A stretch of 49,241 bases of DNA. It comes from a virus. The stretch is from the IMG/VR virus record IMGVR_UViG_3300021963_000192, positions 1 through 49,241 of that record. The stretch is one strand, 5' to 3'. The notes beneath the pieces are model-generated. The model saw nothing but the letters and a program-made list of their open reading frames with translations. It did no database searches and had not been told where the DNA came from. Positions 1 to 49,241 of the stretch are shown piece after piece; position 1 is the first letter of the stretch, and every line of letters begins with the position of its first letter. Both the position numbers and the translations under genes were made by a program.

Positions 1-527
1 TAAAATCTAAATTAAGAAAGCTTCAAGCTGATGGATTTCGAATAGATTTAGTAACTTTGGATTATGTTGATTGTATCACCCCAGAAAAGACGAATTACAA
101 TGAAGAATGGAAAGGAGATGGTGCAATTATGAGACAGTTAGAATCTATGACATCTGAATTTGATGTGGCTATTTGGACAGCAACACAAGGTAATAGAGAG
201 TCTATCAAGAGTGAAGTTGTAACAACAGATCAAATGGGTGGTTCAATTAAGAAAGCCCAAATTGGCCACGTTGTATTATCTATTGGTAAAACAATTGAAC
301 AAAAAGAACAAAACTTGGCAACATTAACATTGTTAAAATCTAGAATTGGTAAAGATGGTGTTATTTTTAATAATTGTAAATTCAATAACGAGTTTTTAAC
401 TATTGATACAGATTATCAAAATACCCTACTTGGATATAAAGAAGAAAAAGAAGAACAAAAAAGGAACAGAACAAGTACTGTTTATCAAGATTTCTTACAG
501 AAAACAACAACAACAATTAAAAACTAA
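1..527 (+). CDS. DnaB-type replicative helicase, gp41-like, C-terminal part (5' truncated by window edge)
   Basis: The reading frame is open from base 3 to the TAA at 525-527, so the gene starts outside the window; the ATG at 57 is internal. The visible ~175 residues match the end of a RecA-fold DnaB/gp41 helicase core: a Walker-B-like strand reading VTLDYVD, then IWTATQ (the 'WTAAQ' strand after Walker B in T4 gp41), then a hydrophobic strand GHVVLSIGKT, and TLLKSRIGK, which corresponds to the IKSRYGDK arginine region. Such proteins unwind DNA 5'-3' at the fork as a hexamer working with primase; a primase gene lies at 34394. The last ~30 residues are charged and probably disordered. The nrdB gene follows after 6 nt, so the two are likely cotranscribed. 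A UvsX-like RecA protein is the main alternative, but the spacing of motifs fits gp41 better. Confidence 0.72.
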   Translation, partial: KSKLRKLQADGFRIDLVTLDYVDCITPEKTNYNEEWKGDGAIMRQLESMTSEFDVAIWTATQGNRESIKSEVVTTDQMGGSIKKAQIGHVVLSIGKTIEQKEQNLATLTLLKSRIGKDGVIFNNCKFNNEFLTIDTDYQNTLLGYKEEKEEQKRNRTSTVYQDFLQKTTTTIKN

Positions 528-533
528 ACAAAT

Positions 534-1511
534 ATGACAGAAAAAATTTTAATGGACAATCCAGGACGTTTTGTTCTTTTCCCAATACAGCATGATGATT
601 TATGGAGATTATTTAAACAACAGGAGGCATGTTTTTGGACGGCAGAAGAAATTGATCTTGGACAAGATGTATATGACTGGGAGAATAAACTAAATGCAGA
701 TGAACAACATTTCATAAAACATGTATTAGCTTTCTTTGCTGCATCAGACGGGATTGTTAACGAAAATTTAGCAATGAATTTTGTTAATGAAGTTCAATAT
801 ACTGAAGCGAAGTTTTTTTACTCGTTCCAAATGATGATGGAAAACATCCACAGTGAAACATATTCATTATTGATCGATTCATACATCAAAGATAAAGAAG
901 AACAAAATAATTTATTTAATGCTATTGAAACCATACCAGCAATTAAGAAAAAAGCAGATTGGGCTATCAAATGGATTAACTCGGACTCTTTTGTTGATAG
1001 ACTAGTAGCATTTGCTGCTGTTGAAGGTATCTTCTTTTCTGGCTCATTTTGTTCAATCTTCTGGTTAAAAAAACGTGGGTTAATGCCTGGTTTAACTTTT
1101 TCTAATGAATTAATTTCTCGTGACGAAGGTATGCATTGTGATTATGCTTGTCATTTATTTAATAACCATATTGAAAAGAAGATTTCTGAAAAAAGAGTTA
1201 AGGAGATTATTTGTGGTGCATTAGAGATTGAAAAGGAATTTATATTAGAAGCATTACCAGTTCGTTTAATTGGTATGAATTCTGAATTAATGAGTCAATA
1301 CTTGGAATTTGTTACCGATAGATTGTTAGTTGCTTTAGGTTGTTCTAAAGTTTACAATTCAGAAAACCCATTTGATTTTATGCAAAACATTGCATTACAG
1401 GGTAAAACAAACTTTTTTGAAAAAAGAGTTGCTGAATATCAGAAGGCTGGTGTAAATAAAACAAGCGAATCAGAAGATTTAAATTCTGCATTTGGTGATG
1501 TTGATTTTTAA
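534..1511 (+). CDS. nrdB: Class Ia ribonucleoside-diphosphate reductase, small (beta) subunit
   Basis: The 325-residue protein is the radical-generating subunit of aerobic ribonucleotide reductase, which makes dNTPs for phage replication. All diiron ligands can be placed: D41 (in EEIDLG), E103 and H106 (MENIHSETY), E164 (VEGIFF), E198 and H201 (SRDEGMH). The radical tyrosine is Y110, giving the family spacing E-x2-H-x3-Y. The C terminus ends in AFGDVDF, resembling the R1-docking tail of eukaryotic-type R2 proteins (F-x-x-D-x-D-F). The sequence around the ligands ([13 protein letters not shown]) is closer to the eukaryotic/Bacteroidota R2 type than to E. coli NrdB. The ATG at 534 follows an A-rich leader without a Shine-Dalgarno sequence. 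The gene precedes nrdA, the reverse of the T4 order, and no intron interrupts it. Confidence 0.96.
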
Positions 1512-1534
1512 AAAAAAAATAATAGAAGATAAAA

Positions 1535-3970
1535 ATGAAAGTATTAAAGAGAGACGGTACGTTAGAAGAGATGCGATATGACAAAATCACTAGAAGAATT
1601 AGTGCAATTTGTGAGGATTTGAATATGAGTTATGTTGATCCAACATTTATAACATTAAAAGTTACTTCAGGGATTTATGATGGGATATCAACAACTGAAT
1701 TAGATGTGCTAGCAGCAGAAACCGCTGCAGCTATGGTAACTACACATCCAGATTATGCAAAATTGGCGGGAAGATTAGCGGTTACTAATTTACATAAAAC
1801 GACACCAAAGAAATTCTCTCAAGCAATAAAAGAACTACATTCATTTGTTGAACCAAAAACCGGCAAAGAATCATCATTAATTGATGATAATGTTTACAAG
1901 TTTGTTATGGAGAACAAAGAGGTACTTGATGGTGCTATTGTTTTTAATAGAGATTTTGACTTTGAATACTTTGGTTTTAAGACATTAGAAAGATCTTATC
2001 TACTAAAGATTGCAGACAGAGTTGTTGAACGACCACAGTATCTTTATATGCGAGTTGCTGTTGGTATTTGTGATGGTGATGTGCAAATGGCACTTAGAAT
2101 ATATGATGATTTATCACAACATTTTTATACTCATGCAACACCAACGTTATTTAACGCAGGAACTAAAAGAGCACAAATGTCTTCTTGTTTTTTAATTGGT
2201 AACAAGGGTGATGATATTGATGGATTGTTTGATACAATAAAAGACGTTGCAAAGATTTCTAAATGGGCTGGTGGCATCGGATTACACGTACATGATGTTA
2301 GAGCTAAAGGTGCATATATTAAAGGAACTGGCGGACAGTCTGACGGTTTATTACCAATGATGAAGACTTATAACGAAGTTGCTCGTTGGATTAACCAAGG
2401 AGGAAAACGTAAAGGTTCATTTGCAATATATCTTGAACCATGGCATGCTGATGTTTTTGAATTTATTGATTTAAGAAAAAATCATGGTAAGGAAGAAATG
2501 AGAGCTAGAGATTTATTTTTGGCTATGTGGACTCCAAATTTATTTATGAAACGTGTTGAGGAAGATGGCGATTGGTCATTATTTTCACCGGACGAAGCTC
2601 CAGGATTATCAGATGTTTATGATGACCCAACATTGTCCACACAGAATTTCACAGATTTATATGAAAAATATGAGAAAGAAGGTAAAGCAAGAAAGGTTAT
2701 CAAAGCAAGAAAATTAATGGATGCTATTCTTACCGCTCAAATTGAAACGGGAACACCTTACATGTTATATAAAGATGCCGCAAACTATAAATCAAATCAA
2801 AAAAATCTTGGTACAATTAAATCTTCAAATTTATGTACTGAAATTATTGAATATAGTTCACCAACTGAACAGGCTGTTTGTAATTTAGCGTCAATTGCTT
2901 TACCAAAATATATTGTTAATGGTGAATTTAGCCATGATATGTTATATGAATACACATATCAAGTTGTAAAAAACTTAAACAATGTTATTAATTTAAATTT
3001 CTATCCGACAGAAGAAACAAAAAAATCTAACTTTAAACATAGGCCAATTGGTTTGGGTGTTCAAGGATTAGCGGATGTGTTTTGTATGTTAAGTTTACCA
3101 TTTGAAAGCGAAGAAGCTGATATTTTACAGACAGATATATTTGAAACAATCTATTTTGCTGCAATGACATCATCAAATGATTTAGCAAAAAAATATGGTC
3201 CATATGAGTCTATTGTGGGATCACCAATTGAAAAAGGTGTTTTCCAATTTGAAATGTGGGGATTGAAAGATAAGGATTTATCTGGTAGATGGGATTGGAA
3301 AAAATTAAGAAAAGAGGTTGTTAATAATGGTGTTAGGAATTCTTTATTGATTGCCCCAATGCCAACCGCATCAACAGCGCAAATTTTAGGTAACAACGAA
3401 GCGTTCGAACCGTTTACAACTAATATGTATTCAAGAAGAACATTGGGTGGTGAGTTTATTGTTGTAAACAAACATTTGGTTAATGAATTATTAACTCTTG
3501 GTTTGTGGGACGATGAACTTAAAAGAAAGTTGATCATGGAAAATGGATCAATTCAAAACATACCAGAAATTCCGGTGCAAATAAAAGAAATATATAAGAC
3601 TGTTTGGGAAATGTCACAAAAGAGGATTTTACAAATGGCAGCGAACAGAAGCGTGTTTATCGATCAATCTCAATCGTTGAATTTATTTATAGATAACGCA
3701 ACGAAACCAAAGTTATTAGCCGCACATTTATTTGGTTGGAAACTTGGGTTAAAAACTGGTATGTATTATTTAAGAACTAGATCGGCAGTTGATGCCATTA
3801 AAGGATTGGGTATCGATACGGCTGCAGCAAAACCTACAGAAACTCAATTACCATCAGTAGCATACCAAACAACTCAAAAATCGATAATAAGTGAGGAAAC
3901 ACCTGAAGTTGTAATGACTAATGAGAGGCCAACGGACTCGCCATTTGAGTGCGAAGGATGTGGGTCATAA
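1535..3970 (+). CDS. nrdA: Class Ia ribonucleoside-diphosphate reductase, large (alpha) subunit
   Basis: This 811-residue protein is the catalytic and allosteric subunit. Residues 1-90 form an ATP-cone (MKVLKRDGTLEEMRYDKI). Active-site residues are visible: N432, C434 and E436 in SNLCTEI, with the redox cysteine pair C218 (MSSCFLIG) and C449 (AVCNLASI). Other family motifs include PMPTASTAQILGNNEAFEP and YYLRTRSAVDAI. The C-terminal tail ends ECEGCGS, a C-x2-C shuttle of the eukaryotic-like kind. The protein is full length and uninterrupted by intron or intein. It starts 23 nt after nrdB behind an A-rich spacer, and a strong terminator follows its stop, so nrdB-nrdA closes the nucleotide-metabolism block. 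With NrdB it forms the holoenzyme that reduces NDPs to dNDPs in the host cytoplasm. Confidence 0.97.
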   Translation: MKVLKRDGTLEEMRYDKITRRISAICEDLNMSYVDPTFITLKVTSGIYDGISTTELDVLAAETAAAMVTTHPDYAKLAGRLAVTNLHKTTPKKFSQAIKELHSFVEPKTGKESSLIDDNVYKFVMENKEVLDGAIVFNRDFDFEYFGFKTLERSYLLKIADRVVERPQYLYMRVAVGICDGDVQMALRIYDDLSQHFYTHATPTLFNAGTKRAQMSSCFLIGNKGDDIDGLFDTIKDVAKISKWAGGIGLHVHDVRAKGAYIKGTGGQSDGLLPMMKTYNEVARWINQGGKRKGSFAIYLEPWHADVFEFIDLRKNHGKEEMRARDLFLAMWTPNLFMKRVEEDGDWSLFSPDEAPGLSDVYDDPTLSTQNFTDLYEKYEKEGKARKVIKARKLMDAILTAQIETGTPYMLYKDAANYKSNQKNLGTIKSSNLCTEIIEYSSPTEQAVCNLASIALPKYIVNGEFSHDMLYEYTYQVVKNLNNVINLNFYPTEETKKSNFKHRPIGLGVQGLADVFCMLSLPFESEEADILQTDIFETIYFAAMTSSNDLAKKYGPYESIVGSPIEKGVFQFEMWGLKDKDLSGRWDWKKLRKEVVNNGVRNSLLIAPMPTASTAQILGNNEAFEPFTTNMYSRRTLGGEFIVVNKHLVNELLTLGLWDDELKRKLIMENGSIQNIPEIPVQIKEIYKTVWEMSQKRILQMAANRSVFIDQSQSLNLFIDNATKPKLLAAHLFGWKLGLKTGMYYLRTRSAVDAIKGLGIDTAAAKPTETQLPSVAYQTTQKSIISEETPEVVMTNERPTDSPFECEGCGS

Positions 3971-4019
3971 TATGACTTAAGGGCGTTTATCGCGTCAATA
4001 TTTTGGACTTAATAGCATT

Positions 4020-4058
4020 TTCGCGACATTTTTTAAATTAAAGTGTCGCGAATTTTTT
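4020..4058 (+). terminator. Rho-independent terminator after nrdA
   Basis: A 9-bp perfect stem TTCGCGACA (4020-4028) / TGTCGCGAA (4044-4052) with a 15-nt loop is followed by six T residues. It separates nrdBA from the structural gene block. The rest of 3971-4095 shows no gene. Confidence 0.85.
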
Positions 4059-4065
4059 ATTTATA
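4058..4065 (+). promoter_or_regulatory. TATTTATA motif, candidate phage promoter element before the baseplate genes
   Basis: An exact TATTTATA lies at the end of the terminator T-tract, 30 nt before the ATG at 4096. A second near-copy (TATTTATT, 4085-4092) lies 3 nt before the ATG. The same octamer precedes seven other gene starts in the window. Function is inferred from position only. Confidence 0.35.
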
Positions 4066-4095
4066 TTCATTTTAGTATTGTTTATATTTATTGTT

Positions 4096-4548
4096 ATGGC
4101 TACAAGGTATGGATTAGACTTTCCGTTTAGAGATAGTACACTAGGTGACTATGCTAGAATGACCCTAACAAGAGACGAAGAAATTCGTGCTAACTTGATT
4201 CATTTGTTATTGACCAGAAAGGGTAGTAGATATTTTCTACCTGATTTTGGAACAAGATTGTATGATTACATATTTGATATGAATGATATAGTTACATATA
4301 ATAGCATTGAAGATGAGATTAGAGAAAGCATTAAAACGTATATCCCTAATTTAGAAATAAACTCAATAAAAATAACAAATCCGGAATTAGATCCAACAGA
4401 AGAATCTAGTATTAGTGAAGATGAGGACATTAGATTATTTAGAGTTAGTGATTCGTCTTCAAAACCATATACAGCCAAAATAAGGATTGATTATACAACA
4501 AATAACGGGGCTTTCTCTAGTTCAGACTTCGTAATTATTAACATCTAA
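4096..4548 (+). CDS. gp25-like baseplate wedge protein
   Basis: The protein of about 150 residues belongs to the gp25/GPW lysozyme-fold family of contractile tails. Support comes from the N-terminal MATRYGLDFPFR, the central stretch LLTRKGSRYFLPDFGTRLYD (family pattern 'l.t.pGerv..p.fG..l'), and the following helix with EDEIRESIKTYIPNLEI. In T4 and related contractile systems this small protein joins the central hub and sheath initiation to the wedge. An upstream ATG at 4078 would add MFIFIV, a short hydrophobic string lacking in the family, so the ATG at 4096 is preferred. The gene lies directly upstream of a gp6-like gene (1-nt gap), the gene order expected for a wedge module. Length is close to T4 gp25 (132 residues), with an extra acidic loop near residues 100-115. 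Confidence 0.88.
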   Translation: MATRYGLDFPFRDSTLGDYARMTLTRDEEIRANLIHLLLTRKGSRYFLPDFGTRLYDYIFDMNDIVTYNSIEDEIRESIKTYIPNLEINSIKITNPELDPTEESSISEDEDIRLFRVSDSSSKPYTAKIRIDYTTNNGAFSSSDFVIINI

Positions 4549-4549
4549 T

Positions 4550-6382
4550 ATGAGCAAAAAAATAGCATATACCAATAGAGACTTTGCTGGTTTAAGACAG
4601 GACCTAGTAAACTTCACAAAAGAGTATTACCCTGATTTAATTCAGAATACTAATGACGCGTCAATATATTCAGTATTATTGGATTTAAATGCTGCGATTG
4701 CAGATAACCTTCATTTTCATATTGATAGGGTTTGGCAAGAAACTATGCTTGATTTTGCACAACAAAAGCAGTCTTTATTTCATATAGCTAAAACTTACGG
4801 AATTAGAATTCCAGGATCTAGACCTTCGGTTGCATTATGTGATTTCAGCATAAATGTGCCAGCAAAGGGTGATAAGGACGATGAAAGATATGAAGGGATT
4901 TTAAGAGCTGGAGCCCAGGTTTCTGGAGGCGGTCAAATATTTGAAACAATTTCTGATATTGACTTTTCAAACCCATTCAATGAAAAGGGCGAAACAAATA
5001 GGCTAAAAATTCCAAACTTTGATAATAACAATAAATTAATTTCATATACTATTACAAAGAGAGAACCAGTAGTTAACGGAGTTACTAAAATATTCAGAAA
5101 AGCAATTAATCAAAGAGATCAAAAACCTTTTATGAAGATATTTTTACCAGAGAAAAACGTTCTTGGTGTTACAACAATTATTCATAAAGAAGGTACATCA
5201 TTTGCTGGTAACCCAACAAGTAGTGAATTCATTACAGAACAAAATAAATGGTATGAAGTACAATCTCTAGTACAGGATAAAGTTTTCGTTCCTAGTAAAA
5301 CAGCCAATTCTGATAAAAAGAATTTTAAAGCCGGTGAATATGTTAAAGTTAATAACAAGTTTATTACCGAATATACACCAGAAGGTTATTTCTTTTTAAC
5401 TTTTGGTTCAGGTAATGTAGATCCATTAGACAACTTAGACAATTATATAACAAACAACTTAAAAGTTAATTTGTCCACATATTTGAATAACATGTCATTA
5501 GGTGCAATACCAAAACAAGACACAACATTGTTTATCAAATATCGAATTGGCGGGGGTAAAGAAAGTAATCTAGGGGTTGGTGTTATTAATAACATAGAGA
5601 ACATTGATTTTAGTATAAATGGCCCAAATCAGGTTGTAAACGAACAAGTTCTTCAATCCTTGGTTGTTACAAATATAACGCCAGCTGTTGGTGGATCAGA
5701 TCAACCGGTATTAGAAGAACTTAGGGGAATGATAGCTTATAATTTTGCCGCTCAAAATAGAGCAGTAACATTAAATGATTATAAATCTATGATTGAAACC
5801 ATGCCATCAACATTTGGAGCACCAGCCAAAGTAAATGTAATGGAAGAAGATAACAAAGTGAGAATCAAACTATTATCATATGATGAAAATGGTAATTTAA
5901 CAGATGTGGTATCTAATACTTTAAAACAAAACATTGTTTCTTATTTGTCTGAATTTAGAATGATTAATGATTACATTGATATTGTAAGTGGTGAGGTGAT
6001 TGACTTAGGATTACAAATAGATATACTTTTGGACAAGAATCAGAATCAGACAGAAGTTCTTAGAGAGGTTATTGGTGCCACAACAACATATTTTTCAATT
6101 GATAAAAGAAAAATGGGAGATCCATTATTTGTTGGTGAATTAATGAAAGAAGTAAATAATGTTCCTGGCGTTGTTAACGTTATTGAAGTAAGGGTTTATA
6201 ATAAAATTGGTGGAGAATATTCATCATCTCAGGTTAGCCAAAGCTACAAAGATGCTGTTACTAAAGAAATTTCTCAAAGTAATATGACAGTATATATGAA
6301 GTCAAATCAAATATTTCAAATTAGATTCCCACAAAAAGATATACAAATTAGAGTTATAACCTTAGGAACGACTACATATTAA
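4550..6382 (+). CDS. gp6-like baseplate wedge protein (baseplate_J family)
   Basis: The 610-residue protein resembles T4 gp6 / P2 gpJ, which forms the inner iris ring of the baseplate. The N terminus (AYTNRDFAGLRQDLVNFTKE, then DLNAAIADNLHFHIDRVWQE) matches the start of large-phage gp6 proteins. The core has the baseplate_J features: a fold around VGGSDQPVLEELRGMIAYNF, followed by the 'RAVTLNDYKSMIETM' helix typical of gpJ ('Rav..edyeala') and LKQNIVSYLSEFRMIND in the C-terminal domain. The C-terminal half ends with a beta-rich segment (YMKSNQIFQIRFPQKDI). The gene starts 1 nt after the gp25-like stop, so translation is probably coupled. It is slightly shorter than T4 gp6 (660 residues). I am confident of the family but cannot assign individual interaction surfaces. 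Confidence 0.85.
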   Translation: MSKKIAYTNRDFAGLRQDLVNFTKEYYPDLIQNTNDASIYSVLLDLNAAIADNLHFHIDRVWQETMLDFAQQKQSLFHIAKTYGIRIPGSRPSVALCDFSINVPAKGDKDDERYEGILRAGAQVSGGGQIFETISDIDFSNPFNEKGETNRLKIPNFDNNNKLISYTITKREPVVNGVTKIFRKAINQRDQKPFMKIFLPEKNVLGVTTIIHKEGTSFAGNPTSSEFITEQNKWYEVQSLVQDKVFVPSKTANSDKKNFKAGEYVKVNNKFITEYTPEGYFFLTFGSGNVDPLDNLDNYITNNLKVNLSTYLNNMSLGAIPKQDTTLFIKYRIGGGKESNLGVGVINNIENIDFSINGPNQVVNEQVLQSLVVTNITPAVGGSDQPVLEELRGMIAYNFAAQNRAVTLNDYKSMIETMPSTFGAPAKVNVMEEDNKVRIKLLSYDENGNLTDVVSNTLKQNIVSYLSEFRMINDYIDIVSGEVIDLGLQIDILLDKNQNQTEVLREVIGATTTYFSIDKRKMGDPLFVGELMKEVNNVPGVVNVIEVRVYNKIGGEYSSSQVSQSYKDAVTKEISQSNMTVYMKSNQIFQIRFPQKDIQIRVITLGTTTY

Positions 6383-6428
6383 CACATTTTTTGCTTATCT
6401 TTTTCTTAATGGAAAACAGATGAGTTTC

Positions 6429-6436
6429 TATTTATA
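6429..6436 (+). promoter_or_regulatory. TATTTATA motif 6 nt before a start codon
   Basis: Exact TATTTATA in the 60-nt spacer before the ATG at 6443. If it acts as a -10 box, transcription would begin at or near the A of the ATG, giving a leaderless mRNA. Inferred from position and recurrence. Confidence 0.4.
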
Positions 6437-6442
6437 GTTAAT

Positions 6443-9400
6443 ATGATTCAGAAGCACAGAATTAATACCCAATTACAGACGGATAAAAAGGTTGTTGTTG
6501 AACTTAAACAGGATTATGACCTATTAGAGATCCTTTCCTTAAAGTTCACACAGCAAGACGCTTATACATCTTTATGTGCTGATTATGGGGTTGTTTGCGG
6601 TAGAATTACAGTAAACAATGGCTTAGGTGTTCCAAACGCTAGGGTATCCATATTAGTACCCTTAACTGATACAGATGAGTTAGATCCGGTTGTATCTGCA
6701 TTATATCCATACAAATTATCAAACGATAAAAACACAGACGGATACCGTTACAATTTATTACCGTCTAGAAAACAACATGGAGGACACACCCCAACGGGTA
6801 CATTTTTCGATCAAACAGAGATATTAAGTAGAGAAGAATACCTTGAGGTATTTGAAAAATATTACAGATATACAGTTAAAACCAATTCTTCTGGTGATTT
6901 TATGATTTGGGGTGTTCCATTAGGTGAACAACAATTACATGTTGATGTTGATTTATCAGATATGGGTTGTTTTTCACTAAGACCTTTTGATTTCATAAGA
7001 CAAGGTGAAGATGAGAATAAATTCGATAGATTTTTTAAATTTAAATCAGATACAGATTTAGATGGTTTACCACAAATAGTTTCGTTTAATCAAACTGTTG
7101 ATATTGCACCATTTTGGGGTAATGTTGATTTGTGCCAAATTGGTATAACAAGAACAGACTTTGATTTATCTAATTATGGAATTAAAGTTGACCCAGTATC
7201 GTTAGTGTTAGTTTCAACAGTTACAGATTCAAATGATGATGCGGTAAAAAGAAGTGGTGTTATCAGAAGAAAAAGTGGATACAAATGTAACCTACAAACT
7301 AGCGACGGTAAGATTGAGGGTGTTAGATTTACAGGTAAAAAAGTTAAAGCATCTGATGGTGTTACACTATATCCAGAATTAGAATATTTTAGTCCAGGTA
7401 TTATTGAAGATGACGGTGCATCTATGGCTGTCGTTCAAATGAATCTTGATTATATGTATACCAATGAGTTTGGTGAACAAGAAATAACAAATGACCCTAA
7501 TAAAGGTATTGCAACATCTGCTATTTCAAGATTCAAAATGTCATTAAGTGATTCTTCAGAAGGTGGAACAAAAGGAACAACATCCGCGGTATATCTAGTA
7601 CCCAATATCAGGGAGTTCAATAAATATTCTGGTGGTGGTGCAAGTGAATATAGTGAAGCAATATTATCATCATATGTATTTTCTAATGTATTTGAGGATT
7701 ATATTAAATTAGCTGTACCAACCGGTGTTACTTTAGAATCATTAACAACAGCAGAAAGAAATCATAAAAAAGATTTAATTCTAGGCACAAATAATAATAA
7801 CATACCAGAAGATTATTTTTATAAATTTATCTATGGTAAAGTATATACACCATCTTCTTTCCAGGGTTCACATTATGAAGTTTCATCAATTGAAAGTTTA
7901 TTTGGGCTAACAAGGAGAGATGCTTTTTTAGGTATAAAAGAAATTAGACCAAACGTTGAGGATGATTGTACCGGAACAGCAAATTATTTACCAACAAACT
8001 TTGCTTTTAGAAACAGAGCAAAATTTGCATTATTAGTTTCACAAGTATTATTGTTTTTACAATTTATTACTGCGTTAATATTTAATTTTGTTTTTGAATT
8101 GTTAGGAAGATTCTTCATGACAGTTGGTAAAGCATTATATGCAATATATTTTGGTTGGCCATTTAACTGGAGGCCATTTGCTAAGATTGGTGAACAATTC
8201 CAAGATATTGCACATAAGTTACAAGTTACTGGATCACAAACATTATCATTAACAACATATCCAGATTGTGAAGAATGTACAACAGATGATGAAGCCGCAA
8301 CATTAGGCGCTTCGTTATCTAGTACTTATTGTTCTATTGGTGAAATTACATTAAAAGTTATTGGTGTCGGAGCTGGCAATTCTAGAGTGTATGTTCTACC
8401 ATACTCATTCAACATGAGCACAAACGAAAACACATCAAAAGTTACTTCCGGAGCTAGAGCGAGGGATTATGATGCAACAGATCCGTTCATGAGTGGAAAC
8501 ACATTTACATTAACTGGAAGCACTAATTCAGCAACAAGAACAATTTTAAACAGCTTACATACATATACAATTACACCGATAGCTGGTGACCCAAATACTT
8601 CTAGATTTGTTGCTGAAGCAGTATCAACAGTTGATGATACAATATTACCATATTCTTCAGCGAGCGGTGACACATTAACAAAATCAGTTTCGTTAAGTGA
8701 TTTTACAGCATCGTTTAGTACCAATCCTGCGGCAGGAGATATTATACAATTTTCACAAATCACAATAGACCAAGGTAGTTTAGATTCTTGGGCAACAGGT
8801 GATGGTAATTATGGAGTAACATATGTAACTAATTTAGTAAATGTTGTTGGCCAATATTCAACTAGGATTATTGATGGTTTAATTTTAAATCATGCTAGTT
8901 GGGCTGAACTTTCTGGTTTTAACTACGAAGGTTATAGTGGAGGTAAAAACGGCGCTGGTAATTATGCGGATAGAGGTACCTACGTTACATTTAGAATATA
9001 TGATAGAACTAAACCAAAAATTGATCCAAACAGTGTTGCCACCGGATACAATATTGAAGAAGGTTGTTTAAAATATGATAAAGCATATGACGAAACAATT
9101 TCTCAAGCTTATATTTGGTCAACTGGTAACACGTATGGTGATAGATATATACCATTAAATCCACCATCATATCCTGCGGGTTATGTTGAAGCAGTAACTA
9201 AACCAGGGTCAACGTATACAATATTGGCTGATGTTATTGGTTCTAGCGGTGCTGGTCGTTTACCTAGATTAAGAATTTGGTCAAAACTTGGTAACGTATA
9301 TTATGATAGAAAAACAAAATCTGGATATTCTGAAATTAGAGACGGTGTAATGACCGTTATTCCTGTTGTTGAAGGTGGTTCTAAAAACGCTAATTTAATA

Positions 9401-10738
9401 CAAGAGTGGTATAGAAGAAAACGTGTTGGTTTATTTTTCTGTGGCGGTATAACTAACTATTCATATATTGATAACTGGTTACATGGGTTATTATATTTCT
9501 TTAAATTTGATTATAGAATTAAATGGGATGATATTGGTGTATTTGATTTAAATCAAAGAGGTTCAAAATATCCTAGAGAGTTGGTTTTCTTTAATGTGTT
9601 AGATCAAAAGTTCTATTATAGAAGCACACCATATAACCCAACAACACAAACATTCATTGGCCAATCATATTCTGGTTATAAAGAAATTTTACACCCAACA
9701 ACACTATATGATGTTGGAGTAAGAGATGAATTCTTTGATGAAATATGTTTTGATCCTATGGTAGATCCAAACTGTTCTGTTATTAGAGATTTAACAGCAA
9801 CATCATATCAAGATCCAGGCAATGTTATTGAACATGTTATTAACTATAGAATGGACGTTTCTGCAGCAAAAGCGGATGTGGGTACTTTCTTTACTAATGC
9901 TGGATATAGTTTTGGTAATGTAATGGATGGTGATGCGTTGCAATTAATATCAATAAATTGCGAGGCTGGTATTGAAGCATTTGATTTAGATACACCACAT
10001 TACTTTATGTTCAATGGTGAATTCTTAGATCCAGAAGATGTAACAACTATGGCATATTTTAAAAATGGTTCTAGTTGGGGTCCAACACCAATTGATTTTA
10101 AATTAGATTTAAATGGAACGTTAGTTAGATACTGTTTAAACAATAGGCTTGGTGATTATACACAAAAAGTTCCTTTCTTCTTATGGGATAAAAAAGGTGA
10201 AGGATTTGGTGCTGATGATGATCAATTATGGGATAGAACATCAATTGGTGTTCAGAAATTACAAAGAATGGTTTCAGTATCCAACACAACCAACACAACA
10301 ACAAATTATCTAATGGCTGATGGTGAAGAAGAATACTTAATTAAACCAATGACTAAAACACATAACACTATTTCATTTGTTGGAAACTATCCAGACATGT
10401 TAGAAAGATTTGAAGTGATTGTTAGTGGACAAACACCATCTAATCCAACAAGATATGTTGATGGTGATCTTTGGTTAAATGTAATATCTGGCACAACTAA
10501 GAATCCAATAACTGGTAACATATATGTTATGGTTAGCGGCGCTTGGTCAAGTGCTATACCATATGTAAAAGACAACAATGAAACATTTATTTTCCAAACA
10601 GCTAATAACTATTCTGGAAATAAACAAGTATTATCAACACCATTCCACTTCTATTTTGGATTAAGACCTGGAAGTTCGTCTTATGATAAGTTTATAAAAT
10701 ATTACGGACCTAAGGGTGCGTTTACATCAGGAGAATAA
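6443..10738 (+). CDS. Very large baseplate/tail structural protein, candidate gp7-position wedge component
   Basis: This 1431-residue protein follows the gp6-like gene, where T4 has gene 7, but I recognise no clear gp7 sequence signature. Residues ~45-180 look like a carboxypeptidase-regulatory-like beta-sandwich: GRITVNNGLGVPNARVSIL, then a later strand with SSGDFMIWGVPLGEQQLHVD. Residues ~520-575 are strongly hydrophobic (ALLVSQVLLFLQFITALIF and FVFELLGRFFMTVGKALYAI), unlike a soluble tail protein; a Cys-pair (DCEECTTDD) follows. The C-terminal half is rich in Gly, Ser, Thr and aromatic residues, like receptor or wedge arms. It shares a 1-nt overlap with the next gene (ATAATGG), implying coupled translation. 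Function as a virion component is inferred from neighbours; the specific gp7 equivalence is a guess. Confidence 0.6.
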   Translation: MIQKHRINTQLQTDKKVVVELKQDYDLLEILSLKFTQQDAYTSLCADYGVVCGRITVNNGLGVPNARVSILVPLTDTDELDPVVSALYPYKLSNDKNTDGYRYNLLPSRKQHGGHTPTGTFFDQTEILSREEYLEVFEKYYRYTVKTNSSGDFMIWGVPLGEQQLHVDVDLSDMGCFSLRPFDFIRQGEDENKFDRFFKFKSDTDLDGLPQIVSFNQTVDIAPFWGNVDLCQIGITRTDFDLSNYGIKVDPVSLVLVSTVTDSNDDAVKRSGVIRRKSGYKCNLQTSDGKIEGVRFTGKKVKASDGVTLYPELEYFSPGIIEDDGASMAVVQMNLDYMYTNEFGEQEITNDPNKGIATSAISRFKMSLSDSSEGGTKGTTSAVYLVPNIREFNKYSGGGASEYSEAILSSYVFSNVFEDYIKLAVPTGVTLESLTTAERNHKKDLILGTNNNNIPEDYFYKFIYGKVYTPSSFQGSHYEVSSIESLFGLTRRDAFLGIKEIRPNVEDDCTGTANYLPTNFAFRNRAKFALLVSQVLLFLQFITALIFNFVFELLGRFFMTVGKALYAIYFGWPFNWRPFAKIGEQFQDIAHKLQVTGSQTLSLTTYPDCEECTTDDEAATLGASLSSTYCSIGEITLKVIGVGAGNSRVYVLPYSFNMSTNENTSKVTSGARARDYDATDPFMSGNTFTLTGSTNSATRTILNSLHTYTITPIAGDPNTSRFVAEAVSTVDDTILPYSSASGDTLTKSVSLSDFTASFSTNPAAGDIIQFSQITIDQGSLDSWATGDGNYGVTYVTNLVNVVGQYSTRIIDGLILNHASWAELSGFNYEGYSGGKNGAGNYADRGTYVTFRIYDRTKPKIDPNSVATGYNIEEGCLKYDKAYDETISQAYIWSTGNTYGDRYIPLNPPSYPAGYVEAVTKPGSTYTILADVIGSSGAGRLPRLRIWSKLGNVYYDRKTKSGYSEIRDGVMTVIPVVEGGSKNANLIQEWYRRKRVGLFFCGGITNYSYIDNWLHGLLYFFKFDYRIKWDDIGVFDLNQRGSKYPRELVFFNVLDQKFYYRSTPYNPTTQTFIGQSYSGYKEILHPTTLYDVGVRDEFFDEICFDPMVDPNCSVIRDLTATSYQDPGNVIEHVINYRMDVSAAKADVGTFFTNAGYSFGNVMDGDALQLISINCEAGIEAFDLDTPHYFMFNGEFLDPEDVTTMAYFKNGSSWGPTPIDFKLDLNGTLVRYCLNNRLGDYTQKVPFFLWDKKGEGFGADDDQLWDRTSIGVQKLQRMVSVSNTTNTTTNYLMADGEEEYLIKPMTKTHNTISFVGNYPDMLERFEVIVSGQTPSNPTRYVDGDLWLNVISGTTKNPITGNIYVMVSGAWSSAIPYVKDNNETFIFQTANNYSGNKQVLSTPFHFYFGLRPGSSSYDKFIKYYGPKGAFTSGE

Positions 10739-12486
10739 TGGAAAAAAAAGAAATCATATTACCAGAGAAACGTTATAATAAAGCGCCAATTCAAGATGAA
10801 TCAATTCGTGTTGGTTTAGAAACGACTGAAGAATTACTAAGAGAAGGTGATAGAAGTATTATATTAGATTTAGAACAATTATTTTCTGACGAAAGAAATG
10901 AAAGTAAGAATTACAAAATATATGGTAAGATAAAGATGGTTTTTAGAAACATGTATAGAGGTGAAGCGGTTTATCCAAACCTACAAGATTATCTTTATTT
11001 ACATGGTGATGGTGGAACAAATAATGATTGGAGTGGTTACTTACCATATGATGAATTTGCATTTATTAGAAGGGACACATATAGACAAGATATTGATATA
11101 CCTGTAGTTAGTGGCGCAACATATGGTACATATAATCCATCGATCACAGTACCAACAAGACCCATAAATAAACACCAATATATTTCTAATATGAACGCAC
11201 CATATCATAATTGGAATTTATATTTGAGTTATGTTTATTCTGGTGACACTAATTTCCCAATGAAATACACATTGAGTGGAGCAACTAAGGTTGAAGGAAC
11301 AAATATTAAAACATTTGTTAGTGGAGATGGTATTCCATGCAGAGTAGAAAGTAAAACAGGTTATTATAAATTAATATCACCAGTTAAACATGGCATTAAT
11401 AACGGTGAGTTTGTTGTCATTAGCGGAAAAACATATTCTGTTTCAAGCCTAGGTGATGATAAATTTGATTCTGAAAATTATGTTATAAATTTAAATAAAG
11501 CTGGGTTTAGTGGTGTTACGTTATCTGGTGTTATAACAATTAAAAGATGTATTGATGATAGAAACCTAACCGGAACCACATCAACATACTATGTTCATAA
11601 ACATAAAACACTAACTAAATCAACTGATTATATACTAGATAAAGCTGGTTTTGAAAGTACAATTTTTGAAGAAGAAAAAAAATTATTATTTGAAAGTTTT
11701 GATGGATACAACGATTTACTAGTTGAAAGAAATAGAATGGAATCTTTAATATTTGATTTTAAAGATTATTTTATTTTAACAGGATTAACAAATAACTTAG
11801 GTTACACTCCAAGCGATGTTTATGTAACAACCATATTCAGAAATGGTTCTGGATATTTTGAATACCCACCAAAGAATGGATATAAATTTCATTTACATAA
11901 TAATTGGATTGACGATCATTTTGCTCAAACCACAGGAATAACTGATCCATCAATAACAAAAAGTGGATGGACAGTTAGCGGTACAACATTTTATTCTGGA
12001 AATCCACTAAACGTTGGTTCAATACTAACCGGTGCGTTTGTTGAATATAACCCAAGTGAATTAAAAGAAAGAATTATTTCTGAATCTATACATAAATTAG
12101 AGATACCAACAAATATATTTAATCACGAACAAGCCCAAACAGTTACTGGGTTCACTGGTAGTACATCAACAAATAAAATGGGGTTATATTATTACCCACA
12201 TAACAGAATTAAACTTAGACAACTATCTGGGTATATAGAAACATCTAGTACAACAAATATTGCTGATCTTCCAGATAATGCTAGATATTTTCCAAATGAA
12301 GGATTATGGAAATGGAGAGATGTGTTTGATCATGGTTACATAGATGAAAATGGTAATGGAACAGACTATCCGTTTGTAAACAACCAACATTATGTTAAAA
12401 CAGATATAAATTTCTATTTTGGTAATGAAAGAGAGTACAATAATAAATCGGATGGATTTAAAGGATTTGGTAACATAAATTGTTAG
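10738..12486 (+). CDS. Baseplate/tail structural protein of unknown family (582 aa)
   Basis: The start codon overlaps the previous stop by one base, so this is translationally coupled to the 1431-residue protein. The N terminus is charged (MEKKEIILPEKRYN) and helical, with DRSIILDLEQLFSDERNESK. Most of the rest is beta-rich with many Gly, Thr, Tyr and Asn residues. No signal peptide or membrane segment is seen. A recurrent feature is short strands ending in SG or SGT (VVSGATYG, FVSGDGIP, TVSGTTFYSG), a style shared with the adjoining structural genes. It occupies the place of T4 gene 8 in the wedge cluster, but I cannot recognise gp8 in the sequence. It is best called a predicted baseplate or tail component. 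Confidence 0.6.
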   Translation: MEKKEIILPEKRYNKAPIQDESIRVGLETTEELLREGDRSIILDLEQLFSDERNESKNYKIYGKIKMVFRNMYRGEAVYPNLQDYLYLHGDGGTNNDWSGYLPYDEFAFIRRDTYRQDIDIPVVSGATYGTYNPSITVPTRPINKHQYISNMNAPYHNWNLYLSYVYSGDTNFPMKYTLSGATKVEGTNIKTFVSGDGIPCRVESKTGYYKLISPVKHGINNGEFVVISGKTYSVSSLGDDKFDSENYVINLNKAGFSGVTLSGVITIKRCIDDRNLTGTTSTYYVHKHKTLTKSTDYILDKAGFESTIFEEEKKLLFESFDGYNDLLVERNRMESLIFDFKDYFILTGLTNNLGYTPSDVYVTTIFRNGSGYFEYPPKNGYKFHLHNNWIDDHFAQTTGITDPSITKSGWTVSGTTFYSGNPLNVGSILTGAFVEYNPSELKERIISESIHKLEIPTNIFNHEQAQTVTGFTGSTSTNKMGLYYYPHNRIKLRQLSGYIETSSTTNIADLPDNARYFPNEGLWKWRDVFDHGYIDENGNGTDYPFVNNQHYVKTDINFYFGNEREYNNKSDGFKGFGNINC

Positions 12487-12487
12487 A

Positions 12488-13315
12488 ATGAAAATAGTAC
12501 ATAAAAATATTGATCAATCTTTGGTATTCAATCCAGAAACAGAATTCAGAACGAATGCTGGGTGGGAAGAGAATTTTGCTGACACACAAGATGCGTTACT
12601 AAAAAGTATTATCAACCCATCTGAGAACTATGAAACTATTAGATATATTCATGAACCATATAATGTGTCACTATCAAGCATAAACACATTACAATGTGAT
12701 ATATGGTTTTATTTCTATTTTCTTAATAATAGTAACACATATGCTAATGGGTTAGATTACAATTATGTTGGTATTAGTCCACAAGAAAATGCTAAATTAT
12801 TAAAACACACCGTCAACAGTTTTTTTAGATTGGAATTTTATACAACACCATATAGAGAAACACAAAAATTAGTTTTTGCTAAAAATCTATCTATTCCTCT
12901 TGGCCAAAAAGTTTTTGATAATAATATAAAGGATAGGATCTTTATTCCAGTATTCAACGGAAACAACTACAGAAATACGGAAAATATGTATTTGTTCTGG
13001 TTTCCGGACAATACAGTATATACTGGTACAACTTTTTTTATGACAGCTAGATTCTTTAATGCTGAAGATGGGACTATTATTAGATTTTTAAATAGAGATT
13101 TAACAATCAATAATTCAGGATTGATAGACGGAACTAGGGTTGGAGTAAATTCAAATCCAATTAATTTTTATGAGATGAATCCAAATCTTAGTACAAATCC
13201 AGAAGAGAATGTATATTATAGAGTGGTTTTTAAAAGACCAGAACACACATATGTAATAACGAGAGGTCTTGGTAATAATTGTGATTTTAGTGGTGGATAT
13301 GCAATAAAACAATAA
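12488..13315 (+). CDS. Predicted tail/baseplate protein of unknown family (275 aa)
   Basis: The gene lies 1 nt after the previous stop and 1 nt before the next ATG, so it is part of a tightly packed translational unit of structural genes. The protein starts MKIVHKNIDQSLVFNPETEF, has many aromatic and Asn residues (DIWFYFYFLNNSNTYANGL), and ends in a Cys- and Gly-containing stretch NNCDFSGGYAIKQ. Predicted content is mainly beta with no signal peptide or membrane segment. I do not recognise the family. Position within the wedge/tail block makes a structural role likely. The NNCDFSGG ending resembles the NCDF/CDFSGG segments that cap the small Cys domains in the downstream adhesin genes; this may be chance. 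Confidence 0.55.
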   Translation: MKIVHKNIDQSLVFNPETEFRTNAGWEENFADTQDALLKSIINPSENYETIRYIHEPYNVSLSSINTLQCDIWFYFYFLNNSNTYANGLDYNYVGISPQENAKLLKHTVNSFFRLEFYTTPYRETQKLVFAKNLSIPLGQKVFDNNIKDRIFIPVFNGNNYRNTENMYLFWFPDNTVYTGTTFFMTARFFNAEDGTIIRFLNRDLTINNSGLIDGTRVGVNSNPINFYEMNPNLSTNPEENVYYRVVFKRPEHTYVITRGLGNNCDFSGGYAIKQ

Positions 13316-13316
13316 A

Positions 13317-14771
13317 ATGAAAAAGTTAAAATACGAAATTTTAAGAAAAAATATTTTAAGTGTATCGTTAATATCATTAACCAGTAAGAATTGGAAAGAT
13401 GAGAAAAACAATATTATACCTTGGACTGGCACCACATATATTGGGCCAGCTGTTAGTGATGTTGTATATAATACAAACGAAACATTACCATTAATTAAGG
13501 GATATTATAAATGGAATGGAACGACTTGGGGTTTTTTGGGTGTAGATAAAAGTGCGCGTGTTACAACATTTAATGTAACGAATAATGGTAGTGGAAATTA
13601 CTTAATAAATGGAAATTCAAACCCAACACTATCTTTAGTTAAAGGAGAAACATACACATTTAATATAAATGCGAGTGGGCATCCATTTTGGATTAAAACG
13701 GCTAGCAGTATAGGTACAAGTAACCAATATAATTCAGGCGTTACAAATAACGGAACAAGTAATGGTGTGATAACTTTTGTGGTACCACAAAATGCCCCAT
13801 CTACATTATATTATAATTGTCAGTTTCACATTAGTATGGCTGGCCAAATCAACGTTACAGAATCTCCATATCCAAATTATAACCTACTAATTAATTTAGA
13901 TGCAAAAGCTGATGAAATGGGAGTAATGGTTGGATTTGATGGTGATATTGAACAAACTGAACAACTTTGTAATTTTGTTTATTCAGCAAATACCGGAAAC
14001 ACCTTAACAGTATACAATTCGGCTAGCAATATAAAACTAAAAAGAATTGTTGATGCAACATTCACAATTAATTGGGGTGATGGTTCACCAGTACAGCCGA
14101 TAGACATTTTAAGTGGGTTAACAAAGACTTACTCAACATCTGGGGTAAAGAGTGTATCAATAAAAATGGTGGCACCATGGAAGACTGAGACGATCACAAA
14201 AGACATCAAATTACCATTAACCACTAACACACCAACAGATTTAGCAGCATTTACATATACCGGCTCAACATTACCATATTTTAATACCTCGGATGATTAT
14301 TTACAATCTGGTAGAACACAAAATTATAGTAACATATATGATTATTCTGGAAATACTTTTACTGGAACCACAACATTTTTAGCTCTGGGAAAAAGTAGAA
14401 AAATTGAAAAAAAATTATATGGTGGTAACACATATAGTGGTGTAACAGGAACAACAGTAACTATTGAGGGTTCGGTGTTTAATTGTGATAAATACATAAT
14501 CGATGACTTAACATATCTTGATTTATCTGATGGAACAACGTATATTACTGGTAATACTTCAACATTTACATCAGAAACTCAATTCACAAAAAAATTAACT
14601 AGAAATGAACATTATCTTGGTTTTATTTCAGAACCTGTTGTTTATTCTGACATTTTTGTTGAGAGAGGAAAAATGGGAGTATCTGAATTTAACTTAAGAT
14701 TAGGTGAAATAGATAATATAGGAGAATTAGATATCTATGGAAATGGATTTTTCTTGGTGAAAAAACAATAA
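13317..14771 (+). CDS. Virion protein with a cupredoxin-like domain and a PKD-like domain
   Basis: The 484-residue protein has at least two recognisable modules. Residues ~83-182 form a cupredoxin-like beta-sandwich: LVKGETYTFNINASGHPFWI followed by YYNCQFHISMAGQINV. A complete type-1 copper ligand set is present: H122, C168, H171 and M174, with C-x2-H-x2-M spacing. Residues ~230-285 contain a PKD-like pattern, INWGDGSPVQP followed by a strand ending YSTSGVKSVSIKM. The first ~80 residues contain a short segment (LPLIKGYYKWNGTTWGFLG) resembling a tail 'WNG.tW' motif. The C-terminal part is beta-rich and unrecognised. Cupredoxin-like domains are known in some marine phage structural proteins, but copper binding here is only inferred. 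The gene is packed between other structural genes, which argues for a tail or fibre component rather than an enzyme. Confidence 0.66.
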   Translation: MKKLKYEILRKNILSVSLISLTSKNWKDEKNNIIPWTGTTYIGPAVSDVVYNTNETLPLIKGYYKWNGTTWGFLGVDKSARVTTFNVTNNGSGNYLINGNSNPTLSLVKGETYTFNINASGHPFWIKTASSIGTSNQYNSGVTNNGTSNGVITFVVPQNAPSTLYYNCQFHISMAGQINVTESPYPNYNLLINLDAKADEMGVMVGFDGDIEQTEQLCNFVYSANTGNTLTVYNSASNIKLKRIVDATFTINWGDGSPVQPIDILSGLTKTYSTSGVKSVSIKMVAPWKTETITKDIKLPLTTNTPTDLAAFTYTGSTLPYFNTSDDYLQSGRTQNYSNIYDYSGNTFTGTTTFLALGKSRKIEKKLYGGNTYSGVTGTTVTIEGSVFNCDKYIIDDLTYLDLSDGTTYITGNTSTFTSETQFTKKLTRNEHYLGFISEPVVYSDIFVERGKMGVSEFNLRLGEIDNIGELDIYGNGFFLVKKQ

Positions 14772-14776
14772 AATTG

Positions 14777-14784
14777 TATTTATA
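14777..14784 (+). promoter_or_regulatory. TATTTATA motif upstream of structural gene
   Basis: Exact octamer 11 nt before the ATG at 14796, in a 24-nt A-rich spacer. Same motif class as at 6429, 28114 and 29933. Confidence 0.38.
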
Positions 14785-14795
14785 AATAAAAGAAC

Positions 14796-15710
14796 ATGGC
14801 AGTAGGAAGTTACGGAACAATAAGACCAGCAGATGTATCCCCAGAAGATGTAGAAATCATACTTCATTATGTGGAAAATAGAGCATCAACAACAGAACCG
14901 ACACTAACAAAGTTGGATTCATCTGATATTCTGACCCCGGTTTTTCATAATTCAGAAACGGGAGGAACATCCGATACCGAAATTTTAGGCGGTTTATATA
15001 ATCTTAGACTAAATAGTGACACATTTAGTGACTTAGGTATCTACACTTTACACCTTAGACCAAAACAAATTAGAACGGAAATTACTGATTGTGGTGTTTT
15101 AGCATCACTACCATCTGTTAGAGGATTGGTTATTGATTTAGGTAATGTTGGTACAGACGATAGAAACAAGTTTGTTCCACAAGGTCTTGTTGGTTATAGA
15201 ATAGAATATATTGACAAGTCAAATTCACAAAAAGTTCCTAATTTTTACAGAGTAGTGACTTCATCATTTTATTGTGAACCAGTTACAACAAATTTAACAA
15301 ATAGTACCCAAAAAGCGATTAGATATAGATATTCAGATGCGCCAACCAATTTAGTGTTCTTAACACTTACACCGTCTTCTGCACCTAGCAATAGACCAAA
15401 TGTAACACCATTTATTGGGGAACCATCACAAAATATTATTTTAACCAACAGTTATTTTAACCCAACTACCGTTGAGGTTGAAATGGTTGAGCATGATGCA
15501 TCAACACTTGCACACGCACTTTATGGTAATCAAAGTAAGGCGTTAAATTCTGGTATTTACACAATTTATGACAAGAACAATAATAACGCGATTTATAAAC
15601 AGTTCAATCTTTATGAGGTTAAAGATGATCTTAACGAAACTCTTTATGAGATTCGCGAAGAGAAAACTGATATAGACCAAACATTAAACTTTGACGATAT
15701 TACCGAATAA
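14796..15710 (+). CDS. Predicted tail/baseplate protein of unknown family (304 aa)
   Basis: The protein begins MAVGSYGTIRPADVSPEDVE, followed by a helix (IILHYVENRAST) and a beta-rich middle containing ILGGLYNLRL, SDLGIYTLHLRPKQIRT and SVRGLVIDLG. The last ~50 residues are charged and helical (YEVKDDLNETLYEIREEKTD). No signal peptide, transmembrane segment or enzyme motif is seen. A TATTTATA element lies just upstream and the stop codon overlaps the start of the 1841-residue wedge/adhesin gene by one base, so the two are translationally coupled and probably interact in the virion. The length and position suggest a wedge or fibre-attachment adaptor, but I do not recognise the family and do not assign one. 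Confidence 0.58.
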   Translation: MAVGSYGTIRPADVSPEDVEIILHYVENRASTTEPTLTKLDSSDILTPVFHNSETGGTSDTEILGGLYNLRLNSDTFSDLGIYTLHLRPKQIRTEITDCGVLASLPSVRGLVIDLGNVGTDDRNKFVPQGLVGYRIEYIDKSNSQKVPNFYRVVTSSFYCEPVTTNLTNSTQKAIRYRYSDAPTNLVFLTLTPSSAPSNRPNVTPFIGEPSQNIILTNSYFNPTTVEVEMVEHDASTLAHALYGNQSKALNSGIYTIYDKNNNNAIYKQFNLYEVKDDLNETLYEIREEKTDIDQTLNFDDITE

Positions 15711-18700
15711 TGGCAACAAGAAAAGTACCAAGTCAGGCTGCTAGTGGTTTCGAAACTTTTAGCGACAGTATTGTTGGAAGACAAATTACTGACGGTACTA
15801 GTCAATTAACTAACTCAAACTTTGCTTTAGATAGGGTCATCCCTGAAAAAGACACAAAGAGCTTTAAAACAGCACCATTTTCTGATTTTCTTACCTTAGA
15901 GGATCTTAAGATAGAAAATGATGTCCCAACAACAGTCAGACAATCTAATGGAGAAAAGAGACCAATAAGATTTAATTCAGACAAAACAGAAGGATCTAAA
16001 TCACTATTTGGTTCACTAAGAGAAAGAATTAGAGTTTCAGTTGGTAGAATTCTTAAAAATTATCCAGCTGCAATTTATGTCAATTCTGAAGGTTTATCAT
16101 CTACTTCAGATTATTCTGCTGAAAATATTGTTTATAATCCAACAACAGATAAAACAACATTTAATATTAAGTCAAGTAAATTCTTTAACCCATTTGATAT
16201 AGTTTTATCTGAACCGGTTGCAAACGATTTACTTTCAGTAGATAATGAAATTAGAAATCTATTTTCATCATACAACAAATATAGTATCGCCATTGGTGAT
16301 AAAACATATAACATATCAAAATATACAGAACCAACATCTAATAATGTTGTTTCATTGGAAGTTTATGGAAAGCCATTTACTGGTTCAACATATTCAACAA
16401 GTTATATAATTAGACCAAACAATTCTATTGTTGAAGAATTTTATCTTGGTTTGGACGACTTAGAACAAACATTATTAAATAGAGAAACATTTCCTATATT
16501 TCAAGCGTCGTTTAAAGTTCCTAGAACTAGTTTAGACGAAACAAAAACAGATTTAATTTATGTTTTAGTAGAATGGCCTGTTTCGAAAGATGGATGGAAC
16601 CCACAAACCACCGGTTTAAAATTTGATGAATATATAACTAAGTTAAACGACTTAGCAACAGAAATTGATGAATATAAATCAAATTTAGTTACCAGGTTTT
16701 TAGTTGCACCACAATTATTTGAATTTGACACCGAAGACCAAAAGATTGATAAAATATTTCAACTTTATGGCCAAAGCTTTGATAAAGTAAAATCGTTTAT
16801 TGATAACATTGCATACATGAGAAATGTGTCATATGACTCAATAAGCAATATCCCGGATGTTTTTCTTAAAAATCTTGCTAATACATTAGGTTTAAATACT
16901 ATTAATTTATTTGATCAAAAAACATTAGAAGAACAAATATATAATTCTTCTAAATCAGTTTACAATGGATCATCTATCGGTAAAAACTTGGTAGATGGTG
17001 AGTTAGAATTTTACAGAAGACTATTAGTTAATCTAGCATTTATATATAAGTCAAAAGGAACAAGAAGTAGTATTGAGTTTTTCTTAAAATTCATTGGTGC
17101 TCCAGATCCGATGATTAAAATCAATGAGTATGTTTATAATGTAAAAACTGCAATTTCTAAAACCTCGACAGAAGATGATATTTTTAATGTCATTAATAAT
17201 GTTGCGGTAAATAATAATGTAACGTTTAATTCAACAACATACACATATAGCTTACGTGCAATAACCGGAATGACAACATTCAGTAATACTACTGATTATC
17301 CAATCGATACTGACACATTTTTACCAAAAACCCCAACAACAAATCAGGATAATATATTTTTCCAAATGGGGTCTGGATGGCATAATGTTAGTTTAGATCA
17401 TAGATCTTCGGACATTATAGATACAGATAACTCTAGTGGTACATTTGTTGACGGTGATTTCATATTAACAGGTAGAACAAAAACAATTAAAACAAAATCA
17501 AAACCATATTCTTATGGTGAAGAATTTTTTGACATATATAGAACATTCCCAGGATTAGATTATGGTTACACATTAGAAAGTAAAATAGATAATGTCAAAA
17601 GCCAAGTTGTTGATGATTTAACAAGTACCGGTTTAATTCTAAACAGAAAAAATATCAGTGTGTTTGTTAGCCCAGCTAACGCGAGCAATTATGATATATG
17701 GAGAAAGTCTAGAGAATTAGAAGTGGTATTTGGAAAGAATAGTTTAGAAGTACAAAGTGACGTAAGCTTTGCTGAATATCTTGAAAATACTTTCTCAAAA
17801 CAGGTAGTTATCTCAAACTTAGTAAAATATAAGAAAAATTATATTCATCTAGAAGATGTGTATCAAGATTATATTAATCAATTGACATCTTCTGGGTACA
17901 CACCATATGACATGGTTGATTCAACAGATTTTGTTAATCAAATGAGTCCATATTGGTCAAATGTTTTAGAACAAATTATACCATCAACAACATTATGGAT
18001 GGGCGGTAATTTAATAGAAAACAATATTTTTGCTAGACCAAAGTTTTCATATAGAAAACCTTGTAAACCAATTGAAATAGTTGAGAATTTATATCCAGAT
18101 TTTGAAACCTTTATTGAAGAGGACTTAGAAACAATTGTTGGTGAACCGGACCACCTTAGAGGTTTAATGTACCTTACTGGTGTGACGTTCACATTAAAGA
18201 TGGATATTGACGGTATTGAATATAGTGGAACAACATCACAAGTTAAAATAACTGGTAGCACGTTATTTGATACTGGATATACCGCAACAAACAGCTGCAG
18301 TGTATTAACAAGTTCATCAACTAGTATCCCATTAATTTGTGATTATAAAAATTGGGTTAAATTAAATGTTTCAACAACAAAAACACTTTGGAAAAACGCG
18401 GTAATTGCTTTAGTTGATAAAATAAATTCAACATACAATGATCCAGTTGCTGGCCATTTACCAACCGAATCACCATATAGTGGTGTAACTTACGGTTGTG
18501 GTGCTAATTGCTCTGGTTATACACAATTAGTATCTTATGAATTTTTCACAGATAATGATGGTGTTGAAAAAGTTAAGTTTATTGCACATAGTAATTCAGG
18601 CTGTTTAGAAAAAAGATATTTAGATTTTTATTTTGACGCCGATTATCAATACTCACTACCTAAGTGTAGTTTAGATTTAGAATTTACAACTGTTTGCCCT

Positions 18701-21235
18701 GACGGTGTTTTATACCCAGTTTATACAGGATCAACAGAATGTAAATTAAAATCAGATATTATTGTTAATATTACTGGTGCAACTGTTCAATCTGGTGAAA
18801 CGTATGGTTGGGGAATTTACGTACAAAGAAATTCAATTCCAATTATAAATGCGTATGGTGGATATAGTTCAACATATACTGACACAACATTTGCACAGGT
18901 TAGTGGAAATACATGTCAGTTTAAAATATCAAATGTGTACGAAGATGAAATAATAGATTTATTATTCACTGACGCAGCCAATTGTGATAAAAAAGTGAGA
19001 ATTGATGGATTAAATTTACAATATGTTGAATTCCCAACAGAAACCCCAGATCAACCAATAGTTGTTAATACTGGTTTTACTATACATCCTAGAGTTCAAT
19101 ATAGAAATTCATACAACTATGGATTAAAGCATGATACAAAAGTTTTAGTACTAAGTGGTGCAACAATCAATAGCTCAACAACTCCAGCTAATATTCAAAG
19201 TTATATTACTGCAGGAACTTTAGTTAAAAAAGACGTTAAAGATATTGTGTCTGGAAATACAATTGTTTCTGCAACATATCTTCCATGTTCAACATTATCA
19301 AGTGGTGCATTTGAAGCCGCAGAATTAAGTAATAATTATTCCTTCTCATATTCATACACAACATATACAGTATCTAGAATTGATTCTTTAGGTTCAGTTA
19401 AAACTAGTGTTATTAGTGGAAGGACAGTTAGCGGAACAACAGTTGTTTTTGAAGTACTACCAACAAGTAAATTTAGAGTTTATACAAACAAAGAGGTTGA
19501 TGAAACTGATGGTAATATAACAAAAAGAAGTGGCTATGTATTTGATACTAGATCACCAGAATTCTTACAAATAAAACCCGAAACACCAATAGAGCCATGT
19601 TGTAATTATCCATCAGATTATTATGATACTGGTGATTATATTATAACAGAGAAAGGTGAACTAATTGAAGTAATTGCTGTTGACTTAAATTACTGTAATA
19701 TTAATATGTATTATAACATAAATGTTACAGGTAGTTTACCAACAAATTTAATTACATTTAATGGTAATTCAAATTACTTAGCATTACTTGAACATGAATA
19801 CATTGGATTTGAAATAGTTAGTTCATCAATGCAACAATATTATACTAATGAGTATTGTACAACAGTACCATCAATCGCATCACTAGAAAGAAATTATTCA
19901 AACGTAATTACTGGTTCTCCAGCATATACATGCGTTGGATCATACCCAATAATAACACCACAACCAACACCAACACAAACACCAACACAAACACCAACAT
20001 CTACACCAACACCAACACCTAGTTCAACTGCGACGCCAACTCCGACACCAACCGCAACGCCGATTCCGCCAACAGCAACACCAACTAGCACACCAACACC
20101 GACACCAACAGCAACACCTGCTGATGACTTCTGTGTTGATATTGTATTCACAGGTGCAACAGCAACACCGACAGCAACTGCTATTGTACCAACTGCAACA
20201 CCAACCCCGACATCAACAACGATTGCGTCAACACCTACACCAACGGCAACAGCTATTGCCCCAACACCAACTAGTACCCCTACTTGTATGTGTATTAGAT
20301 TAACAAATACAACAAACGACGATTTGTATATAACACTTACTCCTTGCGGTGGAAGCCCAATCTCTCAACTTGTTCCAAACGTTAATCTAACAAATGGAAT
20401 TAATGTAGTAACAGAATGTGTAGTAACAGGTTCGGTTGAAGGACCTGTTCCAGGAATTACAGTAGTCTATTGTTCAGATATTTCTTGTGATGAGGAAGAT
20501 GATTGTGGCACTTGCGGTTCAACGTCAACACCAACACCAACACCAACGGCAACAGCTATCGCCCCAACACCAACAGCAACAGCTATTGCTCCAACACCAA
20601 CACCAACAGCAACCCAATCATTTAATACAACCTGGTTCTACACTAATGGAAGGATATGTGAAAATAATATCTATTGGTTGAATAACACACCACAAGAAGT
20701 TGCAGATTATATAAATCATGTACTGATAAGTCCTAATTCAAGTTATGGTGGGTCACAATATGCATATCCATCATCTCAAACATTAGGTGTTGGAACAGAA
20801 ATATATAGTGGAAATATTACATACAATTTCTGTAGCTCATGTAATTTTACGGCGGTACAAACAGATTTTCCAGGAAATATAGACCGAAATGTATCTAACA
20901 TAATTAAGGTTGTTAATGGTATAGTAACTGAATTCACCCCATTAACTTCATATACATTTAACGCAATTTCATGTCCTGTTACAATTTATAATATTAGTAC
21001 TGGACAAACCAATCCATCGACAGAAGGTTGCACAGAATTGTCTGGTCCATATCCATATACAGCATATGGTAACAACTCAGATTGGACCGCAGTAACTAGA
21101 TTCTATTCTGAAGCCAGTATGTCAGTACCATATTATGGACAAAATAAATATTATGGTAGCAACGACCCATCAAGTTCCGGAACAGAATTAAAAATAGATA
21201 ATAATGGTAATGTTACAGACTCATACGCGTGTTAA
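15710..21235 (+). CDS. Giant baseplate protein: P2 gpI-like wedge region fused to Pro-Thr-linked distal domains
   Basis: The protein is 1841 residues long. Residues ~350-470 resemble the P2 gpI-type tail protein: a helical stretch LFQLYGQSFDKVKSFID, then VFLKNLANTLGL, then FIYKSKGTRSSIEFFLKFIG, whose 'KGT..aIE..l...G' is the hallmark. Further on, YWSNVLEQIIPSTTLWMGG matches a motif of wedge proteins in very large phages. From ~residue 1415 the character changes: three tracts of TPTPT/TATPT linkers (~1415-1475, ~1483-1523, ~1603-1638) separate small Cys-containing domains such as one beginning CMCIRLTNTTNDDLY. The C terminus ends DNNGNVTDSYAC, resembling the terminal domains of the proteins ending at 28042 and 31249. 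The layout suggests a baseplate-anchored base with flexible distal receptor-contact domains. The N-terminal assignment is moderate; the adhesin role is inferred. Confidence 0.72.
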   Translation: MATRKVPSQAASGFETFSDSIVGRQITDGTSQLTNSNFALDRVIPEKDTKSFKTAPFSDFLTLEDLKIENDVPTTVRQSNGEKRPIRFNSDKTEGSKSLFGSLRERIRVSVGRILKNYPAAIYVNSEGLSSTSDYSAENIVYNPTTDKTTFNIKSSKFFNPFDIVLSEPVANDLLSVDNEIRNLFSSYNKYSIAIGDKTYNISKYTEPTSNNVVSLEVYGKPFTGSTYSTSYIIRPNNSIVEEFYLGLDDLEQTLLNRETFPIFQASFKVPRTSLDETKTDLIYVLVEWPVSKDGWNPQTTGLKFDEYITKLNDLATEIDEYKSNLVTRFLVAPQLFEFDTEDQKIDKIFQLYGQSFDKVKSFIDNIAYMRNVSYDSISNIPDVFLKNLANTLGLNTINLFDQKTLEEQIYNSSKSVYNGSSIGKNLVDGELEFYRRLLVNLAFIYKSKGTRSSIEFFLKFIGAPDPMIKINEYVYNVKTAISKTSTEDDIFNVINNVAVNNNVTFNSTTYTYSLRAITGMTTFSNTTDYPIDTDTFLPKTPTTNQDNIFFQMGSGWHNVSLDHRSSDIIDTDNSSGTFVDGDFILTGRTKTIKTKSKPYSYGEEFFDIYRTFPGLDYGYTLESKIDNVKSQVVDDLTSTGLILNRKNISVFVSPANASNYDIWRKSRELEVVFGKNSLEVQSDVSFAEYLENTFSKQVVISNLVKYKKNYIHLEDVYQDYINQLTSSGYTPYDMVDSTDFVNQMSPYWSNVLEQIIPSTTLWMGGNLIENNIFARPKFSYRKPCKPIEIVENLYPDFETFIEEDLETIVGEPDHLRGLMYLTGVTFTLKMDIDGIEYSGTTSQVKITGSTLFDTGYTATNSCSVLTSSSTSIPLICDYKNWVKLNVSTTKTLWKNAVIALVDKINSTYNDPVAGHLPTESPYSGVTYGCGANCSGYTQLVSYEFFTDNDGVEKVKFIAHSNSGCLEKRYLDFYFDADYQYSLPKCSLDLEFTTVCPDGVLYPVYTGSTECKLKSDIIVNITGATVQSGETYGWGIYVQRNSIPIINAYGGYSSTYTDTTFAQVSGNTCQFKISNVYEDEIIDLLFTDAANCDKKVRIDGLNLQYVEFPTETPDQPIVVNTGFTIHPRVQYRNSYNYGLKHDTKVLVLSGATINSSTTPANIQSYITAGTLVKKDVKDIVSGNTIVSATYLPCSTLSSGAFEAAELSNNYSFSYSYTTYTVSRIDSLGSVKTSVISGRTVSGTTVVFEVLPTSKFRVYTNKEVDETDGNITKRSGYVFDTRSPEFLQIKPETPIEPCCNYPSDYYDTGDYIITEKGELIEVIAVDLNYCNINMYYNINVTGSLPTNLITFNGNSNYLALLEHEYIGFEIVSSSMQQYYTNEYCTTVPSIASLERNYSNVITGSPAYTCVGSYPIITPQPTPTQTPTQTPTSTPTPTPSSTATPTPTPTATPIPPTATPTSTPTPTPTATPADDFCVDIVFTGATATPTATAIVPTATPTPTSTTIASTPTPTATAIAPTPTSTPTCMCIRLTNTTNDDLYITLTPCGGSPISQLVPNVNLTNGINVVTECVVTGSVEGPVPGITVVYCSDISCDEEDDCGTCGSTSTPTPTPTATAIAPTPTATAIAPTPTPTATQSFNTTWFYTNGRICENNIYWLNNTPQEVADYINHVLISPNSSYGGSQYAYPSSQTLGVGTEIYSGNITYNFCSSCNFTAVQTDFPGNIDRNVSNIIKVVNGIVTEFTPLTSYTFNAISCPVTIYNISTGQTNPSTEGCTELSGPYPYTAYGNNSDWTAVTRFYSEASMSVPYYGQNKYYGSNDPSSSGTELKIDNNGNVTDSYAC
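19960..20285 (+). repeat. Pro-Thr linker tracts in the giant wedge/adhesin gene
   Basis: The DNA is a degenerate CCAACA/ACACCA hexamer-like repeat encoding [14 protein letters not shown] and TATAIVPTATPT, interrupted by a short Cys domain (DDFCVDIVFTG). Long stop-free frames in the other frames and on the opposite strand (VGVGVG, QHQHQ) are by-products. Confidence 0.9.
20520..20616 (+). repeat. Third Pro-Thr linker tract of the giant wedge/adhesin gene
   Basis: The tract encodes [20 protein letters not shown] and a second ATAIAPTPTPTAT copy. The unit 'CAACAGCTAT(C/T)GC(C/T)CCAACACCAACAGCAA' is tandemly duplicated (about 20550-20600), also present near 20250. Confidence 0.85.
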
Positions 21236-21248
21236 AATATAATAAAAA

Positions 21249-23015
21249 ATGTTAACTACTTTTACATATAACGGACATTATAACGGAAAACCTTCATGGC
21301 AAGGTAGCCTTAGTGGCGTTACATGTAATGTAAGATGGAATGGTAGTGATTATTGGACAATAAACCCTTGGCCATATGGTGGGGAACCTAGAAATTATAC
21401 AACAACAGATCTACCAGATACTGGTTGGACAATTAATGGAACAAGTAGTGTAACATCAATAAACCTTAATTTAGGTAGTTGTCCGTTACCTCCAACACCA
21501 ACCGCCACACCAACACCGACACCAACAACTAGTCCCACACCAACTCCTAGCCCTACTCCTAGTCCAACACCTAATTGTAATTTTGGTGTGGGTGTTAATA
21601 TAGTTACAGCTACACCAACACCTACTCCTACACCAACTTCAGATTGTGCTTTTGAGGTAACCTCAAATGTTGTTACCGCAACACCAACCCCAACCCCAAC
21701 GCCAACAGAAAACTGTGAGTTTGATTTAGGTGTTAATATTATTACAGCAACACCGACTCCAACACCTAGTCCTACACCAAACTGTGATTTTGGAATGGGG
21801 GTTAATATTATTACTGCCACGCCAACTCCAACACCTAGTCCAACACCAAACTGTGATTTTGGGGTGGGTATTAATATTATTACAGCAACCCCAACTCCAA
21901 CAACGAGTCCTACACCAACGCCAAGTCCTACACCAAACTGTGATTTTGGGATGGGTGTTAATGTTATTACAGCTACACCAACTCCAACAACAAGCCCAAC
22001 ACCAACACCGACACCAACAGAAAATTGTGAATTTGGTGTGGATACCAATATTATTACAGCTACCCCGACACCGACACCAAGCCCAACACCAAGCCCAAGT
22101 CCAACGGAAACACCTACACCTACTCCAACCCCAACAGAAAATTGTGATTTTGGGATGGATATTAATGTGGTAACAGCAACCCCAACTCCAACGCCTACTC
22201 CAACACCAAGTCCAAGTCCAACAGAAACCCCAACACCTACTCCAACTCCAACAGAAAATTGTGATTTCGGAGTTGATACTAATATTATTACAGCCACACC
22301 GACTCCAACACCAAGTCCTTCACCTAGTCCTAGCCCAACACCAAGTCCTAGTCCTACACCGAGTCCTAGTCCAACTGAAACACCAACACCAACACCAACA
22401 CCAACAGAAAATTGTGATTTTGGGGTTGATACGAATATCATTACGGCCACGCCAACTCCAACGCCTAGTCCAACACCAACAACTAGTCCTACACCAACGC
22501 CAAGTCCAACACCAACAGCAACTATTGATTGTGCTTTGGATACAACTGTAACACCAGAGTTAACTGAAGTGGTTAACTGTTTGGCTAATATGGAATTTAT
22601 TGTTCAATATAGCCCAACAGTAGGCCCGTGTCCTGGTGGCCATGGTTGTAATGCTGCAACATTTTACTTAAGAGGTAATAACATTACAATCGGAACGGTT
22701 TATTTAAGTAATACTGGCGGTTCTAACGATCAATTCAACTATCCGGCTGGTGTAACAAGTGGTCCTGCTAGATATAATTCATTAACCTTAACAACGCAAC
22801 AAGCTCAAGATATTGCAGCATCGTCCACAGGTGGTAATATAAACTTTTCATTAGTATGTGCCACACCGTTAAATGTGGATTATGGTTGGGGTCTGGGTGG
22901 TTGTCACACAAATGTAACTTGGATTACAATGAAGCTTAATACAGAAACAATTTATAGTGGCTGTCCAAATAATAATTTCTTAACTATAAACCCATGTACT
23001 GGGGTAATATCATAA
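21249..23015 (+). CDS. Pro-Thr repeat adhesin-like virion protein with ten Cys minidomains
   Basis: Residues 1-80 form an aromatic-rich beta domain ([17 protein letters not shown]) ending at a Cys. Residues ~80-430 are an array of about ten units of the form N-C-(D/E/N)-F-(G/D)-(V/M)-x-x-N-I-(I/V)-T-A followed by a [10 protein letters not shown] linker of 10-40 residues. The linkers grow longer toward the C-terminal end of the array. Residues ~430-588 form a Cys-containing beta domain ([37 protein letters not shown]). One Cys per minidomain suggests intersubunit or intermodule disulphide or metal contacts, but that is speculation. The gene starts 13 nt after the giant wedge gene and ends 1 nt before a 92-residue gene. 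The tandem DNA structure makes length variation between relatives likely. Confidence 0.72.
21489..22530 (+). repeat. Tandem array of Cys minidomain plus Thr-Pro linker units
   Basis: About ten coding repeat units, each with an AA(C/T)TGTGA(T/G)TTTGG-like core followed by AT(T/C)ATTACAGC(A/T)AC and a run of CCAACACC-type codons. The best-conserved units (at about 22020, 22135, 22250 and 22400) share near-identical DNA around the ACAGAAAATTGTGA core. The same unit occurs once in the 23302 gene (about 23670-23715). Confidence 0.9.
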
Positions 23016-23016
23016 T

Positions 23017-23295
23017 ATGGAAGTAATAATAACAAATAAAATTTTAACATATTCAAATGGTGGTTATACTATCGATGTAAATGATTTATTTACATTAAAT
23101 GGTATTAAAGTTATGGTTAAAGAACTATTTACTTTAAACGATGAAATGTTTATTAGCTATATAGATGATCAGGATAATGGTTTATTAATAGAAAAAGCAA
23201 ATGATTTCATTGAAAAAAATAAAAACTATTTTAATAGTGTTGTAAAATCAATAATCACAACAAATAACGAATCTGATTGTGGTTGCGGAAAATAA
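23017..23295 (+). CDS. Small protein of unknown function between adhesin genes (92 aa)
   Basis: The protein starts MEVIITNKILTYSNGGYTID 1 nt after the preceding stop, and the next start follows 6 nt after its own stop. It appears to be a small mixed alpha/beta protein: a repeated phrase DLFTLNGIKVM and ELFTLNDEMFI suggests two similar beta-hairpins, followed by a helix (LIEKANDFIEKNKNYFNSVV). It ends SDCGCGK, a Cys pair in a Gly context. No signal peptide or membrane segment is present. Its location between two Pro-Thr adhesin genes suggests a chaperone, adaptor or small virion part, but nothing in the sequence decides this. Confidence 0.6.
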   Translation: MEVIITNKILTYSNGGYTIDVNDLFTLNGIKVMVKELFTLNDEMFISYIDDQDNGLLIEKANDFIEKNKNYFNSVVKSIITTNNESDCGCGK

Positions 23296-23301
23296 ATAAT
23301 A

Positions 23302-26300
23302 ATGGCAAAGAAGTTTTACGTAAAGATTGTTTCTGGTAGTGACTTAGGTCCATATAATGTTTATTATGACCAAGTTAATTCGGCAAATCTTGCAACTAAT
23401 TTTGATACATCATTTCTTGCCACAGGGGTTACACTTACAGAATTAACAGTAAACTTAGGTTTACATATTAGTGTTCCAGATGAGGCCACTAAAATAATTG
23501 TATACAATACTAATGCCAGGGTTATTGCGGAGTGTCAATCAAATATTGATGAGACTATTTTACCAACACCCACTCCAACATCCTCACCAACACCAACCCC
23601 AAGTCCAACAGCAACACCAACGCCTAGCCCAACACCAAGTCCTAGTCCAACGCCAACACCGTCTCCAACACCAAACTGCGAATTTGGTGTGGATACTAAT
23701 ATTATTACAGCTACACCAACGCCGACACCAACACCAACTGAAAGTTCGACACCGACGCCAACACCAACGTCAACACCAACACCAACGCCAAGTCCAACAG
23801 CGACACCTAATTGTTTATTTTTAATTGATACAACAGTTAATTATGCGCCAACAGATATATCGTTAAGTCACAATAGAATAAATGAAAATTCTTCAATTGG
23901 AACATTAGTTGGTTATTTATCAACAACATCAGGTGATAGTAGTGATACACATATATATTCTATAGTAAATTCGGCCCCTTTTACTATTAGTACTAATGGG
24001 TTATATAGTTCAATATCATTCAACTATGAGGCAACGACTTCATATACAGTAGCAATTCGCACCACTGATAGTGTTGGGCAATATTATGATAAACAATTTA
24101 CAATTTATATTGATAATGTAAACGAAGCACCATATGGAATTCAAATTTCTGGTTCAATACCTGAGAACAGCGCCATTGGAACAACAGCTGGAACATTATC
24201 TACTTTGGATGTTGATGCTGGCGATACATTTACATATTCATTAATTAATACTGGTTCATATCCAGATAATAATAGTTTTGATTTAAGCTCTGGTGGTGTA
24301 TTAACGTCAAAAGAAGTTTTTGATCTTGAAACAAAAAGCACATATCAATTAAACGTAAGAACAACAGATTCTGGAGGTTTGACATATGATGCTATTGTAA
24401 TGGTACAAGTAACTAATGCAAACGAAGCACCAACAGGTATTGATTTATCATCGTCTTCAATATCTGAAAATGTTGCAACGGGAACAACTATTGGTACTTT
24501 TTCAACATATGATCCTGATGCTGGAGATACATTTACATATGTTTTTACCGATAATAGTTCTTATCCAGATAATGGTAGTTTTACTATTGTGGGCAATACT
24601 TTAAAATCTAAATTTGTATTTGATTACGAAACAAAAAATACATATCTTATAAGAGTTAGATCAACAGATGCTTTAGGGTTATATGTTGATGTTTCAATGT
24701 ATATTTACATAACAGATGTTGTTATAACAGCATCTAGATCTTCAACAAATGTTTCATGTAATGGAGGATCTAATGGTACAATAACAATAACCAGTCCAAG
24801 TGGTGGTTCAGGTAGTTATACATATTCAAAAAACGGGTCTACCTATCAATCAAGTAATATATTCACAGGTTTAACAGCTCAAACATATGAATTATATGTT
24901 AAAGATTCAAATAATGAAGTTGGTCAATTAACATCACTTACAATAACACAACCATCATTAATAACTTTTACTGCAAGTGGGACACCGCCAACATGTAATG
25001 GTGATTCAAATGGCTCAATAACATTATCTAGTGTTAGTGGAGGTGTCGCACCATACACATATTCAATTGATGGTTCAACATATCAAGCTGGTTTAACATT
25101 TACTGGTTTAGCAAATGGCACATATACAACATACGTTAAAGATGCTAATGGGTGTGTTAGAACAAATACAACTGGTTTAAATAGAACACAAGTAAGTGCA
25201 ACGATATCACAATCAAATGTGGCATGTTACAATGGAACAACAGGTTCAATTACAGTAAGTAATGGTAGTGGTGGTTCGGGGTCCGGTTATCAATCAAAAA
25301 TTGGTTCTGGAGGAACATACGCAAATTTACCAGTAACGTATTCTAGTTTATCTTCTGGTGCATATACAATATATGTTAAAGATAGTTCTGATTGTGTTAA
25401 TAGTTTTGGTGTAACTATAACTCAACCAGCGACTCCAGTTAGTGCTAATTCTGATACAAATATCGCACCAACTTGTTTTAACGATAGTGATGGGCAAGTA
25501 GCGTTCTTCGGTAGCGGAGGAACATCACCATACACATATTCAATTGATGGTGTTAACTATCAATCAAGTGGTACTTTTAATAATTTACCAAATGGAAACT
25601 ACACTGGCTACGTAAAAGATGCTAATGGGTGTATTGCAACAATTGCAAGAAACATTAATAGAAGTGTACCAGCAGCGTCATATAGTATTAGTAATGTTTC
25701 ATGTAATGGTGGATCAAATGGCTCAATAGCGGTGAGTAGTGGTACTGGTGGGTCAGGAACTGGTTACCAAGCAAAAAATGGCTCAGGAGGAACATACGCA
25801 AATTTACCAGTAACGTATTCTAGTTTATCTTCTGGTACATATACAATATATATTAAAGATAGTTCGGGTTGTGTTCAAACATACAATCAAACAGTAACAC
25901 AACCAAGCGCGGTATCTATATCAGTATCTGGTACAAATCCAACATGTTGGAATGGTAGTGATGGATCAGCATCGGCTTCAGGTTCTGGTGGAACGGGTGG
26001 TTATACATATTCAAAAGATGGAACAAACTATCAATCTAGCGGGACTTTTAGTAGTTTGGGTACCGGATTTTATACAATATATGTCAAAGATAGTAATGGT
26101 TGTATAACATATGATTATGTATTATTATCTAGATCCGAACCAAATGCAACAATATCAGTAAGCAACCCCGATTGTAACGCAGGAACAGGAACAATCAATG
26201 TTTCTGGTGGTTATGGTGGTTCAGGTTCAGGATATCAAGCTAAACTTGGTTCAGGTGGTACATATGCAAACTTACCAGTAAGTTATTCATCATTAGGTGG

Positions 26301-27420
26301 TGGAACATACACAATTTACATTAAAGATGGTTCAGGTTGTGTTCAAACATATTCAGCAACCGTAACTATACCATCGGCAGTATCTGGTTCTATTACTTCA
26401 GCGTCATTCCCAACTTGTTATAACTCAACAAACGGATCGTTAACAATTCAGGGTGGTGGCGGTACACCAAATGCATCGGGGTACAAATATGATATTAGTA
26501 GTAATGGCGCACCATACTCATCATTAACAACATTTAAAGCATCACACACATTTAGTAATTTAGCTAGTGGCAATCACTCTATACAAATAATTGATAATAA
26601 TAGTTGCTTTGCAATAGTCTCATACAATTTAACAGTATCAACACCAGAACTCGGATCAGTAACAGTTACCAATGTTTCATGTAATGGTGGATCAGATGGT
26701 TCTATTGCTGTTGCAACATTAAATGGTGGTTCGTCACCTAGACAAGTATCAATTGATGGTTACAATTATTATTATCCACCAAAAACATTTAGTAGTTTAG
26801 TGTCAGATACATATACACTGTATGTTAAAGATGCAAATGGTTGTGTTGCGGGATATGGTCAAGGAATAAGTCAACCAACCGCACAAACGGCGTCATTAAT
26901 AATTATTACTAACCCAACATGTTCATCTCCAAGTTCTGGAGTTTTAGAATTGTCATCATCTGGTGGAGTATTTCCTAAAACATATAGATTATATGTTGAT
27001 ACAAGTTCACCATATAATACATGTGGAGGAGATTTGGTTGGAACATATAGCACTTCCACGTATGGTACAACATTTAATGTTAGCGACTTAACATCATATG
27101 GTTATTGCCTAGAAGTTACAGATGCTAATGGTTGTGTAACAAATAGTGGAGTAACAGCCATTTCACCACCAGTAACATTCTATAGGTATGAAGTGCTAAA
27201 CTGTGGTAATTCTGGTCTTCTTCTTATGACATCTCCTGATTTATTACCAAGTCAATTCTTAGGAAAATCTGTTAAAATAGATAATATATGTTACCAAATA
27301 AATTATTTAGCAGACACCGTGTGTTCTACTGAAACACTACACTTGATTGATGGGCAATATTCAGGGATATATAATACATGTAATGATTGTACTGGAGGAG
27401 GTCCAGGACAGATACTTTAA
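23302..27420 (+). CDS. Large tail adhesin: cadherin repeats plus ten SprB-type repeats
   Basis: The 1372-residue protein is modular. Residues 1-88 form an N-terminal beta domain with [11 protein letters not shown], related to the start of the 27464 protein. Two Thr-Pro linkers (~90-125, ~139-170) flank one Cys minidomain. Three cadherin-like repeats follow (~182-272, ~274-372, ~374-472), with [20 protein letters not shown] and NEAP junctions. Ten SprB-type repeats (~473-1290) carry the pattern [10 protein letters not shown]...YTYSKDGxxYQ...FxxLxxGxYTxYVKDxNGC, ending in TQPS. The C-terminal ~80 residues form a Cys domain (CYQINYL ... YNTCNDC). SprB repeats are typical of Bacteroidota gliding adhesins, so they point to the host and to host-cell contact. 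Repeats 2-7 alternate between two subtypes, implying duplication of a two-repeat unit. A tail-fibre or adhesin role is strongly suggested, not proven. Confidence 0.82.
23564..23814 (+). repeat. Thr-Pro linker tracts with one shared Cys minidomain
   Basis: Two TPTPT/SPTPTP tracts surround [14 protein letters not shown], identical in protein to a unit in the preceding array gene at about 22027-22065. Confidence 0.88.
24958..26376 (+). repeat. Higher-order repeat of ~475 bp (paired SprB-type units) inside the adhesin gene
   Basis: SprB-type repeats starting near 24958, 25435 and 25909 share the subtype [16 protein letters not shown]...KDANGC. Those starting near 25190, 25669 and 26143 share the subtype [19 protein letters not shown]. 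The paired period is 474-479 bp. A stretch of about 50 bp is identical between about 25308-25358 and 25784-25834. Confidence 0.8.
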
Positions 27421-27439
27421 AAAAAACAAAATAAACAGA

Positions 27440-27447
27440 TATTTATA
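27440..27447 (+). promoter_or_regulatory. TATTTATA motif upstream of small tail protein gene
   Basis: Exact octamer 16 nt before the ATG at 27464, within a very A-rich spacer. Confidence 0.35.
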
Positions 27448-27463
27448 ATAAAAAAAGAAGACA

Positions 27464-28042
27464 ATGCAAATTACATTCACATTAAGTCCAAGTTATACAG
27501 GAGCAACATTTGTTGCTGGTCCTTTTAACATTTCGGGTACAACTAGCGCAGGTACATCATATTGGTTAGCAACTGGTGTTACAAAAACAGAATTAACAAC
27601 TGGTTATTCAATTAATACAGTTTATGAAACATTAACAGGTGGTACAATTGCTAGTACTGGCACATGTTCAACAACACAACCTTGGTATGTTACGGCGCCA
27701 AGCCCAACACCAACACCAACAGCAACAGGTAGTGGTGCAACATTATATGCATTACAACTTCAGGGTCCATACAATTCATGTAATAATGCATGTAGTCAAT
27801 TCAACGGAAACCCTTCATATTCAATATTCTATGGTACTGAATCTAGTTTTAATGCTTTAGCATCATTACAGGGTACTTTATACACACAAAATGTTGCTGA
27901 TCCAAGTAACTATGCATCAGTAGGTTATTACTATCATACTTCTGGTTATATAATGCAAATTGCAGGATTTGATGGGGTAGTTAGTTCTAGTGTTCAACTA
28001 TGTGGTGGAAATAACGCTTGTGGCGGTGGTGTGACACCTTAA
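27464..28042 (+). CDS. Small two-domain tail protein with Thr-Pro hinge (192 aa)
   Basis: The protein has an N-terminal beta domain (residues 1-80) with YWLATGVTKTELTTGYSINTV. This resembles the N-terminal domain of the 1372-residue adhesin ([14 protein letters not shown]), so the two start with homologous modules. A short hinge APSPTPTPTATG (about residues 80-91) leads to a C-terminal domain with Cys-rich NSCNNACSQFNG and an ending of YIMQIAGFDGVVSSSVQLC then GGNNACGGG. The C-terminal domain resembles that of the 434-residue protein ending at 31249 (YSIQIISTGEVTSVQYLTSC). It looks like a minimal version of the adhesin architecture: attachment domain, hinge, distal domain. A strong terminator lies 24 nt after its stop, so it ends a transcription unit. 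Confidence 0.65.
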   Translation: MQITFTLSPSYTGATFVAGPFNISGTTSAGTSYWLATGVTKTELTTGYSINTVYETLTGGTIASTGTCSTTQPWYVTAPSPTPTPTATGSGATLYALQLQGPYNSCNNACSQFNGNPSYSIFYGTESSFNALASLQGTLYTQNVADPSNYASVGYYYHTSGYIMQIAGFDGVVSSSVQLCGGNNACGGGVTP

Positions 28043-28065
28043 CTAAATTTATTTTTAATAAAATT

Positions 28066-28093
28066 AAAACCCCTTTATTTAAAGGGGTTTTTT
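28066..28093 (+). terminator. Rho-independent terminator inside the tail gene cluster
   Basis: An 11-bp stem AAAACCCCTTT / AAAGGGGTTTT with a tight loop (ATTT) is followed by T residues. The A-tract on the 5' side makes it potentially bidirectional, but no gene converges on it. Confidence 0.88.
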
Positions 28094-28113
28094 ATTTAAA
28101 TTTTTAATTATTG

Positions 28114-28121
28114 TATTTATA
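28114..28121 (+). promoter_or_regulatory. TATTTATA motif 5 nt before a start codon, right after a terminator
   Basis: Exact octamer 20 nt past the terminator and 5 nt before the ATG at 28127. Position after a strong terminator makes a promoter role more likely here; transcription would start at about the ATG. Confidence 0.5.
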
Positions 28122-28126
28122 GTAAT

Positions 28127-29920
28127 ATGGGATTAAATATAAGATTATATGGGATCAATTCACCCAAAGCGTTTACCTTATCATATAAGATAGGTAAGAC
28201 TGCTGGTGATGAATCTGTTATAGCAACAGGATACACATCTTATGGATCATTATATCCCGCTAGTACTTCTAGAAATTATACTGATAACCCAATTATATTT
28301 ACAGATGCATCGTTTGATACACAATATTGGTTTAAATTAACATATACTGGTGATACTGGTGATGTTAATTATGTTATTGAAAATATATTTACAAATGAAG
28401 CAGAAGTTTATGATAATTGTATAAATTATTGTTATTTCCCTAATGCTGGTTCAGCATCATTTGTACCACCGCCAACACCAACACCAACACCGTCATCACC
28501 TCCGTGTGATTTCTCTGGTGGAACAGCAACGGTTGTTATTGGGCCTACCCCAACACCTAATCCAACTGCCACACCAACTAATACACCAACTAATACACCT
28601 ACACCAACGCCAACGCCAACGTCAACAACTAATGTTAATGTTGATCCAACATATTATTATTATGCAATGGGTGATTGTACGGATATGAGATATTCATATA
28701 CCGCATCAACAATCACTGGATTTAGTGCACCAATACAGGTGCCAGGTTGTGCTACATTAGCAGAAATTGGAACACTTTCATTACAAAACCCAGCAACAAC
28801 ATCATATACCGTATCTAATCCATTAGACCCTTGTGGTTTTGGTAGTGGGTATGTGGGAACAACGATTGCTAGAAGTTCAACTGGAATAACGGAAGGTACG
28901 GTGTATACAATAGGTTCACAATGTTTATCTGTTATTGCTGTTGAAACCCAATATGTTACAGGATGGACAGTTAATTTAGATAATTATACAGCTGTTGGTA
29001 TCGGTAATGCTGCTTGTACATCATGTGATCCACCATTTACCGGATTTACAATAACCGGATACAGTGGTGTTACATGTGATACCGGTGCAAATGTAATAGC
29101 ATACTCTTTATTAGGTGGATTTACCATGGGTAATGTTTATGGAATACAAATGTATAGCGGAGGAACAGCAACAGGTTCGCGTATATGCATGACATTAAAT
29201 GCAAACTTAGGTCCGCAATTTGTTATTGAAGATCCTGAAACCGAAGGTATCACTGGATATCAAATTAGTGATGCTGGACCAGCGACATTCCCACCTACAT
29301 TTAGTGGATACACCAATTGCACAGCATGTAACAGTGTCGTTCAAAAATATATGATTACTGGTGATAGATGTGATACCACAGGTAGCGTTACAATATGGTC
29401 AGCAACTGCACCAACGGTGGTAAGTGGAAATACAATTACGGTGAACATTGCTGGAACTCCAGTATGCTTCCTTGTAACACAGGCAGATCAATTTACTTCT
29501 GTGGTTTATAATGATTTAGGTTATACAATAGCTGATACGGGTTGTAATTGTAATGGAAATACCGGAGGAGGTAATATTAATGTTGCTAACATTGATTTCG
29601 CGCCATCACAATTCTCAAATACGGGAGGTGAGTGTCAAAGTCCACAGTCCTCATACTATACTGAGACCACATCAACTGAAATGCAGTTAACATTTAAAGA
29701 CGCAAGTAATAATCAGGTAACACCTAATGCTACTGTTCAGTATCGAGTTAACGGAGGCACATGGGTTACACTACCGGTAACATCATCAACAGTATCTTTT
29801 TCAGTAACGTTAATATATGGGGATAATACTAACTGTAGTCTTGGCGGATCTTATGCTGACACGTTAGATATAAAAGTTGGAACAATAACCGTTGAATATT
29901 ACACCGCAGGAAGTAGTTAA
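28127..29920 (+). CDS. Tail protein with repeated Cys-capped domains and a Thr-Pro hinge (597 aa)
   Basis: The N-terminal ~115 residues form a beta domain ending in DNCINYCYFPNAG. A hinge with TPTPTPSSPP, a single CDFSGGTATVV minidomain and a second PTPTPNPTATPTNTPTNTP stretch cover ~120-165. From ~residue 170 there are three copies of a small domain whose pattern is an opening aromatic strand with a Cys (YYYYAMGDCTD; FTITGYSGVTCDTG; KYMITGDRCDTTG), a strand containing 'VY.I' or a central Cys (GTVYTIGSQCLSV; NVYGIQM; IAGTPVCFLV), and an ending such as AACTSC or NCTAC. The same domain ends the SprB adhesin (CYQI ... YNTCNDC). The C-terminal ~100 residues form an Ig-like beta-sandwich (VQYRVNGGTWVTLPVTSST). 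It is a probable fibre or decoration component; the receptor is unknown. Confidence 0.66.
   Translation: MGLNIRLYGINSPKAFTLSYKIGKTAGDESVIATGYTSYGSLYPASTSRNYTDNPIIFTDASFDTQYWFKLTYTGDTGDVNYVIENIFTNEAEVYDNCINYCYFPNAGSASFVPPPTPTPTPSSPPCDFSGGTATVVIGPTPTPNPTATPTNTPTNTPTPTPTPTSTTNVNVDPTYYYYAMGDCTDMRYSYTASTITGFSAPIQVPGCATLAEIGTLSLQNPATTSYTVSNPLDPCGFGSGYVGTTIARSSTGITEGTVYTIGSQCLSVIAVETQYVTGWTVNLDNYTAVGIGNAACTSCDPPFTGFTITGYSGVTCDTGANVIAYSLLGGFTMGNVYGIQMYSGGTATGSRICMTLNANLGPQFVIEDPETEGITGYQISDAGPATFPPTFSGYTNCTACNSVVQKYMITGDRCDTTGSVTIWSATAPTVVSGNTITVNIAGTPVCFLVTQADQFTSVVYNDLGYTIADTGCNCNGNTGGGNINVANIDFAPSQFSNTGGECQSPQSSYYTETTSTEMQLTFKDASNNQVTPNATVQYRVNGGTWVTLPVTSSTVSFSVTLIYGDNTNCSLGGSYADTLDIKVGTITVEYYTAGSS
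28469..28626 (+). repeat. Thr-Pro linker with a CDFSGG minidomain
   Basis: CCAACACCAACACC-type tracts encode [11 protein letters not shown] and [17 protein letters not shown] on either side of PCDFSGGTATVVIG. Confidence 0.85.
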
Positions 29921-29932
29921 ATTAAAATATAA

Positions 29933-29940
29933 TATTTATA
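29933..29940 (+). promoter_or_regulatory. TATTTATA motif 4 nt before a start codon
   Basis: Exact octamer in the 24-nt spacer, ending 4 nt before the ATG at 29945. Same class as 28114. Confidence 0.4.
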
Positions 29941-29944
29941 GAAT

Positions 29945-31249
29945 ATGGCATATACAGCATTAGTAAGTTTAGGTTCAACAATAGGTATAGGAATAACATC
30001 TGTTAAACTATACGAATGTACAGGTAATAATAGTGGATGCACCGCATTATCGAACTACAGTAATGTTCCTGTGTCATCATTTAACCCAACTTATATAGTT
30101 ACCGGAATAACCGATGGTAAAACATGGCTTAAAGTAGAACCTGTAGGTGCTTGTAGTGGAACAACACAAAACTTACAAGTTTCAGGTTTCCCTGGCCCAA
30201 CAGCAACACCAGCACCGACAGCAACACCAGCACCGACAGCAACAGCTGGTCCTGGTCCAACAGCAACGCCAACACCAACAGCAACTACAGTTGTACCAAC
30301 ACCAACCCCGACAGCAACAGCTGGTCCTGGGCCAACAGCAACACCAACACCAACAGCAACTGAAACACCATATTATTTACAATTAAGTCGTTGTGATTCT
30401 GCGCCTAATACAGTAACAGGATGGACATTAAATGCGTTCACACAATCACAAATACAAGTTGGTGAAATATTCTACTCTGCTGGTGGATATTATTATCAAG
30501 TAATTAATTATCAAATAGCACAGCCAAGTCCTGCGGGTACATTAGAGGGTACCAAAGCATCATCAGAATATCAAACTTGTTCTGATACACCAAATGCGTA
30601 TGTTGCACCACCACCAACACCTGGGGTTTCAATTTTAGTACATACTGGATCAACATTTAGCGGTAGCGCAGCACCTTGTGCAATGTATGAATCAGATATT
30701 GCAACAAACAGCGTAACACTTTATCTAAGTGGACATACAATACCTGCAAATGGTGATTATGCATATGATACAAACGTATGTGTTACAACATTTGTTGGTG
30801 ACGGAACATATTATGCGGTATTGGCAAATAGTTCAAAGTATACAATGACAATTGGACCAACAGGATATATAAATAACGTTATTCAATGTGGCGCTATACC
30901 AACCGCAACACCAACACCGACTCCTAGTCCAACACCAACATCGGTAGTGTTATATGGATTATTTAGATCACAAGGATTATCAACGTTTAATGGTCATTGT
31001 GAAAACAACTATACAACCAATGCTCAATTCTATGGTGTAACAACATCACCTAATAGCTTATATGGAACTATTGTGTATGCAGATACAGAATACACACCAT
31101 TTGACGGAGGTGGATTATTTTACGCTTTAGGTACTGATAGTCAATCTAATACAAATGATTTACCATACTATTCAATACAAATTATTAGTACTGGTGAAGT
31201 AACTAGTGTACAATATCTAACAAGTTGTGGTGGTAGTTCTCAAGCATAA
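29945..31249 (+). CDS. Tail protein with Ala-Thr-Pro repeat hinge and Cys domains (434 aa)
   Basis: Residues 1-82 are a beta domain (VSLGSTIGIGITSVKLYECT ... TWLKVEPVGACSG). Residues ~84-140 are a hinge of PTATPAPTATPAPTATAGPG type that contains a near-perfect 54-bp DNA duplication. Residues ~140-215 form a Cys-bounded domain (YYLQLSRCDSAP ... FYSAGGYYYQVIN ... EYQTCSD), a variant of the domain repeated in the preceding protein. After a middle domain (~225-315) and another hinge ([12 protein letters not shown]), the C-terminal domain ends YYSIQIISTGEVTSVQYLTSC, similar to the ending of the 192-residue protein. The protein is therefore assembled from modules shared with its neighbours. It is probably displayed on the tail; the partner is unknown. 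Confidence 0.66.
   Translation: MAYTALVSLGSTIGIGITSVKLYECTGNNSGCTALSNYSNVPVSSFNPTYIVTGITDGKTWLKVEPVGACSGTTQNLQVSGFPGPTATPAPTATPAPTATAGPGPTATPTPTATTVVPTPTPTATAGPGPTATPTPTATETPYYLQLSRCDSAPNTVTGWTLNAFTQSQIQVGEIFYSAGGYYYQVINYQIAQPSPAGTLEGTKASSEYQTCSDTPNAYVAPPPTPGVSILVHTGSTFSGSAAPCAMYESDIATNSVTLYLSGHTIPANGDYAYDTNVCVTTFVGDGTYYAVLANSSKYTMTIGPTGYINNVIQCGAIPTATPTPTPSPTPTSVVLYGLFRSQGLSTFNGHCENNYTTNAQFYGVTTSPNSLYGTIVYADTEYTPFDGGGLFYALGTDSQSNTNDLPYYSIQIISTGEVTSVQYLTSCGGSSQA
30233..30361 (+). repeat. 54-bp direct repeat in the hinge of the 434-residue tail protein
   Basis: Copies at 30233-30286 and 30308-30361 differ at two positions; each encodes [17 protein letters not shown]. They are separated by a 21-nt spacer. 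Confidence 0.88.
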
Positions 31250-31275
31250 TATTAAAACAAAAATGGACATAAAAT

Positions 31276-33396
31276 ATGAGTTTTTTAAATAGTAATAATT
31301 CAGAGTTCTTATCTGCAAGAATAACAAGAAGAGGTAGACAATCTATTGCTGAAGGTAATTTTAATATAAAATATTTTCAGATCGGAGATTCTGAGTTTGA
31401 CTATAATGGTAAATTTAGTGGATTCACTGGTGCAATAACCGGTGGAACTAGAGCCCCACACCAAAGAATTTTTGCGCCAGTTGACGGCGATCAACATGTT
31501 AAGTATCCATACCTAATTGATGCTAATGAAACAATTAATTTTGGTAATGCAGCACAACAATCATATGTTGACACGTTAAAAAATCCAATGGGTCCTGCTG
31601 GATTTGTTTCACAGTATGTACCATATAATGCTGATCCATGCACAGGTTCAACTATTGAATGTTTAAGCAAAAAAATAGATTTATCTGTAATTGGTGGTGG
31701 AAGTATCTTATCAGTTACTGGAGCCACAGATTTTTCAGAATGCCAATATATTACATTAGTTTTTAAAGCTGATTTTGTTGGATCGGAATATACCATAAGT
31801 GGAAATACACAAAGTTTAGTTTATAAAATAACTGGTACTAGTGCAAATGAAATTTATTTGGATAGAAATATGCCTAATTTTTCTGGACAAACAGGAACAG
31901 CTAGAGTGGTTTGTAATAAATGTAAATTAGAGTATCCACAAGAAACTGAAGTTGCTGATGTTTGTTCACCAGTAGCACCTGATAATTTAGCACAACACGA
32001 TCCATGGCAATTAGATTTAGTTTGGACTGACGAGCCAGCTGGTTTAGACACATTAAGTGATGATGAGTATATTTCTGGTTATACTGGATCTCAATTCGCA
32101 TCATTAAAAGAATATCTTGGTTACACATCAAACACAGGTCAAACATTTACAAATACAACTGGTGGCACAATATCTAATCCAACATCATATACAAATACAT
32201 TTGGAGAAAAAGTTGATGTTAAACCAGCTAACCAAAGAGCAATAGCTGTTATTCATTTTTCTGAATTGGGTGATATTGTTAATGATCCAGAAAGATTCTT
32301 TAAATATGATGACTATATTGCTCATGGAACAATCGATAATCAAACATTATATGGAGAACAAATATCTGACGCAGAATATTTCGAAGTTTATATCCCATTT
32401 TTATTATATCACAGAAACACTGGGTCTACAATTGGAGCAGTATTTACTATGGGTACAACTGATTATTATGTATCATCCGCGGTAAATAATAAACCAAACA
32501 CTAATAACCTTAAATTTAGATTCTTAGTCGATCAACAAGGTGTTAATGTTGGTAAAGTATTCGTTGATAAGAAAATAATTGTTTTTGATGATCAAGAATT
32601 GGTTGCGGCATTAGAATACAAAACAAATAGAAAGTGGACATTACCAGCACCAAGATTTAGCACAGTACCAGTTGACTTACCGACATTCTATGATTTAGAT
32701 CCGGTTATTCTATCTGGTGAAACCGCTTGGGTAACTTATATGTTTCAAAATACCTCAACAACAGGTATTACTGGTATGCATTGTAATTACTATGGTGAAA
32801 TTACTGGATCAACAAATTCTAATATTGGTTTTAAGTTTAATACTGGTGAATTTAAATTTCTAAGTGATAGTTCACAATTTACAGGTTTCACAGCTAATAA
32901 GTTTTACGCATTAGTACAAGTGCCACAACCTGGAGAAAAACCTTCACCAAACGATTGGACCTTAATTGATTTAACATCTCAAATATCTGGTCACACTGTG
33001 GGTAATTTAATAAATAAAACAAATATGTGTGGTTATCAATTTGTTGTAACCGGTGATATGATAACTGCCGGAACACCATATAATATTGAATCATTCTTAG
33101 GAAGTTTACCTGATAAAACACAAACAACATCACCACAATTTGGTGACCCTCAACCATTTCCAGGTAGTATTAAGTTAACTAGAGCAACAGATGTTCAGGT
33201 TTTAAATTTTATGGTAAATCTACCATCTTCACAATTTATTACCACACAAAATCCAACATATGTTACTGGTCAACAAAAAAGAATCACTGAAGTTGCTTTA
33301 TTAAATGATAATAAAGAACCGTTAGTAATGGCTAAGACCCCGAAACCAATCCAAAGAATTGGAAATCAAGTGTTTTCTGTTAGATTAGATTTCTAA
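31276..33396 (+). CDS. Large tail/baseplate structural protein (706 aa)
   Basis: The N terminus reads SFLNSNNSEFLSARITRRGR and then FNIKYFQIGDSEFDYNG. This 'R.T..GR..iA.G...i..f.iGDsE' pattern recurs at the start of tail or baseplate proteins in large phages. The remainder is beta-rich with many SG/TG turns (ITGTSANEIYLDRN) and ends PLVMAKTPKPIQRIGNQVFS followed by VRLDF, a conserved-looking terminal strand. It contains three adjacent Cys-containing stretches near residues 110-130 and 210-230 (CNKCKLEYPQE). It has no signal peptide, no Thr-Pro hinge and no enzyme motif. It is the last gene of the ~29 kb structural block; the next gene is a Holliday junction nuclease after 40 nt. I cannot name the T4 equivalent. 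Confidence 0.65.
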   Translation: MSFLNSNNSEFLSARITRRGRQSIAEGNFNIKYFQIGDSEFDYNGKFSGFTGAITGGTRAPHQRIFAPVDGDQHVKYPYLIDANETINFGNAAQQSYVDTLKNPMGPAGFVSQYVPYNADPCTGSTIECLSKKIDLSVIGGGSILSVTGATDFSECQYITLVFKADFVGSEYTISGNTQSLVYKITGTSANEIYLDRNMPNFSGQTGTARVVCNKCKLEYPQETEVADVCSPVAPDNLAQHDPWQLDLVWTDEPAGLDTLSDDEYISGYTGSQFASLKEYLGYTSNTGQTFTNTTGGTISNPTSYTNTFGEKVDVKPANQRAIAVIHFSELGDIVNDPERFFKYDDYIAHGTIDNQTLYGEQISDAEYFEVYIPFLLYHRNTGSTIGAVFTMGTTDYYVSSAVNNKPNTNNLKFRFLVDQQGVNVGKVFVDKKIIVFDDQELVAALEYKTNRKWTLPAPRFSTVPVDLPTFYDLDPVILSGETAWVTYMFQNTSTTGITGMHCNYYGEITGSTNSNIGFKFNTGEFKFLSDSSQFTGFTANKFYALVQVPQPGEKPSPNDWTLIDLTSQISGHTVGNLINKTNMCGYQFVVTGDMITAGTPYNIESFLGSLPDKTQTTSPQFGDPQPFPGSIKLTRATDVQVLNFMVNLPSSQFITTQNPTYVTGQQKRITEVALLNDNKEPLVMAKTPKPIQRIGNQVFSVRLDF

Positions 33397-33436
33397 AAGG
33401 CTTTACAATAATTTTATTTTTCCATATAATTGATAT

Positions 33437-34039
33437 ATGGAAGTAAAACTTAAAAACAAGTCCAAGATCCTTGGGCTAGATATTAGCACAAAAACTATTG
33501 GGTTTGCGTTATTTGATTTGACAGGTAAAAACTTGTTAGAGTTGACGCATTTTTCTCCAAAGATTAAACCACAGCCCCAAGACAAATTAGAAGAATTACT
33601 TAAGAAAGCTGAGGCGTTTCATAAAAAATTAGAGGACTATAAGAACATGGGTATAGTTAAGGTTATTATTGAAGAACCTTTATTAAACTCAAATAACGTC
33701 TATACTGTTGGTACATTATTACGTTACAACACGATGGTGTGTAGATCAGTGTATGATATTTTTGGAATTGTTCCAACTTTTATTTCAACATACAACGCAA
33801 GAAAATTTGCATTCCCCGATCTAGTTGGCCCTAATGATAAAGGTAGAAATGTTTTATTTGGTGGCTACGCAAAAGATATAGATAAGAAACATGTGATTTG
33901 GGAACATGTAAATGCAGTGTGCCCAGATGTTAAATGGCTATATGGTAAATTAAACGTATTGAAAAAAGAAAATTATGATATGGCCGATGCCGCAACTGCA
34001 GTTATTGGTTACATTAATATGATAAAAGAAACAGAATAA
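33437..34039 (+). CDS. RuvC-like Holliday junction resolvase
   Basis: The 200-residue protein has an RNase H-fold nuclease core. The acidic residues are placed as in RuvC/poxvirus A22-type enzymes: D15 in LGLDISTKTIG, E79/E80 in VIIEEPLL, and D181/D184 in NYDMADAATAVIGY. The region between carries a nucleic-acid contact helix (NTMVCRSVYDIFGIVPTFIS). Length is close to bacterial RuvC (~170). It would cleave four-way junctions formed during recombination-dependent replication before packaging, the job of endonuclease VII (gp49) in T4. It opens the DNA-metabolism block and is followed by a small gene after 20 nt. The ATG at 33437 is preceded by an AT-rich tract, not a Shine-Dalgarno sequence. 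Confidence 0.85.
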   Translation: MEVKLKNKSKILGLDISTKTIGFALFDLTGKNLLELTHFSPKIKPQPQDKLEELLKKAEAFHKKLEDYKNMGIVKVIIEEPLLNSNNVYTVGTLLRYNTMVCRSVYDIFGIVPTFISTYNARKFAFPDLVGPNDKGRNVLFGGYAKDIDKKHVIWEHVNAVCPDVKWLYGKLNVLKKENYDMADAATAVIGYINMIKETE

Positions 34040-34059
34040 ATTTATTTAAAAAAAAGAAT

Positions 34060-34263
34060 ATGACAGAACAAAAAACATTTAGTAGAATGAAAGATGGGAA
34101 GATCGTCCTAGAAGACGTAATTTATGATAGTAGTTTTGGTAAAAGATCGATTATATTAAATCCAAAAACAGGAAACAGAATCGATTCAATTAGAATTGGT
34201 GAAACATCATATTATCCAGTTGGTCAGGTAAAGAAAAAAAATATGGCAACTAATGTTTCATAA
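34060..34263 (+). CDS. Small hypothetical protein (67 aa)
   Basis: The protein begins MTEQKTFSRMKDGKIVLEDV and has a predicted beta-hairpin pair: GKRSIILNPKTGNRIDSIRI followed by SYYPVGQVKKKN. It is basic in its second half, contains no Cys, and has no signal peptide or membrane segment. The ATG at 34060 follows an A-rich leader (AAAAAAAAGAAT), as for confirmed genes of this genome. I do not recognise the family. It lies between the resolvase and a candidate small RNA; cotranscription with the resolvase is likely from the 20-nt spacing. Confidence 0.55.
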   Translation: MTEQKTFSRMKDGKIVLEDVIYDSSFGKRSIILNPKTGNRIDSIRIGETSYYPVGQVKKKNMATNVS

Positions 34264-34279
34264 CTAAAAGAAATTTACT

Positions 34280-34287
34280 TATATTTA
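34280..34287 (+). promoter_or_regulatory. TATATTTA element in a perfect inverted repeat, candidate promoter of a small RNA
   Basis: TATATTTA lies within the palindrome TTACTTA-TATT-TAAGTAA (34275-34292). The same CTTATATTTAAG core occurs at 43864-43875. It fits the loose Bacteroidota -7 form TAnnTTTR, but no clear -33 TTG is evident. Confidence 0.35.
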
Positions 34288-34292
34288 AGTAA

Positions 34293-34366
34293 GTAGGCGG
34301 AAATGTGGTGAATAACTGCATTTTGGTTTAGTCCTCAGAGGGTGGTGTCTCTGGGGATTTTTTTTT
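34293..34366 (+). ncRNA. Candidate small RNA: two hairpins and a U-tract
   Basis: A 130-nt gene-free interval (34264-34393) holds a promoter-like TATATTTA and then two stem-loops. Hairpin 1: AAATGTGG (34301-34308) / CTGCATTT (34316-34323), 8 bp with two G-U pairs and a 7-nt loop. Hairpin 2: TCCTCAGAG (34332-34340) / CTCTGGGGA (34349-34357), 9 bp, followed by nine T residues, a textbook terminator. The local GC (GGCGG, CTCTGGGG) is well above the surroundings. No ORF fits. It may simply be a terminator with an upstream hairpin; a discrete ~74-nt transcript is inferred. Confidence 0.4.
34332..34366 (+). terminator. Rho-independent terminator before the primase gene
   Basis: A 9-bp stem with one G-U pair, an 8-nt loop and nine T residues. 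It ends transcription from the resolvase side and/or a small RNA. Confidence 0.88.
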
Positions 34367-34381
34367 GTCAAATATTTTATC

Positions 34382-34389
34382 TATATTTA
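34382..34389 (+). promoter_or_regulatory. TATATTTA element 4 nt before the primase ATG
   Basis: TTTTATCTATATTTAACCC directly precedes the ATG at 34394, right after a terminator, so a promoter is expected in this 27-nt interval. It resembles the TTTATNCTTAT elements at 43858 and 44331. Confidence 0.42.
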
Positions 34390-34393
34390 ACCC

Positions 34394-35335
34394 ATGGCAA
34401 CAATTGACACCGAATTCGAACCTATTATTGAAATCCTGGAAGATATGCTAGGGGATTACAAGCTACATAATGACCACAAAGGTCAAATATCCTTTGATTG
34501 CCCCGTGTGTTCTTATGAAATCAAGGGTTTAGATGAGGGTGACGGTAAAGGTAACTTAGAAATCAATTACAAATTAGGGGTATATAAATGCTGGTCTTGT
34601 AGTGAAACAAATAACACAAAGGGGCCTTTATATCGACTAATTAAAAAATATGGTAACAAAAAACAAATTCAGTTTTATGAATTAATGAGACCTGAAGAGG
34701 TTGATACAACACTACCTAAACCAAAGATTCTAAAGGGATTACCTAATGAATTTATATCATTTATAACGGCGTCATTAGGGTTAAAATTAACACATCATTA
34801 TAAAAAGGCATATAACTATATCAGAAGTAGGAATATAACTGATGAGATGCTAGCGAAATATAATATTGGTTTTGCATATGACGGTGAATATGCAAACAGA
34901 ATTATCATTCCATCATATGATTCTGAGAACAAATTAAATTATTTTATTGCTAGGTCATATCTACCTAGAACTAAAATGAAATATAAAAATCCTGATGTTC
35001 AAAAAGAAATCATTATCTTTAACGAACATTTAGTAAACTGGGATGAACCCATTTATTTAGTTGAAGGGGCTTTTGATAGTATTTTTGTTCCAAATTCAAT
35101 ACCCTTATTAGGTAAGGTTATGGGAGAATTTTTATATTCTAAAATATATGAAAAAGCAAAAGAATTAATAATAGTACTAGATGGTGACGCGTGGAACGAT
35201 GCAGAAAAATTATTTCATAGGTTAAACAATGGGAAACTATTTTTAAAAGTATGGGTGGTTAAAATGCCAGAAGATAAAGATATCGCTGATTTACAAGGAA
35301 ACTTTGAAAATTTAAATAAAATACAATTAGACTAA
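34394..35335 (+). CDS. DNA primase, DnaG/gp61-like with zinc motif and TOPRIM core
   Basis: The 313-residue protein has an N-terminal zinc ribbon with C36, C39 (FDCPVCSYE) and C66, C69 (YKCWSCSET). A TOPRIM domain follows, with the catalytic Glu in YLVEGAFDSIF (about E224) and the metal-binding DGDAWND near residues 263-267. Together these mark a DnaG-type primase that makes RNA primers for lagging-strand synthesis, working with the gp41-like helicase whose end lies at the window start. The middle part (FITASLGLKLTHHYKKAYNY) corresponds to the region linking zinc and catalytic domains; IGFAYDGEYANRIIIPSYD matches the DnaG 'iGf....g.y..Riifpi.d' motif. The protein is compact, like T4 gp61 (342 residues). 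The next gene begins 1 nt after its stop. Confidence 0.92.
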   Translation: MATIDTEFEPIIEILEDMLGDYKLHNDHKGQISFDCPVCSYEIKGLDEGDGKGNLEINYKLGVYKCWSCSETNNTKGPLYRLIKKYGNKKQIQFYELMRPEEVDTTLPKPKILKGLPNEFISFITASLGLKLTHHYKKAYNYIRSRNITDEMLAKYNIGFAYDGEYANRIIIPSYDSENKLNYFIARSYLPRTKMKYKNPDVQKEIIIFNEHLVNWDEPIYLVEGAFDSIFVPNSIPLLGKVMGEFLYSKIYEKAKELIIVLDGDAWNDAEKLFHRLNNGKLFLKVWVVKMPEDKDIADLQGNFENLNKIQLD

Positions 35336-35336
35336 C

Positions 35337-36104
35337 ATGGATTTACTATTAGAATTAAACAAATTTGATCACATCAAATATCATGATGAACCTCACCATT
35401 ATTACATTGGTGATCGTTTATTAACATCAGCAACAACATTTATTGGACAGTTTAAAAACAAATTCGATAGTGATGGTCAAGCGGAAAAATATGCAAAAAA
35501 GCATGGGTTAATTAAAGAAGAGGTATTATCGGAGTGGGATCACAAAAGAGATTACAGTACCATTAAAGGTAGTGCTGTACATGATTATGCTGAGAATCAT
35601 TGGAATAATAAGATATTTCCTTATGATCCAGCACCAGCGTTGAATAGATTTGGTGAAGATATTGTTAGGCCAGCATATGATAAATGTGTTAAGCTATTTG
35701 ATCAATTCTATCAAGATAGCCGAGCTAATCTGGTACCGATTAAAAATGAGTTTATTGTTGGTGACGAAGAATTGGGTATTTGCGGGATGATTGATCAATT
35801 ATTTTGGAACAAAAAAACAAATCAATTACAGATATGGGATTGGAAAACAAACAAAGCAATCAATACCAAGAGTGCTTTTGGTAATAGATTCAAAAGGCCA
35901 ATTTCACATTTAGAAGAGTGTGAATTCAATAGCTATAGCTTACAGACAAGTCTTTACAAATATATGATTGAAAAAAACACCAACCTTAAGATTGGTGATT
36001 TATATTTCGTTTGGTTCTTTGAGGGAAACGAAACATATAAGGTTTTCAAATGTCTAGATATGCGTAGAGAAATTGAGGATATGTTTAAATATGGAGCATC
36101 ATGA
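35337..36104 (+). CDS. PD-(D/E)XK superfamily exonuclease
   Basis: The 255-residue protein has the RecB/Cas4-like nuclease arrangement: H82 and E86 in GSAVHDYAENHW, D153 in CGMIDQLFW, then D168-x-K170 in IWDWKTNK. A QTSLYKYMIE helix after the active site corresponds to the conserved 'Q...Y..ll' motif. These residues coordinate metal for DNA end or single-strand processing. The N terminus (YHDEPHHYYIGDRLLTSATTF) resembles phage RecB-like exonucleases. The gene is 1 nt after primase and overlaps the gp47-like gene by 4 nt (ATGA), so it is translationally coupled to the recombination nuclease. A role in recombination-dependent replication or host DNA breakdown is inferred from these neighbours. 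There is no iron-sulphur Cys cluster of the Cas4 type. Confidence 0.87.
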   Translation: MDLLLELNKFDHIKYHDEPHHYYIGDRLLTSATTFIGQFKNKFDSDGQAEKYAKKHGLIKEEVLSEWDHKRDYSTIKGSAVHDYAENHWNNKIFPYDPAPALNRFGEDIVRPAYDKCVKLFDQFYQDSRANLVPIKNEFIVGDEELGICGMIDQLFWNKKTNQLQIWDWKTNKAINTKSAFGNRFKRPISHLEECEFNSYSLQTSLYKYMIEKNTNLKIGDLYFVWFFEGNETYKVFKCLDMRREIEDMFKYGAS

Positions 36105-36919
36105 TAAAAAAAATAATACACATTGCGGATTTACATATTCGCACAATACAAATGCATGATTTGTATAAAGAACAATTTGAAAAATTGTTGATGGAAATTA
36201 GAGTTAAAGTTTTAGGTTGGAAAGATGAAGGTATGTCGCATCACGAAATTAGAATTGTTATTGCAGGTGACATCGCGCATCAAAAAATTAATATATCAAA
36301 TGAACAATTACTTTTAACTAGTTGGTTCTTAAGGGAATTGACTGAATATGGTAAAGTAGTTATCATTCCTGGTAACCATGATTTTTTAGAGAACAATACA
36401 CAACGTATGGATAGTATAACCCCTGTTGTTGAGTTATTAGATAACGATAATATTGTTTACTATAGAGATATGGGTGTTTATCCTGATGAGAATGTTAACT
36501 GGGTTGTGTATTCGTTATATCAACATAATCAGAGACCAGACTTTAAGAACACAGAAGATATGCTAAACGTTGGCTTATTTCACGGTGCTATACAAGGAAT
36601 GTCAACGGATCTTGGATTTAAGTTTGAAGATGGTTATGACCGTTTAAATTTTGTTGGTTTAGACTTACTATTGTGTGGTGATATACATAAAAGACAAACA
36701 TTTAAATTACCTAGCGGCGGTTTAGCTGTAATGATTGGATCACTAATACAACAAAATTTTGGTGAAACAATTAATCATCATGGTTATGGGGTATATGATG
36801 TTGATACAAATGATTACCAATTTCACGATTTGCAAAATGCAAAACCCTTTATGCATTTTAGTATATCAGACATAAAAGACATAGAAAATGAAAAAGAAAA
36901 TCTCATTAATGCTGGATGA
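36101..36919 (+). CDS. Recombination endonuclease subunit, gp47/SbcD/Mre11-like
   Basis: The 272-residue protein is a calcineurin-like metallophosphoesterase. The metal-binding motifs appear in order: D10 and H12 (IADLHIR), D57 with H60 (AGDIAHQ), N92 and H93 (PGNHDF), H161 (LFHGAIQ) and H196 (CGDIHKRQ). It would form with the gp46-like ATPase at 37746 the complex that resects double-strand ends for recombination-dependent replication. It is shorter than T4 gp47 (339 residues), mainly at the C terminus, where it ends IENEKENLINAG. Two genes now separate it from gene 46, whereas T4 has 47 next to 46. The gene overlaps the previous one by 4 nt and the next by 32 nt. Confidence 0.92.
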   Translation: MIKKIIHIADLHIRTIQMHDLYKEQFEKLLMEIRVKVLGWKDEGMSHHEIRIVIAGDIAHQKINISNEQLLLTSWFLRELTEYGKVVIIPGNHDFLENNTQRMDSITPVVELLDNDNIVYYRDMGVYPDENVNWVVYSLYQHNQRPDFKNTEDMLNVGLFHGAIQGMSTDLGFKFEDGYDRLNFVGLDLLLCGDIHKRQTFKLPSGGLAVMIGSLIQQNFGETINHHGYGVYDVDTNDYQFHDLQNAKPFMHFSISDIKDIENEKENLINAG

Positions 36920-37382
36920 TGAGTTCGTTCGGTATTGTGAACTAAATAAAATTACTGACATGGACTCTCTTGCTAAAAAAACATTTCAGCGAGGGTTTAC
37001 CATTCTTAAATTCGGTGAGACTCCAGTTACCGCAAGAGGTAAGGAAATCATTGTTGAAAAAGAAGTCATAAGGGAAGTGGAAAAAATTATTGAGGTTGAA
37101 AAAATAATTGAAATAATAAAAGAAGTACCGGTAGAAAAGATTATTGAGATTATAAAAGAGGTTCCGGTAGAGGTTAAAGGTAAAACACAAATAATAACAA
37201 AAGAGGTTATTAAAGAGGTACCAATTGAAAAAATCGTTGTTAATGATGAGGAAAATAAAAAATTAAAAGAAGAAAATAAAAAATTAAAAGATGAATTAAA
37301 TAAGATTACGGAATCTCTTGAAAAAATGAATAAAGCGAGATATCTTAAAGGAAGTGATCTTAATAATTTGTATGAAGAATAA
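36888..37382 (+). CDS. Charged coiled-coil protein with (E)VPVEKIIEIIK repeats (164 aa)
   Basis: The ATG at 36888 lies inside the end of the gp47-like gene (32-nt overlap in another frame). The N-terminal ~50 residues form a small folded part (MLDDEFVRYCELNKITDMDS ... FQRGFTILKFGE). Residues ~55-120 consist of degenerate 11-13-residue repeats built on EKIIEIIKEVPVE and VIKEVPIEKIV, followed by a classic coiled coil (ENKKLKEENKKLKDELNKI). The C terminus ends RYLKGSDLNNLYEE. Such VPVE/KEV repeats recur in unrelated phage proteins; a shorter version occurs in the 43238 protein. I do not recognise a function. Its nested start suggests translation coupled to gp47. Confidence 0.68.
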   Translation: MKKKISLMLDDEFVRYCELNKITDMDSLAKKTFQRGFTILKFGETPVTARGKEIIVEKEVIREVEKIIEVEKIIEIIKEVPVEKIIEIIKEVPVEVKGKTQIITKEVIKEVPIEKIVVNDEENKKLKEENKKLKDELNKITESLEKMNKARYLKGSDLNNLYEE

Positions 37383-37393
37383 AATTTAAATAT

Positions 37394-37708
37394 ATGATTA
37401 GTATTATTGTTTTGTGGGCATTCATGGGATATGGATTAACCACCATTTTAGTTTATGGTTCAATTTTCGAAGTACCAAGAGAACGGATTAAGAAAAATTC
37501 AAAGTTCTTTGGTGACTTGATAAAATGCGTAATGTGTACATCAACATGGGTTGGGTTCTTTATGTCTATAGTTTTGGGTGGATTATCCACTAGGATCTTA
37601 GAAACTCACTGGGTACTATCAATATTCTTTGATGGAATGGCTACGTGTGGGATGGTTTGGGCTATTAATGGTATCGTGGAATTTTTTGAAGAATCCAGGA
37701 TTAAGTAA
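37394..37708 (+). CDS. DUF1360-like small membrane protein
   Basis: The 104-residue protein has an N-terminal hydrophobic helix (ISIIVLWAFMGYGLTTILVY), a Cys motif typical of DUF1360 (IKCVMCTSTWVGFFMSIVLG) and a third hydrophobic segment (FFDGMATCGMVWAINGIVEF). The family pattern 'GLttilvyg.if...R' followed by 'l..C..CtstWvG' is clear. The family is found in phages and Gram-positive sporulation loci and has no firmly known role. The gene sits between two recombination genes without obvious functional connection. It begins 11 nt after the preceding stop and is followed by a 37-nt AT-rich spacer before gene 46. Confidence 0.75.
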   Translation: MISIIVLWAFMGYGLTTILVYGSIFEVPRERIKKNSKFFGDLIKCVMCTSTWVGFFMSIVLGGLSTRILETHWVLSIFFDGMATCGMVWAINGIVEFFEESRIK

Positions 37709-37745
37709 TTTTTGGTTTTTAAAAATTAAATTGTAATTTTAACTT

Positions 37746-40082
37746 ATGGAGAATCCTTTTATAAAAGTTGAGTGGGAAGACGTTGCTGAAAATTTCACAC
37801 CAGAACGAATCAAACGTGTTAAAACGTACTTTCAAACAAAGTACAACACAACACATGTGCAAGTTATCACAAAAACTTTAAGTCAGAAGCAGGATACTAG
37901 ACTTAAGACCCTAGAGGTAAGTGATAATATATTAGATAATCAGTTTCAAAAGAAATTGATGAAAGACTTCCTAAGTGAAAACGATGTTCAAATTAAATGG
38001 GAATTAGTTGACAGATTGGATAACCGTGTTAATGATGAAATAAGTAAAGAAAACGAAAACAAAGTTAGATACAATAAATGGTTTATTAAGAAAGTTGAAT
38101 TTTCTAACTTCCTTTCATTTGGTGATAACAATGTAATTGATTTTACAAATTTATCTGGCATTACAGTAATTGAATCTAACCCCAGAAATTTTGGAGGTAA
38201 ATCAACATCTAGTGTTGATCTGTTGATGTTTTTATTCTTTAATTCAACAACCAAAACCAAAACAAATAGTGAAATTTTTAACAAGTTTACGGATGTCGAT
38301 ACGGTATCAGTTAAAGGTTATATCACAATTGATGGTGATGAGTATGTGATTGTTAGAACTTTAACAAGGAAGAAATCTAGATCTGGTGACTACACAGTTA
38401 AAAGTGAATTAGAGTTCTTTAAGGAAAAAGAAGATGGTGAATTAGAAAATTTAACTGGGGAACAAAGAAGAGAAACAGAAACATTTATTGCGTCAGCAAT
38501 TGGAACCGAGGAAGATTTTTTATCTACAATTCTTACAACTGGTTATAATCTAGAAGAACTTATTGAATCCAAACCAACAGCTAGAGGCCAAATCCTGACT
38601 AAATTTTTAGGACTTGAGTCCCTAAAGCAAAAAGAAGAGGTGTGTAGAGTCATTTATAATGATTGGGCTAAAAAATTAATTAGCAACAATTATAATATTG
38701 CTCAATTACAAAATGATATAACATCTTATAGTGAAAATATTGTTAATCTTAATAATGATATAACAACGCGTACCCAACTATTGGGTGAGTATAATATTAC
38801 TCATAAACAATTAGAAGAAAGAAAGGAACATATTCTTGGGTTAAGATCCAATGATATTGATCAGGAGTTAATTAGAACAAATCCAACATCACTAGAAAAA
38901 GAAATTTCTCTTTTAAAATCACAAAAGGAAACAAACCAACAAAATGTTGATAGTGTTTCTGTTGTTGAACCATCTCGTTACTATCTTGAAGAGGAACATA
39001 ATCAATTGAAAGAGAAAATGAATCAATTGGTGGTGGAGAATCGTTTAGGTGAAAGAGAAAAAGCAGATAAAGAGAAACATATCAAGTTATTGGAAGAAGG
39101 TAAGATATGTCCAAAATGTAATAGACCATTAGATGAGGTTGATCATACAGATGAGATTGAGGAAACTAAAAAAGAGATTGAAGAAATCAACAAGGACAGA
39201 GGAAACAATGACAAAGAACTTGAAGATTTAAAGAAACAATCTGAATCTTATGAAGCTTTAAAAACTGAGTTTGACACTTACGAGAGAAATAAACTTCGTA
39301 AAGCTAGATATGAGTTAGAAGTTGAACAGAAGCAGGTTGAGATCAACGCTAAACAGCTTAAGTTAGATAATTACGAAGCAAACCGTAAAAAGTTAGAAGA
39401 CAATCAAAAGATTGATACTGAATTAGTTACATTAAGAACACAGATCGAAAGTTTAAATGGTGATATTAGAATATCAACAACAACAATTGAGAGAAATAAA
39501 AATAACATCACTTCATTTGAAGAAAAAATTGGTATTAACAATGATTTAATCACTAAGATTAAGGCTGAAGAAGAATTACAAGGTGTGTTTAAAACATATC
39601 TATTGGTTTATGGTAAGAATGGTATATCAAAAACAATTCTTAAGAACATGATACCACTTATCAACCAAGAATTGAGTAGATTACTATCTGAAAGCTGTTA
39701 CTTCATTTTAGAATTGAACATTAATGATAAAAACGAATTAGATTTCATAATGATCGATTCTGAAACTAGAATTGTTAAACCATTAAATGCTGGATCTGGT
39801 TACGAGAGGACAATCGCATCATTGGCATTAAGAAGCGTTTTAACGAAGGTTTCTTCATTACCTAAGCCGAACATCGTTGTGATGGATGAGGTCTTTGGTA
39901 AGGTCGCAGATGAGAATTTAGAGATGGTTGGGGAGTTCTTTAAGAAAATTAAGAATTACTTTGAACATATCTTCGTTATTTCACATAACCCATTGATCAG
40001 AAACTGGTCAGATAATCTGATCATGATTAAGAAAGAAGAAAATGTATCATCAATAGAATATATCAGTACTAAAATTTCTTAG
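37746..40082 (+). CDS. Recombination ATPase, gp46/SbcC/Rad50-like, with N-terminal extension
   Basis: The 778-residue protein is an SMC-type ATPase. The Walker A region is at residues 144-154 (ESNPRNFGGKSTSS); the P-loop is atypical, having GGKS rather than GxGKS, with K152 and S153. A zinc hook CPKCNRPLD divides two long coiled coils. The C-terminal half has the ABC signature-like region AGSGYERTIASLALRSVL and a Walker B VVMDEVFGKV followed by the H-loop FVISHN. It pairs with the gp47-like nuclease. Residues 1-110 precede the usual start of the ATPase fold (KKVEFSNFLSFGDNNVI) and are rich in charged helices (ENFTPERIKRVKTYFQTKYN); T4 gp46 lacks this extension and is 560 residues. The ATG at 37746 is the only good start upstream of the ATPase fold. 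Confidence 0.93.
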   Translation: MENPFIKVEWEDVAENFTPERIKRVKTYFQTKYNTTHVQVITKTLSQKQDTRLKTLEVSDNILDNQFQKKLMKDFLSENDVQIKWELVDRLDNRVNDEISKENENKVRYNKWFIKKVEFSNFLSFGDNNVIDFTNLSGITVIESNPRNFGGKSTSSVDLLMFLFFNSTTKTKTNSEIFNKFTDVDTVSVKGYITIDGDEYVIVRTLTRKKSRSGDYTVKSELEFFKEKEDGELENLTGEQRRETETFIASAIGTEEDFLSTILTTGYNLEELIESKPTARGQILTKFLGLESLKQKEEVCRVIYNDWAKKLISNNYNIAQLQNDITSYSENIVNLNNDITTRTQLLGEYNITHKQLEERKEHILGLRSNDIDQELIRTNPTSLEKEISLLKSQKETNQQNVDSVSVVEPSRYYLEEEHNQLKEKMNQLVVENRLGEREKADKEKHIKLLEEGKICPKCNRPLDEVDHTDEIEETKKEIEEINKDRGNNDKELEDLKKQSESYEALKTEFDTYERNKLRKARYELEVEQKQVEINAKQLKLDNYEANRKKLEDNQKIDTELVTLRTQIESLNGDIRISTTTIERNKNNITSFEEKIGINNDLITKIKAEEELQGVFKTYLLVYGKNGISKTILKNMIPLINQELSRLLSESCYFILELNINDKNELDFIMIDSETRIVKPLNAGSGYERTIASLALRSVLTKVSSLPKPNIVVMDEVFGKVADENLEMVGEFFKKIKNYFEHIFVISHNPLIRNWSDNLIMIKKEENVSSIEYISTKIS

Positions 40083-40121
40083 TTTAGTCGACTAATGATG
40101 GATTCCATACTATTTATCACT

Positions 40122-40841
40122 ATGGAATGTACTAATGGTTATATCTATCTTTTAACAGATAGTAGAAATGGTAAACAATATATCGGAAAACATGTCGGCA
40201 CTAATAAAAATTATTTTTCAGGTGGTCTTATACCAAATAAAATAGCTAAAAAATATGGGAAAGATGTTTTTACTAAGGAGATAATTGAAAATAATATTGT
40301 AGATGAAAAAACATTAATGGATAAAGAAATATATTATATTAAAAAGTATAATACGTTTAATAATGGTTATAATTTAACTGAAGGTGGCGATGGTGGAGGT
40401 TCTTGGATATTAAAAAAAACAGAAAATGAAAAAGAAAAAATATCTGAAATAAAGCGTAAGAAAAATATTGGTAGAGTTTTTTCAGACAATACTATAAAAA
40501 AAATGTCATTGGCTAAAAAAGGTATTCCATTAAGTGAAGAACATAAAAAAAACATCAGTAATGCACAATCCGGTAAAAACCACCCATGGTTTGGTAGAAA
40601 GCATAGTGATAAAACAAAAGAAATATTATCAGAAAAACGAAAAGGAACAAAAAATCAAAAACATTCTGATTTTATGAAAAAAAATAACCCAAGAAAATTG
40701 TCTGTTTCAATAAATGGGTGTATATTTGACTCAATACAAAATGCTTCAAATATTTTAAATGTTCCAAGGCATGTTGTAAAACAAAAACTAAATTCAGTAA
40801 ATTATCCTGATTGGATTAAAATTAAAAGACATGAACTCTAA
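40122..40841 (+). CDS. GIY-YIG homing endonuclease (Seg-like) with NUMOD3-type repeats
   Basis: From the ATG at 40122 the protein starts MECTNGYIYLLTDSRNGKQYIG: GYI and YIG are the two signature tripeptides. The remainder of the catalytic domain has YFSGGLIPNKIAKKYGKDVF and the family helix with MDKEIYYIKKYNTF, and then the NLTEGGDGGG loop. The C-terminal DNA-binding part contains NUMOD3-like motifs (GIPLSEEHKKNISNAQSGKN, WFGRKHSDKTKEILSEKRKG) and a terminal helix-turn-helix of IENR1 type (DSIQNASNILNVPRHVVKQK). An ATG at 40095 adds nine residues that do not belong to the domain. The gene overlaps the following protease gene by 11 nt and lies directly after gene 46. Its base content is more A-rich than its neighbours. 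It is probably a freestanding mobile element targeting a relative lacking this insertion. Confidence 0.9.
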   Translation: MECTNGYIYLLTDSRNGKQYIGKHVGTNKNYFSGGLIPNKIAKKYGKDVFTKEIIENNIVDEKTLMDKEIYYIKKYNTFNNGYNLTEGGDGGGSWILKKTENEKEKISEIKRKKNIGRVFSDNTIKKMSLAKKGIPLSEEHKKNISNAQSGKNHPWFGRKHSDKTKEILSEKRKGTKNQKHSDFMKKNNPRKLSVSINGCIFDSIQNASNILNVPRHVVKQKLNSVNYPDWIKIKRHEL

Positions 40842-41502
40842 AATTTTACAAGACTTTAACCTTTATAGTAAATCAAAAGGTATTAGCTCATTAAATCTTC
40901 ATTATTATAATCAAAAAATTGAAGACAGTATGACACCATATGTTTTAGAAGAAAGACAAATGAATGTTACTCAAATTGATGTTTTTAGCCGACTTATGCT
41001 TGAAAGAATTATTTGGGCATCTGGCGAAGTTAATGATCACATGTCAACAGTTGTGCAGGCTCAGTTAATGTTCTTGGATAGTTTAGATAATAATGACATT
41101 ACTATGCATATTGATAGTCCAGGTGGTTCTGTTAAATCAGGATTATCTATGGTTGATGTAATGGAATATATTAAATCTGATATTAGAACTATTAATACAG
41201 GTATGGCAGCATCTATGGGATCAATTCTATTGGGTGCCGGTACAAAGGGTAAACGTGGTTCATTGAGATTCTCTAGAACTATGTTACACCAATCATCTGG
41301 TGGATTCAGAGGTAATATTCAAGATGCCAAGATTGATATGATTGAGTGGGAAAAATTAAATAACATCCTATTTGATTTGTTGGGTGAGTATTGTGGTAAG
41401 TCTGGAGAACAAGTTAAACAAGATGCATCAAGAGATTTATGGTTATCAGCAGACGATGCTTTATCATATGGAATCATTGACGAAATCGTTAAGAAAAAAT
41501 AA
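40831..41502 (+). CDS. ClpP-like serine protease
   Basis: The 223-residue protein has the ClpP fold. The catalytic triad can be placed by spacing: S128 (NTGMAASMGS), H153 (MLHQSSGG) and D202 (DASRDLWLSADDA), the same S-25-H-49-D spacing as E. coli ClpP. Other family motifs are IDSPGGSVKSGLSMVDVM and the ending YGIIDEIV. The N-terminal ~45 residues are longer than in ClpP and rather polar. ClpP-type proteases in phages can act as prohead proteases or alter host proteolysis. No capsid genes are in the window, so the substrate is unknown. Its location with replication genes and its closeness to bacterial ClpP favour a regulatory or host-directed role. It overlaps the homing endonuclease by 11 nt and ends with a strong terminator. 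Confidence 0.88.
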   Translation: MNSKILQDFNLYSKSKGISSLNLHYYNQKIEDSMTPYVLEERQMNVTQIDVFSRLMLERIIWASGEVNDHMSTVVQAQLMFLDSLDNNDITMHIDSPGGSVKSGLSMVDVMEYIKSDIRTINTGMAASMGSILLGAGTKGKRGSLRFSRTMLHQSSGGFRGNIQDAKIDMIEWEKLNNILFDLLGEYCGKSGEQVKQDASRDLWLSADDALSYGIIDEIVKKK

Positions 41503-41532
41503 TTAGTTTTTGTGTGTTCATTTTTGTGTATG

Positions 41533-41564
41533 AGGGAAGTCCTAAAAAGGCTTCCCTTTTTTTT
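41533..41564 (+). terminator. Rho-independent terminator after the ClpP-like gene
   Basis: Stem AGGGAAG (41533-41539) / CTTCCCT (41551-41557) extended by an inner CCT/AGG pair set, followed by eight T residues. It ends the DNA-metabolism transcription unit. Confidence 0.9.
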
Positions 41565-41572
41565 ATTATTTC

Positions 41573-41583
41573 TTTATACTTAT
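41573..41583 (+). promoter_or_regulatory. TTTATNCTTAT element, candidate promoter for the 41683 gene
   Basis: TTTATACTTAT follows the terminator by 8 nt. The same 11-mer (N variable) lies before the genes at 43877 and 44365. Transcription from here would give a leader of ~90 nt, far longer than others in this genome. Confidence 0.45.
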
Positions 41584-41589
41584 TATTAG

Positions 41590-41682
41590 ACCTTGTGGTT
41601 GAAGTCGAAGTGTCCTTGAGGCATTTGAGTTGGAATTGATACCAACGAATTCGGGTTCAAATACAAAAAAAATATAAGGAAA
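41590..41682 (+). ncRNA. Possible structured 5' leader of the 41683 gene
   Basis: The ~93-nt gene-free leader contains an outer stem ATTTGA (41623-41628) / TCAAAT (41657-41662) enclosing a perfect hairpin GTTGG (41629-41633) / CCAAC (41642-41646) and the palindrome CGAATTCG (41646-41653). It is more GC-rich than nearby spacers. GGGTTCAAAT looks like a tRNA T-loop, but no acceptor or T stem can be closed. It ends in an AAGGAAA just before the ATG, one of the few Shine-Dalgarno-like sites here. Function is unknown. Confidence 0.3.
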
Positions 41683-42483
41683 ATGAAACAATCAATTTGG
41701 ACAACGTCGTTGTCACAACCTCAGTCATTTATTACCAAGGGTAAAAAAAGACTTAAACAACACACAGATACCGTTTATCTTAAAAACGGAGATGAGTTTG
41801 AAATCGAACTCTACAATCCAACAAACAATAAAGTATTAGCAAAAATTGAATTGAATGGTAATTCTATCGGTTCAGGTATTATTCTACGTCCAGGCGAAAG
41901 AGTATTCCTTGAAAGATATCTGGATGAAGCAAAGAAATTCTTGTTTGAAACTTATTCTGTAGCTGGAAATAACGAAGAAGTTAAAGAAGCAATTGCTAAT
42001 AATGGTGATGTGGCGATCAAATTTTATGATGAGATTAAGCCAACAACGTACATGGGTAATAGTGGTACATTAACTGTTAATAATTATCCGTTTAGTTATA
42101 CAACAAATACTGCAACGCCTAGTTATAATAACATTTTTACCACAACATCGACAGGTACAAGTACATTTTACAACACTTCATTAACAAGTGGAACTTCGTT
42201 TAGTACCTCAAATACATTCCTAAATAATTCAGATAAAGTCAAAAAATCAACAAGACAAGTTGAAACGGGTAGAGTTGAGAAGGGTTCTGGGTCTGACCAA
42301 ACCTTCATATACAGCAATTCAACGTTCCAAAGTTGGGCTTCAACCACTAATTGGTGGAAAATTATGCCAGAGTCTGTTAAGTTAAAAACTAAGGAAGATC
42401 TGGTTACTTACTGTACAGAATGTGGTAGTAAGAGGAAAAAGGATAACCATAAGTTCTGCCCACATTGCGGAACAAAATTCTAA
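41683..42483 (+). CDS. Phage protein with a C-terminal zinc ribbon, function unknown (266 aa)
   Basis: The N-terminal domain (residues ~20-125) is a beta-rich fold: TVYLKNGDEFEIELYNPTNN, VLAKIELNGNSIGSGIILRP, GERVFLERYLDEAKKFLFET. A Ser/Thr-rich, low-complexity middle (~130-200: YNNIFTTTSTGTSTFYNTS) follows. The C terminus is a zinc ribbon with paired cysteines: TYCTECGSKRKK and KFCPHCGTKF. The architecture resembles a widespread but uncharacterised family of large DNA viruses. It has an own terminator before and after, so it forms a single-gene transcription unit with a long structured leader, which suggests high or controlled expression. It may be a virion or nucleic acid-binding protein; I do not assign a function. 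Confidence 0.68.
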   Translation: MKQSIWTTSLSQPQSFITKGKKRLKQHTDTVYLKNGDEFEIELYNPTNNKVLAKIELNGNSIGSGIILRPGERVFLERYLDEAKKFLFETYSVAGNNEEVKEAIANNGDVAIKFYDEIKPTTYMGNSGTLTVNNYPFSYTTNTATPSYNNIFTTTSTGTSTFYNTSLTSGTSFSTSNTFLNNSDKVKKSTRQVETGRVEKGSGSDQTFIYSNSTFQSWASTTNWWKIMPESVKLKTKEDLVTYCTECGSKRKKDNHKFCPHCGTKF

Positions 42484-42508
42484 TAAAATAATTACAAGGT
42501 CTTACTCT

Positions 42509-42533
42509 GAGGTCACTTTTTGTGACCTCTTTG
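42509..42533 (+). terminator. Terminator-like hairpin after the zinc-ribbon gene
   Basis: Perfect 8-bp stem GAGGTCAC / GTGACCTC with a T5 loop, followed by a short T-rich tail (TTTG). The T-tract is weak, so termination may be partial. Confidence 0.72.
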
Positions 42534-42541
42534 TATTTATA
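42534..42541 (+). promoter_or_regulatory. TATTTATA motif directly after a terminator hairpin
   Basis: Exact octamer 13 nt before the ATG at 42555 and one base past the hairpin tail. It would drive the small envelope-protein cluster. Confidence 0.42.
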
Positions 42542-42554
42542 GTAAAACATAAAC

Positions 42555-42893
42555 ATGAAGATCAATAAAACCAACATTCTACTAGTTTTAATAGCTTGTC
42601 TAGCGGCGTATAGTATTTTTCAAGGAAGTGGTATCAAAACCGATGTGGCTGGCTATAATGCTAAAATAGATTCGATCCAAAATGAGATTGATTCGGTTCA
42701 GGTAATTAATGAAAAATTAACCGAACAAATTGTTACAATTGATAAAGACATTAATAAAGTTGATGCAAACATCAATAATGTGACGAAAAACATAACCTTA
42801 ATTAAAAACGAAACAGATGAAAAAGTTAATATTGTTAACACTATTGGTAACACTGAGCTTGAGCAGTTATTCACAGACAGATACTCTAAATAA
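42555..42893 (+). CDS. Membrane-anchored coiled-coil protein, possible spanin-like (112 aa)
   Basis: The N terminus has a short basic part and one hydrophobic helix (TNILLVLIACLAAYSIFQG), consistent with an uncleaved signal anchor. The remaining ~85 residues are a periplasm-facing coiled coil (AKIDSIQNEIDSVQVINEKL, IDKDINKVDANINNVTKNIT). This size and layout match an inner-membrane i-spanin (Rz) type. The next gene starts inside this one in another frame (77-nt overlap), an arrangement reminiscent of Rz/Rz1. However, no endolysin or holin is recognised next to it, and the partner lacks a lipobox. The lysis role is therefore only a hypothesis. Confidence 0.6.
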   Translation: MKINKTNILLVLIACLAAYSIFQGSGIKTDVAGYNAKIDSIQNEIDSVQVINEKLTEQIVTIDKDINKVDANINNVTKNITLIKNETDEKVNIVNTIGNTELEQLFTDRYSK

Positions 42894-43236
42894 GCAAGAC
42901 ACAACTAAGGTTATATTATCAACTAGAGTCGCTAGATTAGTATACCAGGACTTACTTCGTTATGATGGAGCCAAGTTAGAAATCATCGAATTAAAAAAGG
43001 TGATTGGGTTAAAAGATGATCAAATTAATCTATTTAAACAAAAAGATACCTTAAAGGATCAAAAAATAGGTAACCTAGAACTTATTATCACAAAGAAAGA
43101 TGAACAATTTTCTTTAGAAAGAGCTAAGTCTGATGGTCTATTAAAGGAACTAAAGGGGCAAAGAAGAAAAACATTTATCTATAAGGTTGGCTCATTTATT
43201 GGTGTTATAGCAACATCAATCTTACTACTTAAATAA
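42817..43236 (+). CDS. Exported coiled-coil protein with C-terminal membrane helix, nested start (139 aa)
   Basis: The ATG at 42817 is inside the previous gene in another frame. The N terminus MKKLILLTLLVTLSLSSYSQ is a textbook Sec signal peptide of Bacteroidota type, with cleavage expected before the Gln in SYSQTD. A coiled coil follows (EIIELKKVIGLKDDQINLFK, IGNLELIITKKDEQFSLERA) and the C terminus has a hydrophobic helix (VGSFIGVIATSILLLK). Exported protein with C-terminal anchor resembles unimolecular spanins, but there is no lipobox Cys, so outer-membrane lipidation is not predicted. With the preceding gene it may form an envelope-spanning pair. The signal peptide is one of the best host clues in the window. 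Confidence 0.66.
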   Translation: MKKLILLTLLVTLSLSSYSQTDTLNKQDTTKVILSTRVARLVYQDLLRYDGAKLEIIELKKVIGLKDDQINLFKQKDTLKDQKIGNLELIITKKDEQFSLERAKSDGLLKELKGQRRKTFIYKVGSFIGVIATSILLLK

Positions 43237-43237
43237 T

Positions 43238-43831
43238 ATGAAAAAATTATTAGATGTTCGTAACATAATAATACTATTATTAATCACTTCAACAGCACTT
43301 GTTGCCATAAATCCTAATGGAATTATGCCAAACAGAACTGAATATCACGAAATAATTGATTCTATTCCTTATCCGGTACACGATACACTACCTTTTGAAG
43401 TGGAGGTAGAAGTAGAGGTTGAAGTCCCAGTTGAAGTTCCTGTTGAAAAACTAGTAGAGGTGTTGGTATATCAAAAAGTGGATACCGCAGAAATAATAAA
43501 AAAATACGCACAAAAAATAGAACAGAAAGAGGTTGTGGCCGTGGTTCCAGATGCTACTGTACAAGCCAAGCCAGTAACTAAAACGGTGAGAGATACTGTA
43601 TATACAAAGGAGCCACCTAAAACTACTTATTACCTAGGCTTTGACGCCAAATTTGACGACCCTAATTATGTTAAGCTTCTTGGTTTCGGTTTATTAATTA
43701 AAGACAAACGAGAAAGAATATATAGGGTTAGTGGAGGTGTTGAGAATAGAATTAGTTTAGACAGAACAACAGGGGTTTTTGCTCCATATGTTGGGGGTGG
43801 TGTATACTGGAAAATCGGTAGTAAAAAATAA
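43238..43831 (+). CDS. Envelope protein with N-terminal membrane helix and VE/VPVE linker (197 aa)
   Basis: The gene starts 1 nt after the previous stop. Residues ~8-25 form one hydrophobic helix (NIIILLLITSTALVAINP), which suggests insertion in the inner membrane or export. Residues ~52-75 are an extended acidic linker EVEVEVEVEVPVEVPVEKLV. The segment ~76-125 is helical and polar, and the C-terminal ~70 residues are beta-rich (TYYLGFDAKFD, VKLLGFGLLIKDKRERIYR, FAPYVGGGVYWKIG), similar to a beta-hairpin set. The linker resembles the KEVPVE repeats of the 36888 protein. It is probably part of a small envelope-associated unit together with the two preceding genes. The exact function is unknown. 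Confidence 0.6.
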   Translation: MKKLLDVRNIIILLLITSTALVAINPNGIMPNRTEYHEIIDSIPYPVHDTLPFEVEVEVEVEVPVEVPVEKLVEVLVYQKVDTAEIIKKYAQKIEQKEVVAVVPDATVQAKPVTKTVRDTVYTKEPPKTTYYLGFDAKFDDPNYVKLLGFGLLIKDKRERIYRVSGGVENRISLDRTTGVFAPYVGGGVYWKIGSKK

Positions 43832-43857
43832 TTTAACATCTATACATTAAAATGAAT

Positions 43858-43873
43858 TTTATGCTTATATTTA
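43858..43873 (+). promoter_or_regulatory. TTTATNCTTAT/TATATTTA element within a perfect palindrome before the 43877 gene
   Basis: TTTATGCTTAT at 43858-43868 overlaps ATGCTTA-TATT-TAAGCAT (43861-43878), whose last bases are the start codon of the next gene. It closely resembles 34275-34292. Leaderless transcription would be expected if the TATATTTA is a -7 box. Confidence 0.45.
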
Positions 43874-43876
43874 AGC

Positions 43877-44326
43877 ATGGGTTCATTTATTCTTTTTATT
43901 TTTGGGGCGTTTGAAGATCATGAGGAATTGCAATTCTTTTGCTTAGAGCACTTTACAAAGGTTTCGGAGTCTGGCATTAAATTTGTCATAGAAAGTGGTG
44001 GTAATTGTGTTATCATTTTTGAAACAGAAAAAGATAGGGAAACCCTTATAAAAGACGTTAAAGAAACACTATCGATTGAACATATTAAATTTTATTTAAT
44101 GTTTGAAAAAGACAAGGTGTTTTTAGCCGAGTTACCAGAAAGTCTAAATAATTTCATTTTCAAGCCAGCCGAATCGAATAAGGAAGACTCAGTCCCAATT
44201 AAATTTCACGTATCTTACATTGAACAAACATACGATTTGGATGAGATTTTAGACAAGATTCAGATCAGTGGTGTTGAGAGTTTGACAGAAGGGGAAAAGA
44301 AATTTCTCGATGAATTTGGAAAATAG
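43877..44326 (+). CDS. Hypothetical phage protein (149 aa)
   Basis: The protein starts MGSFILFIFGAFEDHEELQF; the first strand is hydrophobic but is followed by polar sequence, more like a buried strand than a membrane helix. Alternation of strands and helices (GIKFVIESGGNCVIIFETEK, IEHIKFYLMFEKDKVFLAEL) suggests a small ferredoxin-like alpha/beta domain. The C terminus is helical and acidic (YDLDEILDKIQISGVESLTE), with the ending GEKKFLDEFGK. Its ATG follows a palindromic promoter-like element, without ribosome binding site. It lies immediately upstream of the sigma factor gene, separated by 38 nt with a separate promoter-like motif. A regulatory role is possible but nothing in the sequence shows it. 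Confidence 0.62.
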   Translation: MGSFILFIFGAFEDHEELQFFCLEHFTKVSESGIKFVIESGGNCVIIFETEKDRETLIKDVKETLSIEHIKFYLMFEKDKVFLAELPESLNNFIFKPAESNKEDSVPIKFHVSYIEQTYDLDEILDKIQISGVESLTEGEKKFLDEFGK

Positions 44327-44330
44327 TTTT

Positions 44331-44346
44331 TTTATCCTTATTTTAG
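44331..44346 (+). promoter_or_regulatory. TTTATNCTTAT element upstream of the sigma factor gene
   Basis: TTTATCCTTAT at 44331-44341 is followed by TTTAGC, ending 18 nt before the ATG at 44365. It aligns with 43858 and 41573. Confidence 0.42.
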
Positions 44347-44364
44347 CATAATAATAACCTTTGC

Positions 44365-45177
44365 ATGAAAAAGACAGCACCCATCGTTAAAACTGAAGAA
44401 ATTCAGTACTATTTAAAGGATTTAAAGAAAATCCCTGTCATCTCTCACGAAAGAGAGTATGAAATTTTCAAAAGTTTAAAAGAAGATAAGGATCTGAGTA
44501 AGGCTGATCGACAGAAATTAATTGATGAGGTAATCAAAGGTAATTTACGTTTTGTTATTTCTGTTGCGAAAACATATCAGAATCAAGGTTTAGATATTAG
44601 TGATTTAATATCTGAAGGCAACATTGGTTTAATTAAAGCAATTGAAAGATATGATTTAACATCTGGATTTAAATTCATATCATACGCGGTATGGTGGATT
44701 AAACAACAGATATTGTATTCATTAAACGAGTATTCAAGAACGATCAGAGTACCATCTAATATAATTCAGGATGCACAAAAAGCTAAAAAACAAGGAGCTA
44801 AAGATGAAGACAAATACTTCATCGAATATTCTGAAGTTTCATTAAGTGGCATACCAACAACGGTAGATTTGTTTAGAGAGATAAATGAAGATGGGGACAC
44901 GCTATTAGAAATAATTGCAAATCCAAATTCAGAATTACCTGACGCTATCGCTAATAGTGCTGAAGATCTTAAGCATAGAATCAATTATATGATGTCTTTT
45001 TTGGATGAAAGAGAAAGGGCAATCATTGATGGTTATTTTGGTTTACTTGGTAGTGAGAAAAACCTAGAAGATCTGGGTGAAGAATTTGGTTGCACTAAAG
45101 AAAGAATTAGACAATTGAAAGATAAAGCAATAAAAAAACTTAGAAACGAGAGCTTTTCTCTCCTAAAATATTTATAA
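44365..45177 (+). CDS. Sigma-70 family RNA polymerase sigma factor, phage-encoded
   Basis: The 270-residue protein has a nearly complete primary-type sigma factor without region 1.1. Region 1.2 is near residues 6-40 (EIQYYLKDLKKIPVISHERE). Region 2 covers ~55-125 with the core-binding GNLRFVISVAKTYQNQGLD, DLISEGNIGLIKAIERYDLT and the -10-binding FISYAVWWIKQQILYSL. Region 3 is short. Region 4 (~205-265) has ERERAIIDGYFGL and the HTH segment LEDLGEEFGCTKERIRQLKD. T4 late sigma gp55 lacks a normal region 4, so this is structurally different and closer to Bacteroidota RpoD-like proteins. It presumably redirects host polymerase to phage promoters. It is probably expressed from the TTTATNCTTAT element upstream; the next TATTTATA overlaps its stop codon. 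Confidence 0.93.
   Translation: MKKTAPIVKTEEIQYYLKDLKKIPVISHEREYEIFKSLKEDKDLSKADRQKLIDEVIKGNLRFVISVAKTYQNQGLDISDLISEGNIGLIKAIERYDLTSGFKFISYAVWWIKQQILYSLNEYSRTIRVPSNIIQDAQKAKKQGAKDEDKYFIEYSEVSLSGIPTTVDLFREINEDGDTLLEIIANPNSELPDAIANSAEDLKHRINYMMSFLDERERAIIDGYFGLLGSEKNLEDLGEEFGCTKERIRQLKDKAIKKLRNESFSLLKYL
45169..45176 (+). promoter_or_regulatory. TATTTATA motif overlapping the sigma gene's end
   Basis: Exact octamer 12 nt before the ATG at 45189. Because it is within coding sequence (KYL-stop), coincidence is possible. Confidence 0.3.
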
Positions 45178-45188
45178 ACTAAAGAATC

Positions 45189-45482
45189 ATGAAAAAATTA
45201 ATCGAATTAATTAAAACTTATAAACTAGAGATACTTATTTTTCTAACAGTTATTTTCTTTTTTCGCTCTTGTAGCAATTCAAGTAAGGTGACTAAGTTAG
45301 AAAAAATTGAAAAACAAAATATCTCAACGATTGATAGTCTTAAGATTAAGCATAAAAACGAAAAAATAGCAATTCACGGTTTTTATGACAATTGGATTAC
45401 AGAAAAAGACAGAGGGCCACAGTTAATGGAATTACATTTAATTGTTAAGGAAAATTTAAAAAAAGAACAAGAATCTAAATGA
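45189..45482 (+). CDS. Small single-pass membrane protein (97 aa)
   Basis: The N terminus MKKLIELIKTYKLEILIFLT is followed by VIFFFRSCSNSS. One hydrophobic helix covers ~14-26. The Cys at the end is preceded by Arg, so it is not a convincing lipobox. The rest is polar and helical (KVTKLEKIEKQNISTIDSLK, then LMELHLIVKENLKKEQESK), consistent with a bitopic membrane protein whose C-terminal domain faces the periplasm or cytoplasm. The next gene starts 4 nt before its stop (ATGA overlap), so the two are translationally coupled and may interact. A holin or antiholin-type role is possible by size, but there is no other evidence. Confidence 0.6.
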   Translation: MKKLIELIKTYKLEILIFLTVIFFFRSCSNSSKVTKLEKIEKQNISTIDSLKIKHKNEKIAIHGFYDNWITEKDRGPQLMELHLIVKENLKKEQESK

Positions 45483-46768
45483 AAAATTGGTTAGAGAAAA
45501 ATTATAAAACATTAATAATTGCCGCGTTCTTGGTTCCGATCATTACCGTCGCTATTGTTTCTATTTCACATGTGACTAAATGGTATGGGATATCAAACCC
45601 ACTTACCTGGTCAGTGTATTTGTCAATAGGTGTGGAGATCGCAGCATTATCAGCATTAGCTGCCATATCGGCAAACATGGGTAAGAAAGTTTACTTCCCA
45701 TTTGCAATTGTAACAATAATTCAATTTATTGGAAATATCTTTTTTGCCTATTCATATATTGACATCAATGGTCAATCATTTAAAGATTGGGTTGGTTTAG
45801 TTTCACCATTAGTCGAATTTATGGGTGTGGAACCAACTGATTTTGTTGGGCATAAGAGATTTTTAGCATTTTTTGCCGGCGGTATGTTACCAATTATATC
45901 TTTATCGTTTCTTCATATGTTAGTTAAGTTTACAGAGGAGGATAGAAATAATCAAAAAGAAAACATTTTAAATAAGGTACAAGATAATGTTATCTCAAGT
46001 GATATCGAAGACGAAACCAATAGACTTAAATTATCAGAAAGAGATTTGGAGATCTTAGAAAAACATTTAGCGAATCCAAATCCACCAAATGAAGCATTAA
46101 TCAATGCAGCACAAAAATATAGTGATCAGGTTAGAGAGAAACACACACATATTAATGACTTTGATGAAACGTCAGTTAAACCACAACTAACACGAGAAGA
46201 ACGTGGCGAAATTTTGGCTGAGATGATGGAGAATGATCAAAAGTTGGGTCTATATGACGAACCATTTGACAATCCATTAATTAGCCCCGAAACGACGTCA
46301 ACATTAAATGTACCTGAAATGATGTTAACAACTAATCAAGAGATTATTGAATCTATTCCATCAGATGATGAATTTAGTGATTGGGATGTGACATTGATGG
46401 ACGGATTAGAAGATGAGGTATCATTTTTTACTGAAGAAGAAATTGAGAATTTTTTCCAAGAAAAACCAACCGAAGAAGAAACAGATCAAAATTTTTCCAC
46501 TATAACCCCTAAAATCGCGAATATTTTCCAAGAAGAAGATTTTGTTCCTGGATTATCTGATGAGGAAATAATGGAAATGAATCAAGATGAATACGAAAGA
46601 AAATTAGATATGGAAGATGAGTTTGATGGATTTGTCCCTGAACCATTTGCCACACCAGAAGAAGTTGAAAAATTCAATATAGACGAAACTTTTAATGATC
46701 AATTTTCTGAGGATGGACTTTATGAAGAGGCCGAAGACTCTGCTGAGGATGACGAAAAAAAAAAATAA
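45479..46768 (+). CDS. Polytopic membrane protein with long acidic C-terminal tail (429 aa)
   Basis: Residues 1-150 contain four likely membrane helices: TLIIAAFLVPIITVAIVSIS, VYLSIGVEIAALSALAAISA, PFAIVTIIQFIGNIFFAYSY and FLAFFAGGMLPIISLSFLHM. From ~160 the protein is soluble, with a short coiled coil (RLKLSERDLEILEKHL) and a very acidic, low-complexity tail rich in Glu and Asp (EDEVSFFTEEEIENFFQEKP) ending EDDEKKK. The stop codon TAA-TAG comes immediately after an 11-A run (46755-46765). A -1 frameshift or slippage there would append ~80 residues rich in Pro and Thr. The protein overlaps the preceding small membrane protein by 4 nt. I do not recognise the family. Its arrangement suggests an inner-membrane protein with cytoplasmic acidic tail. 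Confidence 0.68.
   Translation: MKNWLEKNYKTLIIAAFLVPIITVAIVSISHVTKWYGISNPLTWSVYLSIGVEIAALSALAAISANMGKKVYFPFAIVTIIQFIGNIFFAYSYIDINGQSFKDWVGLVSPLVEFMGVEPTDFVGHKRFLAFFAGGMLPIISLSFLHMLVKFTEEDRNNQKENILNKVQDNVISSDIEDETNRLKLSERDLEILEKHLANPNPPNEALINAAQKYSDQVREKHTHINDFDETSVKPQLTREERGEILAEMMENDQKLGLYDEPFDNPLISPETTSTLNVPEMMLTTNQEIIESIPSDDEFSDWDVTLMDGLEDEVSFFTEEEIENFFQEKPTEEETDQNFSTITPKIANIFQEEDFVPGLSDEEIMEMNQDEYERKLDMEDEFDGFVPEPFATPEEVEKFNIDETFNDQFSEDGLYEEAEDSAEDDEKKK
46755..46765 (+). promoter_or_regulatory. 11-A homopolymer at the end of the membrane-protein gene (possible slippage site)
   Basis: The run GACG-A11-TAATAG sits directly before the tandem stop codons. Such runs promote transcriptional slippage or -1 ribosomal frameshifting. 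In the -1 frame the sequence is open for ~83 codons. Confidence 0.5.
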
Positions 46769-47016
46769 TAGAGAATCCTTTACCTACAGAAACACCTTTA
46801 CCCACGGAAACAATAAGCCCAACTAGCACACCTGAGCCAACTAACACGCCTGAGCCAACTAGTACAATGTTTCCAACTAACACACCGACACCAACATTAA
46901 CGGAGACGCCAACTCCTATACCAACAAATTTTGTTGGGGACACACCAAGAATATTAATTGGTGGTTTTAAAACAATACAAAGAAATGTTAGAAATTCTAG
47001 ACGCAGAAACTTTTAA
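46766..47016 (+). other. Out-of-frame Pro-Thr-rich coding extension (possible -1 frameshift product or remnant)
   Basis: In the frame one base back from the membrane-protein gene, bases ~46762-47016 encode IIENPLPTETPLPTETIS, then repeated PTNTPEPTSTM and NTPTPTLTETPTPIPT, ending with a basic tail (NFVGDTPRILIGGFKT ... RNSRRRNF). The frame has no good start codon; a TGA at 46750-46752 closes it upstream, and the only ATG (46867) is internal to the Pro-Thr part. It overlaps the next gene's start by 32 nt. It resembles the Thr-Pro linkers of the tail genes. It is either the product of slippage on the 11-A run, a broken fusion, or a sequencing error in the homopolymer. Confidence 0.55.
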
Positions 47017-47599
47017 ATTTAAATTAAAAAAAAAGAAATATAAGAAATCACAGATTCTTTTGTATGATACTAAAAGGAAATATGATGATTTCATGAAAAT
47101 GTTAAAATATAGAAGAAATGGGAATTATGATGACATCCCTCATTTTTGTGTTACTAAGAGTGGCAAGATATATAAAATACTGGAGCCCGAATATAACTCA
47201 AATACTTTCAACAATGATAGTGTAGATCGAAAACAGATAAAAATAGCTGTTGAGAACTTAGGTTGGTTAAATAAAAACACAATTACCGGAATATACAATA
47301 ACTGGATTAATGATCCATTTAGGGGCACTCCACACGTTAGGGGTTGGAGAGGCTATTTCTATTGGGATGTCTATACTGAAGACCAATTAAAGGCCCTAGC
47401 CGAGCTTTGTTTCGTGTTATGTATCAAATATAGCATAACCTATCGATGTGTTCCATCTTCTGGTTATATAGAAAACGCAAAAAACATTGATGGAATAGTC
47501 AGTAAATCAAATTTCTTTGATATTTATACTGATATAAACCCTTCGTTTAATTTTAATATATTTGAAGAAAATGTCAAACAAGCAGAATCTAGGTTATGA
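46985..47599 (+). CDS. Amidase_2-like protein with degenerate active site
   Basis: From the ATG at 46985 the protein is about 204 residues. The middle and C terminus follow the pattern of N-acetylmuramoyl-L-alanine amidase (T7 lysozyme/PGRP) proteins: IPHFCVTKSGKIYKILEPEY, then IKIAVENLGWL ('IgIElen.g.l'), YTEDQLKALAELCFVLCIKY, and GIVSKSNF with a terminal TDINPSFNF. Key residues are missing: the first zinc His region reads QILLYDTK instead of a VIHHT-like motif, and the later ligand position in GIVSKSNF has Lys where His is expected. It is therefore probably catalytically inactive, possibly a wall-binding or virion protein. A TTG at 46958 is an alternative start. It overlaps the Pro-Thr frame by ~32 nt and the next gene by 29 nt. 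Confidence 0.66.
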   Translation: MLEILDAETFKFKLKKKKYKKSQILLYDTKRKYDDFMKMLKYRRNGNYDDIPHFCVTKSGKIYKILEPEYNSNTFNNDSVDRKQIKIAVENLGWLNKNTITGIYNNWINDPFRGTPHVRGWRGYFYWDVYTEDQLKALAELCFVLCIKYSITYRCVPSSGYIENAKNIDGIVSKSNFFDIYTDINPSFNFNIFEENVKQAESRL

Positions 47600-48056
47600 T
47601 GGTATAAAAAAGATGCTCAATACAATGAGAAGTCTTAATGAAAATACCACATCAAAAGCAACCTTAAAAGAAGAAGAAGAGAAAGTAAACAACTTAGTTT
47701 TAAGTAATAATGTTGAAATCAAACTCCATAGTTCCAATCAAGAAGATCTCGAAATAACTGATGAGGAAAAAAACGCCTTAAATCAGTTAATTGAAAATTT
47801 TAAAACTCAAGTTAGCGAATTAGCCTCATTTGAAGAGGGATTCAATGTTTACGCAAATAGTGTTAGATTGGATGGATCAATAGGTGAGGACCTTGGATTT
47901 GTGTTTATTGCGGGTGAAGATAGAGGTTTATATATTAATACTGAAATGTTGAAAATGGACAATGAGATGTCCTCAGTATTTGATAAACTGAATAAGTTTC
48001 AGCACACATTTGAAGATGTTGTTAATGAAATGATCAATAACAGAAAAATGAATTAA
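47571..48056 (+). CDS. Hypothetical phage protein, possibly virion-packaged (161 aa)
   Basis: The ATG at 47571 is preferred to a TTG at 47562 and lies within the end of the previous gene. The protein begins MSNKQNLGYDGIKKMLNTMR and continues SLNENTTSKAT; a short 'MLN.mR.LNE' helix at the N terminus is a recurring feature of small proteins in large T4-like phages. The next part is acidic and helical (LKEEEEKVNNLV ... DEEKNALNQLIENFKTQVSE). Residues ~95-130 form a beta-hairpin domain (VYANSVRLDGSIGEDLGFVF, AGEDRGLYINTEMLKM). The C terminus is a helix (FDKLNKFQHTFEDVVNEMIN). It is not recognised as a known enzyme. The following gene starts 1 nt after its stop. Confidence 0.6.
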   Translation: MSNKQNLGYDGIKKMLNTMRSLNENTTSKATLKEEEEKVNNLVLSNNVEIKLHSSNQEDLEITDEEKNALNQLIENFKTQVSELASFEEGFNVYANSVRLDGSIGEDLGFVFIAGEDRGLYINTEMLKMDNEMSSVFDKLNKFQHTFEDVVNEMINNRKMN

Positions 48057-48057
48057 A

Positions 48058-48297
48058 ATGGCTTTAAATAACGAAGATAAAAAGGAAATTGAAAAGATCG
48101 TCAAGAAAGAGATCACAAATTTTTTAGATACAACTAAGGCTCATGATATTGTTGTTAAGATCATTCAGAAAGAACTAGGCGTTAGAAAAATTGATGATAA
48201 AATTATTGATTTGTCTACCAAGGTTGTTGTTGAGCTTTTTAAAACCTTATGGCAAAGAAAAGGATTCTGGGAATCTGCTCTTAAAAGTGTAAAATAA
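48058..48297 (+). CDS. Small hypothetical helical protein (79 aa)
   Basis: The protein reads MALNNEDKKEIEKIVKKEIT at its start and is almost entirely helical: a charged N-terminal helix, then NFLDTTKAHDIVVKIIQKEL, a short DDKIIDLSTKVVVELFKTLW and a Trp-containing end (QRKGFWESALKSV). The amphipathic pattern and size suggest an oligomeric small protein, as with capsid or prohead core components of T4-like phages, but no family is recognised. It follows the preceding stop by 1 nt and its stop overlaps the next ATG (TAATG) by one base, so the three genes are translationally coupled. Confidence 0.6.
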   Translation: MALNNEDKKEIEKIVKKEITNFLDTTKAHDIVVKIIQKELGVRKIDDKIIDLSTKVVVELFKTLWQRKGFWESALKSVK

Positions 48298-49241
48298 TGC
48301 TAGAAAACGAAAAAAAATCAAAACCAAATTTAAAAGGTGAGATGGACGAGCTCCAGAGGGCTTCTCAAGATCTTAGCCGTGATTATGGTATTGATGTAAG
48401 CGTTAAAGACCTAGTTAATGCGTTTAGATCTTCAACCGAAGAAACAATCTCTAAAGACATTTGGGAAAAATTACAAAACACAGAATCCAATGAAGTAGAA
48501 AAGGGTGACTTTGAGGCTGTTGAAGAAATCGCTAAAAAATATGATAAAACAAGTCCTAAAATATTAGCAAAGGCTTTAAAATCAGGTAAGTACAATAGAC
48601 CTTTAATTATTAATATAGGTGACAATTACATTTTAGTTGCTGGTAACACAAGACTTTGTACTGCAGCAGCTATGGGTATGAACCCCCAAGTGTTTATTGG
48701 TAAAATTAATACAGAAACACAAGACACAGATATCAACGAAATAAAGAACCTTAAAGGTGACCAAAAAGATATGGTTTACGGAATTGTAAACATAATCAAG
48801 AAGGTTGTTGATATGGACAATAGAAAGAAAATTGCTAATGACATGATCAAGCAATTTAAAAAAGAGAATATTAGTTTTAACTATGATGAATTTCTTGACA
48901 TGTGTGGTATTAATTCCAAAGATGACAAAGAAATCTTAAAGGGTGGACTAGCTGACAATAAGACATTGGTTCAAATTGCTAAGAAACATGACGCTAAGGG
49001 TTACTATCATATTGACAATATGGTTAAATCCCTTAACAGACAATTAGAAATGGGGATTAAGATTGAGATGGAGCACGTTGATGATAAAGATAAAGCAAAA
49101 GAAATAGCCATGGATCATCTATGGGAAGATCCAACCTATTACACCAATTTGAAAAAAATAGAGGCTAAAGAAATGACCGGCGCCGATTCTGCTGGTGCTT
49201 TTAGTGCACAAGCTTTTGGTGGTAAAAAAACAGTTGTCAAT
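48297..49241 (+). CDS. ParB-like domain protein with DUF5661-like C-terminal motif (3' end beyond window)
   Basis: The ATG at 48297 overlaps the previous stop, and the frame is open to the window end (315 codons). Residues ~75-140 resemble the ParB/Srx-like fold: AKKYDKTSPKILAKALKSGK, RPLIINIG, then LVAGNTRLCTAAAMGM (the 'v..GntR..aa..lG' motif). Residues ~240-300 have LEMGIKIEMEHVDDKDKAKE and IAMDHLWEDPTYYTNLKKIE, matching the 'E..iE.eHt.d...A.eIA.dHL.E.p.YY..L' motif of DUF5661. The visible end (MTGADSAGAFSAQAFGGKKT) is a Gly/Ala-rich linker common in these phage proteins. The combination of ParB-like and DUF5661-like elements suggests a multidomain internal or virion protein; activity is unknown. 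Confidence 0.75.
   Translation, partial: MLENEKKSKPNLKGEMDELQRASQDLSRDYGIDVSVKDLVNAFRSSTEETISKDIWEKLQNTESNEVEKGDFEAVEEIAKKYDKTSPKILAKALKSGKYNRPLIINIGDNYILVAGNTRLCTAAAMGMNPQVFIGKINTETQDTDINEIKNLKGDQKDMVYGIVNIIKKVVDMDNRKKIANDMIKQFKKENISFNYDEFLDMCGINSKDDKEILKGGLADNKTLVQIAKKHDAKGYYHIDNMVKSLNRQLEMGIKIEMEHVDDKDKAKEIAMDHLWEDPTYYTNLKKIEAKEMTGADSAGAFSAQAFGGKKTVVN

Follow-up and report, generated by a model that had tools for sequence, protein, structure and literature searches.

In a protein encoded in the tail module of a virus genome, a short motif with a cysteine is repeated ten times on Thr/Ser-Pro spacers, and these spacers lengthen from the N- to the C-terminus. The record analysed, referred to here as the window, is a virus sequence of 49,241 bases. 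The motif, called a bead below, recurs in other phage sequences and in several genes, with a near-invariant cysteine, and the rise in spacing recurs with it. We consider it about 45% probable that such proteins serve large phages as virion tethers within the baseplate/tail-fibre module and are constructed as sticker-and-spacer polymers.

The array protein (588 aa) is encoded on the plus strand at 21249-23015, as are all of its parts listed here. An N-terminal domain of about 80 aa (21249-21488) is 82-94% identical to its counterparts in L008, L019 and L022, and is followed by a Thr/Ser-Pro stalk (sequence 21489-21572; 30 aa by the rule used to measure stalks). The ten beads lie at 21573-21611, 21642-21680, 21711-21749, 21780-21818, 21849-21887, 21936-21974, 22023-22061, 22140-22178, 22257-22295 and 22410-22448, the last being the final canonical one, and successive cysteines are 23, 23, 23, 23, 29, 29, 39, 39 and 51 aa apart. 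A further Thr/Ser-Pro linker (22449-22526) leads into the C-terminal domain (22527-23012; 162 aa), which opens with a degenerate eleventh bead, D-C-A-L-D-T-T, at 22527 and is 87-88% identical to counterparts in L008, in L019 (there on another gene) and in L022+L021. Exact matches to [ND]C.F....N[IV][IV]TA begin at residues 109, 132, 155, 178, 201, 230, 259, 298, 337 and 388, and no match arose in 10,000 residue shuffles of the protein; an initial sequence-only reading of this DNA, which had proposed about ten cysteine units with a stereotyped core, was thus correct on this point. The main TRF rows over the array region scored 351-460. An antisense ORF of 351 aa (21395-22450, minus strand) overlaps the array, probably as a side effect of its Thr-Pro codons.

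In the window the bead follows the consensus [ND]-C-x-F-x4-N-[IV]-[IV]-T-A on Thr/Ser-Pro linkers. Among 166 distinct beads, positions 1, 3, 5, 7 and 9 are hydrophobic in 100, 100, 99, 88 and 96% and positions 2, 4, 6 and 8 in 20, 2, 5 and 20%, where the Cys at position 1 was fixed by construction and F/Y/I at position 3 was imposed by the filter, which leaves positions 5-9 as informative. Read from the sequence, this alternation is the pattern of one amphipathic β-strand. The sequence-only reading had spoken of minidomains; a folded unit is not borne out by beads of 11-13 residues with a single-strand pattern, and a bead on its own would probably not fold. Neither for the whole protein (mean pLDDT 37.5, 6 sequences) nor for a four-bead segment (mean pLDDT 41.7, 25 sequences) did AlphaFold produce a confident structure, and its models were given no weight.

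The bead detector used for the spacing analysis requires a cysteine, and the invariance of this residue was judged from a Cys-free scan and from a count of inserts. With the pattern F-x-h-x-h-x-h-h-T-[AP]-TPTP, a cysteine stood two residues ahead of the Phe in 186 of 190 distinct peptides, most of them from loci first found with Cys patterns; the four peptides lacking it all lie outside TP-rich arrays. The scan itself added six new stretches, none of them an array. Inserts between TP runs (158 distinct, likewise stemming from loci found with Cys patterns) have a cysteine within the first five residues in 145 cases, further in in 10 and none in 3. Two variants were seen: L049 has eight copies of a bead with a second cysteine, C-x-F-D-F-x-C-[SA]-x-[IV]-T, and L058, a contig of 335,630 bases, has four copies of a different bead, C-x-F-T-I-E-Y-T-x-L, at a constant 32-aa spacing.

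Synonymous and nonsynonymous differences were compared among the beads within 15 arrays, chosen by the authors from 39. The pS was 0.46-0.73 and pN/pS 0.09-0.49, with values of 0.46 (pS), 0.20 (pN) and 0.43 (pN/pS) in the window and the lowest ratios, about 0.1 with pS about 0.7, in arrays of NCDFDIDVDVVT type. Since pS is high and pN/pS low, the beads are old, with their protein sequence held by selection, and by this measure they are under purifying selection in the 15 arrays tested. The sequence-only reading had pointed to DNA similarity among the units; in the window this is only modest and the likeness is kept at the protein level, so these beads are not fresh tandem copies. A recently expanded minisatellite was set aside for all 15 arrays, since their synonymous sites are far from near-identical. 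The other mark of a minisatellite, a change in copy number, was found: the close relatives L052 and L054, with flanks 99.94% identical over 1641 aa, have 18 and 17 beads, the extra one being unit 14 of 18, and L044 and L047 differ by gain or loss at units 1-5. The array is therefore expandable, as had been proposed. Along the chains of L029, L044, L047 and L052 the bead flavour tends to shift, with DLTT N-terminal, DLVT in the middle and DVVT C-terminal.

These data bear directly on the view that the region is no more than a disordered linker, its beads being functionless hydrophobic debris left by an old tandem repeat. The low-complexity surroundings and an AlphaFold confidence that is low throughout would agree with this, but it does not account for the low pN/pS in the NCDFDIDVDVVT-type arrays, for a near-absolute cysteine or for a bead conserved over divergent phages and several genes, and we give it hardly any credence.

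IMG/VR was searched with degenerate DNA patterns for a bead followed by TPTP. As the bead pattern was progressively relaxed, 15, 22 and 59 stretches were found, and joining of adjacent pieces left 52 sequences including the window; the core is thus present in 51 further phage sequences and is not peculiar to this genome. One of them, L007, has an identical 588-aa protein, and several others are near-duplicates of one another. By the strict detector, 46 of the 52 sequences have an ORF with two or more beads; the six outside it, read separately, have at least two in L026, L042, L046, L049 and L062 and one in L030, giving a total of 51 of 52. Among the loci read, a single array holds up to 22 beads. 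A scan of 84,980 bacterial and archaeal genomes yielded nothing with the strict pattern; the relaxed one picked out two lone bead-like matches, both leading into TPTP, with no TP linker ahead of them and no array. A bacterial origin of the array was rejected on these grounds.

Several types of gene carry the array. The 588-aa type is found in the window, L008 and L022, a 629-aa protein in L004, and further array-bearing types in L017/L018, L034 and L055. In L019 the N- and C-terminal domains of the window's protein are on two separate genes, each with its own array (2838-3857 and 5105-6514; a 404-aa ORF lies in between). This arrangement suggests that the arrays join interchangeable domains, and points to domain exchange by way of the arrays.

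Variation in linker length had also been claimed by the sequence-only reading. The lengths do vary, but they are ordered, rising from the N- to the C-terminus; this order, the presence of the same array in several genes and the strictness of the cysteine had escaped that reading. Over 19 beads the spacing in L029 goes from 23-29 to 67 aa, in L055 it goes from 19-20 to 63, and in L034 it is 45, 65, 75, 85. Kendall's tau was positive in 37 of the 39 arrays with at least four beads, negative in none, and undefined, owing to constant spacing, in 2. Near-duplicates among the 39 are window/L007, L004/L011/L013, L010/L017, L012/L015, L034/L037/L039 and L052/L054, with L032 and L043/L050 also close; once eight such loci were dropped, 29 of 31 arrays rose and 2 were constant. 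The same eight were excluded from the array comparisons of second-gene beads, neighbour likeness and slope. With arrays clustered by flank identity, the largest array per cluster rose in 7 of 7 clusters at 25%, 9 of 9 at 50% and 16 of 17 at 80% (one constant), and none of 20,000 permutations reached the observed sum at any of the three levels; these clusters do share domains, L019 having the window's N-domain and L004, L017 and L051 having one in common. Groups without shared flanking domains number about four by the authors' count, all of them rising and too few for a strong sign test. Four arrays that had escaped the detector because their linker words differ served as a check (L042, L046, L049 and L062; spacings 45, 55, 79; 85, 121; 37, 43, 43, 37, 63, 73, 73; and 45, 45, 45). 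Three rise, one is constant and none falls, although L046, with two spacings only, is maybe incomplete.

The gradient is not obligatory, since the arrays of L018, L058 and L062 are constant and those of L010, L012, L015, L017 and L051 owe their classification as rising to a single long linker, after which the spacing returns to 23 aa (for example 23, 23, 23, 23, 61, 23). Slopes in arrays of at least seven beads range from 0 to 8.3 aa per bead. In ten of the arrays (L008, L022, L027, L029, L031, L044, L047, L052, L056 and the window) growth is near-linear, at 1.4-3.8 aa per bead with R2 of 0.80-0.94. Such regularity would be expected if the beads of one chain lay side by side as a parallel β-stack, each spacer returning along the strand, since later spacers would have to span the stack already formed and would be longer for that reason. 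The commonest spacing, 23 aa (93 of 309, with only 6 shorter), leaves by our arithmetic, after 11 strand residues, a spacer of 12, roughly what is required to run back along the strand. Against this explanation stand the constant arrays and the slopes of 7-8 aa per bead in L014 and L020, and we regard it as very unlikely.

The gradient could also be a mutational by-product or an inherited accident, arising from polar duplication together with 6-bp slippage in the TP codons, the bead being selected and the spacing not. Spacings are odd in 278 cases and even in 31 and so differ mostly by dipeptide steps, and bead number changes between close relatives. Likeness between adjacent beads increases slightly in the C-terminal direction (tau negative in 15 of 22 arrays, positive in 6 and zero in 1, with a mean of -0.15), as expected from C-terminal growth. 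Since the clusters share N-domains, the gradient may have been inherited in common across them, and once domains shared across clusters are discounted the number of unrelated groups falls to the four or so given above. Several observations argue the other way. No array among the 39 falls, and the direction is the same in arrays with quite different linker words. The bead gains and losses described above are not limited to one end. Synonymous sites in the beads are strongly diverged, and the order thus seems to have outlived many slippage steps. Spacers made up of 6-bp steps are likely to change quickly; in L029 and L044, whose flanks are 95% identical, many linkers have been reshuffled and both retain the order. 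Of 31 arrays, 26 have a leading stalk that exceeds in length the linker between beads 1 and 2, so that shortness of the early linkers is a property of inter-bead linkers, and this disfavours a simple 5′-to-3′ slippage bias. An age gradient, with old beads bearing long linkers, was also considered; the weak trend in likeness points the opposite way. A mutational or inherited origin is on balance rather doubtful, and we lean, though tentatively, towards selection as the cause of the gradient.

The array gene sits inside a tail/baseplate gene cluster. Upstream of it, on the plus strand, are a baseplate wedge subunit (4550-6382; phrog_219, 7.2e-15, and phrog_6, 1.7e-14) and a baseplate wedge/tail fibre connector-like protein (13317-14771; phrog_677, 1.2e-25). 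Related baseplate wedges in the phage records, 26-28% identical, are from Flavobacterium phages immuto, Microcystis phage Mel-JY01 and an uncultured 484-kb phage (LR756508), and stretches of 32-42 kb read from three of these records held no bead array. Just upstream of the array gene is a giant ORF (15710-21235, plus strand; 1841 aa), whose TP-rich tail is without a canonical bead; its first 1400 aa have counterparts of 29-67% identity in 22 bead-bearing ORFs, and relatives whose homologue of the giant protein carries beads include L014, L020, L027, L029, L044, L047, L051 and L052. The annotated phage collection (50,697 records) was queried with proteins by tblastn with the low-complexity filter on, and neither the 588-aa protein at E 0.01 nor the giant protein at E 1e-5 had a match. 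The genes flanking the tail module (534-3970 and 33437-40082) encode ribonucleotide reductase subunits, a RuvC-like resolvase, a primase, an exonuclease and SbcCD-like proteins.

Downstream of the array gene is an adhesin-like ORF (23302-27420, plus strand; 1372 aa) made up of an N-domain, a TP stalk, one bead, and cadherin and SprB repeats (Pfam: SprB 7.8e-40, Cadherin 6.1e-21). Its single canonical bead, at 23674-23712, lies between TP stalks, and tblastn with this protein gave partial-length matches in 30 of the 50,697 phage records. N-domains akin to that of the adhesin-like protein, with one bead, recur 3′ of the array gene in L004, L016, L019, L021, L029 and L044. Between the array gene and the adhesin-like ORF is a small ORF of 92 aa (23017-23295) ending in CGCGK.

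Beads on a second gene of the same phage are relevant to the idea of a docking ladder, in which beads would be linear β-strand motifs to which a separate partner binds through its edge strand. The partner could be a phage hub, a chaperone, a decoration protein or a host protein, about ten copies being recruited much as in LC8-client arrays or cellulosomal scaffolds, and bead-bearing adhesins elsewhere in the phage would share the partner. A short conserved strand motif within a low-complexity chain is what docking would lead one to expect. Moreover, 18 of 43 second-gene beads matched the main array of their own phage best among 34 arrays, at the protein level rather than through fresh DNA copying, since third-codon-position identity is just 0.23-0.63 across all 43; a few of these are chance Cys segments, and several genuine beads have low ranks. 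Such matching of flavours is, however, also explicable by inheritance, and docking does not itself predict graded spacing. No co-conserved partner was found, the one candidate examined being the 92-aa neighbour. This protein was matched in 2 of the 6 array phages searched and also seen in L019, all close relatives of the window, and was set aside as a bead-binding partner. A docking function seems unlikely.

Comparison with known families gave few matches. The 588-aa protein has no Pfam family at E 0.1, its N- and C-terminal domains have none in Pfam or NCBIfam at E 0.01, and searches of the PDB by sequence with the array profile and with the two domains returned chance-level matches only (E 0.33 or worse). 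One weak PHROG match, to phrog_15511 of unknown function (residues 348-582, E 1.1e-5), overlaps low-complexity sequence and was set aside as an identification. The statement of the sequence-only reading that it knew of no described protein arranged in just this way is therefore supported over these databases, and no description of the bead array was recognised in the open-licence literature, judged from titles and abstract openings.

Partial likenesses do exist. Thr/Ser-Pro-rich linkers and hinges are known from cellulases and from IgA1. There, as here, low-complexity TP/SP spacers connect functional parts, whereas the phage spacer bears a recurring conserved Cys strand and has ordered lengths. 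In silks and other block copolymers strand-forming blocks alternate with flexible ones, as they would in the phage array, but the phage stickers are single acidic/aliphatic strands with one cysteine and not Ala/Gly crystals. LC8-client arrays carry short strand motifs along a disordered chain and are read by multivalency. The phage array repeats a motif with a strand pattern in a chain that may be disordered, judging from its TP composition; it differs in its motif, its near-invariant cysteine, its graded spacing, its occurrence in virus sequences only among the collections searched here and the lack of a hub (one candidate examined). Multivalent LC8-client arrays are treated in PMC12017986 and PMC12187134. 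With T4-like baseplate and tail-fibre proteins (phrog_219, phrog_6, phrog_677) the array protein has a gene neighbourhood in common, but it matches none of them in sequence, nor any other known fibre or baseplate family in Pfam, NCBIfam or PHROG. SprB/cadherin adhesins (PF13573, PF00028) are represented by the repeats beside the one bead of the 1372-aa neighbour, while the 588-aa protein has no SprB or cadherin repeat above the curated cut-off (0 Pfam families). The array would fall within a known class, that of phage tail-region repeat tethers; for the ordered spacing we know of no precedent.

Phage fibres are usually homo-oligomers, as a rule trimers, and the tether we propose would be a homo-oligomer as well. 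Each bead would form one amphipathic β-strand, with Cys, Phe and branched aliphatic residues on one face and Asp, Asn and Gly on the other; its most likely complement is the equivalent bead of adjacent chains. The invariant cysteine, on the buried face, could be a packed core residue or could form a disulphide after release, and the Thr/Ser-Pro spacers would act as stiff rods. Identical chains would hold their beads in register at any spacer length, and spacers would for this reason be free to vary where beads are not. With the chain anchored in the virion at its N-terminus, beads would be dense at the base and sparse towards the tip, giving a tapered tether with a cross-linked, stiff base and the C-terminal domain on a loose tip. 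Full extension, taken as 0.31 nm per residue, would give a length of about 90 nm for the window's tether and of about 240-250 nm for those of L027 and L029. It is possible, if speculative, that the spacing itself is selected, the protein being a chirped polymer with β-strand stickers at steadily growing distances. Identical chains anchored next to one another could then zip up in no other way than in register, starting at the base, or could form a flared net with a mesh that opens as the radius grows. If so, graded spacers would be a general way to make a tapered, self-registering molecular tether.

Thr-Pro low-complexity stretches in phages are easily dismissed as linkers. Here they have a grammar, consisting of a near-invariant Cys strand and ordered spacers, and the order recurs in phages whose linkers use different words. 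A functional order would amount to a rule for designing protein tethers that taper or find their own register, and a mutational one would show that a protein repeat array can grow in a polar way. In both cases the array provides a sequence signature of a tail module in which neither the array protein nor its giant neighbour is matched by tblastn in the annotated phage records.

Follow-up and report, generated by a model that had tools for sequence, protein, structure and literature searches.

The protein considered here has partial counterparts in several rather different systems. The SprB gliding adhesins and other T9SS-secreted SprB-repeat proteins of Bacteroidota contain homologous modules of ~80 aa in long tandem (≤53% identity per module), but our protein has no T9SS sorting domain, has a phage-specific head and tip and added cadherins, and is encoded in a tail gene cluster. 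Among isolated phages, the virion proteins of PHROG_26672 (Cellulophaga phi19:1 gp98, Nekkels_1, Polaribacter P12002S/L) have one SprB-type module (E=2.5e-11 for phi19:1) and are encoded in the tail region, whereas they have no cadherins, ten-module tandem, P/T linker or tip A, and belong to phages with genomes of ~49-57 kb; the record of phi19:1 gp98 reports its detection in virions by MS/MS. Jumbo phages of Caulobacter and Brevundimonas encode cadherin proteins to which the cadherin part is 27-36% identical, but the SprB part has no match there and the hosts are Alphaproteobacteria. In layout our protein resembles the modular receptor-binding proteins (RBPs) of the Klebsiella type, with their conserved N-terminal head and a C-terminus exchanged by recombination; experiments on Klebsiella phage RBPs showed that specificity follows the C-terminal module (PMC8262889). 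Our protein differs from these in that its rod is made of SprB/cadherin Ig-like modules, its tips are short (~66-150 aa) and no depolymerase domain was recognised. In gene order, finally, it resembles the fibre/spike cluster of the Flavobacterium phage vB_FspM_immuto, although neither SprB nor cadherin modules were detected in the immuto fibre region.

The window, by which we mean the whole 49,241-nt stretch of DNA analysed, is a fragmentary virus record of an uncultured phage (IMGVR_UViG_3300021963_000192). Its SprB-module ORF is intact with an ATG start, and four relatives align to the full length of its 1372-aa product at 77-100% identity. The features of the gene and its neighbourhood are as follows (window coordinates).

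4078-4548, + strand: gp25-like baseplate wedge gene (PF04965, E=4.4e-12; PHROG baseplate wedge)
4550-6382, + strand: gp6/J-like baseplate wedge gene (PF04865, E=4e-4, just below the cut-off; PHROG baseplate wedge)
13317-14771, + strand: baseplate wedge / tail fibre connector-like gene (phrog_677, E=1.2e-25)
15710-21235, + strand: large structural tail gene, an ORF; order kept in relatives, role by position
21249-23015, + strand: P/T-rich fibre gene upstream of the SprB fibre, an ORF; order kept in relatives, role by position
23302-27420, + strand: fibre gene, 1372 aa (intact ORF with SprB and cadherin Pfam matches)
23302-23553, + strand: N-terminal head of the fibre, residues 1-84, presumed docking domain (conservation; shared between fibres)
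23563-23811, + strand: P/T-rich low-complexity linker, residues ~88-170, presumed hinge (sequence, tandem-repeat finder)
23842-24723, + strand: three cadherin repeats, residues 181-275, 276-374 and 375-474 (PF00028; solved cadherins)
24724-26889, + strand: SprB-type modules R1-R9 (PF13573; own 80-position model)
24724-24957, 24958-25200 and 25201-25440, + strand: R1, R2 and R3
25441-25680, 25681-25917 and 25918-26148, + strand: R4, R5 and R6
26149-26385, 26386-26649 and 26650-26889, + strand: R7, R8 and R9
26890-27171, + strand: R10, a longer variant SprB module adjoining the tip, common to fibres with differing tips
27172-27417, + strand: C-terminal tip domain, tip A, residues 1291-1372 (82 aa), presumed receptor-binding (divergence; replacement in relatives)
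27464-28042, 28127-29920 and 29945-31249, + strand: three more P/T-rich fibre genes with the same layout
31276-33396, + strand: conserved structural-type gene with 80 relatives in IMG/VR, a fibre-independent lineage marker

The ten SprB-type and three cadherin repeats described in the earlier note were confirmed both by Pfam and by a model of the protein's own modules. In the HMM check that the note proposed, both families scored far above their Pfam cut-offs, SprB (PF13573) with E=7.8e-40 and 134.7 bits (cut-off 28; 7 stretches) and cadherin (PF00028) with E=6.1e-21 and 75.1 bits (cut-off 28.8; 3 stretches). The SprB match is specific, as no further Pfam family reached its cut-off in the repeat region. 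A six-frame search of the window gave 8 SprB matches, every one within the fibre gene, and the same type of search gave none in 14 control genomes. The Pfam SprB model covers only 37 residues of a module that is actually ~80 aa long; the modules were counted with an 80-position model derived from modules of the window itself, which yielded 10 SprB-type modules (residues 475-1290) behind the 3 cadherins (181-474). That the assignment to SprB is not a chance resemblance follows from a profile of nine window modules, which matched Bacteroidota proteins at E-values down to 4.5e-20 per genome. R2-R7 consist of a two-module unit present three times (mean identity 62% at lag 2 versus 36% at lag 1). 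This super-repeat had been overlooked before, as had the head (1-84), the P/T-rich linker (~88-170) and the non-SprB C-terminal domain (1291-1372). The cadherin part matched solved cadherins with E down to 1.6e-26, among them animal cadherins, and by sequence some of its residues, such as DVDAGD, FDLETK and NEAP, appear to resemble Ca2+-binding motifs.

What kind of virion protein is this? Tail fibre is the best-supported class because baseplate genes lie upstream and because in immuto, a cultured myophage, baseplate genes in the same order lead into annotated tail fibre/tail spike genes in the same slot; immuto proteins are also among the nearest in isolates (26% identity for the gp6-like protein, 35% for the primase). 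On these two grounds the earlier description of the gene product as a tail protein or adhesin is very probably correct. Among the window's own fibres a head profile matched the SprB fibre gene alone, and blastp found just an 11-residue motif in the linkers. In relative L010, only the N-terminal 87-113 aa are conserved in the homologues of the genes at 28127-29920 and 29945-31249. No chaperone gene for the fibre was identified.

Both ends of the fibre protein are phage-specific, the head and tip A each being found in 0 of 198 Bacteroidota genomes. The same type of head occurs on other fibres carrying different rods. Structures were modelled as monomers for two parts, the head and R9-R10-tip. 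The head model (pLDDT 86.6), in which the N-terminus is predicted to form the first strand, had no significant fold match in the PDB, the P22 tailspike head-binding domain appearing only at E=1.2. For the SprB region and tip a sequence search of solved structures returned nothing. The R9-R10-tip model (mean pLDDT 90.3), with R9 predicted to lie inside an Ig-like tandem, had its best PDB fold matches in 6xi3 (E=9e-4), which covers the extending part of a large bacterial adhesin, in the Salmonella adhesin SiiE (E=1.5e-3) and in further Ig/FnIII tandems. E-values were borderline, TM scores were low (0.25-0.39), and most of the likeness is to generic Ig-like tandems; we read this model as suggesting an Ig-like extender fold and nothing beyond it.

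What is most notable across relatives is the design of the fibre, with its variable C-terminus. The 47 distinct tails found behind R10 fall into 13 families by blastp, with lengths of ~66-150 aa, so that R10 is kept ahead of 13 tip families; eight of these families also occur on fibre ORFs that have no SprB modules. Tip exchange is illustrated by contigs L131 and L134. Their sequences agree at 98.1% over a first stretch of 3387 bp and at 99.1% over a second of 7753 bp, and the segment in between is cleanly replaced, 259 bp in one (L131:3388-3646) standing against 270 bp in the other (L134:4442-4711). Divergence sets in a few codons past R10 and identity returns directly behind the stop codon, so that the fibre tip alone was exchanged while the preceding 652 aa remain ~100% identical. 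In further pairs, different tips follow rods with 87-95% identity in their last two modules, and these pairs include tip A versus two other families. How might such swaps arise? A diversity-generating retroelement was considered and rejected, since 14 related contigs of up to 336 kb, most of them fragments, yielded no reverse transcriptase (PF00078). Given this result, the simplest mechanism would be homologous recombination through the conserved flanks.

The rest of the fibre varies in other ways. In a fibre-independent scan of IMG/VR with the 31276-33396 protein (which has no match among isolates) we obtained 80 loci, and where 8 kb or more of upstream sequence was available (45 distinct loci), a SprB-module ORF occupied this slot in 15, the others mostly having other P/T-rich fibres. 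A second scan used R10 plus tip A as query and is biased toward SprB fibres, so its tip family frequencies are not representative. Together the scans gave 63 distinct SprB ORFs, of which 28 carry the head, and the complete fibres range from 1 to 14 SprB modules, with cadherins numbering 0, 3 or 6. Cadherin-bearing fibres mostly have 6, 10 or 14 SprB modules (one has 8). These patterns could be due to block duplication or to a few ancestral lineages. A 642-kb metagenomic phage record has at least a dozen SprB modules.

Compared with three close relatives, the window's fibre shows 83-90% identity in the head, 70-100% in most rod modules and 49-57% in the tip. Apart from the replaced R3/R4 of L012, no domain has a higher dN than the tip (0.36-0.41), and pairwise dN/dS for the tip (0.21-0.39) is below 1, giving no sign of positive selection. 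Within the rod, R1-R3 (24724-25440) differ from those of L009 by a dS of only 0.03-0.04, compared with mostly 0.4-1.0 in flanking genes, a near-identity that points to a recent transfer within the gene. In L012, R3-R4 (residues ~634-793) are replaced by divergent modules (46-49% identity) amid modules that are ~80% identical.

The origin of the SprB modules was a separate question. With the nine-module profile we found SprB modules in 48 of 198 Bacteroidota genomes, and these matches, with E-values to 4.5e-20, make homology to cellular SprB-type modules secure. Outside close kin, the best match of all ten window modules is another phage (45-75% identity, versus 27-53% for cellular modules, which were sampled from ~40 loci only); for R10 the best phage module is 68% identical and the best cellular module 27%. 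The earlier note had regarded the module as captured from a host, and with 10/10 modules nearest to other phages, an outcome of a kind that the note itself had named as counting against its reading, a recent capture is unsupported. It had also proposed a phylogeny of the repeats. In a module tree of 80 columns, phage and cellular modules do cluster beyond chance (27 label changes versus ~124 when shuffled), but most forks are poorly supported and the tree is too poorly resolved to give the direction of transfer or to tell one transfer from several. Ancient exchange of modules with Bacteroidota is likely from these sequence comparisons, its direction and the number of events not being fixed by the tree.

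With phage-specific ends, a shared rod and exchange confined to the tip, we favour the reading that the gene encodes a long host-recognition tail fibre of a large myovirus-type phage, with a SprB/cadherin rod and an exchangeable C-terminal receptor-binding tip, and we give this a probability of roughly 0.72. In such a fibre the head would dock to the baseplate region and the P/T-rich linker would act as a flexible hinge. The three cadherins, which probably bind Ca2+ and are stiffened by it, would form a rod with the ten Ig-like SprB-type modules, and this rod would lengthen or shorten by module duplication and recombine along its length. We infer that the last ~82 residues are the tip that binds the receptor, the SprB modules serving only as extender, although they may also bind polysaccharide, as has been suggested for Ig-like modules in gut phages (PMC13370021). 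The tip is swapped as a cassette, presumably by way of conserved flanks, R10 upstream and the intergenic stretch downstream, and a swap would be expected to alter specificity while the fibre is otherwise kept.

A different division of labour would make the rod itself the adhesive part, the SprB/cadherin modules binding polysaccharide or extracellular matrix and holding the phage near its host, with the tip of minor importance, much as Ig-like domains have been suggested to aid adherence to mucus or surfaces. Ig-like modules of gut Bacteroidota phages mediate surface adherence (PMC13370021), there are up to 14 modules per fibre here and the rods persist across wide divergence; that near-identical phages exchange the tip and leave the rod unchanged nevertheless makes this unlikely as the main role, although both roles are compatible. 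We also considered whether the protein belongs to the capsid, as a decoration or another virion protein outside the tail, since its modules match PHROG_26672, which is filed under head and packaging. The match is confined to the module (best stretch, profile positions 218-277 of 679), whereas phi19:1 and P12002S match that profile over nearly its full length. In the isolates that define PHROG_26672, moreover, the gene stands behind the tape measure gene, and the context in the window is likewise tail, which together render a capsid location very improbable. Most improbable of all is a recent capture of an adhesin gene from a host, or an assembly error that joined host DNA to the contig. SprB modules are common enough in Bacteroidota for this to be conceivable, but contigs from many samples independently place this gene among the same phage neighbours, cellular modules are at most 53% identical, and head and tip are specific to phages.

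The earlier note proposed mimicry of the gliding adhesin, docking to the gliding or type IX machinery, or competition for the same polysaccharide. Spelled out, the phage would copy the gliding adhesin, engage SprF, the T9SS or the gliding machinery, or SprB's ligand, and be carried along the cell surface. The module family is indeed shared with Bacteroidota surface proteins, and gliding genes affect phage susceptibility and are tied to phage resistance in flavobacteria (PMC7345892, PMC13288928). It follows that gliding proteins may be phage receptors, but nothing links the SprB modules of this fibre to them. Docking to the gliding or T9SS machinery would be expected to require C-terminal features of SprB, and we doubt it because the sorting domain is missing: neither Pfam nor NCBIfam gave any match to a T9SS C-terminal sorting domain in the fibre protein, whereas in a comparable Pfam search of a Pontibacter SprB protein Por_Secre_tail appeared at E=3.9e-5, slightly below the cut-off. 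The C-terminus is instead an unrelated, exchangeable domain, and near-identical phages differ in this non-SprB tip and not in the SprB part. All window modules are nearest to those of other phages, and SprB modules are missing in this slot from two thirds of the sampled relatives. We accordingly hold mimicry and docking to be quite improbable. A related scenario, which we rate as no less doubtful, is that SprB rods allow the phage to be carried by, or otherwise to take advantage of, the moving adhesin system of gliding Bacteroidota, for instance by co-polymerising with host SprB-module proteins or being recognised by them, while the tip sets the fine specificity.

The host is likely a member of the Bacteroidota, as judged from scarce Shine-Dalgarno sequences (strong in only 1 of 35 genes), from the likeness of the sigma factor and from the hosts of isolates with SprB-type modules. 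Full-length sigma factors from 61 of 61 Bacteroidota genomes share 39-48% identity with that of the phage, the best match (48%) aligning over nearly the full length, in a comparison confined to that phylum. Isolated phages with SprB-type modules are those of Cellulophaga, Polaribacter and Tenacibaculum, all Flavobacteriaceae where a host or genus is named, and the earlier use of SprB as a clue to a Bacteroidota host agrees with this. Promoters lend the host no support, the Bacteroidota motif TTTG-N-TAnnTTTG being found 3 times versus 4.75 expected by chance.

Modular RBP design is already known, and the version with a SprB/cadherin rod and swappable tip would be a new variation on it; neither phage fibres with SprB modules nor their tip exchange turned up in the literature searched, in which subscription journals were sparsely covered. 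One paper there mentions SprB repeats and has phage only in the title of a cited reference, and PF13573 appears in one paper on structure prediction. Such fibres suggest a route by which a widespread group of large, mostly uncultured phages, probably of Bacteroidota, may switch targets. The tip, at ~66-150 residues, is a concrete, short candidate for the determinant of specificity, and L131/L134 are a natural swap pair. For annotation, SprB/cadherin matches on viral contigs are not necessarily host contamination or host adhesins, and SprB matches in metagenomes are unsafe markers of gliding bacteria.

A few further observations concern the relatives and the remainder of the window. In relative L016 the order is rearranged and the SprB fibre lies upstream, not downstream, of the conserved tail genes, and L009 has two extra ORFs (8569-9783 and 9812-11224) between its homologue of the 21249-23015 gene and the SprB fibre. 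No RNA families were found in the window. A GIY-YIG endonuclease-like ORF, recognised by sequence motif only (40095-40841), lies between genes for a recombination-type ATPase and a ClpP-like protease (40831-41502; PF00574, E=3e-56), which phage head maturation proteases match too. The sigma factor encoded at 44365-45177 is RpoD-like, and an Amidase_2 domain protein (46958-47599, E=6e-7) is a candidate endolysin.

Follow-up and report, generated by a model that had tools for sequence, protein, structure and literature searches.

Known frameshifts of tailed phages are mostly ribosomal. In lambda G/GT and its kin, tail-assembly chaperone genes gain a C-terminal extension in the −1 frame at a conserved ribosomal slippery site (PMC5009743). 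RNA polymerase slippage yields two length variants of the inner-membrane protein encoded by tssM, a cellular T6SS secretion gene: in Citrobacter rodentium tssM1, which carries an A11 run close before its stop codon, slippage gives the long form (20 to 25%), and in Y. pseudotuberculosis tssM3 it gives the short form (PMC4256274). For tssM, the RNA itself was examined by mass spectrometry, and the ratio of the two forms proved to matter (PMC4256274). In Thermus thermophilus dnaX, a cellular replication gene, polymerase slippage on an A9 run also makes two length variants, the genome frame encoding the long form and the short form being the slippage product (described in PMC1088944). Shigella spa13 has an A10 run (PMC6260861), and its slip adds a C-terminal extension that overlaps the start of the next gene and affects that gene's expression; for both spa13 and spa32, downstream translation is described as coupled to the slip (PMC5009743). 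Many bacteria have a slippage threshold of about nine A's, and conservation of both the run and the extension is a published sign of purposeful slippage (PMC1088944).

The gene described here encodes a membrane protein in a large family of uncultured giant phages. It resembles tssM1 and tssM3 in that slippage would give an inner-membrane protein in two lengths, with an A11 close before the stop codon as in tssM1, and the long-versus-short designs of the two tssM genes form the same mirror image as 41 versus 4 of the phage lineages described below. It differs in that tssM encodes an unrelated protein and offers few cases, whereas the phage family offers many lineages, known from sequence alone. 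As in spa13, the slip would add a C-terminal extension that overlaps the start of the next gene, although gene and function are different. In four lineages (L035, L044, L050, and L067) the long form is encoded directly in the genome frame, a feature shared with T. thermophilus dnaX. With G/GT it shares a phage C-terminal extension in the −1 frame and a conserved slippery site, but the membrane gene lies before an amidase gene and has 9 to 11 A's and no structure. A literature search of partial coverage found no paper that describes a tailed-phage gene with a conserved site of polymerase slippage. We regard the site as a phage version of a recoding type already known, in which slippage is probably transcriptional and would give two forms of the membrane protein.

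Results

The window, by which we mean the whole stretch of DNA analyzed, is the 49,241-base virus record IMGVR_UViG_3300021963_000192, and its sequence was read from the assembly. It carries T4-like genes for a baseplate wedge protein, SbcC/SbcD-like recombination nucleases, a sigma factor, and a ribonucleotide reductase. Because the nearest relatives of this reductase are those of Tenacibaculum and Cellulophaga phages, a Bacteroidota host is suggested. The membrane-protein gene is flanked by the sigma factor and amidase genes (Table 1). Just 5′ of it lies a 97-amino-acid (aa) ORF (45189 to 45482) that has a single hydrophobic stretch at its N terminus and is charged over the rest, spanin-like in outline only; in relatives this ORF is 84 to 91% identical in some and weak or absent in others.

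The membrane ORF ends in GAA AAA AAA AAA TAA (46754 to 46768), followed by TAG (46769 to 46771), so that the tandem stops after an A11 run described in the earlier note were borne out. The −1 frame is closed by a TGA at 46750 to 46752 and is thereafter open; a shift into it must therefore fall within 46753 to 46768, on the run. As that note had also reported, the −1 frame stays open for 83 codons, which encode a Pro/Thr-rich stretch and then a basic end (KTIQRNVRNSRRRNF). One A inserted at A11, or a −1 frameshift, would give a long form of 512 aa. The further claim that the −1 frame has no start codon held for the first third of the tail; beyond it an in-frame ATG is found at 46867, which is not conserved (L039 has Ile there). 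Since this sole in-frame ATG is not conserved, an independent start of the tail was rejected. The amidase ATG sits within the RNV codons of the tail, and the two genes overlap by 32 nucleotides (nt). Outside the membrane gene, the window's amidase gene carries an A9 run (47026 to 47034), which was not seen at that place in L001 and is one of only three runs of at least nine A's in the other coding sequence of these phages; an A10 run at 1510 to 1519 spans and follows the stop codon of the ORF at 534 to 1511 and is noncoding.

Table 1. Positions of features at the membrane-protein locus, in window coordinates unless given as codons of the membrane gene
Feature	Position	Strand	Description
Membrane-protein ORF, short form, 429 aa	45479..46768	+	Ends EDDEKKK*
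Slippery run A11 (candidate)	46755..46765	+	A9-A11 at homologous place in 41 slip lineages, A10 in 4 continuous-ORF lineages
0-frame stops TAA-TAG ending short form	46766..46771	+	Directly after run; 0-4 codons after run in slip lineages
−1 frame tail	46768..47016	+	Pro/Thr-rich linker, then basic end RNVRNSRRRNF, stop TAA 47014-47016
Amidase gene	46985..47599	+	Amidase_2, PF01510, 30.4 bits, cut-off 26
Extra A9-A10 runs, membrane gene	L035 codon 258, L044 codon 267, L050 codon 387, L065 codon 166, L071 codon 212, L073 codon 216, L089 codon 223		

Counting the window, 85 distinct homologs of the N-terminal domain were recovered by scanning IMG/VR viral contigs, and they fell into three classes. 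In 41/85 (class i, slip; a count that leaves out L069, whose gene is cut by the contig end), the membrane ORF ends with A9 (2 lineages), A10 (most), or A11, and the −1 frame is open for 33 to 152 codons. The phase of head to tail is identical in 41/41 slip lineages, and one more A or a −1 frameshift enters the tail, whereas the codons at the run differ (GAA AAA AAA AAN, TTA AAA AAA AAA, or GTA AAA AAA AAG). The earlier note had named lack of the −1 frame in relatives, or a run length that alters the phase, as grounds for rejecting slippage; checked on the assemblies, the proposal held, with A9, A10, and A11 all in one phase. The four class ii lineages have one continuous ORF of 406 to 521 aa with the same basic terminal motif, and the A10 is kept. 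Class iii consists of 40 short proteins (223 to 304 aa) with no run at the site and no tail, forming a distant sister clade. A run of A9 to A11 is thus present in 45/45 lineages of the long clade (slip plus continuous) and is never shorter than nine. Elsewhere, about 7 runs of at least 10 A's occurred in 469 kb from related loci, the four same-site runs of the continuous-ORF relatives having been removed; given this rarity and the 41 relatives with the same site and phase, the A11 at the ORF end is not a chance occurrence. A genome collection searched for relatives yielded none; a 462-kb phage record encodes a single distant homolog, which is without the run and has a different downstream gene.

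In a quick tree built from the N-terminal domain and the amidase, with SH-aLRT support only, a branch separates class iii from the others, and the four class ii lineages stand singly at four places inside class i; the frame has therefore probably changed about four times with the run retained, and by the starred branches the continuous ORF must have arisen independently at least twice. The long branch of L038 is probably an artifact, its tail having been taken in place of the amidase. Loss of one A in class ii leads to a stop after 1 (L044), 2 (L050), or 2 (L067) residues, the mirror image of the slip design, and in L067 the gain of one A also leads to a stop after 1 residue. The mirror image is imperfect in L035, in which the slipped frames continue for 17 and 21 codons. 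L035 has a Pro-Thr-rich linker in the 0 frame upstream of its A10, about 190 to 400 bases before the ORF end; from this lineage, Pro-Thr-rich linkers seem to move between parts of the membrane gene.

We compared substitutions 5′ of the amidase gene, as the amidase itself may in part account for conservation over its start. The tail there had a pN/pS of 0.43, and the upstream linker, read in its own frame, had one of 0.41 (18 relative pairs, 984 codons; pairs not all independent), and tail substitutions numbered 153, 190, and 286 at the three codon positions. By this pattern, the tail evolves as protein, and its −1 frame is subject to purifying selection. In 36/41 slip lineages the tail finishes with ..RNVxN(S/T)xRRxF(R) or near it, overlapping the amidase start in a fixed phase. 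Aligned at the amidase ATG, tails from most of the long clade read K(K/R)xxxR|NVxN(S/T)xRRxF(R) or close to it, and the sister clade ends in (K/R)(R/K)LSYxRR|DA*. The ends of slip, continuous, and sister-clade proteins all cross the amidase ATG in one phase; the slipped frame thus encodes the homologous C terminus, the long form being probably ancestral and the truncated form derived. In five lineages of the slip type (L054, L091, L094, L095, and L099) the tail ends just short of the amidase ATG, and the basic end is missing. The Pro-Thr linker, which the earlier note had picked out, proved to occur only in the window's sub-branch and in a few others; most relatives have an acidic tail linker, many carry the motif LYWExDDxNPxQ(V/I)IYDLENN, and the conserved part is the basic C terminus.

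The N-terminal domain of the membrane protein (45479 to 45946; about 156 aa) has four predicted long hydrophobic helices (AlphaFold2, residues 9 to 36, 41 to 64, 68 to 93, and 122 to 162) and is followed by an acidic low-complexity linker of about 270 aa (net charge −58 over 273 aa). This domain is 74 to 94% identical to that of the window across phages whose linkers share little, and in conservation it usually surpasses the rest of the neighborhood (identity to the window of 48 to 94% for the sigma factor and 31 to 91% for the amidase). Searches of the membrane protein sequence against PHROG, NCBIfam, and PDB gave no match, and Pfam gave only a subthreshold match to TacA1 (17.8 bits; cut-off 21). 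A fold search found no PDB match below an E value of 2.5 and, in BFVD, two uncharacterized phage homologs only. The four predicted helices and the adjoining amidase bring a holin to mind, and a PHROG holin match occurred in one relative only, at chance level (E = 0.32); such high conservation is unusual for a holin. A tail assembly chaperone of the G/GT kind was rejected, given the membrane domain, the sigma factor and amidase neighbors, and the lack of a PHROG match.

To make the long form, −1 ribosomal frameshifting on an A_AAA_AAA heptamer could serve in place of polymerase slippage, the polymerase then copying the run faithfully. Every run holds an in-phase A_AAA_AAA or A_AAA_AAN, the former a known −1 heptamer (PMC3711429), a −1 shift is what 41/41 slip lineages need, and ribosomes slide on iterated AAA codons (PMC4363877). 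The heptamer, however, requires just 7 A's, and all 45 lineages keep at least 9. No RNA structure was evident within 70 nt 3′ of the run in the 41 slip lineages (mean z, −0.35; 3/41 below −2; pseudoknot-free folding), and those 70 nt in the window have a minimum free energy of −1.0 kcal/mol and no stem-loop. The E. coli dnaX frameshift uses a Shine-Dalgarno stimulator, which would be unlikely in the probable Bacteroidota host. The four phase-flipped lineages also keep A10, so that the codon phase of a −1 site is not fixed among homologs, and for L044 and L050 it is the base-loss frame that soon meets a stop, a frame beyond the reach of −1 frameshifting. On these grounds we consider a purely ribosomal shift unlikely. 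Separately, the 70 nt upstream of the run showed a mild folding bias (mean z, −1.28).

Other genes of the slip and continuous lineages bear on the same choice. Lys-Lys-Lys was encoded as AAAAAAAAA (AAA AAA AAA) in 0/127 instances, versus about 54 of 127 expected from codon use alone (AAA being 75% of Lys codons), and only 3 runs of at least nine A's occurred in 285 kb of other coding sequence; by these counts, selection acts against such A runs in the rest of the coding sequence of these phages. The linkers encoded by class i and ii genes hold seven further A9-A10 runs (Table 1), giving 7 in 55 kb versus the 3 in 285 kb elsewhere, at a threshold chosen after seeing the data and with some of the lineages related. 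Loss of one A led to a stop within 2 codons in 7/7 of these, versus 46/195 A5-A8 runs (Fisher P = 6e-5). The extra runs may be further slippage sites giving a nested set of truncations, which we offer as a lead.

Discussion

We consider it likely that A11 is a programmed slippage site at which RNA polymerase slippage makes two length variants of the membrane protein. The earlier note had proposed programmed slippage to a short and a tailed form, and this is strongly supported by the 41 slip lineages, together with the 4 in which the tail is already in frame. Slippage by the polymerase is clearly favored over slippage by the ribosome, although both may act. On the run, RNA polymerase would sometimes add or drop an A; unslipped mRNA would give the short protein of 429 aa, with its acidic linker and KKK end, and mRNA with one extra A (or two fewer) would give the 512-aa long form with the conserved basic C terminus. 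The coding sequence of the long form would extend 32 nt into the amidase gene. We infer a transcriptional rather than a ribosomal slip, production of both proteins, a role for the slip-set ratio of these two length variants of one membrane-anchored protein, and coupling of the amidase, the share of ribosomes reaching its start being tied to the same slip.

The place before the amidase would allow a role in lysis control, and the overlap would allow amidase translation to be coupled to the slip, by analogy with the coupling described for spa13 and spa32. One tentative extension, which we would not rate highly, is a ratio-setter: polymerase slippage would give a minority of full-length and a majority of truncated membrane (possibly lysis) protein, only the slipped fraction would bring ribosomes to the amidase start, and the extra runs in several lineages would add truncations.

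Much less probable than either transcriptional or ribosomal slippage is phase variation at the DNA level, in which replication slippage would toggle the run in a phage population and each virion would encode one form. A10 to A11 is long enough for replication slippage, and the other phase is found in four lineages, but contig pairs at 97 to 99.9% identity (assemblies only) aligned without gaps across the gene and showed no run-length difference, and identical sets of 12, 5, and 4 contigs had one run length within each set. The third possible phase was never seen, and A9, A10, and A11 are all in one phase; length changes thus appear to be compensated rather than left to toggle. Hardly credible is a homopolymer error that hides a run joining the frames, or a decayed gene with the tail as an untranslated spacer, since, although one A more would yield a single 512-aa gene, the same error would need to recur in 41 lineages and at three run lengths, the conserved phase across run lengths rules out sequencing error, purifying selection acts on the −1 frame of the tail, and the long C terminus is in frame in four relatives.

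In this phage family, plain ORF calling misses the conserved C terminus of the membrane protein. The family offers over 40 natural variants, four phase flips among them, with which polymerase slippage can be told apart from ribosome slippage and the need of the membrane protein for two lengths can be addressed.
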